The notes beneath the pieces are model-generated. The model had not been told where the DNA came from. It did not search any database and saw nothing but the letters and a program-made list of their open reading frames with translations. From Thermovirgaceae bacterium (GTDB lineage: Bacteria; Synergistota; Synergistia; Synergistales; Thermovirgaceae), in assembly GCA_030656095.1 (NCBI GenBank), contig JAUSOU010000081.1:1-35688 (forward strand): a stretch of DNA of 35,688 nucleotides, given 5' to 3'. This document shows positions 1-35,688 of the stretch, piece after piece. Both the position numbers and the translations under genes were made by a program. Within the stretch, counting starts at the first letter, position 1, and each line of letters opens with the position of its first letter.

Positions 1-1
1 G

Positions 2-388
2 GTCGCACTGGCAGCTTATGCGGCATCGGGTGTTGCCGGTTCGAATCCGATGAAGACTGGATTCTCGGCTTGCATCATGGCCCTCGGGGGGTTTCTCATT
101 CCCTACATGTTTGTCTACAACGGGGCACTTCTCTGCAACGGGTCGCTTCTAAATATCCTCCTTGGGCTTATTCCGGCCCTGATAGGGATCATCGGGCTTG
201 CAGCAGCAGAGCAAGGTTATTTACTGCGCTCCATGAGCCTCCCCGCGAGGCTTGTTTTTGGGGCCATCCCCTTCCTGCTGATTTATCCCAGTCGCGTAGC
301 GGACCTGCTTGCGGCAGGCGTGGTCGCTGCCTATTTCTTTTATCAGAAACGCCAGCCCAAAGAGGACCTTGTCAGGGAGGAGGCATAG
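2..388 (+). CDS. TRAP transporter fused permease (TAXI-type 4TM/12TM), C-terminal part
   Basis: The gene enters from the left edge; the frame is open from base 2, so the 112-residue ORF that starts at the internal Met (base 50) is not the whole protein. The visible part has an alanine-rich helix ending in GSNPMKTGF and then MFVYN, the pattern found near the C-terminus of fused TRAP permeases of the TAXI class. These membrane proteins import carboxylates with sodium and need a separate periplasmic binding protein, presumably encoded upstream. At least two further hydrophobic helices follow, and a short charged cytoplasmic tail ends at the TAG at 386-388. The CoA-transferase gene starts two bases later, so they are very likely co-transcribed and the transporter probably brings in a short-chain or keto acid that is then activated. 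The substrate cannot be read from this fragment. Confidence 0.85.
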   Translation, partial: VALAAYAASGVAGSNPMKTGFSACIMALGGFLIPYMFVYNGALLCNGSLLNILLGLIPALIGIIGLAAAEQGYLLRSMSLPARLVFGAIPFLLIYPSRVADLLAAGVVAAYFFYQKRQPKEDLVREEA

Positions 389-390
389 AG

Positions 391-1098
391 GTGAAGAAAA
401 CTACCCCACGCCCTGTTATCAGTGCTGAAAAAGCGGTGAGCTATATTCATGACGGAATGTCCGTCATGATCGGGGGCTTCAATTACGGGGGCATTCCCTA
501 CACGCTTGTGGACGCCCTCGCTGAAAACGGGACCAAGGATCTTTACCTCATTGCCAACGATACGGCCTATGCGAACGATGAATATCCCGAAGGCATCGGG
601 CATGGAAAACTGATCGTCAATGGGCAGGTCAGGAAGGCTACAGCTTCGCACGTCGGACTGAACAGGGAAACAGGCCGCCTCTTCAACGAAGGCAAGCTGG
701 ATCTGGATCTTGTTCCTCAGGGGACTTTCGCCGAAAGGATCCGTTGCGGAGGTTTCGGCCTGGGAGGATTCCTCTCACCGACAGGTGTAGGGACGATCTA
801 CGAAGAAGGAAAGCAGATGATCGTCGTTTCAGACAAACGCTATATCATCGAATTGCCACTGAAGGCCGATGTGGCGTTGATCCGGGCATACAAGGCCGAC
901 ACTTGTGGAAATCTTGTCTATATCGGGACAAACAGGAATTTCAATCCCTTGATGGCTGCCGCCGCCGATCTTGTTTTTGCAGAAGTGGATGAAATTGTTG
1001 AGCCGGGGGAGCTCGACCCCGACTGCATCGTAACGCCGGGAATCCTTGTCGATGCCCTCGTCCTGAAAGGAGACAGCTACTATGCTTCCCGCACTTGA
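391..1098 (+). CDS. CoA-transferase family I, subunit A (3-oxoacid/acetoacetate type)
   Basis: This is a 235-residue alpha subunit of a family I CoA-transferase, which forms a heteromer with the next gene and moves CoA between acyl-CoA and a free carboxylic acid. Visible family features are the glycine-rich GGFNYGGIP near residue 30, the GGFGLGGFLSPTGVGT region in the middle, and a C-terminal half with NRNFNPLMA. Length matches the usual 215-235 residues. The start is GTG at 391: GGGAGGAG lies about eight bases upstream, and the longer frame that begins at base 70 only overlaps the TRAP gene. The gene follows the permease by two bases and overlaps subunit B by 17 bases, so the two subunits are translationally coupled. 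Acetoacetate, butyrate or another short-chain acid are all possible substrates. Confidence 0.9.
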   Translation: MKKTTPRPVISAEKAVSYIHDGMSVMIGGFNYGGIPYTLVDALAENGTKDLYLIANDTAYANDEYPEGIGHGKLIVNGQVRKATASHVGLNRETGRLFNEGKLDLDLVPQGTFAERIRCGGFGLGGFLSPTGVGTIYEEGKQMIVVSDKRYIIELPLKADVALIRAYKADTCGNLVYIGTNRNFNPLMAAAADLVFAEVDEIVEPGELDPDCIVTPGILVDALVLKGDSYYASRT

Positions 1099-1753
1099 TG
1101 ATGAGCTCGTCCGTCACCGCATCGCGAAAAGGATTGCCCTGGACCTTGAAGATCAGTCTGTGGTCAACCTCGGTATCGGTATTCCGACCCTTGTTTCCGA
1201 CTACATCCCTTTGGGTAGCAACATGGTCCTGCAAACGGAGAACGGCGTAGTCGGCGCAGGTCCGATACCCGAGGAGCCCGATCTCCGCTACATCGGTGCG
1301 GGGGGAAGGGCTCTCTCGCTGATTCCTGGTTCCTCCATCGTAGCCAGCGATTTCAGTTTCGGCCTCATCAGGGGAGGGCACCTGGATGCCACGGTTCTCG
1401 GAGCCCTGGAGGTAGATGAAGAAGGCAATCTTGCCAACTGGTGGATTCCCGGAAAGCTGGTTCCAGGAATGGGTGGCGCGATGGACCTGGTGACCGGGGC
1501 GAAAAACGTCTATGTTGCAACGGCTCACCTGGACAAGAAGGGTAGACCGAAGCTCGTCAGGAAATGCGCGCTTCCGCTTACGGGAGTCGCGGTCGTGACG
1601 ACAATCGTTACGGAATTCTGTGTCGTCCGCAGGAAGGAAGGGAAGATGATCCTCTGTGAAATCGCTCCAGAAGTTACCGTCGACGAACTGGTGGCCAATA
1701 CCGGGATGACCCTGTCCATTCCCTCCGAACCCATCCCGATGCTTGGAATGTGA
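1082..1753 (+). CDS. CoA-transferase family I, subunit B
   Basis: This 223-residue beta subunit partners the preceding gene. It carries the catalytic motif TENGVVG with Glu53; in family I enzymes this glutamate forms the covalent CoA thioester. NLGIGIPTLV near residue 30 and the GGHLDATVLGALEVD segment are standard for AtoA/ScoB-type subunits. The gene begins inside the end of subunit A (17-base overlap) and is followed 41 bases later by the thiolase start. The arrangement TRAP permease, CoA-transferase A and B, thiolase suggests activation of an imported short-chain or keto acid and its cleavage to acetyl-CoA, or the reverse condensation. The direction of flux is inference. Confidence 0.9.
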   Translation: MLPALDDELVRHRIAKRIALDLEDQSVVNLGIGIPTLVSDYIPLGSNMVLQTENGVVGAGPIPEEPDLRYIGAGGRALSLIPGSSIVASDFSFGLIRGGHLDATVLGALEVDEEGNLANWWIPGKLVPGMGGAMDLVTGAKNVYVATAHLDKKGRPKLVRKCALPLTGVAVVTTIVTEFCVVRRKEGKMILCEIAPEVTVDELVANTGMTLSIPSEPIPMLGM

Positions 1754-1794
1754 GAAGGGGCAATACTGCTGAATCGAAAGGTGGGGTCCGCATT

Positions 1795-2979
1795 ATGGGA
1801 AAACCCGTGATCCTGAGTGCCTGCCGCACGGCCGGCGGAAAATTCGGGGGAATGCTTAAGAATACCGATGCCACGGAGCTTGGGGGGCATGTCATAAGAG
1901 AAGTCCTCTCTCGCAGTGGCCTGGCCGCAGGTGACATCGGGGAAGTTGTTATGGGCAACGGGTGGCAGGCGGGTGTCGGAGCGAACCCGGCACGCATCGC
2001 CCTTTTCAAGGCCGGGCTTCCCCAGTCTATCCCGGCATTCACAGTCAACAAGCGTTGCGGTTCGGGGCTCAAGGCCGCCATGCTCATCAGCGACCGCGTG
2101 CGCCTGGGTGATATCTGCGCAGGAATCGCAGGAGGGATGGAAAGCGCCTCGAATGCCCCCTATCTTTCCCAGGATGCCCGCTGGGGGGCCCGCATGGGAG
2201 AAAAACCGCTTCTTGATGTTCTGCACAAGGACGGTTTCATGTGCCCCCTGGCAGGGATGCTGATGGGTTCGACGGCGGAGGTTCTCGTTGAGGAATTCTC
2301 GATCTCGAGGGAAGAGCAGGATAAGTTTTCTCTAGAAAGCCACAGGAAGGCCATACAGGCTGCAGACAACGGCTGGTTCACGGAAGAGATCGTTCCCGTC
2401 CCGGTTAAGGACAGGAAAAAGGGGACGATTTTCTTTGAACAGGACGAGATTCCGCTTCGAGACACGTCCATGGAGGCTCTCGCAAAACTTCCTGCGATTT
2501 TCACGAAAGACGGGACGATTACCGCGGGCTCCAGTTCTGCCCTTTGCGACGCGGGTTCTGCCGTTGTCCTTGCCGACAGCGAATGGGCGGCTGCTAACGG
2601 CTTCAATCCTCTCGCCGAAATACTCGGATATGCTCCGGGAGCTCTCGATGCCCTCCACATGGGGCTAGGGCCCACCGTGGCGATCCCGAAGGCCCTGGAA
2701 AAGGCGAGGCTGTCTCTGGAAGACATGGAAATCATCGAAATCAACGAGGCTTTTGCCGCACAGGTCATTGCCTGCCACCGCGCCATGCCCTTCGACATGG
2801 ACAAGCTGAACCTCCACGGCGGAGCCGTTGCTCTTGGCCATCCCATAGGGGCTACTGGCACAAAAATCCTAGCGACCCTGCTTTACGCACTGAAAACCCA
2901 TGATAAGGAAATCGGGTTGGCCAGTGCTTGTATCGGAGGAGGGCAAGGCGTTGCCATGGTGATCAAGAGGCTTTCCTGA
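1795..2979 (+). CDS. acetyl-CoA acetyltransferase (thiolase, AtoB/ThlA-like)
   Basis: A 394-residue thiolase, the usual family length. It catalyses thiolytic cleavage of acetoacetyl-CoA to two acetyl-CoA, or the reverse condensation. The three active-site signatures are present: nucleophile Cys88 in NKRCGSGLKA, NEAF near residue 317, His349 in GHPIGATG, and the acid/base Cys379 in CIGGGQG. One deviation is TAGSSSALCDAG near 243-254, where most thiolases have TAGNASGINDGA. I chose ATG 1795 over the longer frame at 1750 because it gives the canonical MGKPVILSACRTA start and has a purine-rich AAGGTGG upstream. It is the last gene of the TRAP/CoA-transferase unit and a terminator follows about 200 bases downstream. 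Confidence 0.93.
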   Translation: MGKPVILSACRTAGGKFGGMLKNTDATELGGHVIREVLSRSGLAAGDIGEVVMGNGWQAGVGANPARIALFKAGLPQSIPAFTVNKRCGSGLKAAMLISDRVRLGDICAGIAGGMESASNAPYLSQDARWGARMGEKPLLDVLHKDGFMCPLAGMLMGSTAEVLVEEFSISREEQDKFSLESHRKAIQAADNGWFTEEIVPVPVKDRKKGTIFFEQDEIPLRDTSMEALAKLPAIFTKDGTITAGSSSALCDAGSAVVLADSEWAAANGFNPLAEILGYAPGALDALHMGLGPTVAIPKALEKARLSLEDMEIIEINEAFAAQVIACHRAMPFDMDKLNLHGGAVALGHPIGATGTKILATLLYALKTHDKEIGLASACIGGGQGVAMVIKRLS

Positions 2980-3181
2980 TCGAGTTGTTCCGGAAGGATG
3001 GTTTGGCTGTTGAGCTGCTCGCCCTGTCGGGCAAAGATACCCGGCAGAAGCCACGTGGCGGCGCACGAAGCGTTCGAAATTATCCTCGGAACGCTGAACG
3101 ACAAGGAACAGATCGTCCGATAGTACGCTCCTCTGCAGAGGAGTAGCCGGATTACACGGCTTCGAACAGAATGATGAAAGA

Positions 3182-3208
3182 CCTCCCTTGAAGGGGAGGC
3201 CCTTTTTT
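3182..3208 (+). terminator. rho-independent terminator of the thiolase operon
   Basis: CCTCCC pairs with GGGAGG across a short loop and is followed by six T residues. It lies on the plus strand downstream of the thiolase and ends that transcription unit. About 200 bases of leader-like sequence without a clear gene separate it from the thiolase stop. Confidence 0.75.
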
Positions 3209-3616
3209 ATCGTGTGTGTTAAGGGAAGTCGGCGTGGGAGTGGTTGGAGTGGGGGATGTTGGAAGAGGGACGGCTAGTTTCTCATGGGGAGTTTATTTCT
3301 ATGGGATAGGCTTCAATCACCCATGCATATAGCGGTTAATAATGCGGAAGAATTAACCTGTTGGCCATTTGTAGAGGTTCCCATCGAAGCAACTTCCTTC
3401 TTTCTTGGACTTAAGACCATTAAAAATGAAATTTAGACTATTCATTGTCAATCACAGCTGTCCAAAATAAATGGGAAATAGAAGTACGACCCAGTAACCG
3501 CAACGCGCCAGAGTGGTTTATGAAAGGGTGAAAGGGGGGGCAAAATGAATATCGGTTCTCTGAATGGAAGGGACAGACAACAGGAGATCATAACCTGCTG
3601 CTTCCGGGAATTTAAA
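3209..3616. other. AT-richer intergenic stretch, no confident gene
   Basis: About 400 bases with visibly lower GC than the neighbours. The only gene-like object is a 54-codon plus-strand frame (3545-3709) preceded by a run of seven G. Its second half lies antisense to the VanZ gene and I recognise nothing in its translation, so I do not call it. I see no RNA gene or clear terminator here. Low GC and absence of features are consistent with eroded sequence between two transcription units. Confidence 0.4.
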
Positions 3617-3976
3617 TTAATGAAAAAGGCAACGCCTGAGAACAAAGCCGACCCCGGATCCTGCAAAAAATCCCAGCATGTCAGCTATGAAATCCATTAC
3701 CTCCCCTGATCTGTAAGGCACGAACACCTGGATCACCTCGGATCCCAAAGCGACAAGTAAAAGCACCAGGAAGACCGTCTTCCTGGAAGCCGCCTCCGTT
3801 GCGGTCGGAAAGAGCGACAGAATGAAAAAGACACCGAAGTGAGCGATCTTGTCACCCATATCGATAGCGGATAAGGGTGTTCTGCCAATAGGCATTATCG
3901 AGATCAAGAGAAATGCTATTATCCCGGCCACCCAAACTGTCCTGAGAAACCATATCGGGATGTTCCTTAAAGTCAT
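3617..3976 (-). CDS. VanZ-like family membrane protein
   Basis: A 119-residue protein with four predicted transmembrane helices, at about residues 8-28, 43-60, 68-86 and 95-113. The pattern GDKIAHFGVFFILS followed later by SEVIQVFVPYRSGEVMDFIADMLG is typical of the VanZ-like family: the DK..H motif, then E..Q...RS.....D...N/D..G. The founding member affects teicoplanin resistance, but most members have no known function. The start at 3976 has GGAAGG about ten bases upstream. It is monocistronic, as the next minus-strand gene (ferredoxin) ends 172 bases upstream. Confidence 0.8.
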   Translation of the reverse strand: MTLRNIPIWFLRTVWVAGIIAFLLISIMPIGRTPLSAIDMGDKIAHFGVFFILSLFPTATEAASRKTVFLVLLLVALGSEVIQVFVPYRSGEVMDFIADMLGFFAGSGVGFVLRRCLFH

Positions 3977-4148
3977 ATTATTGTGTCCTTCCCATGGAGA
4001 ACCACGGATTCTTCATCAAGGCCAGCAGATGGAGATGTTTACAATATCCGGTCAGGTTTTCTTTTTTGAAATACATGCCGATGCGGATAAAAAAGAGGGG
4101 TCTCTTCCTTTCGGAAGCGGCCCCTCGGCATTTCAGCGTCCTTGCAGA

Positions 4149-4322
4149 CTACTGGGAGATAGCGCTGACCGGGCAGACCGCTACGCATGCCCCGCACTCA
4201 ACGCATGTGTCGGGGTCAACGTGGGCCTTGCCGTCTTCCATGCTGATCGCGGAAACGGGGCACGTTCCAACGCAAGCCTCGCATCCTACACAGGTATCCT
4301 TGTCGACGACTGCCTTTGCCAT
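4149..4322 (-). CDS. 2[4Fe-4S] ferredoxin
   Basis: A 57-residue bacterial-type ferredoxin with two CxxCxxCxxxCP motifs, CVGCEACVGTCP and CVECGACVAVCP, which bind two [4Fe-4S] clusters. It is a low-potential electron carrier in the cytoplasm of anaerobes. The start is the ATG at 4322, with an excellent AAGGAGGG seven bases upstream. The 28-residue extension of the longer frame (to 4406) has no family similarity and is rejected. It stands alone; its redox partner is not in the window. Confidence 0.95.
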   Translation of the reverse strand: MAKAVVDKDTCVGCEACVGTCPVSAISMEDGKAHVDPDTCVECGACVAVCPVSAISQ

Positions 4323-4416
4323 TCGATAGTCCCTCCTTGTTTGGGGTTGTACTTTGACTATACACTGAACGCCGTTCATTTTAGCGCAAATGCTCTGGAC
4401 GCTCAAGGATTGAACC

Positions 4417-4442
4417 CGTGAATTGTCAACCGTGAATCGTAG
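4417..4442. repeat. heptameric tandem repeat, CGTGAAT type
   Basis: Units of seven bases, CGTGAAT, TGTCAAC, CGTGAAT and CGTAGGG, lie in register between the ferredoxin and the NTF2-like gene. A second array of the same type is found at 16287-16326, upstream of the cysteine-rich protein gene. Confidence 0.5.
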
Positions 4443-4548
4443 GGTCCGGGGCTTTCTGTAATCTCGACCGTAGCTGAGGGATCTGGGTTAAGTTTCCCGA
4501 TTAACGGATCGCGATTAACGGGTTCTGCCTTTACCGTTCACTGAACTG

Positions 4549-4554
4549 TATAAT
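4549..4554 (+). promoter_or_regulatory. -10 element for the NTF2-like gene
   Basis: A perfect TATAAT lies 35 bases upstream of the start codon of the NTF2-like gene. No convincing -35 hexamer is at the right distance; the best (TGCCTT at 4526, spacer 17) is poor. Confidence 0.4.
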
Positions 4555-4589
4555 AAGCTCGGATAATTATCTGAAAGGTGGTGCCTTAA

Positions 4590-5063
4590 ATGCCGAAACA
4601 GGGACAATCCCCAGAAAAAGAGATCATGTCGGTCCTCGACAGGAATCTGAAGAGCATTTGGGACGCCGATGTCGCGACCTATCGGCGCACGACCGCCGAG
4701 GACTGCTCGTTCTTCGAGTGGTACATCTCGCCGCAGAGGATCGACGGACTGGACTTTCACCTCAGGGAACTGAGGGTTCACCGGATGGTGGTAGGCGGAG
4801 GCCCGGACCCGCTTGAAGAGGACGAGCAGCTTTTCGAACACGAGATACTCCAGCCGAGGGTTCAGATATACGGCTCCTGTGCTATTGCCACCTTCACCCT
4901 CATGGTGAGAGCTGTGTTTCCCGGAAAGATAGTCCGCAAGAGCCATAACGAGACGCGGGTCTTCAACAACTTCGGCACGGAGGACGAGCCGGACTGGAAA
5001 CTCGTGCACTGCCATAAGTCGCCCATCGCCACCCCCGAAAGCATGTCCGTTCTCAGGAGCTGA
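4590..5063 (+). CDS. NTF2-like / SnoaL-like superfamily protein (DUF4440 or CaMKII-association-type fold)
   Basis: A 157-residue soluble protein without signal peptide. An N-terminal helix (EIMSVLDRNLKSIWDADVATYRRTTAEDCSFFE) is followed by alternating strands that end with TRVFNNFGTEDEPDWKLVHCHKSPI. This order, and the W-K-x-V-H-x-H-x-S end, is characteristic of the association domain of calcium/calmodulin-dependent kinase and related NTF2-like cone folds. Bacterial members are usually small enzymes or ligand-binding proteins of unknown substrate. The start at 4590 follows AAGGTGG by about nine bases. It is monocistronic, and an array of heptameric repeats begins directly after the stop codon. 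Confidence 0.75.
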   Translation: MPKQGQSPEKEIMSVLDRNLKSIWDADVATYRRTTAEDCSFFEWYISPQRIDGLDFHLRELRVHRMVVGGGPDPLEEDEQLFEHEILQPRVQIYGSCAIATFTLMVRAVFPGKIVRKSHNETRVFNNFGTEDEPDWKLVHCHKSPIATPESMSVLRS

Positions 5064-5110
5064 CGAGGCAGGGAGGCAGGAGGCAGGAGACAGGAGGCAG
5101 GAGACAGGAA
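5064..5110. repeat. heptameric tandem repeat, GAGRCAG type, directly after a stop codon
   Basis: Six units of GAGGCAG/GAGACAG with a strict seven-base period start right after the stop of the NTF2-like gene. Similar arrays in other orientations follow the YitT gene (5297-5330) and overlap the end of the thioesterase gene (16466-16496). Confidence 0.75.
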
Positions 5111-5151
5111 ATTCAAAACCTTATAAAACAGGCAAGATATAGAGAGCAAAG

Positions 5152-5222
5152 CCTGTCGTTCCGACCACAAGGGGACGAAATCCCCGCATCGGCGATGGCC
5201 AATAAAGGGTAGAAATCTGGTT
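5152..5222. repeat. possible dispersed intergenic repeat (copy A)
   Basis: The segment begins CTGTCGTTCCGA, has an internal GGGGA/TCCCC inverted match, and ends ATCTGGTTT. Copy B at 16354-16402 shares CTGTCATCCCGA at its start and ATCTGGTTT at its end. Both copies lie beside heptamer arrays. Similarity in the middle is weak. Confidence 0.35.
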
Positions 5223-5296
5223 TAAAACTTTGGAAGCAGGGCCAAACCTTTGGGCAAAAAACAACGATATTTACAGAAGTTTTGTTTTTGGATTTT

Positions 5297-5330
5297 CCTG
5301 TATCCTGATGCCTGCCGCCTGTGTCCTTTG
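5297..5330. repeat. heptameric repeat, CCTGNNN type, directly 3' of yitT-family gene
   Basis: Four units beginning CCTG and a fifth beginning CCTT repeat with a seven-base period. On the minus strand they read CAGG-based units like the 5064 array. The array ends five bases from the stop codon (5335) of the minus-strand YitT-family gene. Confidence 0.65.
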
Positions 5331-5334
5331 TTCT

Positions 5335-6222
5335 TTACAGTGCCTTCCAGTTCTTGAACCCCTTACCCAAAACCTCCGAGGCGTCGGAGATGATCATGAA
5401 AGCCTTGGGGTCGTGAACGGACAGATGGCGTTTCAGGTCCATCGTCTGGCGCGGCGTGAGGACGCAGAGCAGGGCGGGGCGTTCCTGGTGAGTGTATCCG
5501 CCCTCTCCGTGAAGGATCGTCACTCCGCGGTGGAGTTCATTTGTGATGAAGTCGGCGGTCTCCTGGGGTGAGTTGCTGATTACGAAGACCTGCCGTCTGC
5601 GGTCGAACGAGCGCAGAACGTTGTCGGTGACAAGGGCGTTCGCGAAGATGCTGACCAGGCCGTAGATGGCGCTCTCCAGCCCGACGATAAAGACAGAAAC
5701 TCCCAGGATCACAAGGTTGATGTAGAAGGTGAATTGTCCCACCTCGACTCCGTATCGTTTGCGAAGAGCCACTACGAGAATATCCGTTCCTCCGAGGGAA
5801 CTCCCCGAACGAAGCACCAGTCCGCTCCCAAGCCCCTTGACGGTTCCGGCCAGGATAGCTGCGAGCAGCCGTTCATTGAGAAGAGGGTAGGGCATGCCTT
5901 CGAACAGCTTCAGGAGGATGGTCAGCAGGATTACCGCGTAGACCGTCCATCCTATGAAGCGTCGAGACAGCTCACGCAGGCCCCACAGGAGAAGGATCAG
6001 ATTGGCGATGCCCACAACCCATGCCGGGGATATTCCGAAGGCGTAACTGGACAGAACGGCTATTCCGGAGACTCCTGAATCAGGGAACCGGTAGGGAATG
6101 GTAAGAGACATTATCCCGAAAGCCACAATAGTGGTTCCGAAAGTCATGAGCAAGAACGTGGGCAGTTCCTGACGCACCGCGGAGAATCCGCGAAGAAAAG
6201 TCTTTTTCAGGTTAAATTCCAT
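5335..6222 (-). CDS. YitT family membrane protein (DUF161 + DUF2179)
   Basis: A 295-residue protein with five to six transmembrane helices in residues 20-200 (DUF161, with the family motif PDSGVSGIAVLSSYAFGISPAW near 47 and GSSLGGTDILVVALRKRYG near 139). A cytoplasmic DUF2179 domain follows in residues 205-290 (QVFVISN, ITNELHRGVTILHGEGGYT, DPKAFMIISDASEVLGKGF). The molecular function of this widespread family is not settled. There is no ribosome-binding site at a normal distance. Instead TTGAAC-17 bp-TATAAT ends six bases before the ATG, so the mRNA is probably leaderless. The next Met is too deep in the first conserved region to be the start. Confidence 0.9.
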   Translation of the reverse strand: MEFNLKKTFLRGFSAVRQELPTFLLMTFGTTIVAFGIMSLTIPYRFPDSGVSGIAVLSSYAFGISPAWVVGIANLILLLWGLRELSRRFIGWTVYAVILLTILLKLFEGMPYPLLNERLLAAILAGTVKGLGSGLVLRSGSSLGGTDILVVALRKRYGVEVGQFTFYINLVILGVSVFIVGLESAIYGLVSIFANALVTDNVLRSFDRRRQVFVISNSPQETADFITNELHRGVTILHGEGGYTHQERPALLCVLTPRQTMDLKRHLSVHDPKAFMIISDASEVLGKGFKNWKAL

Positions 6223-6228
6223 ACTCGA

Positions 6229-6257
6229 ATTATAAGCCCTCTTATGTCCCTGTTCAA
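6229..6257 (-). promoter_or_regulatory. sigma70-type promoter giving a leaderless yitT-family mRNA
   Basis: On the minus strand TTGAAC (6257-6252), a 17-base spacer and a perfect TATAAT (6234-6229) are followed by only six bases before the ATG at 6222. Transcription would start at or next to the A of the start codon. Confidence 0.7.
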
Positions 6258-6320
6258 AGAAAAGGGCCGCTTCATGTTACAATTATGGCCGATTTCAATA
6301 TATAAGGGGGCATTTTTCAG

Positions 6321-6764
6321 ATGCAGATGCCGATGCAGATAAGCCTGGACGAGATTCTGTCCATGCTTCTGGCAAGAGTGGATAATCTTGCATTCAACGA
6401 CGAGAATATCAAGACCAAGTTCAATATCCTTGCCCGCGCCATGTACAAAAAGGGTCTGATCACCGACGAGGACATTACCGACTCTATACGCGAGGAGCAC
6501 CGCATCCTCAAGGAGCTCGGCGTGATCCAGGAGATGCCTGCCGATGACGTCATCCTCACCATAGCGGAAGGCATTCTGCAGTGGGTCAAGGGCGATGTGG
6601 AAGCCATCAAGAAGGCGATGGCGGAGTACGAGAAGAAGGTCCAGGAGATCTCGAAACAGCAGGCGGGAAAACCCAGGATCGACGTGGCCTCGCCGGCCGT
6701 GCTTCATCAGTTGAACAAGCTCAGCGGCAAGAATCCCCGGGGCGGTGGAAAGCTGATCCTCTAA
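6321..6764 (+). CDS. conserved-looking protein of unknown function, 147 residues
   Basis: I do not recognise a family. The protein is soluble, highly charged and mostly helical. Residues 1-50 form amphipathic helices with a Met/Gln-rich start. KKGLITDEDITDSIREEHRILKELG (about 43-67) resembles a short helical pairing domain, and residues 85-115 (WVKGDVEAIKKAMAEYEKKVQEISKQ) look like a coiled coil. The tail is basic and glycine-rich (GKNPRGGGKLIL). It could be an adaptor or assembly factor; that is only a guess. The start has AAGGGGG ten bases upstream, and a strong terminator follows 22 bases after the stop, so it is monocistronic and probably well expressed. Confidence 0.75.
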   Translation: MQMPMQISLDEILSMLLARVDNLAFNDENIKTKFNILARAMYKKGLITDEDITDSIREEHRILKELGVIQEMPADDVILTIAEGILQWVKGDVEAIKKAMAEYEKKVQEISKQQAGKPRIDVASPAVLHQLNKLSGKNPRGGGKLIL

Positions 6765-6785
6765 ATCGTTTCGTATGTTGTTTAT

Positions 6786-6814
6786 GGGTCCCGGCTTGTG
6801 CCGGGGCCCTTTTT
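6786..6814 (+). terminator. rho-independent terminator of the 147-residue gene
   Basis: GGGTCCCGGC pairs with GCCGGGGCCC (one G-T pair) around a TTGT loop and is followed by five T. It lies just after the 147-residue gene and upstream of the prepilin peptidase gene. Confidence 0.85.
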
Positions 6815-6848
6815 GCAGATTCTGCAAAAGCCGCCGGGAGGTTGTGAA

Positions 6849-7631
6849 TTGTCCTTGATCGTTTTCGCTGTGTTCATCTTTTTTTCGGCCGCGCTGGGTG
6901 CAAGCATGGGATCCTTCCTCAACGTGGTCGCGAGCCGGACTGTGGAGGAGCGCTCCTGGTGGGGGGAAGAGCGCTCCTCCTGCGACAGCTGCGGAAGAAA
7001 ATTGACCGCCACGGAGCTTGTACCCATAGTCTCCTGGCTTGTCCTGCGGCGGGGGTGCCGGTCCTGCGGCGCGAAGATCCCCCTCAGGTACCTGGGCGTG
7101 GAAGCCGCGGGCGCGGCCATCGGGGCGCTTCTGGCATGGAGATGGGGTTTTTCAGTTACCTTGATCTTTGCCGCTGCAATAGCTTCGGGGCTCTTTCTCA
7201 ACGCACTGACGGATCTTTACGGGGGCCATGTTTACGACCTGTTCGCCTTGGGGCTCGGGGGTGCGGGGATGCTTATGAGGATCGGCGGCGGATTCCCGGG
7301 GCTGACCGACGGATTACTGGGGGCACTGCTGGGTTTCGGCGTCATCGCAGTGATCATCATCGCCAGCCGGGGCGGGATGGGCTGGGGAGACGCGAGCCTG
7401 ATGGCTGGCACCGGTGCGGCCCTTGGGTGGCAGTTGACGGCCTGGGCTCTCTACACGGGTTTCATGATCGGGGGAGCGATCGCCCTTGGCCTTCTGGCTT
7501 CCGGGCGGATAAAGAGAAAAGACGCCATTCCTCTGGGGCCGTTCCTCGCGTTGGGAGGGATCGTCTCCATCGTTACCGGGCCATGGTTTTTTTCCCTTTT
7601 CGGCATTGCTGTCAGATGGCCCTGGTACTAG
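6849..7631 (+). CDS. prepilin leader peptidase / N-methyltransferase (A24 family)
   Basis: A 260-residue membrane aspartic protease of the PilD/GspO type, which cleaves the leader of type IV prepilins and methylates the new N-terminus. Visible features: GASMGSFLNVVASR in the N-terminal methyltransferase region, a zinc-binding pair CxxC (45/48 and 70/73), catalytic aspartates in TDLYGGHVYD (Asp122 or Asp130) and in GGMGWGDASLM (Asp181), and six to eight helices. I chose TTG at 6849: GGGAGGT is six bases upstream, whereas the ATG at 6798 falls in the terminator hairpin of the preceding gene and adds a non-membrane extension. No pilus genes are nearby. Its 3' end overlaps the convergent hydrolase gene by four bases. 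Confidence 0.9.
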   Translation: MSLIVFAVFIFFSAALGASMGSFLNVVASRTVEERSWWGEERSSCDSCGRKLTATELVPIVSWLVLRRGCRSCGAKIPLRYLGVEAAGAAIGALLAWRWGFSVTLIFAAAIASGLFLNALTDLYGGHVYDLFALGLGGAGMLMRIGGGFPGLTDGLLGALLGFGVIAVIIIASRGGMGWGDASLMAGTGAALGWQLTAWALYTGFMIGGAIALGLLASGRIKRKDAIPLGPFLALGGIVSIVTGPWFFSLFGIAVRWPWY

Positions 7632-8413
7632 AAAAGAAGCGGGGAGAGGACCCCGGTCATTATTTCGAGGGTCTTTATGGTAGGTATGCCCTTTATTGTG
7701 CGGAATGAGTGGTCGGCTCCCTCGATGACGATGAAGTTTTTACTGTCTGCCGGGAGAGGGGCCGCGGAAACCAGATCTCTGCACGATCTTTCGGAGAAGG
7801 TCAAATCGAGCGACCCGTAGAACGAGAGCAGCCTTTTGCCCCTCAGGTTCCGGGCCGATTCGAGAAGCACTTCTTCCGGGGGCAAGGTATCGAGGATGGG
7901 GAGAGCGAGTGATGATGCCGCCTCGGGTCGGATGAATGATCCGGTACCCCCGAGAGCTATCCCTGACGGCGTGAAGGAAAGCCCGCTCTGTCCGCGTGCC
8001 GCGAGGACCGCATGGATGCCTCCCAGGGAGAAGCCGAAGATCCAGAGGTTTTTTGAGCCAATTTCCCCGACGGCCGCCTCGACCCCTGCGACAGCATCTG
8101 CATGATCCTGGACGAAGGTCTTGCCGCTGAAGGCGGCGTGGGCCCATGCGTCGCGGTCCGTTCCGAAGGTCTCCCTGTCGCGCCTCCTGCGGCTGGTCTC
8201 CACGATGGCGCACCAGGCGCCCTCGTGTGAGATCATGCGGGCGAGATCGCCGTACTTGTTTCCCGGTTGAGGGTTTGCGCATCCGTGGACGCCGTGAAGC
8301 AGGACGACAAGATGTGCTGTGTCCTTCTTTGCCTTCGGTCCCAGTATGTGAACGGGCACAAGGCCGTCTCCAAAAGAGCCTTTTGCGTGGGTGGTTCTGA
8401 ACGCAGGATTCAA
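7628..8413 (-). CDS. alpha/beta hydrolase (dienelactone-hydrolase-like)
   Basis: A 261-residue soluble alpha/beta hydrolase. The probable catalytic triad is Ser129 in the elbow GFSLGG, Asp203 in GSLD and His235 in GADHSF; VVLLHGVHG near residue 36 is the oxyanion-hole strand. No signal peptide is present. The substrate is unknown; an esterase or peptidase role is possible. The start is TTG at 8413 in a purine-rich context (AAGGGG, CCGGGG); I see no in-frame ATG upstream. The gene converges on the prepilin peptidase with a four-base overlap. Confidence 0.8.
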   Translation of the reverse strand: MNPAFRTTHAKGSFGDGLVPVHILGPKAKKDTAHLVVLLHGVHGCANPQPGNKYGDLARMISHEGAWCAIVETSRRRRDRETFGTDRDAWAHAAFSGKTFVQDHADAVAGVEAAVGEIGSKNLWIFGFSLGGIHAVLAARGQSGLSFTPSGIALGGTGSFIRPEAASSLALPILDTLPPEEVLLESARNLRGKRLLSFYGSLDLTFSERSCRDLVSAAPLPADSKNFIVIEGADHSFRTIKGIPTIKTLEIMTGVLSPLLF

Positions 8414-8486
8414 CCCCGGAACCCCTTTCGCCTATAATTGTGCCAATGGTGCTTCAGATATATAGCTCGCTGGTTCTTTGAGCATA

Positions 8487-8515
8487 TTGAGTTTATCATA
8501 GTGACGTGTTTTAAT
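8487..8515 (+). promoter_or_regulatory. sigma70-type promoter for the GAF/GGDEF-like gene
   Basis: TTGAGT, a 17-base spacer and TTTAAT fit the sigma70 consensus well. The predicted start (about 8522) lies downstream of the ATG at 8514, which supports ATG 8550 as the real start codon. Confidence 0.6.
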
Positions 8516-8549
8516 GAATTACTCTGTTTCCTTGAAGGGGGATCGTCTC

Positions 8550-9920
8550 ATGTCCACGGTCTGCGAGTGGCTAAAATCCAATAATCTCCAGGGCATCTGC
8601 GGAGAGATACTCTCCTTGATATCCATGCCGCTGATGGCGGGAAGGGTCCTGGATGACGAACTGATCGTGGAGGAGGCAAACGACAACCTCAGGGAGTTTC
8701 TGCGCGAATCCATCAAGGATCTCCCGGAAAGCGCCGAAAATCTTTTTTCTAACATTCAGGGCCCGCTCGACATGCTCCCTCTTGAGGAGGGCGCCCGCGG
8801 CAATGGGTGGACGCGCAGGAAGTGGCCCCTGGTGAAGGGCGAGTACGAACTGGAACTTTTCTGCTGGGGCGACGGCGGAGGCCGTTTTGTGGCGTTCTTC
8901 GACGACCTGACGCCCCACGAGGTTCACTCAAGGCTCATGATATTGAAGGAAAGAATTCTCTTCCTCATGAATCTCTACGACGCGAAGGGGATGATCCCCC
9001 AGATGCTCACTGAATTGGTCGAACACCTGGAGGTCGACTGGGCTGGGATCTTCGTCTGGGACGGCGCCCGTGAGAACTGGGTCCTTTCGGGGGAGGAAGC
9101 CAACCCGGCGGAGTTCTCTCAGGAGGCCTACCGCAACGCGGTGACGTTCGCCAGAAGGATTTCGGAGACCAGGGGAGGCCCATTCGGGCATCAGTTCGGC
9201 GGACTGGCCATCCAGGAAGGATCCCAGTGGTGGATCCCGTGGTCTTTGGAAGCTGATGAGTGGAGACTGCTTCTTTCCGAGGCGGGTTTCGAATCGCTCT
9301 TTGCCGGAGTTCTGTTGACCGGGTCCAGTCCCGCGGTCCTGCTCTGTCTTTCGAGAGAATCCGGGGGTTTCGCCAAAATCAACAGGGACGTTCTGGAGTC
9401 TATCTGGCCCGTCTTTCTGTCGCTTGCCGAGAGGAACCGGGCCGTATCCGGGATTACCAAACTGTACACTCGCGACCCGGTTACGGGTCTTTACGCCCGG
9501 AACATGATGCACCGCATCACCAAACTGGAGATGAACAGGGCCAGACGCTACCGCTACCCGCTGTCGGTAATTTCCGTAAAGGTGAACAATATGAGAACCA
9601 TCAGGGACAAGGGCGGGATAGAGGCCGTGGACGAGACCTCACAGCGGCTGTCGAGACAGGTTCTCAAGAACCTGAGGAACGTGGACATAGGAGGACGGCT
9701 CGAAGACGACCACATGGTCCTGCTGCTCCCCCATACTCCCATCGAAGGGGCCAATATTGTCTCAGGACGCCTCGCGTCACAGGTCTCGGGGTTGTCGCCG
9801 TTTCCCGCGCTTCCGCTTGACGTTTCGGTCAAGACCGCTGCAATGGACGAAGAGTGTGCCGGACCGGAGGAGCTGCTTGCAAAAATCGGCTATGCGTGGT
9901 TGCCCGAGGCCGGGTCATGA
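8550..9920 (+). CDS. GAF-containing protein with degenerate GGDEF domain
   Basis: A 456-residue cytoplasmic signalling protein. Residues about 20-130 look PAS-like, about 140-290 GAF-like, and about 300-450 match a GGDEF domain: RDPVTGLYARN corresponds to D.LTGL.NR, and VLLLPHTPIEGA to the C-terminal part. The catalytic signature is lost: where diguanylate cyclases have GG[D/E]EF this protein has RLEDD (about residues 383-387). It is therefore probably not a cyclase and may act as a GTP or c-di-GMP sensor or an output module. I chose ATG 8550 because AAGGGGGA lies eight bases upstream and because the promoter at 8487-8515 would start transcription after the ATG at 8514. The aminotransferase gene converges on it with a six-base overlap. 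Confidence 0.8.
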   Translation: MSTVCEWLKSNNLQGICGEILSLISMPLMAGRVLDDELIVEEANDNLREFLRESIKDLPESAENLFSNIQGPLDMLPLEEGARGNGWTRRKWPLVKGEYELELFCWGDGGGRFVAFFDDLTPHEVHSRLMILKERILFLMNLYDAKGMIPQMLTELVEHLEVDWAGIFVWDGARENWVLSGEEANPAEFSQEAYRNAVTFARRISETRGGPFGHQFGGLAIQEGSQWWIPWSLEADEWRLLLSEAGFESLFAGVLLTGSSPAVLLCLSRESGGFAKINRDVLESIWPVFLSLAERNRAVSGITKLYTRDPVTGLYARNMMHRITKLEMNRARRYRYPLSVISVKVNNMRTIRDKGGIEAVDETSQRLSRQVLKNLRNVDIGGRLEDDHMVLLLPHTPIEGANIVSGRLASQVSGLSPFPALPLDVSVKTAAMDEECAGPEELLAKIGYAWLPEAGS

Positions 9921-11021
9921 CACTCCAGAAAGAAGCGCAAGTGCCCTTTCCAGGTCTTCGGGCGGGGGGACCCTCAGCCTGACCGCGGAGTCGTCCAGGT
10001 CCAGGTAGCCCGAGCCCGGTTCGCTGTCAATACCCGCCTGGGCCAGTATCTCGAAGAGATTTCCCCTCCGGTGCCGGATCATCATTATCGGCGATGAAGG
10101 ATGGGTATCGGCCACCTCAATAAAACTGTTTCGCTTCAGGATTTTTATTATTGCGCCCTTGGCCTCAAGAACGTATTTTTTTGTCTCCTGGAGGAAGTCG
10201 TTATCCTCCAGGGCGGCCAGCGCGGCCTCGATGCCGGGAAGGCTCACCGAAAAGGGCGGCTGGAGCATGTTGAATATCTGCATCAGCTCCAGGTCGCGTA
10301 TCACGCCATATCCCACGCGCATTCCGGCAAGTCCCCAGGCTTTTGAGAACGATCTGGTCACGATGCAGTTGGGGGAATCGATATTTACGGCTGATTCCCG
10401 GGTCGGGAGGTAGTCGCCGTAGGCCTCGTCCACGATCACCCAGCACCCCCTCTCGCGGCATTCATCCACGATGACCTTAAGGTCTTCCAGGGGCAGCACC
10501 TGGCCGGTGGGGTTGTGGGGTCTGTCGATGTAGAGGACGTGCGGCCGCTGCCGTGCGGCCCGTTTCCATGTCTCCAGGTTTGCCTCGAAGCGGGGTGGTT
10601 TGAGAATAACAGGGTGGTAGCGGACGCTCCCCTGCATGGCCTGCAGGGGCATGTCCGTGAACTGCGGTGAGACCCCGGAAAGCAGTGAGCCCGGCGGAAG
10701 AAGAAGGCGTATCAGTGTGATCAGGACGTCGATGCACCCGTGGCCGAGAACGATGTTATCCTCGAGATCGGCTATCTCCAGGTATCTTGCTATGGCCGCG
10801 GTGAGGCTCCTTGCGACTGTGGGTGGATATTGGCATATATCCCACTTGTGGCACGATTTCAGGACACGCCTGACCGCCGGAGGCACACCCAGGGGGTTTG
10901 TGCCAAGGCCGCAGTTGATCAGAAGCGAGCTTGGGTTGCGGTGCAATTGGCTGGTGTTCCTTTTGGCGTAACTTTCGTTGGTGATGTGTAGAATATGACG
11001 CGGCAGACGTCCTTGCCACAC
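9915..11021 (-). CDS. PLP-dependent aminotransferase, class I/II (HisC/CobD-like)
   Basis: A 368-residue fold-type I PLP enzyme. The PLP lysine is Lys227 in TRSFSKAWGLAGMRVGYG. Asn170 (RPHNPTGQ) and Asp198 (VDEAYGDY) are the other cofactor contacts. The early motif NCGLGTNPLGVPPAV and the C-terminal RLRVPPPED arginine place it close to histidinol-phosphate aminotransferases and L-threonine-O-3-phosphate decarboxylases (CobD). I cannot decide between the two. I chose GTG at 11021 because GGGGAGGG lies six bases upstream; the longer frame to 11129 would run into the 6S RNA gene on the other strand. It is transcribed divergently from that RNA. Confidence 0.82.
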   Translation of the reverse strand: MWQGRLPRHILHITNESYAKRNTSQLHRNPSSLLINCGLGTNPLGVPPAVRRVLKSCHKWDICQYPPTVARSLTAAIARYLEIADLEDNIVLGHGCIDVLITLIRLLLPPGSLLSGVSPQFTDMPLQAMQGSVRYHPVILKPPRFEANLETWKRAARQRPHVLYIDRPHNPTGQVLPLEDLKVIVDECRERGCWVIVDEAYGDYLPTRESAVNIDSPNCIVTRSFSKAWGLAGMRVGYGVIRDLELMQIFNMLQPPFSVSLPGIEAALAALEDNDFLQETKKYVLEAKGAIIKILKRNSFIEVADTHPSSPIMMIRHRRGNLFEILAQAGIDSEPGSGYLDLDDSAVRLRVPPPEDLERALALLSGVS

Positions 11022-11050
11022 GATGATCCCTCCCCTTTGTTCGCTCGTGC

Positions 11051-11056
11051 TATAAT
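11051..11056 (+). promoter_or_regulatory. -10 element for 6S RNA
   Basis: A perfect TATAAT lies about 25-30 bases upstream of the closing stem of the 6S RNA candidate. I find no good -35 hexamer. Confidence 0.4.
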
Positions 11057-11079
11057 ACCGGTGTAACGGGCAAAAGAGA

Positions 11080-11262
11080 ACAGGGCCCTGCGGTGTTCGT
11101 GAACATAGTGAAGTGCCTTGAGCCAACACCCGGTTTGGGGAGACTGTTCTACCTGCCGGCAGTGGTGGCGCGAAGGCGCTGCCTTCGCTGAGGCGGGTGA
11201 GGTTGCCACCTTTTAGGATCGGGTCAAGGCCTTCGTGTCACGGCACTCGCGGGGGCATTTTT
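11080..11262 (+). ncRNA. ssrS: 6S RNA (RNA polymerase regulator)
   Basis: This 313-base gap between divergent genes folds like 6S RNA of about 180 nt. The closing stem pairs GCCCTGCG (11085-11092) with CGCGGGGGC (11248-11256), then GTG with CAC and CGTGA (11098-11102) with TCACG (11238-11242). The next helix pairs GCCTTGA (about 11115-11121) with TCAAGGC (11224-11230), leaving the large central bulge that imitates an open promoter and binds sigma70-RNA polymerase. A GC-rich terminal hairpin fills 11150-11200. The right end is followed by ATTTTTC, a terminator-like tail. The position just upstream of a HAD gene and rarA agrees with rarA-linked 6S genes I recall in other bacteria. The call rests on the fold and size, not on a covariance-model score. 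Confidence 0.75.
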
Positions 11263-11334
11263 CAGGCGGCGGGGCATGGAGGCTTTTCGTCTTCATACCC
11301 CGTTTTCTTTAATTATATCAGGGAGGTAGTTCCC

Positions 11335-12309
11335 ATGAGCATCCCCCCCCCATTCTGGCACCCTTCCCTCGCCCATGGATTCATACTCGACTGGGACGGG
11401 GTTCTGGCCGATACCAAACTCGACTTTGCCCCCATCAGGGCCAAATATTTCAATGGAGAGCGCCTCCCGCTGGTCGAGGCGGCGGACCGGTTGGAACCGT
11501 CTGAGAGAGAAGCTCTCGAACGCGACCTTTACGACCTCGAGATGGAGGGGGCAAGGAGGGCTACGCCCGTGGAAGGGGCTCACGATCTGCTTGAGTGGTT
11601 GAAGCGATCCCGGATCCCCTGGGCTGTGGTTTCGAGGAACTGCCGTGACTCCATCTGCGAGGCAGCTAAAAGATGCGGCATCGAACTCCCTCCGACGGTG
11701 CTCTCGCGGGACGAGGGGCCGCTTAAACCCGACCCGCAGGCTCTCTGGGCAGCAGCTGGAGCACTAGGTATTGAGCCTGGGCGATGCGTGATGATAGGGG
11801 ATTTTGTCTACGACCTCTACGGAGCCAAAAGGGCGGGGATGCGAGCCGTTCTGGTCGAACGCGTGGTGCCGGAGTGGCAGAGATGGGCGGATCTCTCCTT
11901 TGAACGCCTGGAGGAGCTGGTCCGCTCACTGACCTGTCCCGAGGCGTTTGTCCCCGGGGAGTACAGGGAACTGGTTGTGAAAAAAGGGCGCGACTGGCTG
12001 GAAAGGGCCTGGGCGCTTGATGTTGCCCTGCCCGAATCCGTCCCCGGAGTGTTTCGGATAGCCCTTGAGGCCGCGAGGCTGGGAGTTGGCAGCGTCCGGG
12101 TTCCGGAATCGGCCCGCCTCTCGCTTGAGCAGTGGGATGATGCTCCTTTCCTGTCGATTTCGATGGTGGACCGCCCCCTGGGTGATTCGCTGGCCCAGGT
12201 CATCCGTGAGAGGTTCCCGCAGGTCTCTTTCTCCGGGGATGGTTCCAGGAGAACTCTTCCCGATGATCCTTCAAGGGTGGAGGAGGTGCTGATCTCATGG
12301 CTGACTTAG
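11335..12309 (+). CDS. HAD-superfamily hydrolase with an extra C-terminal domain
   Basis: A 324-residue protein. Residues 1 to about 200 are a haloacid-dehalogenase phosphatase: nucleophile Asp19 and acid/base Asp21 in ILDWDGVLAD, VVSRN (motif II), LKPDP (motif III lysine) and GDFVYDLYGA (motif IV). Residues about 205-324 form a second domain I do not recognise, much longer than a standard phosphoglycolate-phosphatase-like enzyme would have. The start ATG 11335 has GGGAGGT seven bases upstream; the longer frame (from 11197) lies inside the 6S RNA. It overlaps rarA by 13 bases, so the two are co-translated. Substrate unknown. Confidence 0.85.
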   Translation: MSIPPPFWHPSLAHGFILDWDGVLADTKLDFAPIRAKYFNGERLPLVEAADRLEPSEREALERDLYDLEMEGARRATPVEGAHDLLEWLKRSRIPWAVVSRNCRDSICEAAKRCGIELPPTVLSRDEGPLKPDPQALWAAAGALGIEPGRCVMIGDFVYDLYGAKRAGMRAVLVERVVPEWQRWADLSFERLEELVRSLTCPEAFVPGEYRELVVKKGRDWLERAWALDVALPESVPGVFRIALEAARLGVGSVRVPESARLSLEQWDDAPFLSISMVDRPLGDSLAQVIRERFPQVSFSGDGSRRTLPDDPSRVEEVLISWLT

Positions 12310-13706
12310 ACGGTGGGCGAACCCTTTGGGACGATCTGTCCCCTGGAAGGGACGTATCCGCCAGCAAGTGGGAGACTCCCCTCGCCGAGCGGATGCGCCC
12401 AAGGATGCTGGAGGAGATGGCCGGACAGGCGCATCTCATCTCGAAGGGGGCTCCCCTTTCGCGCGCTGTGACCTCGGGGCATGTTCCAAGCTGTATTCTC
12501 TACGGCCCTCCCGGTGTTGGAAAGACGACCATAGCCCGCCTGATGGCCTCCATGACGGAGCGGGACTTCCTGGAGATCAACGCCGTCTCGGCCAATATCG
12601 CGGCCCTTAGGGATCTTGTCGCCGAGGCGAAGCACCTGAAAAACATGAGCGGCCGCACACCTGTTGCCTTTGTGGACGAGATCTACCACTTCAACAGGCA
12701 GCAGCAGAATGCCCTGCTTCCTTCAGTGGAGCGCGGCGATCTGGTTCTCATGGGCACCACCACGGAAAATCCCTGGTTCGAGATCAACAAGACACTCCTT
12801 TCACGAATGATTGTGTACGAGCTTCGTCCGCTCAAAGCCGAGGACATAACCGTGGTGCTGGAAAGAGCCCTTGCCGACAGGGAGCGGGGTCTCGGGGAAC
12901 TGGAACTGTCCGCCTCTCCCGAAACTTTTATGGAGATAGCCCTGGGGGCGGGAGGGGATGCCCGCCAGGCGCTGACACGACTGGAACTGGCCGCGCTTGC
13001 CACCGCAACAGGGGGAGGCCGCGTCATCGAAATAGAGACGGTGAGAAAGGCAGCCCCGAAAGCCCTCCAGCGCTACGACCGCGACCAGGACGATCATCAC
13101 CGGATAATCTCTGCCCTGATCAAGAGCATGCGCGGATCGGACCCCGACGCTGCCGTCTACTGGCTCGGAAGGCTGGTGGCCGGGGGCGAGGACATCCGTT
13201 TTGTGGCGAGGCGCCTTGTTGTTTTTGCGGCGGAGGATGTGGGTCTTGCCGACCCCAGGGCCATTTCGGTGGCGGCGTCAGCGGCGTACGCATCGGACAT
13301 GGTCGGTCTTCCCGAGGCCAGGATCATTCTCTCCGAGGCCGTCATCTACCTTTCGATGGCTCCAAAAAGCAACAGCGCCTACCTGGCCATTGACGCCGCC
13401 CTTTCGGCGATAGAGAAGGGCGACATGCAGGAGGTTCCCCTCCATCTCAGGCCGGGGGGAGAGGGGTACAAATACCCCCACGACAGCCCGGGGCACTGGG
13501 TGGCGCAGAAGTACATGGACGAACAGAGGAAGTTCTATTTTCCGGGTGTCCTAGGAGAGGAGCCTGAGATAGCGCGGCGCCACGCGCTACAGGGTGATGG
13601 CGATGACCCCTCCGACGACAAGGATGATCCCTCCCGCGATACGGGGGGTCAGTCTCTCCCGAAGGACCAGGGTCGCAAAGACGGCCGACAGGAAGGGGCG
13701 CACTGA
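12297..13706 (+). CDS. rarA: replication-associated recombination protein A (RarA/MgsA AAA+ ATPase)
   Basis: A 469-residue AAA+ ATPase of the clamp-loader clade that acts at stalled replication forks. Domains: ATPase core about 28-200 with Walker A GPPGVGKTT (70-78) and Walker B VAFVDEIYHFN (123-133; most relatives have DEIHRFN), sensor 1 GTTTENP, a lid with GGDARQAL, then the MgsA C-terminal tetramerisation region (MRGSDPDAAVYWLGRL, SKSN-like APKSNSAYLAID, and GYKYPHD near the end). Normal family sequence ends around residue 430. The last 39 residues are highly polar (Asp, Gly, Lys, Arg) and are read entirely from DNA opposite the 3' end of the EamA gene. The start follows GGAGGAGG and overlaps the HAD gene. 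Confidence 0.95.
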   Translation: MADLDGGRTLWDDLSPGRDVSASKWETPLAERMRPRMLEEMAGQAHLISKGAPLSRAVTSGHVPSCILYGPPGVGKTTIARLMASMTERDFLEINAVSANIAALRDLVAEAKHLKNMSGRTPVAFVDEIYHFNRQQQNALLPSVERGDLVLMGTTTENPWFEINKTLLSRMIVYELRPLKAEDITVVLERALADRERGLGELELSASPETFMEIALGAGGDARQALTRLELAALATATGGGRVIEIETVRKAAPKALQRYDRDQDDHHRIISALIKSMRGSDPDAAVYWLGRLVAGGEDIRFVARRLVVFAAEDVGLADPRAISVAASAAYASDMVGLPEARIILSEAVIYLSMAPKSNSAYLAIDAALSAIEKGDMQEVPLHLRPGGEGYKYPHDSPGHWVAQKYMDEQRKFYFPGVLGEEPEIARRHALQGDGDDPSDDKDDPSRDTGGQSLPKDQGRKDGRQEGAH

Positions 13707-14471
13707 GGCTATGCAGGCCACGATATCGACGGGAGTGAACGAAAGGCTGTAGGTGAAGAGAAGATTGCCCACCGCAAGGCCGAGCGCCCCGGCGATGCCC
13801 ATTTCCACGAATGCCCTTAATGATATCTTCCCCAGCCCTTTTGCCCTGTCGACCATAAGGAACATGGCCCACGAGCCAATCGTGACGCTGACAGCGCGCC
13901 ACCACTCAAGCTGAGGCACCGGGATCATCTGCAAAAGAAGCTTGTTCGTGAGGATGCCGAACGTCCAGCATGCCATGGCAAGGAAGGCCGCCACGAGTCC
14001 GCTGCGTATCTGGCGCCGCCCCTCTTCATTGCCGCCGCTTGGAGATAGAAGGATCAACCCGGCCACAATGAGAGCAGCTGCTACGAATACCATGGGGCTG
14101 ACGCGTTCGCCGAGGAATATCCAGGAAGCAGGGACGACCAGAAGCGGGTAGGCGGATGTTATCGGAACGCAGATAGATACTCCAAGTTTGTGAAGTGCCG
14201 AGAAGTAGAAGAAATCGCCCAGAACAATCCAGATGAGCGAGCATGCGACGATGGAAGCCAGAATGCGGAAATCAGGCGGAGTGAAAGCCCCTGGGCCCAT
14301 AGTAAAAAGAAGAAAAAGGGCTGTGGTTGCGATATAGCCAGCGCATCGCACGGCCCCAAGACCGGCGTAGGATACGTGGTCAATTCCCCGGCGGTAAAGA
14401 ATCGGGGCTATCGCCCAGGAGACGGCAGCCAGGAAAGCGAGGGTGTAACCCGACCACTGGGTCGCCAGCAT
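13587..14471 (-). CDS. EamA/DMT-family transporter
   Basis: A 294-residue inner-membrane protein with ten predicted helices arranged as two EamA repeats of about 140 residues each, typical of drug/metabolite exporters (for example SFTPVDIVACIASVRPFLSAVFATLVLRERLTPR in repeat 2). The substrate is unknown. The gene begins nine bases after the stop of the GntR regulator and has a poor ribosome-binding site, so it probably depends on translation of that gene. GntR control of an exporter is a common arrangement. Its last 120 bases overlap the 3' end of rarA in the opposite direction. Confidence 0.88.
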   Translation of the reverse strand: MLATQWSGYTLAFLAAVSWAIAPILYRRGIDHVSYAGLGAVRCAGYIATTALFLLFTMGPGAFTPPDFRILASIVACSLIWIVLGDFFYFSALHKLGVSICVPITSAYPLLVVPASWIFLGERVSPMVFVAAALIVAGLILLSPSGGNEEGRRQIRSGLVAAFLAMACWTFGILTNKLLLQMIPVPQLEWWRAVSVTIGSWAMFLMVDRAKGLGKISLRAFVEMGIAGALGLAVGNLLFTYSLSFTPVDIVACIASVRPFLSAVFATLVLRERLTPRIAGGIILVVGGVIAITL

Positions 14472-14480
14472 AGAAGGTTC

Positions 14481-15164
14481 TTAATTATCCCTCGAAGCTG
14501 TGAGCTCCGGGTGTTCCCTGAGGTAGTTGAGGAGTCCTCCCCTCGAGCGGTCGAGGTGCGCGTGAAGTACTGTCTCCGCCTGGTCTGGGTCGCCGGTTTC
14601 GATGGCGTCGATTATAGCGACGTGCTCATGGGCGAAGGTGCTCAAGGGTATCCCCTCCACCGAATACTGGCGGCAGAGGTTGATGAGGTCCGCGATGTTG
14701 TGGAGCATCATCGTAAGATAGCGGTTTCCGGACATCTCGTAAAGCATTGCGTGGAATTTTCTGTCCTCGGTGAGATAGTGTCTTGTTTCCGTCTGGTCGG
14801 TCATCGAGGAGAAGACCGGACGCCAGCGCTCGAGCTCTTCGATGGGCTTGCTGACCGTGACAAGCCGCACGGCGATGATCTCAAGATGAGTTCTCAGGTC
14901 GTAAAGATCGGATGCATCCTTGACCGTCGGCAGCGAGACGAAAGCCCCTCGGCGCGGTTCAAGGGTCACCAGGCTCGTCTGGGCCAATTGGCGGATGGCC
15001 TCCCTGACCGGAGTGCGTGAGACCGCCAGCTTGTCGGCGAGATCTACCTCGGAGAGGCGTTCGCCGGGCCGGATCAACCCCTCTACGATGGCTTCCTTGA
15101 TCTTCTCGTAGACGATCTGCCGAAGGTCGATGTTGCGGGCGGGTGAAAGAGGATCATTCAACAT
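14481..15164 (-). CDS. GntR-family transcriptional regulator (FadR/FCD subfamily)
   Basis: A 227-residue repressor-type regulator. The winged helix-turn-helix is in residues about 15-80 (KIKEAIVEGLIRPGERLSEVDLADKLAVSRTPVREAIRQLA, the classic GntR signature). The C-terminal FCD ligand domain has the metal-binding residues Asp (DLYDLRTHLE), His (RKFHAMLYEMSGN), His (HEHVAIIDAI) and His (LHAHLDR). The start ATG 15164 has AGGAGGCGG upstream; the 32-residue extension of the longer frame would overlap its own operator. A near-perfect 50-bp dyad lies directly upstream, so it probably represses its own operon with the EamA gene. Confidence 0.93.
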   Translation of the reverse strand: MLNDPLSPARNIDLRQIVYEKIKEAIVEGLIRPGERLSEVDLADKLAVSRTPVREAIRQLAQTSLVTLEPRRGAFVSLPTVKDASDLYDLRTHLEIIAVRLVTVSKPIEELERWRPVFSSMTDQTETRHYLTEDRKFHAMLYEMSGNRYLTMMLHNIADLINLCRQYSVEGIPLSTFAHEHVAIIDAIETGDPDQAETVLHAHLDRSRGGLLNYLREHPELTASRDN

Positions 15165-15179
15165 AGAACCGCCTCCTGT

Positions 15180-15229
15180 TAAAAAATGTCGAGCGTATAC
15201 TCTGTTCATTATACACTCGACATTTTTTA
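15180..15229 (-). promoter_or_regulatory. GntR operator/promoter, long perfect dyad
   Basis: A 14-bp arm with core AAAAAATGTCGAG (15181-15193) is mirrored by CTCGACATTTTTT (15216-15228), and inner GTATA/TATAC arms pair as well, giving 19 of 20 pairs around a ten-base centre. On the minus strand a TATAAT lies inside the dyad, so repressor binding would block the promoter. The dyad ends 15 bases before the GntR start codon. Confidence 0.8.
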
Positions 15230-15243
15230 CAAGGTCATACTTC

Positions 15244-15765
15244 TCATCTGTTTTCTTCACATTCGCGGTTTATCTTGTCGGTCCAGAGCGAAAGGGCATA
15301 TATGGCGTCGGAAAGGCGGTTTATCCATGCGTAGGGGGCGTCGCCGATATCTCCATCCCTGTGGAGCGCGACGGCCAGCCTCTCTGCCCGGCGAGCGATG
15401 GTTCTGGCCAGGTGGAGCGCGGCCCCGGGGAGAGAATCTCCGGGGCGCACGAAACGAAATGTTTCACCGAGTATTGCGTGAACCTTTTCGACGATCTCTT
15501 CAAGCGTTGCAGGGTCCGGTTCGGGAATTCCGGGAAAGAGAGCCAGGTAACCCATAACAGATCCCATGTCGTTCTCTATTCTGAGGAGCTCTTCCCTGAT
15601 GCCTTCCGTGCAACAGGATGCTCTGGCCAGGCCGATGGCGGCCTGGCATTCGTCGATGGTGCCGTAAAGATTCACCCTCGGGTGGTCCTTGGGCACACGA
15701 GTCCCATTGCCGAGACTTGTGGTTCCCTTGTCACCGTCCTTGGTGGTGATCCAGGATTTCGTCAT
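15244..15765 (-). CDS. cob(I)yrinic acid a,c-diamide adenosyltransferase (PduO-type ATR)
   Basis: A 173-residue ATP:cob(I)alamin adenosyltransferase of the PduO family, which makes adenosylcobalamin. Signatures: TTKDGDKGTTSLGNGTRVPKDHPRVNLYGTIDEC at the N-terminus (ATP-binding loop) and ARRAERLAV plus NRLSDAIYALS near the C-terminus. Length is normal. GGAGGC lies eight bases before the ATG. It follows the cysteine-rich protein gene by 64 bases, so the two may be co-transcribed. The GntR promoter region starts right after its stop. No B12-dependent enzyme is in the window. Confidence 0.93.
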   Translation of the reverse strand: MTKSWITTKDGDKGTTSLGNGTRVPKDHPRVNLYGTIDECQAAIGLARASCCTEGIREELLRIENDMGSVMGYLALFPGIPEPDPATLEEIVEKVHAILGETFRFVRPGDSLPGAALHLARTIARRAERLAVALHRDGDIGDAPYAWINRLSDAIYALSLWTDKINRECEENR

Positions 15766-15829
15766 GGCATTGCCTCCGTGAGGATTGGTTTTTGAGTCGG
15801 CAGCCGACGGCAGCCGTGTGCTATACGCC

Positions 15830-16264
15830 TCAGCCGCCGCCGCAGGTTCCGCAGCCGCTGCCGCAGCCGCCGGTGGCCGAAAGCGCCACCCTCAGAAGAC
15901 CGTCGGCGATAAGGCCAGGCGGGACAGCCTGGTACGAATCGTCCCCGACCACGATGGCGCGGCACTCCCCGTGTCCTTCGCCCGCGGAGCATCCGCAGGG
16001 CTTGACAGAAGATCCGAAGCCGAGGATCTCGTCGAGAGGGGTCTCAGGGAACTCGATCTCCAGGCACTCCATCGTGACCATGTTGTTCTTGCCGGCGTCG
16101 CCCGCGGATGACACGGACTCAAGCGTTACCGGGAAGCCCATCTTTTCCAGCTTTGGTCCAAGTTGTTCTACCAGCGACTTGATGGTCTCGAATGTTTCCT
16201 GTACCGGTTTGCATGTAACACCTTCGGGTGCGTAGTGCCTGATCTTGATCGTCGAAACTTCCAT
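15830..16264 (-). CDS. cysteine-rich protein, DUF2703-like
   Basis: A 144-residue cytoplasmic protein that looks like the DUF2703 family. It has a short alpha/beta start with ETFETIKSLVEQLGPKLEKMGFPVTLESVS, then NNMVTMECLEIEFPETPLDEILG, then a cysteine-bearing CGCSAGEGHGECRAIVVGDDSYQAVPPGLIADGLLR. The C-terminus ends in a glycine/cysteine tail, GGCGSGCGTCGGG, that could bind metal or an iron-sulfur cluster. Function unknown. I chose ATG 16264 because AAGGAGG lies nine bases upstream; the longer frame includes heptameric repeat DNA. It is the first gene before the cobalamin adenosyltransferase. The family assignment is by pattern only. Confidence 0.65.
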   Translation of the reverse strand: MEVSTIKIRHYAPEGVTCKPVQETFETIKSLVEQLGPKLEKMGFPVTLESVSSAGDAGKNNMVTMECLEIEFPETPLDEILGFGSSVKPCGCSAGEGHGECRAIVVGDDSYQAVPPGLIADGLLRVALSATGGCGSGCGTCGGG

Positions 16265-16286
16265 CGTTTTAGCCTCCTTGAAATTC

Positions 16287-16326
16287 GTGAATCGTGTAAA
16301 GCGTAAGGCGTAAATCGGGAATCGAA
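16287..16326. repeat. heptameric tandem repeat, GYGTAAR/GTGAATC type
   Basis: About five seven-base units (GTGAATC, GTGTAAA, GCGTAAG, GCGTAAA, TCGGGAA) lie upstream of the cysteine-rich protein gene. They are related to the array at 4417-4442. Confidence 0.55.
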
Positions 16327-16353
16327 AAAGCAGGGAATGCAAACCCGAAGGGG

Positions 16354-16402
16354 CTGTCATCCCGATCCGCCTGTTGGCGGAGAGGGATCTGGTTTCCAGG
16401 TT
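16354..16402. repeat. possible dispersed intergenic repeat (copy B)
   Basis: Starts CTGTCATCCCGA, contains the hairpin CCGCC-TGTT-GGCGG (16367-16380) and ends with GGGATCTGGTTT. It resembles copy A at 5152-5222 at both ends. Confidence 0.35.
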
Positions 16403-16448
16403 CAGGAAACAATGCAAATCCCCAACCTGTTTCGTTCTGATCCGGGAT

Positions 16449-16913
16449 CTAATGTTTTTGAACTTCTGTCTCCTGAATCCTGTTTCCTGTCTCCTTGTTT
16501 TTCACTGCCACAAACACCGCTCTTGCGTCTGCGCAGACCTTACCCGCTTCGTTGATGATCCTGGCCTCGGTGTGTATCTTCCTGCCCTCGACCACTGTTG
16601 CGTTCCCCGACGCGGTATAGTTTTTCCCCGACTCCACGGGTCGCAGAAAGCGCAAAGAGATATTGGCCGTGACCGCCCACTCTCCCGATGTCTGCCGTGC
16701 CGACCAGGCCATCACATCATCGCAGAGCGCGGTCAGTATCCCTCCATGGACGATCCCCTCGTAACCGCACCAGCTGTCTTCGGGGGTGAAGGGAATGACG
16801 GTCTGGCGGGATTCGTCATCCCAGTACAATGTAACTCCGAGAGATCTTGTATTTGTGCCGGTCTTGTCGCAGACGAAGCACCCCTTGGAACCTTCCAGCT
16901 TTTCCATGCCCAT
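16449..16913 (-). CDS. hotdog-fold thioesterase (PaaI/YbgC-like)
   Basis: A 154-residue single hotdog domain. EGIVHGGILTALCDDVMAW carries the HGG motif and the acidic residue of PaaI-type acyl-CoA thioesterases, and ANISLRFLRPVESGKNYTASG is the following strand pair. The substrate is unknown. The last fifteen or so residues (NKETGNRIQETEVQKH) are read through an array of seven-base repeats, so the repeat has probably moved the stop codon and added a foreign tail. It is divergent from the CHASE2 receptor gene with 95 bases between the starts. Confidence 0.85.
   Translation of the reverse strand: MGMEKLEGSKGCFVCDKTGTNTRSLGVTLYWDDESRQTVIPFTPEDSWCGYEGIVHGGILTALCDDVMAWSARQTSGEWAVTANISLRFLRPVESGKNYTASGNATVVEGRKIHTEARIINEAGKVCADARAVFVAVKNKETGNRIQETEVQKH
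16466..16496. repeat. heptameric repeat forming the end of the thioesterase gene
   Basis: On the minus strand the units GGAGACA, GGAAACA, GGATTCA and GGAGACA follow in a seven-base register. They are the same family as the 5064 array, but here they lie within the reading frame. Confidence 0.6.
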
Positions 16914-17008
16914 GATAATCCACCGCCTCGCGGTTGATATTATAAATGTTAGGCAGGATATATACTTAAAAAATAGATCATTTCAGTTTCCAGATGGGGA
17001 GATATTTT

Positions 17009-19129
17009 ATGCCGCTTCGAAAGAGACGCTTCTTCATATTGCCCCTGATCATGGTTCTTGTCTTTGGAGTTGCCGGGTTTTTGCGACCGCTCCTGATCGA
17101 GAGGATCGAGAGGCAGGTTTTAGACAGGCGCATGCTGTCGCTTCCATGGTTATCCCCGGAAAGCAATATAGTCATTATCTCCGTCGGGGAGAAAAGCCTG
17201 GAAAGCCTTGGAAGATGGCCCTGGTCAAGGGTAACCCACGCCAGGCTTCTTGGGCGACTTGGAGAGGCGAAGGCGATACTCCTGGATATCCTTTTTCCTG
17301 AGGAGAGCGACCCTGTCGGCGACAGCGTGCTGGCGGAGGTAGCCCGGGTTCTGGGCAACACTGTCGTGGCGATGCATTTCATCGACGATGGCTCCGGAAA
17401 GGATCGTGCCTTGCTTCCCTACGACGGTCTGCTTTCCGCTGCAAAACAGATGGGTTTTACCAATGTTACCCCGGACATAGACGGTCTCTTCAGGTATTAC
17501 ACTCCGTTCAGGGAAAGCGGTGATGCCCTTGTTCCGTCTTTTTCTGTCGCCGCGCTTCCCCTGATCCTGGGAGAGAGGCCTCGGGTAGAGGATTCCCCTG
17601 ATGGTGGATATCTTATCACGGCAGGAAATTCAACCTTGCCCGTTGACGGATCAGGAAGGCTCTGGATCCGATTCTCCCGTGAACCATTTCCGGAGTACGA
17701 GTATGCCGATGTTCTGGAAGGAAAAATTCCTCCGGAAGTCTTTCGCGACCGGATCGTTTTGATAGGCGCCGCAGCGGCAGGGATCGAGGATTATGTCATG
17801 GTCCCTATCGCGGGGGGGATCACTGCAATTCCGGGAGTGATGTTTCACGCGGAGGCATTGAACACGCTTCTGAATGGAGGTATTCCAAGGAGAGTCCCTC
17901 CGGAGGTCGATGGAGTCATGGCGATGATCCTGTCGGTCACCGGTGTCTTGCTGGCTGGATTTTTTAGGCCCAGGAGCGGCATCCTCCTCGCTGCTTCGGT
18001 TCTTTTAGCTTCGATCCTTGCTACCGGCTGGATATTCGTTCACACCGATTGGTGGCTTGCCACGATTACTCCGGTTCTGGCCCTGATTGTGTCCTTTATG
18101 GCGACCCTGTATGTTCGATTCAGGCTGCTTCACAGGGATTGGGAGATCAAGACGCTCTCTATCGGGTCCATCTACGATCTGATGATATCGGGCCTGGATT
18201 CAGTGGAAGAGTTCGGGGATTACCTGCATTCCATATGGCCCTCTGTTGAGCGTGACCTTGGCATGAAACTCCTGGCATCTCCGCTTCCCTCGGAGGATGC
18301 AAAATCCATGCTTGGTGCGGACAACAGCAGAGTACTAAAACCGGGAGAGGTGATTGTGGCGAGGGGGGGATCACAAAGCCCCTTTAACAGAATGCTTGTC
18401 CAGACCTCAAGGAACACAAAGACCGGAGTGCCATCCTTCACCCTTGTTGGATGGGACGCAAAGATCCCTGAAGAACAGGTCAAAAGCGTGGCGGTGTGGA
18501 TAATGTCCTCATCGTGGTTCTACAGTGTCCTTAAGGAGAGCGAGCGTGACCGGCAGCTGCTCTTCGACACGATCAGGGCCATGATGGCTGCGCTCGACGC
18601 CAAGGATTCAGCCACAGCAGGGCACTCGGAACGCGTGGCCGAACTGTCTACCTTGATCGCAGAAAAACTCGGGCTGGACAAGAACCAGATCGACGCCGTT
18701 TCTCTGGGGTCGGTTATCCACGATGTGGGGAAAATAGGTATTCCGGACAGGATACTGGCAAAAGAAGGTCCTCTTACGGATGAGGAATATGCAATCGTGA
18801 AGGAACATTCCTCGATCGGAGGGAAGATCCTTGAATCGGTCGCGCTCCCTGAGGCGGCACAAAGGGCAGTGGAGAATCACCATGAGAGGATCGATGGATC
18901 CGGTTACCCAAAGGGCTTGAGAGGGGATGAGATAGACATTGCGAGCAGGATTGTTTCGGTTGCGGATGTCTTTGATGCCCTGCTCAGCGACAGGCCCTAC
19001 AGAAAATCATGGACGATCGAGGAGGCCTGTTCTCACATGCACGGCAAGGCGGGCAGTGAGTTTGACGAAGATGTCGTGCGCGTTCTTCTTGATATAAAGG
19101 CCCCTCCCGGCTGGACCCCTACGGAGTGA
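17009..19129 (+). CDS. CHASE2 sensor / HD-GYP cyclic-di-GMP phosphodiesterase
   Basis: A 706-residue membrane receptor. One helix near residue 10-25 leads into an extracytoplasmic CHASE2 domain (about 30-290), followed by three helices (about 300-319, 323-344, 349-371), as is usual for CHASE2 proteins. A linker precedes the C-terminal HD-GYP domain (about 520-695) with HDVGKIGIPD (His571/Asp572), HHERIDGSGYPKGL with an intact GYP, and ADVFDALLSDRPYR. All metal-ligand motifs are present, so it is probably an active c-di-GMP phosphodiesterase. ATG 17009 is preferred over ATG 16994 because GGGGAG then sits seven bases upstream. A secreted FecR-domain protein follows 126 bases downstream. Confidence 0.92.
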   Translation: MPLRKRRFFILPLIMVLVFGVAGFLRPLLIERIERQVLDRRMLSLPWLSPESNIVIISVGEKSLESLGRWPWSRVTHARLLGRLGEAKAILLDILFPEESDPVGDSVLAEVARVLGNTVVAMHFIDDGSGKDRALLPYDGLLSAAKQMGFTNVTPDIDGLFRYYTPFRESGDALVPSFSVAALPLILGERPRVEDSPDGGYLITAGNSTLPVDGSGRLWIRFSREPFPEYEYADVLEGKIPPEVFRDRIVLIGAAAAGIEDYVMVPIAGGITAIPGVMFHAEALNTLLNGGIPRRVPPEVDGVMAMILSVTGVLLAGFFRPRSGILLAASVLLASILATGWIFVHTDWWLATITPVLALIVSFMATLYVRFRLLHRDWEIKTLSIGSIYDLMISGLDSVEEFGDYLHSIWPSVERDLGMKLLASPLPSEDAKSMLGADNSRVLKPGEVIVARGGSQSPFNRMLVQTSRNTKTGVPSFTLVGWDAKIPEEQVKSVAVWIMSSSWFYSVLKESERDRQLLFDTIRAMMAALDAKDSATAGHSERVAELSTLIAEKLGLDKNQIDAVSLGSVIHDVGKIGIPDRILAKEGPLTDEEYAIVKEHSSIGGKILESVALPEAAQRAVENHHERIDGSGYPKGLRGDEIDIASRIVSVADVFDALLSDRPYRKSWTIEEACSHMHGKAGSEFDEDVVRVLLDIKAPPGWTPTE

Positions 19130-19197
19130 CCTCGAGGCTTCTGGATTTGCTAAAGTAAGACATAGCTGATGTTGTGCTGGTTTGATTCGGAATCTGT

Positions 19198-19203
19198 TAT
19201 AAT
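19198..19203 (+). promoter_or_regulatory. -10 element for the FecR-domain gene
   Basis: A perfect TATAAT stands 51 bases upstream of the start codon. The -35 region is weak. Confidence 0.4.
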
Positions 19204-19254
19204 GATAATATGCAAAATTTAGTGTCTATAGTTTTAAAAAGGAGATTGATCGCC

Positions 19255-20052
19255 ATGAGGGCAGTGAGAATGGCTCAAGGATTTCTTCTGTCTGTATTAC
19301 TTCTGGTTGCCACTGCTCCGGTTTTTGCCGCCTCAGGACCGGAGGTTAACCTTGTCTTCGGTGCCGCAGAGATCACCAACTCGGTGACTGGCGTTTCCCG
19401 GCCCGTCAGTCAGGGCGAGTCGCTTGAGGCTGGAGATGTAATTGTGGTCGAAAGCAAGGGGCTTGTCGTGATGGAGGAGAAGGATGGGTCCGTAAAGGTT
19501 CTTGCCACCGGGGGATCTACGCTTCGATTCGATGGAGTTACCCCTGATGGGCAGAACCAGTACGAGGTACCGGACGGCCTGATATGGTTCAAGGTGACAC
19601 CTGGAACAAAGCTTGACGTCAAGACGCCAACACTCGTTGCGTCAGTCAGGGGAACAGAGTTTGGAGTCATGGTGTCCCAGGGGCTGGCCTCTGTAGCTGT
19701 CCTTTCGGGCAATGTCTCGACTCGTGACTCGATTGGGCGCGAATCAACATCAGGGCCAGGTTATTCCGTTAGCGTTTCGGTGACCGACATCACCATCGAG
19801 CAGAGGTTTGAGGGACCCAGACGCGAGAAAGAGAAACAGCAGCAGGGATCCCAGGGCCAAGGCTCCGGATCTGCAACCGGTGAAGAGGCATCTGGAGAGA
19901 CCGGGAGCCCCGGAAATTCTGGAAGCGCACCGGGCCAGACAGGCGAAAGCCCCGGGAAATCGGGAAGCGCGCCGGGTCAGTCTGGTGATAGCCCGGGCAA
20001 CTCGGGCAACAGCAACGCCGGTGGCAACTCGGGCAAGGGACACAAGTGGTAA
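19255..20052 (+). CDS. secreted FecR-domain protein with Gly/Ser/Pro repeat tail
   Basis: A 265-residue exported protein. The signal peptide covers about residues 1-26 (hydrophobic LLSVLLLVATAPVFA, cleavage before ASGPE). The FecR domain covers about 28-150, with GESLEAGDVIVVESKGLVVMEEKDGS and LDVKTPTLVASVRGTEFGVMV. The C-terminal third is a low-complexity tail built from about 16-residue units containing SPGxSGSAPGQ, ending in a Lys/His/Trp tip; it may reach through or along the cell wall or envelope. ATG 19255 has AAGGAGA nine bases upstream, and an upstream in-frame ATG at 19210 would spoil the signal peptide. FecR proteins are often found beside CHASE2 receptors, as here. Confidence 0.85.
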   Translation: MRAVRMAQGFLLSVLLLVATAPVFAASGPEVNLVFGAAEITNSVTGVSRPVSQGESLEAGDVIVVESKGLVVMEEKDGSVKVLATGGSTLRFDGVTPDGQNQYEVPDGLIWFKVTPGTKLDVKTPTLVASVRGTEFGVMVSQGLASVAVLSGNVSTRDSIGRESTSGPGYSVSVSVTDITIEQRFEGPRREKEKQQQGSQGQGSGSATGEEASGETGSPGNSGSAPGQTGESPGKSGSAPGQSGDSPGNSGNSNAGGNSGKGHKW

Positions 20053-20196
20053 CTCAGACTCAGGCAACAATGGGGTTAGTCGAGGAGTTTGAGGCAGAAA
20101 ATACCGCAAAAAACTGACGGTCTGCAATAGCCGCATGCAGCATGGGGATGTTCCTCTGGACATAATCTCCTGCCTGTGGTACTACTAATTCCGCTT

Positions 20197-20282
20197 GCCG
20201 GAGTGGCGGAATGGTAGACGCAGCGGACTCAAAATCCGCCGGGCCCTAGCCTGTGGGAGTTCGAGTCTCCCCTTCGGCACCA
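20197..20282 (+). tRNA. tRNA-Leu (anticodon CAA)
   Basis: A complete 86-nt class II tRNA. The acceptor GCCGGAG pairs with CTTCGGC, the anticodon stem is GCGGA/TCCGC with loop CTCAAAA (anticodon CAA), it has a long variable arm and a T-arm with TTCGAGT, and the CCA end is encoded. A hairpin follows (20293-20326). It is the apparent integration target for the copper island to its right. Confidence 0.95.
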
Positions 20283-20430
20283 TAGAAAAGACTCAGGAGC
20301 TCTGATGCTAATGCATTAGAGCTCCTGATTTATGAGGAAACTACAGGATTTTTCGGGTTTTTATCAAAAAACTAACAAATCAGAACGGTAACCACAGGTT
20401 CCTTCCATGTACCGAGGTAGACGTGATCTC
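20283..20430 (+). other. post-tRNA module: hairpin plus tail shared with the two downstream tRNA remnants
   Basis: The stretch between the intact tRNA and the first 127-bp repeat starts TAGAAAAGACTCAGGAGCTCT, forms a strong dyad CAGGAGCTCT/AGAGCTCCTG, and later contains AAAAAACTAACAAATC and ACCACAGGTTCC. The same order of elements follows both tRNA remnants (from 20598 and 27615). It contains no gene and looks like what is left of an earlier element, or like an arm of the attachment site. Confidence 0.55.
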
Positions 20431-20597
20431 GAAAAATGCGGCAAACGGGGTATTTTTAGATGGGTTTTCTCCGTCTGAAGGTCACGGTTTCATTGCCAAT
20501 GCAGGGTTTTTCAGCGGCGACCCTTCTTAAACCCCGGTGTCCTCAAAATCCGCACCTACCTTGGTCTGTGGGAGGAGAGAGTCTCCCTTTCGGCACC
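20431..20597 (+). repeat. left attachment-like unit: 127-bp direct repeat plus tRNA-Leu 3' remnant
   Basis: Bases 20431-20557 match 27449-27575 at 125 of 127 positions, a fixed offset of 7,018. The repeat contains CTCAAAATCCGC (20542-20553), identical to the anticodon loop and 3' anticodon stem of the intact tRNA-Leu. A decayed variable arm, T-arm and acceptor end (CGGCACCG at 20590-20597, CCA mutated to CCG) follow. Tyrosine recombinases often use the anticodon loop as the crossover site, so this unit looks like an att site. Confidence 0.8.
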
Positions 20598-20809
20598 GTA
20601 GAAAAGACTCAAGAGCTCTGACGCTAATGCGTTAGAGTCTTTGTTTTATCCGGTAATAGTAAGGTTTTACGATATCGGAGAAAAACGTGACAAATCACTC
20701 CGGTAGACACAGGTTTCCCACATTCATTGAGGTTGTCTGACGTCTCCTGAGTGCGGTGATGTGGGCTTAATGCCGGCCTTCCGGCCTCACTTCATGAACT
20801 CTCAGAGGT

Positions 20810-22139
20810 TCAGCCGGATGTTCTTCTGAAGGCCCGTCGAAAATATATGTCGATCAGCCCATCCAGTTTCTTTTCGAGGAGCTTGTCGTCTGCCACACTA
20901 ATTTCCTCGTAGAGGGGATCGGCTATGCCGACAAAGGAGTCGACCAGCGCCGGATCGAAGTGACTTCCTCTGCCCTCCGTCAAAATCTGCATTGTCTCTT
21001 TCAGGGCAAGCGGTTCTTTATAGGGCCGCCGGGAGGTCAGGGCGTCAAAAACATCAGCCACGGCGAAGACCCTTGCATTGATCGGGATGTCATTCCCTTT
21101 GAGGCCGGTCACGAAACCAGTCCCGTCAAATTTTTTCGTGATGATACCGGACGACATCCGCGGCATCATCCAGCCAGCCGTAATGCCCAACGATATCGAC
21201 GCCATGGTTTACATGGGTCCTCATGACCTCACGTTCCTCATCTGTGAGTTTTCCAGGTTTTAGGAGGATACTGTCGCTGATCGCGATCTTTCCCACATCA
21301 TGGAGGAATGAACCCTTGATAAGCCCGGCAATGTTCTCCCGCTTCAGGCCGACCGCCTCTCCCAGTCTGACGGCATAGATCGTCACGCGGAAATTGTGGG
21401 TGTTCGTGTCGCTGTCCCGCTTGGCAATGGCGCCGCCCAGAACCTTCAGCATCCCTACGTTGGCATGGTAGAGATCTCCGGTCATTCTGATCAGCCCTTT
21501 GTTCAGAAACAGGACGATCGGGTAGATCGCCAGCGCCGTGAAGAAGATGGACATCACAACCTGCAGCAGGGAGAGAAGGATACGGTTTTTGATCTCCGCC
21601 ATTGTCCGGGGGGTAGCTTTATAAACTCCCTCTAAATACCCTGCGGTCTCCTGGCCGGTTGTCTTCAGGGGTATCTGGATCATGACGAAGATCTGGCCGT
21701 CCGTGCCGTAGAACCGCTGGAAATGAACGTCATCGATCAGGGCGATATCACGGCGATGCCTGCTGATTTTTTCTTCGATCAGCCGCGCGTCAGGATGGTC
21801 CGCCTCGGCGATCAGTTCCCGCTCCCGGTTATAGAGCTTGACGGCGATGAAATGCTTGTCTTCGATGTGCTTCCGCACTTCCTCCCGAAGGTGTTCAAGT
21901 TGCAGTTTATCAGGATTATTGAGGTATTTACTATGGCTTCTTTCGAAATCGCGGAACTCCTCCAGCGCAAGCGCGACAACATAGGCGTCGATCTTCCTCA
22001 CTTCGATAAAGAACACCACCGCGCCGATCAGGATAGAAAGAAGGACCCATGCCAGAAGCAACCTGACTATCAATTCCTGGTTGACATGTTGATTCATCTC
22101 GTTCCTGTCCGCGCCACTCGTCCCTGATCGGTGTGGCAC
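20810..22139 (-). pseudogene. membrane-anchored HD-GYP protein, frameshifted
   Basis: Two overlapping frames (22139-21126 and 21205-20810) together make one HD-GYP protein of about 440 residues. The first holds a helix (about 24-46), an extracytoplasmic sensor of about 140 residues, a second helix (about 186-212) and the start of the HD-GYP domain with FLHDVGKIAISD (His280/Asp281) up to YHHEKI, then stops. The second resumes at KFDGTGFVTGLKG and runs through ARVFAVADVFDALTSRRPYK to the end. The break is at a run of six A (21131-21136); five would restore the frame. The GYP motif is also changed to GFV. The start GTG 22139 has GGAGGC inside the end of the SHOCT gene; ATG 22097 is an alternative. 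It could also be a sequencing error or a slippage site. Confidence 0.8.
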
Positions 22140-22140
22140 C

Positions 22141-22356
22141 TTACGCCTCCAAATCCCTTTTCATGCTTTCAAGCTGTTCTTTCGTGATCTCTCCTGCGGC
22201 ATATCGCCGCTTAAGGATGCCAAGAGGGCTTTCCCCCGACAACTGGCCACGATCCTTGGATTCCGCGCCCCTGGTGAACTGCCAGATCCCTGCCGCAATT
22301 AAAACAATCGGAAGAATCATCCACATATACATTCCTCCGTATCCGAAATTCATCAT
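22141..22356 (-). CDS. small SHOCT-domain membrane protein
   Basis: A 71-residue protein: a Met/Gly/Tyr-rich N-terminus, one helix (about 12-28, WMILPIVLIAAGIWQF) and a C-terminal SHOCT domain (SPLGILKRRYAAGEITKEQLESMKRDLE). SHOCT proteins of this size often sit beside copper-efflux genes; their role is not known. It lies 193 bases downstream of the methyltransferase-like gene and directly before the HD-GYP gene (one base between stop and start). Confidence 0.85.
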   Translation of the reverse strand: MMNFGYGGMYMWMILPIVLIAAGIWQFTRGAESKDRGQLSGESPLGILKRRYAAGEITKEQLESMKRDLEA

Positions 22357-22549
22357 CGGACCCTATCCCTCCCCGAAGTCGCAATCGAAATGGCTGCACG
22401 CGGGAGCCGGCAGGGTCAATCAGGGCGCTGTTGTGGACAAAGCGATCTCTTCATCGATCATACTCCTGTCGTTGAGTCCGGAATCAGTTCCCTTTCTCCT
22501 TGCCATGCCATCCGGCACCTTTATCGGCACCTGAAAGGACGGTGATTGT

Positions 22550-23224
22550 TCACATCGTTTCCTTATGTCGCGGTTTGAGTATGTGTCTGCCGGCTCCAAA
22601 TCCAGGAATAAACGCCGGTGTTATTTGCGCATACTGGTCATAGAGATCACCAAACTCTTTTCTCACCATGGCCTCTTCCTGCCGGGCCAGCCGGATGTAG
22701 ATGACGGTCAACACCGGGAACATCGCCAGGGTGAGCAGCGTAGGCCACATCAGCAGGAACCCGGTCATGATGACAAGAAATCCCGTGTATTGCGGGTGGC
22801 GCACCCAGGCATAAGGCCCAGTTGTCGCCAGAGATTGTTTCTTTTGTGCGGCATGCAGTACCATCCATGCCAGGAAAACCAACAGCATTCCCGCCAGGAT
22901 CGAGATATTGGCGATAAGGTGGATCGGGTTATTGTGCGGGTCTCCTTTCAAGCCAAGGAGCGTGTACCATAGATGCCCGCTCCCATGGGCGAAGATGTCG
23001 GTGTGCGGAAACCTTGTCTGAAGCCACCCTGAAAGGAGGTAGATCGTCAGGGGGAACCCGTACATTTCGGCAAAGAGAGCCACGATAAAGGCGGAAAAAG
23101 CACCGAGGCTCTTCCAGTCCAGTTTCGTTTTCAGCCGGGTGAAGCTGGCCGCAAAGAGAATGAAGATCGCCGAATTTATGAACACAATGGTCCAAAGTCC
23201 GTATGCACTAGACGGAAGAGTCAT
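22550..23224 (-). CDS. isoprenylcysteine carboxyl methyltransferase-family (NnrU/PEMT-like) membrane protein
   Basis: A 224-residue protein with about five helices. The conserved C-terminal core ATTGPYAWVRHPQYTGFLVIMTGFLLMWPTLLT, followed by RLARQEEAMVRKEFGDLYDQYAQITPAFIP, is the ICMT/phospholipid-methyltransferase signature (SAM-binding RHPxY and the EE...E..Y..Y end). The substrate is unknown; members near metal-resistance genes are common. I chose ATG 23224, with GAGGAAA upstream, over the longer frame. It overlaps the preceding small gene by 17 bases. Confidence 0.85.
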   Translation of the reverse strand: MTLPSSAYGLWTIVFINSAIFILFAASFTRLKTKLDWKSLGAFSAFIVALFAEMYGFPLTIYLLSGWLQTRFPHTDIFAHGSGHLWYTLLGLKGDPHNNPIHLIANISILAGMLLVFLAWMVLHAAQKKQSLATTGPYAWVRHPQYTGFLVIMTGFLLMWPTLLTLAMFPVLTVIYIRLARQEEAMVRKEFGDLYDQYAQITPAFIPGFGAGRHILKPRHKETM

Positions 23225-23405
23225 CTGGATTTCCTCGATGGCTGTGGGTGCTGTCCTTCGGAACGCTGCCGGAAGATCTCTTCTCATCCCCGTGGCAGGA
23301 ATCGCTGCCGGAATGATGGCCTCCGCCGCAGCACCCGCCTCTTTTCATCATCATAAACAAGCATCCTACGACTAGCAGCAGCGACAACAGGTTTCCTGGA
23401 TTCAT
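23208..23405 (-). CDS. small Cys/His-rich membrane protein (putative metal binding)
   Basis: A 65-residue protein: one helix (NLLSLLLVVGCLFMMM, about 4-20), followed by KRGGCCGGGHHSGSDSCHGDE and a polar His-containing tail. The clustered Cys, His and Met residues suggest copper binding at the membrane; this is inference. I cannot name the family with confidence (DUF2933-like is possible). ATG 23405 has GGGAGGTG upstream. It is the first gene behind the second MerR-type promoter and overlaps the methyltransferase-like gene. Confidence 0.65.
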   Translation of the reverse strand: MNPGNLLSLLLVVGCLFMMMKRGGCCGGGHHSGSDSCHGDEKRSSGSVPKDSTHSHRGNPDDSSV

Positions 23406-23473
23406 TTTGTGCACCTCCCAGATAGATAGCCCGGTTACCTTGTTTCGGTAATGATCCACCGGGTGTGGGAAGA

Positions 23474-23506
23474 GCATAAAGCCTTGACTATGGTCAAGAG
23501 TCAAGG
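23474..23506 (-). promoter_or_regulatory. MerR-type promoter/operator 2 (small membrane protein operon)
   Basis: On the minus strand TTGACT and TTATGC are 19 bases apart, the over-long spacer that MerR activators need. The spacer region contains the perfect dyad CCTTGACT/AGTCAAGG (23482-23489 and 23499-23506). The sequence closely resembles the promoter in front of merR. Confidence 0.75.
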
Positions 23507-23550
23507 GGCAAATTCAAAAAACTTTACTCCTTGCTTTCAGAGGAGAATTC

Positions 23551-25911
23551 CTATTGATCTTTCTGTGACCTCAGTCGGAGTGCATTGGTTACGACCGAAA
23601 TGGAACTCGCACTCATTGCGGCGGCGGCGATGATCGGGCTGAGCAGGATCCCGAACACCGGGTAGAGCACGCCTGCTGCCAGAGGAACACCCAGGGCGTT
23701 GTAGACAAAGGCGAAGAAGAGGTTCTGCTTGATGTTGCGCATGGTCGCCCGCGAAAGCCTGCGTGCCCGCACGATACCCGTCAGGTCGCCCTTTACCAGG
23801 GTGACTCCCGCGCTTTCCATGGCTACGTCGGTACCGGTACCCATGGCGATGCCAACCTGCGACTGAGCCAGGGCCGGCGCGTCGTTGATGCCGTCACCCG
23901 CCATGGCGACAATGTGTCCCTCATTCTGGAAACGCTTGACCACAGATGCTTTTTCGTCGGGCAACACGTCGGACACCACTTCGTCGATCTCCAGTTTCCT
24001 GGCGACTGCTTCAGCCGTTGCGCGGTTGTCCCCCGTCAGCATGACGATGCGCATTCCCTCTTCATGGAGTTGCCTGATGGCCTCCGGGGTACTCGGCTTG
24101 ATGGGGTCCGATACAGCGAGAATTCCCGCGGCCTTGCCGTTGACAGCCACGAACATCACGGTCTGTGCTTCTGCTCTCAGTCTTTCCGCTTCGGCACCAA
24201 GCATGCCTGTATCGACCTTGAATTCTTCCATCAGTTTCAGATTTCCAAGGGTAACGGACTGCCCATTTACCTCGCCGGAGACGCCTTTCCCGGTATGAGA
24301 GGCAAAATTCCCGGCGTCAGCGAGGGTTGCTCCCTGCTCGATGGCTCCGGACACGATGGCGGCTGCAAGAGGATGTTCGCTTCCTTTCTCCAGGGTCGCC
24401 GCTATGGAGAGCATGTTTTTCTCGTCAAAGCCCGGGGCGGCGATCACGGTGGTGAGCCGGGGTTTGCCTAGTGTCAGGGTTCCAGTCTTGTCCACCACAA
24501 GAGTATCAACCTTCCGGAGGGTTTCAATCGCTTCCGCGTTCCTGAAAAGGACTCCCATTGTGGCTCCCTTGCCGGTCGAGACCATGATAGACAGAGGTGT
24601 CGCCAGTCCGAGGGCGCAAGGGCAGGCGATGATCAGAACCGAGACGGCTGCAATGAGGGCATAGGCCAACCTGGGTTCTGGACCAACTGCAAACCATATT
24701 CCGAAGGCTGCAAGGGCAATTGCCATGACAACAGGGACGAAATAACCCGAAACAGTGTCGGCGAGTTTCTGGATCGGAGCCCGGCTTCGCTGGGCCTCGG
24801 CAACCATGCTGACGATCTGGGAAAGAAGAGTCTCGCTTCCGACTCTTTCTGCCGCCATGATCAGGCTCCCCGTTGCGTTGATCGTCGCTCCAGTCACCTT
24901 GTCACCTGCCTGTTTGGATACGGGGATCGGTTCACCGGTGATCATGGATTCGTCTATCGAACTGGTTCCCTCCAGCACCACGCCGTCGGTGGGGACCTTC
25001 TCTCCTGGTCGGATCCGAAGTCGGTCCCCTTTTTTGACCTCGCCAAGGGGTATATCGATCTCGCTCCCGTCATCATTGAGTTTCCGGGCCGTCTTTGGTG
25101 CCAGCCCCAGCAGGGCTTTGATCGCCGTTCCTGTTTGACTTCGGGCGCGCAGTTCAAGAACCTGTCCCAGCAGGATCAGGGTGACAATGACGGCGGCCGC
25201 CTCAAAATAGACATGAACGGCTCCACCGGCTCCCTGCATTTCCTGCGGAAACAACTTCGGGAAAAGAACGCCTACGATGCTGTAGCCATAGGCGACGGAA
25301 ACACCCATGCTGATGAGCGTAAACATATTCAGGCTCATATTGACGATTGACTGTGCGCCCCTGACAAAAAATGGCCACCCTGCCCACAGCACTACCGGCG
25401 TGGCGAGAAGCAGTTCGACCCAGTTCAGTACTTGAGGAGAGGCCATCCCTTCTATCAGATGACCTCCCGGCAGCATTTCCCGCATGGCGATAAGGACCAG
25501 GGGAATGGTCAGGATAAGCCCGAACAGGAATCGCTTCCGCATGTCATCGTACTCGGGGTTTTGTTCTTCCTCCTCCAGTGATGCTGTCCGTGGTTCGAGA
25601 GCCATGCCGCACTTGGGGCAACTGCCTGGTTTATCCCGAATTACCTCCGGATGCATGGGGCATGTGTATTCCCTGCCGGGCTTCTTTTCCTGTTTCTCGT
25701 TGGAATTGTCCTTGCTTTTCGTATAGGCCTCCGGGTTCTGCCGGAACTTCTCGAGACAGTGAGGACTGCAGAAGTAGAAGGGTTTGTCCTTATATTCGAA
25801 TGTGGAGAAAGACGATTTGTCGTCAGTTGACATTCCGCAAACGGGATCCGTGACTTTTCCATCTCCCTCATGCTGGTGATGCTTGTGGTGCTCATGCACG
25901 GTGTTATCCAT
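23551..25911 (-). CDS. copA: copper-translocating P-type ATPase (P1B), YHS and heavy-metal-binding N-terminus
   Basis: A 786-residue P1B ATPase that exports Cu+ from the cytoplasm. The N-terminus lacks the usual HMA domain. It has a His-rich start, a YHS-type motif (DPVCGM to [12 protein letters not shown], about 22-62) and a heavy-metal-binding domain ([10 protein letters not shown]...[12 protein letters not shown], about 82-107). Eight helices surround the actuator (TGEP near 325), the CPC metal site (IACPCALG, about 430), the phosphorylation site DKTGT (Asp474), SEHPL, MLTGDN and [10 protein letters not shown]. The last helices have YNALG and [15 protein letters not shown], the Cu+ (P1B-1) signature. 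ATG 25911 with GGGAGGT upstream; it overlaps merR by eight bases. Confidence 0.95.
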
Positions 25912-26362
25912 GGTTTGTACCTCCCTTAACATGGTTGTGATGATGCAGGGGCTCTGTCTCATCAGAGAAAGATAGCGCCTCGATGATCGGGCATTCACTG
26001 ACCGGTCCGTGCCCGTCGCAGGCGGCGACGAGATGTTCAAGTGTTTCCAGTATCTGGGTCAGGTCCCTGATCTTCTGCCTTATACTCCTGGCTTTCTCTT
26101 CGGTTCGGAGTTTCACGTCGGACTTGGATGCCCGGGAATCGTGCTGCAGGGCCAGCAAGTCCTTTATCTCGCAGAGCGAGAATCCCAGTTCCTTTGCCCG
26201 TTTGATAAAACGGAGACGAGCGGCGTCGCCTTCTGGGTACATGCGATAATTCGAATCCGTTCTGGGAGGAGGAGCAATCAGGCCTCTCCCTTCATAGAAC
26301 CGGATGGTGTCAATGGAGACTTCGGCCATTCTGGCAAGCCTGCTGATGGTCAATCCCGTCAT
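25904..26362 (-). CDS. MerR-family heavy-metal-responsive regulator
   Basis: A 152-residue MerR regulator. The N-terminal winged helix ([26 protein letters not shown]) is followed by a dimerisation helix and a metal loop with [12 protein letters not shown] (Cys-x8-Cys), as in CueR/MerR-type sensors. The C-terminus is His-rich (LHHHNH). Copper is the likely inducer because copA follows and overlaps. I chose ATG 26362, where the canonical start [10 protein letters not shown] lies and a G-rich Shine-Dalgarno precedes it. It should bind the two 19-bp-spacer promoters at 26407-26439 and 23474-23506. Confidence 0.9.
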
Positions 26363-26406
26363 CGGGTGATTCCCCCCCGCTGTTTTATGCATATTCTCAT
26401 GATGGA

Positions 26407-26439
26407 TTGTAAACCTTTGGCCATAGTCAGGAGTCAAGG
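26407..26439 (-). promoter_or_regulatory. MerR-type promoter/operator 1 (merR-copA)
   Basis: On the minus strand TTGACT (26437-26432) and TTACAA (26412-26407) are separated by 19 bases. The interval has an imperfect dyad (AGTCAAGG and CCTTTGGC). It shares TTGACTC-TGAC-AT-G-CAAGG with promoter 2. Confidence 0.75.
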
Positions 26440-26732
26440 CCTGTGCGCTCTGATGTTAAAGGACAGGTTAGAATCATTGTACGTTTAAGCAGAAGGATAT
26501 ACAATTAGCAATGTACCAAGAAGAAAGACCAGAATGTATGAACATTAAGGAGTAAGATTCGGCCAGTTTTTTCTCGTGATGAGTGTCCATGTGCTCTGTA
26601 ATGAAGAGAGTGCGGGCGGCTCCATGCGGTTTGCGGCGAGTATCATCCTGAACCGCGCGGATATCGATACCGCTCTCCGGCAAAGGATGTCAAGGCATTA
26701 AAATTGCAAAAGAGGACAGAGGGAGATGCGAG
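26440..26732. other. intergenic region between merR and the DUF302 gene
   Basis: About 290 bases. I see no supported gene. A short plus-strand frame ending near 26700 (containing GGSMRFAASIILNR) and a 69-codon minus-strand frame have no recognisable family. The region probably holds the divergent promoter of the DUF302 gene. A decayed gene is possible. Confidence 0.35.
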
Positions 26733-27119
26733 ATGTTTGATTACACGGTAACCAGCAAGAAGAGCTTCGAACAGGCAGTAGCAGATCTGAAGAAAGCCTT
26801 GATCGGATTGAAGTTCGGTGTTTTGTGGGAGCTGGATATCGTAGCTAAAATGAAAGAAAAAGAGGTTGAGTATCAGGGAGGACAGTTCATCATCCTGGAG
26901 GTCTGCAATCCTCAGAGAGCAAAATCCGTTCTGGACATAGACATAAAGGCGGGATATTTCCTGCCCTGCAAAATTGTGGTTTATACAAAGGACGGGATTA
27001 CACATATTGGAACAGCCCGACCGTCGACGCTGATTGTCCTTATGGGCAATGCGACATTGAGCAAAATTGCAGAAGAAGTGGACAGGGATATCATTGCTGC
27101 CATAGATAGTGCAATATGA
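26733..27119 (+). CDS. DUF302 domain-containing protein
   Basis: A 128-residue soluble protein covering a whole DUF302 domain: KKSFEQAVADLKKALIGLKFGVLWELDI at the start, then ILEVCNPQRAKSVLDIDIKAGYFLPCKIVVY with the family CNP motif, and a final helix (IAEEVDRDIIAAIDSAI). DUF302 proteins bind haem or metal in a few cases, but their general role is unknown. AGGGAGA lies eight bases before the ATG. It is the only plus-strand gene in the island and the last one before the right repeat. Confidence 0.88.
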   Translation: MFDYTVTSKKSFEQAVADLKKALIGLKFGVLWELDIVAKMKEKEVEYQGGQFIILEVCNPQRAKSVLDIDIKAGYFLPCKIVVYTKDGITHIGTARPSTLIVLMGNATLSKIAEEVDRDIIAAIDSAI

Positions 27120-27448
27120 CACCGTCTTTTTTTATGCGATTTACAGGTTGCAGAGCTTCGTTTCCAGCACTTCCAAAGCGTCATGAGGTCATTTTTGAGT
27201 GGTGTGTCATTCCCCTGGAGGGCAGAAGGTCCTTGCAGAGGATCTGGGCCATGTTGTAGAAAAGCCGATAGAGAGCCGCATGCAACTTATTGAGCGTTCC
27301 GGCAAATTCAAACGGAAGGTTTGTGCTTGATCTGAGCTCGTAAATACCAAAGAGGGTATTTATCCCCCCGGTAGGCGGTCTGATTGCAGAAATATACCGG
27401 AGCTGTTCTGTCAAAGAAAATATTCAGGTCTGTCAGATCCGTCAAACT
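27120..27448. other. intergenic region at the right end of the island
   Basis: About 330 bases between the DUF302 gene and the right 127-bp repeat. A 77-codon minus-strand frame (27414-27181) has no recognisable family; it could be a gene remnant. A GC-rich inverted stretch lies around 27350-27380. No integrase, tRNA or terminator that I can defend. Confidence 0.35.
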
Positions 27449-27614
27449 GAAAAATGCGGCAAACGGGGTATTTTTAGATGGGTTTTCTCCGTCTGAAGGT
27501 CATGGTTTCATTGCCAATGCAGGGTTTTTCAGCGGCGACCGTTCTTAAACCCCGGTGTCCTCAAAATCCGCACCTGGAGACCTTGTGGGGGTTCAAATCC
27601 CCCCTCCGGCACCA
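27449..27614 (+). repeat. right attachment-like unit: 127-bp direct repeat plus tRNA-Leu 3' remnant
   Basis: Bases 27449-27575 repeat 20431-20557 with two mismatches. CTCAAAATCCGC (27560-27571) is followed by a well-kept T-arm (GGGGGTTCAAATCCCCC) and acceptor end CTCCGGC plus ACCA (to 27614). This is the better preserved of the two tRNA remnants and is probably the displaced original 3' end of the tRNA gene. The D-arm and 5' half are missing, so it is not a tRNA gene. Confidence 0.8.
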
Positions 27615-27627
27615 TATTAGTAACACA

Positions 27628-27665
27628 AGGGCTCCAGCGCCGATGCACCGGAGTCTTTTCTTTTT
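27628..27665 (+). terminator. terminator-like hairpin of the displaced tRNA-Leu 3' end
   Basis: GGGCTCC and GGAGTC pair around an inner GCG/TGC stem, followed by TTTTCTTTTT. It corresponds in position to the hairpins after the intact tRNA and after the left remnant, so it was probably the original tRNA terminator. Confidence 0.6.
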
Positions 27666-27738
27666 GCCTTACCCTCAAGGGTTTTCGTGGATCCAAAAAA
27701 CGTGCCAAATTCGACCGGCAGACACAGATTCCATTCGT

Positions 27739-28014
27739 CTACCCGCATTGCCTGTTTGAATTTTTGGTCTTCATGATCTGGGCGGCATCGACGACGGACA
27801 GGGCCCAGACGGCTACGCCCCCGCTGATTTGACCAATGAAGCCTGCCTGCGGCGGAGCGAAGCGGAAAGTCATGAAACCAAGAATCACCATCCAGAACAA
27901 CATCACAAGCCCCCGGTTTGGCCTTCCCAGGAAGACATGTGCCGAACCGGGAACAACAAGGGCCGAGAGCAGTATCAGCCACGGAGGCGAGATTTCTGTG
28001 CGAGTCCCTTCCAC
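27739..28014 (-). CDS. small membrane protein, last gene of the AcnX/APC operon
   Basis: A 91-residue protein with three helices (about 12-30, 35-52, 57-76) and the motif VPGSAHVFLGRPNRGLVMLFWM before the second helix, which recalls TM2-like or small permease-associated proteins. No function known. The start is GTG at 28014, with AAGGGGG eight bases upstream. It follows the APC permease by ten bases. Its stop lies immediately beside the tail of the right attachment unit. Confidence 0.7.
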   Translation of the reverse strand: MEGTRTEISPPWLILLSALVVPGSAHVFLGRPNRGLVMLFWMVILGFMTFRFAPPQAGFIGQISGGVAVWALSVVDAAQIMKTKNSNRQCG

Positions 28015-28024
28015 GTTTTCCCCC

Positions 28025-29395
28025 TTAGTATCCCACGGGGCGCGGCCACTTCAACGCCCCCTCTGAGATGAGCTTCTTGCGGTCCACGAACCGGTAGCGG
28101 TGAAGGGCAAACCACAGGGAGGCCAGGGTATAGAAAAGGAAACCCGCGACCATGTTCAGCCAGTAGCCGAAGTACATCCCTACAAGCGTGGCCAGGGTCA
28201 GGGCCAAGAGTAGGATCGATGTCCAGGGATGCCACGGCGACAGGTAGCCCCGCTCGATGCTCCCCAGGGGGTACATCCGACGAAACTTGAACATCATGAC
28301 CGCCGTGAACACGTACACGAGAAGCGCCGAGAGGATCGAGAAGGTGATGACCTGGTCCAGCAGCCCCGTGAAGCCGAAGGCCAGGGCGATGGGAAGGAGG
28401 AAAAGGATGGCCCGGTATGGCGTCCGGTACTTGGGGTGCACCGCGGCAAAATACTCGGGGATCAGGGTGTCCCTGGCCATGGCGAACCATGCCCGGGAGG
28501 AATCGGTGATGCAGCCGTTTGCGCTGGCCATGCACGAGAGAATCGTGCCGATGAAAAGCAGGATGATGACCACGGGCATCCGCGTGGCCATGGCCGCGTC
28601 AAAGAGGGGAAAAACCGAGGATCCCAATTCCTTCGAGTGAACGAGCCCCGAGCATACGAACCAGGTGATAGTGGCTCCGATGAGGAGCGTCACCATCCCA
28701 GTGAGGGCCCCCACCGGGAGGGAACGCCCCGTGGAGCGGCATTCTTCCGCCGCCAGGACCGTCCCCTCGATGCCCAGGAAGAACCACACGCCGAATTGGA
28801 ACGCCCCCAGGATGCCGATCCATCCGTAGGGGAGGCCGTTGGAGAACTCCGCCAGCCGGAGAAGTGATTGATGGGGGATGAAGAACTTTGTCGAGAAGAG
28901 TAGAATGAAGATCGTCAGGTAGGCGATGGCGGTGATGATGAAGTTGAATGTCAGGGTGGCGTAAACTCCCCGGTAGTTTAGCCAGGTCAGCCCTACGAGT
29001 GTGAGGATGATGAAGGGTAGGCTGTTGATATGGGGACTCACGGTCTTCAGAATTTCGCCCACCACCAGGGCGTCGGCCGCCTCCAGCATGACGTACTCGA
29101 AGACGAGCATGAGGCCCACGTTGAAGGCCGCCAGCGGGCCCATGAAATACTTTGCCATGGCGTACTGTCCGCCGGCCTCCGGGATGACGGAGCCCATCTC
29201 CGTGTTCACCATGACGAGGGATGTGTAGAGCAACCCCATCACCCAGCAGGCGATGATAGCTCCCAGGGTCCCCCCCTTGGCCACGGTGAAGTTCCAACCC
29301 ATGAATTCCCCCACCAGGACTATCCCCACGCCCAAAGCCCAGATGTGGACGGGGCCCAGAACCTTCGACAGGTGGTTTGTCTTCTCCTCGGGCAT
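28025..29395 (-). CDS. APC-superfamily amino acid permease
   Basis: A 456-residue permease with about 12 helices. The first half has ALGVGIVLVGEFMGWNFTVAKGG (helix 1, with the broken-helix region used for substrate binding), TEMGSVIPEAGGQYAMAKYFMGPLAAF, and MLEAADALVVGE. It resembles the ethanolamine/amino-acid permease branch of the family. It probably imports the amino acid handled by the upstream AcnX enzymes. GGGAGG lies eight bases before the ATG, within the end of the preceding 39-residue gene. It is surrounded by four small membrane genes in the same operon. Confidence 0.9.
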   Translation of the reverse strand: MPEEKTNHLSKVLGPVHIWALGVGIVLVGEFMGWNFTVAKGGTLGAIIACWVMGLLYTSLVMVNTEMGSVIPEAGGQYAMAKYFMGPLAAFNVGLMLVFEYVMLEAADALVVGEILKTVSPHINSLPFIILTLVGLTWLNYRGVYATLTFNFIITAIAYLTIFILLFSTKFFIPHQSLLRLAEFSNGLPYGWIGILGAFQFGVWFFLGIEGTVLAAEECRSTGRSLPVGALTGMVTLLIGATITWFVCSGLVHSKELGSSVFPLFDAAMATRMPVVIILLFIGTILSCMASANGCITDSSRAWFAMARDTLIPEYFAAVHPKYRTPYRAILFLLPIALAFGFTGLLDQVITFSILSALLVYVFTAVMMFKFRRMYPLGSIERGYLSPWHPWTSILLLALTLATLVGMYFGYWLNMVAGFLFYTLASLWFALHRYRFVDRKKLISEGALKWPRPVGY

Positions 29396-29398
29396 GAT

Positions 29399-29518
29399 CT
29401 ATTCCTCCCGCTTTGAGGTGAGCTGTCGTTCCACCCGGATGAAATCGAAGGCCATGAGACCCAAAAGGAGGGCGGAAAGAGCCCAGGCCAGGCCGTTCAG
29501 AATCTGCCACCAGTTCAT
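29399..29518 (-). CDS. 39-residue single-span membrane protein, easily missed
   Basis: Starts with ATGA overlapping the stop of the 108-residue membrane gene and ends three bases before the APC permease. The protein begins MNWWQILNGLAWALSALLLG, has one helix (about 8-26) and a charged cytoplasmic tail (RVERQLTSKREE). It carries the Shine-Dalgarno of the permease in its last codons. Tight coupling on both sides argues that it is a real subunit or chaperone of the permease. No family recognised. Confidence 0.7.
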   Translation of the reverse strand: MNWWQILNGLAWALSALLLGLMAFDFIRVERQLTSKREE

Positions 29519-29841
29519 CGGGGGTTCCCCGCCGGAGCGGGTTCCAGGGAGGTTCCTGCTCCAGGCTCCGCTTTTTCAGCTTCGTAAAGCCCCTCGACGA
29601 TCTCGCCCAGTTCCCGGTTGGACTGAGGAATGACGATAGCCAGGTAGGTGCCCAGGCTCAGGAAGGTCAGGAGGAAGGTCCCTGCCGAAAAAGTGTAGGT
29701 CATCCCCCCCCCGCTCCCCGACCCAACAAGAACCTTGCCCCTCATCAGCATTGTCGTGAGAAGCGTCGTGAAGCACAGGATCATGATGAAAAGGACGTCG
29801 AAAACTTCCATGAATCGGTTCTTTCCCATATTCCCCGCCAT
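29515..29841 (-). CDS. small membrane protein of the AcnX/APC operon, 108 residues
   Basis: Two helices (about 13-33 and 50-70) with a glycine/serine-rich loop between them (GSGSGGGMTYTFSAG), then a cytoplasmic acidic and proline-rich tail. AAAGGAAG lies about ten bases before the ATG. It overlaps the 39-residue gene by four bases (ATGA) and follows the 97-residue gene by 21 bases. Function unknown; by context it is part of the transport system. Confidence 0.75.
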   Translation of the reverse strand: MAGNMGKNRFMEVFDVLFIMILCFTTLLTTMLMRGKVLVGSGSGGGMTYTFSAGTFLLTFLSLGTYLAIVIPQSNRELGEIVEGLYEAEKAEPGAGTSLEPAPAGNPR

Positions 29842-29862
29842 CGTGTCGTCTTCCTTTCTGTG

Positions 29863-30156
29863 TCAAAGGCCTGCGTTGTTGCAGTCTTCCAGGTAGAGGT
29901 CTTCCCTGCGCTTCCGGAGGTGAATTACGACAGCCACAAGAGCACCGCTGGAAAAAATGCCGACAAGAAGGGCTGTGGCGGTGGCGACCGCCCGGGTCGC
30001 TCGATCCGGGGCTATCCCGTGGACCTGGAAGAGGACAAAGAGAAGAACGACCCACATCGCTGCGAAGAATATTCCGACCAGGGCCATGTCCGACCGGTAC
30101 ATCCGGTTCATTGTGGCGGCTCTCCTGGATTCTGCCGAAAGTGCTGGCTGGTTCAT
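29863..30156 (-). CDS. small membrane protein of the AcnX/APC operon, 97 residues
   Basis: A protein with two helices (about 24-45 and 57-80) and a basic cytoplasmic end (HLRKRREDLYLED). The ATG is one base after the stop of the aconitase-X small subunit; AAGGAG lies nine bases upstream, inside that gene. I recognise no family. The tight spacing ties enzymes and transporter into one unit. Confidence 0.75.
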   Translation of the reverse strand: MNQPALSAESRRAATMNRMYRSDMALVGIFFAAMWVVLLFVLFQVHGIAPDRATRAVATATALLVGIFSSGALVAVVIHLRKRREDLYLEDCNNAGL

Positions 30157-30157
30157 T

Positions 30158-30595
30158 TTAGAAAACTCCTTGCCCGGAACCGGAAACCTTGCAGATGGTT
30201 ACAATTCCGCTTGTTCCGTCAACCGTGACCTGGTCCCCGTTTTCAATGACCTTGAAGGGATCATTCTCAAGGTCGACGACCGTGGGCACGCCGCATACGA
30301 CGGCAGCCACACCAGTCCTGGAGTCGATTTTCGGCAGGACCAGGGCGCAGGGTGATATGCCCCTGAGCCTGGCAGCGTGGAAATGGCTGGACCAGCCGTT
30401 GGATCCCTTGCCCCCCGAGAGGACGAGGACGACGCCGCAAATGGTCTGTCCCTCCGCGGGATGTCCCTTTTCAATAACCATTCCAGTGGCCTCGTCGATA
30501 CCACTCCACCCTTGTATCGTCTCCCGACAGACCATGGCGGGTCCGGAGGCGATGCCGGAAATGACTCCTCTGCCGCGGATTATAATTGGATCCAT
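30158..30595 (-). CDS. aconitase X swivel domain, small subunit (DUF126)
   Basis: A 145-residue AcnX small subunit: IIIRGRGVISGIASGPAMVCRETIQGWSGID at the start, GVVLVLSGGKGSNGWSSHFHAARLRG in the middle, then a swivelling-domain fold to the end. Two-subunit AcnX enzymes are dehydratases; the characterised ones act on cis-3-hydroxy-L-proline or on mevalonate 5-phosphate. I chose ATG 30595, the usual family start, with AAGGTGG just upstream; ATG 30613 is possible. It overlaps the large-subunit gene by 16 bases. Confidence 0.9.
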   Translation of the reverse strand: MDPIIIRGRGVISGIASGPAMVCRETIQGWSGIDEATGMVIEKGHPAEGQTICGVVLVLSGGKGSNGWSSHFHAARLRGISPCALVLPKIDSRTGVAAVVCGVPTVVDLENDPFKVIENGDQVTVDGTSGIVTICKVSGSGQGVF

Positions 30596-31866
30596 GTTGA
30601 CCACCTTCCCCATGTTCCAGAGATGGAAGCTTGCAGGCACTCTTCCCAGTTTCCGAAGAAAACCTTGGTTTTTGTCAAGGGTTTGATGTAATGGGCCTGT
30701 TTGGCAGAATCGAAAGCCATGGCCCGGGTGCCGGCCGGCCATTTTTCGCTCACCAGCGGACAACTGCCCACCATCAAGACTCCACCCGCATCCTCAATGG
30801 TTTTCGTGTACCCGCATCGGTCTGCAACGGCCTTGATCGGAAGCGCTGTCCAGACATGAAGAGTAACTCCTGCCTTCACCTTGCACCCATTCAGGAAACC
30901 GGCAACCGCGCTTATCTGGTCAATGGAGTAATGAGGGCATCCCAGGCTGACGTAATCCACTTCCCCGGCCTCCTGGTCGCAAAGGATCTCGCGGGCTTCG
31001 TTCAGCTGGCGAGGCCCGATCTCAATCTGATCTTTTAGCCCTGAAGGGGAAAGGCATGCCTGAAGCGAAGAAGCTTCTGGTGTGGCCCCGATTATGTGAC
31101 AAAGCTCTGGACCGGATGTGGTAGCCAGCGACGCAAAGCAGGATTTCAGGCGGAGCATGTCCGCCCTTTCAACGTTTCCGGTTAGAATTGGAATGGAGTG
31201 GGGAGGGAGCTTAAGGCCAATGGAATAACCCAAAAGGTCCCATTCTTCAACGGTTTCTGGCTTGCATGTAACATCAAAAAGGTGAGTTCCCTTGCGACTT
31301 TCCGGGAGATGCATTCCCCAAAGTGGAGTTCTGGTGCAAACCGCCGAACAGAAGGCGGCCTCTATGCCGTCTGCATTGGCACAGGCACCCCACAGCGAGT
31401 TCATCATGAGGACCGCGTGGGATTCGGTTGTTACGTAATGTTCTCCGAACAAGGGGATAAATCCGGTCATGTAGGGGACACAGCTTCCCACCAGGTGAAC
31501 CCCGGCCTTCAGGCACCGATCGAGGTACCGTTCGTTTTTTCGGAATTCATCCCCGCGGCAGCCCATTTTAGACCAGTTCAGGTGATCGACAGGAGAGCAG
31601 TCGGACTGGGAAAAGCACCCCACGGCGTCGAAGGGGATCTTCTCCGATGAGCAGAACCACATCTCGGACATAATCTCATCCATGTCCTTCGACCGGACCG
31701 CCTCAAGGTAGTGATGAGCTCCGCAGAAGAGATGGGCTTTAGAGACCTTGCAAAGTCTTTCAGCACCTAGAACGTTTGCGTACTTGACAATAAAATCCAA
31801 TGTCTTCTGTTTAAGAGGACCGGACTCTCCGCCCAGGACCCGCTTTTCCTCTTCGCTAAAGTACAT
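30580..31866 (-). CDS. aconitase X catalytic subunit (DUF521), probable cis-3-hydroxy-L-proline dehydratase
   Basis: A 428-residue large subunit of aconitase X. Family motifs: GSCVPYMTGFIPLFGEHYVTTESHAV near residues 127-152 (relatives usually have SESSAV), NSLWGACANADGIEAAFCSAV, GCPHYSIDQI, and SCPLVSEKW followed by DSAKQAHYI. Several cysteines can hold the Fe-S cluster. It lies next to an ornithine-cyclodeaminase-like reductase, the pair known from cis-3-hydroxy-L-proline breakdown: dehydration to pyrroline-2-carboxylate, then reduction to proline. The substrate is therefore inferred from context. AAGGAG lies nine bases before the ATG. A strong hairpin precedes the gene. Confidence 0.9.
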   Translation of the reverse strand: MYFSEEEKRVLGGESGPLKQKTLDFIVKYANVLGAERLCKVSKAHLFCGAHHYLEAVRSKDMDEIMSEMWFCSSEKIPFDAVGCFSQSDCSPVDHLNWSKMGCRGDEFRKNERYLDRCLKAGVHLVGSCVPYMTGFIPLFGEHYVTTESHAVLMMNSLWGACANADGIEAAFCSAVCTRTPLWGMHLPESRKGTHLFDVTCKPETVEEWDLLGYSIGLKLPPHSIPILTGNVERADMLRLKSCFASLATTSGPELCHIIGATPEASSLQACLSPSGLKDQIEIGPRQLNEAREILCDQEAGEVDYVSLGCPHYSIDQISAVAGFLNGCKVKAGVTLHVWTALPIKAVADRCGYTKTIEDAGGVLMVGSCPLVSEKWPAGTRAMAFDSAKQAHYIKPLTKTKVFFGNWEECLQASISGTWGRWSTWIQL

Positions 31867-31892
31867 GAGCAGCTCTCCTTTTTCTGAAAGAT

Positions 31893-31925
31893 AAGGCCCG
31901 GGAAACGTTGAATTTCCCGGGCCTT
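31893..31925 (-). promoter_or_regulatory. intercistronic hairpin between the reductase and aconitase X
   Basis: A perfect 13-bp stem, AAGGCCCGGGAAA with TTTCCCGGGCCTT, encloses a seven-base loop. It lies in the 74-base gap before the AcnX gene. No good T-run follows on either strand, so it is more likely a processing or stabilising element, or a weak attenuator, than a full terminator. Confidence 0.65.
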
Positions 31926-31940
31926 GTTTAAAAAGAGGGG

Positions 31941-32930
31941 TTAAAGTTTTACCCAGGTCCCAATCTTCTTCTCCAAGGCTTTTTTATAGATCATCCGGCC
32001 AGTCATTATGTCATGGCTGGCGATTCCCATGAGTACTGCGCCGCGGCGGCCTTGCAGGATAGCTGGTTTGACCCCGGCACAGATTTCTCCCATGTCGGCG
32101 TAAATCTCTTCCTTCTTCGGGTAACCTCCGTGGAAGTAGACGCCCAAGCCCTGAGTCAAGAGATACTGGTTCCAGTCGTCGCAGACGAAGCAGTTGCGAT
32201 TGTTCATGATGTCGGCGTCAAAGCTGGAATCATAGTCCACCGCTATGGCCAGCACGTCCTTCTTGAGCCAGGAAGAGCGGACGAAGCGCTCCGGTTTCTC
32301 TAGGATGGGGGCGCAGGTGGCTATGACATCGGCGTCTTTTACGGTCTCTTGGACATTTTTGCCGACGACAAACTCAACACCAGGAAGATTTGGTGTGAGT
32401 TCTTCGACAAACTTCTTGACCTGGTTGGGGAAAATATCGAAAATCTTTACGGTCTTCATTTTGGGAAGTACTTCTTTGAAAGCGAGCAGATTGGTTCGTC
32501 CCTGGACTCCCAGTCCGATAATGGAAACGACTTCGCTTTTGGGATCAGCCAGGTACTTTGCGCAAACTCCTGAAGCGGCACCGGTACGCCAGGCGGTCAT
32601 CCAGTTTGCATCCATGACTGCCTTTATGATGCCGGTGTCCGGATCATTCATGCACCACACCCCATTGATATAGGGGAGCCCCTTAGCCTGGTTGCTGGGA
32701 TAGCCAGCAGCCCATTTAATGCCGCAACAGTCAACGTCGCCACCGACCCAACAGGGCATGGCGTGGATGAAGCAATCTTTGCGGGGGTGGACGCCGATCT
32801 TTGCAGGTAATTCGACCTTCTTTTCACCCTTCAGGCGGAACCCTTCATCAATTGCGTCAACAATCTCCTTCATTCTGATGCCCAGTGATACGACCTCTTC
32901 CTGAGAAATCCACAGCACATCGTAAGCCAT
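31941..32930 (-). CDS. ornithine cyclodeaminase / mu-crystallin family, probable pyrroline-2-carboxylate reductase
   Basis: A 329-residue NAD(P)-dependent enzyme of the OCD/mu-crystallin family: KIGVHPRKDCFIHAMPCWVGG and CGIKWAAGYPSN in the substrate domain, DANWMTAWRTGAASGVCAKYLA, then the Rossmann motif IIGLGVQGRTN. Relatives reduce cyclic imines (LhpI) or act as amino-acid dehydrogenases. Next to aconitase X a delta-1-pyrroline-2-carboxylate reductase is the best guess. ATG 32930 has AAAGGAGG upstream; the longer frame to 32975 overlaps the preceding gene. The spacing to the upstream lyase gene is 16 bases. Confidence 0.85.
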   Translation of the reverse strand: MAYDVLWISQEEVVSLGIRMKEIVDAIDEGFRLKGEKKVELPAKIGVHPRKDCFIHAMPCWVGGDVDCCGIKWAAGYPSNQAKGLPYINGVWCMNDPDTGIIKAVMDANWMTAWRTGAASGVCAKYLADPKSEVVSIIGLGVQGRTNLLAFKEVLPKMKTVKIFDIFPNQVKKFVEELTPNLPGVEFVVGKNVQETVKDADVIATCAPILEKPERFVRSSWLKKDVLAIAVDYDSSFDADIMNNRNCFVCDDWNQYLLTQGLGVYFHGGYPKKEEIYADMGEICAGVKPAILQGRRGAVLMGIASHDIMTGRMIYKKALEKKIGTWVKL

Positions 32931-32946
32931 TGCTGTTGCCTCCTTT

Positions 32947-34242
32947 TTAGCTTTGTCCTGCAAGAAGGACATCAAGTACCGCCTGGTCCACGTTTTTCAT
33001 GCCCCGGTCGGTGATGATCGCAAGGTTGTCCATTGTTTCCTGGAATGTGTCTCCGACGATTCCGTTGCCTTTAGGAACTGTTGCTCCAGCTTGCGCAAGA
33101 TAGGCCGTTTCTATTGCAATTGCCACCGAAGTGGCAATTTTCAGGGCACAGCCGTACTTTGCTCCATCGCATAGCATTCCCGTGAGGTTGGCCGTCATCA
33201 ACTGAACCGCGCTTTCAACCTGCCCGCAGGTTCCCCCCAGCATGTAGGTCACCGCGGCCGCAGCTCCAGTGCCTGCCGCAACGGCGCATCCGCAGTGTGG
33301 AGTGAGGATCCCCGTCCGGGTCTTGATGACTCCCACGACAAGAAGTCCCAAGGCAAGAGCTTGAGCGATCTCTTCATCGTTTTTGCCCAGGTGGCGTCCC
33401 ATTTCCCCGACCGTGATGAAGTAAGTAATCCCGTGGTTGCCGCTGCCGAAGCAGCCGAAAACGGGAACCTTGATCCCGCCCATCCGGGCATCAGCTGCTG
33501 CAGCGGCTAAAATTCGTATCCGGTTAATGATTGAATCTGGAAGAGCCCCTTCCTCCAGGAGAGATTGAAGATATTTTCCCAGCTCTAGACCAGCGTGTTC
33601 GGCCAAACCGGCTTGCGCGGCATGAAGGTTCTGCGTCACGCCCTTAAGAAGGAACAAGAGCTCCGCAGGCTTTAATGCCTCGATAGTATCAACGATCTCA
33701 CTGATTGAAATATCATGGAGATCCTGCAGGCTGTCCCTTCCGGAAAGAGTGGCTTCATCACAGGCTGTTTCGGCCCGAAATGTTGAGTGCCCGTTGACTT
33801 TCTTTTCCAGGAGTCGGTCATGGGCCCCCTCTATCAAAGCTTCGTATACTCCCTTTTCGGTTACGACAGTAGCTGTAATACGTATCCCCGTGGCTTCTTC
33901 GTCGAGTTCGAACCGCACCTCGTGGTCTTTCAGGAAGGCTTTCGCCTGCTCGACATCGCCAGGTTCAATGTCCTTGAAGAGCTCAAGTCCCGCCTCGGGG
34001 CGTCCCTTTATAATGGCAAGCGCAACGGCCAGGTCGACACCGGAACTACGGGTTCCGGGGATCCCCACGGAAACGGCATCCTTGTAGATGTTCCTGTCAA
34101 GGCGTACTCGTACCTTCCGGATCTTCCCCTCTGCGCCTTGGCAGGCGTGCGCCACGGCAAGGCCAATTGCCACCGGATCCGTGCACCCGATGGTCAGGAA
34201 AGTGTGCTGATGGAGGACGTTAAGTGCCGTATGCTGTTCCAA
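32947..34242 (-). CDS. UPF0597 / CyuA-like Fe-S cysteine desulfidase or serine-dehydratase-alpha-type lyase
   Basis: A 431-residue protein of the UPF0597 family. GCTDP with Cys20 is the invariant N-terminal motif, and Cys317/Cys319 (TPHCGCAVAAGTG), Cys358 (MLCDGAKYGC) and Cys365 supply the [4Fe-4S] cluster of the serine-dehydratase-alpha fold. Characterised relatives (CyuA) break down L-cysteine to pyruvate, ammonia and sulfide through an enamine. RidA upstream would remove such enamine or imine products. Twenty bases separate it from ridA. The real substrate in this operon may be another beta-substituted amino acid. Confidence 0.88.
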   Translation of the reverse strand: MEQHTALNVLHQHTFLTIGCTDPVAIGLAVAHACQGAEGKIRKVRVRLDRNIYKDAVSVGIPGTRSSGVDLAVALAIIKGRPEAGLELFKDIEPGDVEQAKAFLKDHEVRFELDEEATGIRITATVVTEKGVYEALIEGAHDRLLEKKVNGHSTFRAETACDEATLSGRDSLQDLHDISISEIVDTIEALKPAELLFLLKGVTQNLHAAQAGLAEHAGLELGKYLQSLLEEGALPDSIINRIRILAAAAADARMGGIKVPVFGCFGSGNHGITYFITVGEMGRHLGKNDEEIAQALALGLLVVGVIKTRTGILTPHCGCAVAAGTGAAAAVTYMLGGTCGQVESAVQLMTANLTGMLCDGAKYGCALKIATSVAIAIETAYLAQAGATVPKGNGIVGDTFQETMDNLAIITDRGMKNVDQAVLDVLLAGQS

Positions 34243-34262
34243 GCGAAACTCGCCAGCCCTTT

Positions 34263-34652
34263 TCAGGCCTTCTCGGTAGTGGCTATTACGTCGATCTCTA
34301 CCTTTGCATCGAGTGCCATCCCCCCGACTTCAACAAAGCAGCGTGCTGGGAAGTACCCGTCGAAGAAGGATTTATAAACCTCGTTGATAACCTTGAAATC
34401 CTTGATATCGGCAGCATAGATGACGGCCTTGACGATGTTGTTCACGGTCATGCCCTGGCTTGCCAAAACTCCCTGGATGTTTTTCATCACCTGGGTTGTT
34501 TCTGCCCCCGGATCCCCGCTTCCGACCATTTTCCCAGTCCTGGGGTCGATGGCGATCTGTCCGCTCAGGAAAAGGAAGGGGCCTGCATAAACTCCCTGAC
34601 TGTATGCTCCTACGGCTGCAGGAGCCTTGTCTGTTGAAACAACTCGGTTCAT
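34263..34652 (-). CDS. ridA: RidA family imine/enamine deaminase
   Basis: A 129-residue RidA protein: APAAVGAYSQGVYAGPFLFLSGQIAIDPRTG, NIQGVLASQGMTVNNIVKAVIYAAD, and FPARCFVEVGGMALDAKVEIDVIA with the conserved arginine that holds the imine carboxylate. RidA hydrolyses reactive 2-aminoacrylate and similar imines. ATG 34652 is the start: AAGGAG is nine bases before it but touches the ATG at 34661. It is the first gene of the operon. The IS5-like element begins about 22 bases upstream. Confidence 0.93.
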   Translation of the reverse strand: MNRVVSTDKAPAAVGAYSQGVYAGPFLFLSGQIAIDPRTGKMVGSGDPGAETTQVMKNIQGVLASQGMTVNNIVKAVIYAADIKDFKVINEVYKSFFDGYFPARCFVEVGGMALDAKVEIDVIATTEKA

Positions 34653-34673
34653 GTTTCCCATCTCCTTTTTTAA

Positions 34674-35688
34674 GGAACCTCTGAAAAAACTCCCTAATTA
34701 TGGACCTTGACCCTGTCAAATATACTTATAGCAACGAAAACTGCCATTTGGGGCTGTTGCGCAAACTCTTTCCCTGCAGGAGTTGAGAATCCATGAAGCA
34801 CCAGAATACCCTTGCAAACGCCGCAACCTTCGAAAAATACAGGATGACCACCAGGCGGGAGAAGTTCCTCGCAGAAATGGAGCAGGTCGTTCCCGCAGAA
34901 ATTGCCATGCTCCCTTATTGAACCCTTCTACCCAAAACCGGGGAAAGGGCGTCCACCGATAGGACTGGAACGGATGCTTCGTATCCACTTCCTGCAGAGC
35001 TGGTTCAACCTGAGTGATCCATCGGCCGAAGAAGTTCTCTACGACATCGAATCCATGCGCCGCTTTGTGGGCATAGACCTCGGCAACGAACCCGTACCGG
35101 ATGAGACGACGATCTGCAAGTTCCGGCATCTGTTGGAAGCCAACAACCTCGGAGAAAGGATCTTCAAGGAGATCAACTCGCATCTTGAATCCCGTGGAAT
35201 GAGACTCTCCGAAGGAACCATCATGGACGCCACCATCATCAATGCCCCATCGTCGACAAAGAACAAGGAGAAGAAGCGGGATCCCGATATGCACTCCACG
35301 AAGAAAGGCAACCAGTACTACTTCGGGATGAAGGTACACATAGGAGTCGACAAGGAAACGAAACTGGTCCACAGCCTTGTAACTACGCCTGCCAACGTAC
35401 ACGACTCAAGAACTGTAAACGACCTTCTTCACGGAGATGAGGAAGCGGTATGGGGCGGCTCGGCCTACATGGGCAAGACCGAAGAGATACATGCGGAAGC
35501 ACCCAAAGCAGCGGACAACACCCACAAGAGATCCACGAATAACAAAAAGCTCACGGAAGAAGACAAGGCCCGCAACAAGATGCTGTCCAGGACACGTGCA
35601 AGGGTAGAGCACATCTTCGGCATCGCCAGGAACATATTCGGATTCGTCAAGGTTCCGCTGTTGAAGCTTTCAGGCGATTTTGTCCAGA
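34674..35688 (+). mobile_element. IS5-family insertion sequence, left part (runs off the window)
   Basis: The left end begins near GGAACCTCTGAAAAA (34674), a typical IS5-group terminal repeat, and the transposase starts 119 bases inside. The right end is beyond the window. It lies about 20 bases upstream of ridA, so it has separated the operon from its former promoter region. A perfect outward-facing TTGACA (34719-34714, minus strand) lies near the left end, but the -10 at normal distance (TAGGGA) is weak. Confidence 0.75.
34793..35688 (+). pseudogene. IS5-family transposase, frameshifted and catalytically damaged
   Basis: The N-terminal part (MKHQNTLANAATFEKY, then TRREKFLAEMEQVVP) is in one frame and stops at TGA 34919-34921. 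The rest (LIEPFYPKPGKGRPPIGLERML onward) is in another frame that stays open to the window end. An extra C in the CCC run at 34912-34914 explains the break. The DDE motifs are the first Asp in IMDATIINAP, a glycine where the second Asp should be (WGGSAYMG instead of WGD.AY.G), and Glu in RVEHIFG. With both a frameshift and a lost catalytic residue it is probably inactive. The C-terminus is cut off by the window edge. Confidence 0.85.

Follow-up and report, generated by a model that had tools for sequence, protein, structure and literature searches.

The tRNA-Leu(CAA) gene studied here is followed by an array that was probably built by serial integration at the tRNA site, giving a composite, integrase-less and partly decayed island that combines a CIME with a "microCIME". 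The window, that is the whole 35,688-nucleotide stretch analysed, is the complete contig C8 of a 1.92-Mb genome (169 contigs, estimated 89% complete). From the upstream side the locus consists of the 5' half of the tRNA, a gene-less unit of 314 bp (unit 1), a displaced tRNA-Leu 3' half (half 2), a copper unit of 7,018 bp (unit 2), a further displaced half (half 3) and acquired-looking genes.

In the proposed mechanism, integration of the tyrosine-recombinase type would have taken place at the anticodon loop at least two times. Each incoming unit would have brought its own tRNA 3' half and terminator, by which the tRNA would be rebuilt, and the older 3' half would have been pushed outward at each integration. 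The copper unit would represent one integrated unit and the 314-bp unit beside the tRNA a second, reduced to its two ends. Both may have lost their own integrase or never carried one, in which case they could move only with a helper recombinase supplied in trans or by exchange between the 127-bp arms that end the two units. Because no insertion enzyme is found in the copper block, it resembles a reduced and partly decayed relative of known "cis-mobilisable" genomic islands.

Three nested tRNA-Leu halves

The tRNA at the head of the array is the single intact tRNA-Leu found by ARAGORN (Table 1). Three tRNA-Leu 3' halves, one of them within the intact tRNA, are present in the same orientation and all start in the anticodon loop. 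Their homology, counted from 20228, 20542 and 27560, takes in the terminator hairpin and continues for about another 100 bp, the downstream homology common to the three (terminator hairpin and arm) amounting to about 150 bp in all. In alignments of the three junctions the identity by segment is mostly 62-81%. The predicted terminator stability drops outward from -30.1 over -21.5 to -14.4 kcal/mol, a gradient that successive displacement of tRNA halves is expected to produce. The T-arm is better in the outermost half 3 than in half 2. Signs of decay in units 2 and 3 comprise the damaged T-loop, the weakening terminators and a frameshifted gene.

The only direct-repeat family in the window at the setting used consists of the 127-bp arms, which are 98% identical at a spacing of 7018 bp, are mismatched at positions 20485 and 20523 and share a longest exact stretch of 54 bp. 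The terminal sequence of each repeat is CTCAAAATCCGCACCT; both copies end in CCCCGGTGTCCTCAAAATCCGCACCT, leading into the tRNA-Leu 3' half, which starts with CTCAAAATCC at each repeat. The repeat ends fall inside or just after the tRNA core. Chance is ruled out for the repeat and tRNA similarity, because a search of the own genome with 20431-20620 matched the tRNA region at E = 2.9e-14 and the second arm at E = 1.1e-58. The right arms of units 1 and 2 are 98% identical, whereas the left arms of both are only 64-81% identical. The unit ends therefore appear to differ in history, gene conversion or mosaic ends being assumed. Integrase arm-type binding sites common to left and right arms were also considered; the similarity was weak (shuffle fraction 0.016-0.52) and such sites are not claimed.

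In unit 1, a left end consisting of tRNA 3' half, terminator and arm is followed almost immediately by a right end formed by the 127-bp arm, and no gene was detected in the leftover reading frames checked. The initial annotation had described two near-identical direct repeats 7,018 bp apart that run into tRNA-Leu 3' halves from the anticodon loop, and both observations were reproduced (halves at 20542 ff. and 27560 ff.). Its two partial halves are genuine, but the count falls short, since the intact tRNA adds a third. The annotation had overlooked this third nested half, the gene-less 314-bp unit and the comparable sites of contig C39 and genome G002.

Table 1. Features of the tRNA-Leu(CAA) locus and of related sites. 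Positions refer to the window unless another contig is named.
Feature	Position	Strand	Basis or remark
Intact tRNA-Leu(CAA), putative attL	20197-20282	+	ARAGORN; Rfam RF00005, 57.5 bits
Unit 1, gene-less, 314 bp, microCIME-like	20228-20541	+	alignments of three junctions
Terminator hairpin of intact tRNA-Leu	20293-20328	+	-30.1 kcal/mol
Right-end arm copy 1 (direct repeat)	20431-20557	+	repeat search; end CCCCGGTGTC-CTCAAAATCC-GCACCT
Displaced tRNA-Leu 3' half 2	20542-20597	+	junction alignments; T-loop damaged
Unit 2, copper unit, 7,018 bp, between displaced halves 2 and 3	20542-27559	.	
Terminator after half 2	20615-20638		weaker
HD-GYP gene, frameshifted	20810-22139	-	two overlapping frames, 20810-21205 and 21126-22139
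Small SHOCT-domain protein	22141-22356	-	
ICMT/PEMT-like (isoprenylcysteine-methyltransferase-like) membrane protein	22550-23287	-	
Small Cys/His-rich frame	23208-23504	-	without Pfam match
Copper-type P1B ATPase	23551-25911	-	CPC motif, YHS and HMBD domains
MerR-family regulator	25904-26437	-	
DUF302 protein	26733-27119	+	
Right-end arm copy 2 (direct repeat)	27449-27575	+	repeat search
Displaced tRNA-Leu 3' half 3, outermost	27560-27614	+	junction alignments; T-arm intact
Terminator after half 3	about 27627-27658		weakest
Possible third unit	27739-34661	-	far end not seen before contig end
C39 junctions (L006, G000:C39)	C39 3075-3100; 7090-7225; 9225-9362	all one strand	
Conserved stretch of about 100 bp, window	3080-3215		
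Same, L168 (G001:C78)	2770-2900		
Same, L169 (G040:C4)	6765-6900; 11700-11870		

Copper cargo, recombinases and the variable downstream side

The copper ATPase of unit 2 is accompanied by an ICMT/PEMT-like gene of a kind that on plasmids is a frequent neighbour of copper ATPase genes. The HD-GYP gene is frameshifted near 21126-21205, between HHEK and FDGTG, and the split reflects either a pseudogene or an assembly error. Because of this frameshift, the "complete copper module" of the initial annotation holds for the metal genes but not for every gene of the unit. That the segment is devoid of integrase and relaxase was confirmed in the genes and larger leftover frames tested, in which no Pfam or PHROGs match to a recombinase and no match of note to a relaxase or phage was obtained. 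An overlooked recombinase gene, named in the annotation as evidence that would count against it, was not found, and a hidden recombinase inside the island is ruled out on the same grounds.

In the whole genome four PF00589 matches were found, on contigs C142, C83, C96 and C80. The gene on C142 adjoins a tRNA-Arg and that on C83 adjoins the tmRNA; from their strong scores and the two-per-genome pattern, those on C96 and C80 would be the XerC/XerD pair. Ten genomes of the family yielded neither a tRNA-Leu-associated integrase nor a parent ICE or IME at this tRNA-Leu from which a CIME could derive. Viral contigs gave no match to the att-site motif with a strict pattern, and with a looser pattern five stretches that were coding-like by inspection and lacked a tRNA half, which rules out a virus or phage with this att site among them. 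In phage and plasmid records, matches were limited to genes for tRNA-Leu and for distant copper ATPases. The helper-dependent, cis-mobilisable element that the annotation had envisaged is supported in its att-like anatomy, its lack of a recombinase and its acquired cargo, but present or recent mobilisability is no more than a possibility, since an integrase at tRNA-Leu was found in none of the ten family genomes and units 2 and 3 are decayed.

The upstream gene order, up to the thioesterase (16449-16913) and then the tRNA, is kept in seven relatives (G001, G003, G004, G006, G007, G008 and G016), none of which matches the window beyond the tRNA 3' end. The gene directly after the tRNA in G008 lies about 5.6 kb off in G007, and in G002 about 7.5 kb separate the tRNA from a sequence that adjoins it in G007. 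As downstream gene content differs among relatives, tRNA-Leu(CAA) is a variable spot in the family. The contigs of G002, G007 and G016 stop at this tRNA and that of G001 is gapped inside it, which may, at a guess, reflect strain variation.

A relative of the copper ATPase with 92% identity is encoded in the same-genus genome G001, at another location, on a 4.5-kb contig in which a scan detected no tRNA-Leu half, and one with 83% amino acid identity in G040, a member of another family in which MerR and DUF302 genes adjoin it. On account of these two relatives, the cargo is regarded as horizontally moved, and sequence comparison indicates that it has moved between families. The copper region is 79.6% identical in DNA to G040 over 3 kb; for upstream backbone genes compared with G016, of the same family as G040, the identity is about 65-73%. 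None of the relatives examined carries copper genes at the same place, and the counter-example of syntenic copper genes without repeats that the annotation had raised was not encountered.

A conserved stretch of about 100 bp comprises a gene end (..IVR-stop), a hairpin GAAGCCG-loop-CGGCTTC and then a terminator hairpin. In G040 the copper module has this stretch on either side, and in G001 on one side; the single copy in the window is remote from the copper unit. The stretch may represent a second type of boundary repeat. Downstream of half 3, the possible third unit encodes an amino-acid permease, aconitase X and ornithine cyclodeaminase-like, serine-dehydratase-alpha-like and RidA-like proteins. 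The permease is absent in the other nine family genomes and is 81% identical in G017, of another family, within a syntenic cluster. Elsewhere in the window, a GntR-like regulator gene, so named from its sequence only, has at its start a 25-nt imperfect inverted repeat (15175-15234) with a 10-nt spacer and 88% complementarity.

A right-end motif at six junctions and the competing explanations

The right ends share the motif CCCCGGTRYM directly followed by CTCAAAATCC, which recurs at three similar junctions on C39 (one at two mismatches) and at one site in G002, a genome of another genus. CCCCGGTRYM, itself outside the tRNA, directly adjoins the anticodon-loop core in six junctions, which come from two genera. 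Among 183 genomes of the order, exact matches were limited to the present genome (G000) with four and G002 with one, a further C39 copy having two mismatches; about 0.03 exact matches would be expected by chance across the set (own arithmetic). In the other genomes of the order the remaining matches deviated at one or two positions; those inspected with a single mismatch (G122 and G143) lacked a tRNA half. In named genomes seven matches were counted, close to chance expectation.

Several observations sit uneasily with serial integration, namely the mismatch between left- and right-arm divergence, the better T-arm of half 3 than of half 2, the lack of a tRNA-Leu integrase in ten family genomes and in viral contigs, and the C39 sites without an adjoining intact tRNA. 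The arm divergence, the T-arm and the missing integrase are the reason why two rival explanations were retained. It is possible, if unlikely, that old tandem duplications of the tRNA-Leu tail arose by replication or homologous recombination, and that the copper genes were inserted between the copies by homologous or illegitimate recombination without any site-specific recombinase. Such a history would account for homology that extends about 150 bp past the tRNA, beyond the need of most att cores, for left arms far more diverged than right arms and for the want of a known integrase for this tRNA-Leu site in the ten family genomes, and homologous exchange would be possible between arms of 127 bp. 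However, copying of a tRNA tail cannot create the non-tRNA motif CCCCGGTRYM that abuts the core at all six junctions, and every half starts at the anticodon loop, the subsite that integrases use most often.

The junctions on C39 separate folD, a sodium:solute symporter, a block of peptidase, substrate-binding and amidohydrolase genes, and a PLP-dependent enzyme. At two of the three a decayed tRNA-Leu half and terminator are kept, with 92% identity over 105 bp between them, and at the third the core alone is kept; no intact tRNA was found on the contig. An fhs-folD pair adjoins the C39 junctions, and its folD is merely 61% identical to that of the same-genus genome. No such junction follows folD in G001 or G002. 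In G002 the exact motif CCCCGGTACACTCAAAATCC comes after a Phd/YefM-ParE toxin-antitoxin pair and abuts a displaced tRNA-Leu half, and the C39 site at 7201 is preceded by a decayed copy of the end of this toxin. On the G002 contig C55 (L108, 1-1130) the Phd/YefM and ParE pair lies between two tRNA-Leu 3' halves, and about 96 bp past each half is repeated at 90% identity.

These sites might suggest that small integrase-less cassettes of this bacterial family, carrying a copper module, a toxin-antitoxin pair or single transporters, share the right-end motif and accumulate in arrays of one orientation on tRNA-Leu 3' halves, with a resident tyrosine recombinase acting on them in trans in an integron-like capture with the tRNA half as recombination site. 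We consider such a family-wide capture system improbable. That the cassettes are still being moved in this manner is likewise improbable: the blocks between same-strand C39 sites are short, with one to few genes, a toxin-antitoxin pair adjoins the G002 site and a decayed one the C39 site at 7201, and the genome has two non-Xer-like integrases, yet these two sit at tRNA-Arg and tmRNA, the sites show divergence and decay, different arrays have no cassette in common and the motif occurs in just two of the 183 genomes. Misassembly or misbinning, with nested repeats wrongly joined or C39 derived from another organism, is conceivable in a fragmented MAG, the more so as contigs in G001, G002, G007 and G016 end or are gapped at this tRNA, but is very improbable given that the repeat copies differ at two positions with a longest exact stretch of 54 bp, that the left segment, the right segment and C39 are similar in tetranucleotide composition and that the upstream side of the tRNA is syntenic with relatives.

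Relation to integrons, tDNA islands and CIMEs

Serial integration at the tRNA is the explanation that we prefer; if the cassette arrays were real, they would constitute a new route of gene capture, which the present evidence does not require. The likeness to an integron consists in short gene blocks between repeated sites of the same orientation, with a toxin-antitoxin gene beside one site. Unlike in an integron, the sites are tRNA-Leu 3' halves and not attC, and with the general PF00589 model no IntI was recognised in the genome, the matches being those at tRNA-Arg and tmRNA and the XerC/XerD-like pair. The right-end motif, found on two contigs and in two genera, offers a concrete sequence for finding a helper recombinase.

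The standard signature of tDNA islands is an intact tRNA with a displaced 3' fragment in the same orientation, and the anticodon subsite is used by 2,083 of the 3,919 islands catalogued by Islander (PMC4383910). The copper island has this signature downstream of its tRNA, at the anticodon-loop subsite, but contains no integrase gene and would therefore be rejected by Islander's integrase filter; unit 1, at 314 bp, also falls below the 2-kb length filter. Integrase-based island finders miss such islands, and the locus provides a clear example, from a little-studied lineage, of a tRNA island that lacks an integrase and is accompanied by a gene-less unit.

In Streptococcus, CIMEs and gene-less microCIMEs occur in tandem, by accretion, at the 3' end of a gene, with sizes of 1.2-13 kb for CIMEs and 130-220 bp for microCIMEs, and metal-resistance cargo is reported for CIMEs (PMC7563491). 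The present array differs in its target, the anticodon loop of tRNA-Leu(CAA), in its unrelated lineage and in lacking a tandem ICE or IME as well as any known parent element. Unit 2 resembles a CIME in that 7.0 kb of cargo without recombination, conjugation or mobilisation genes is bounded by att-like sites, recognised from their anatomy in the sequence. Unit 1 resembles a microCIME in being gene-less and in tandem with another element, and at 314 bp it is somewhat longer than those described.
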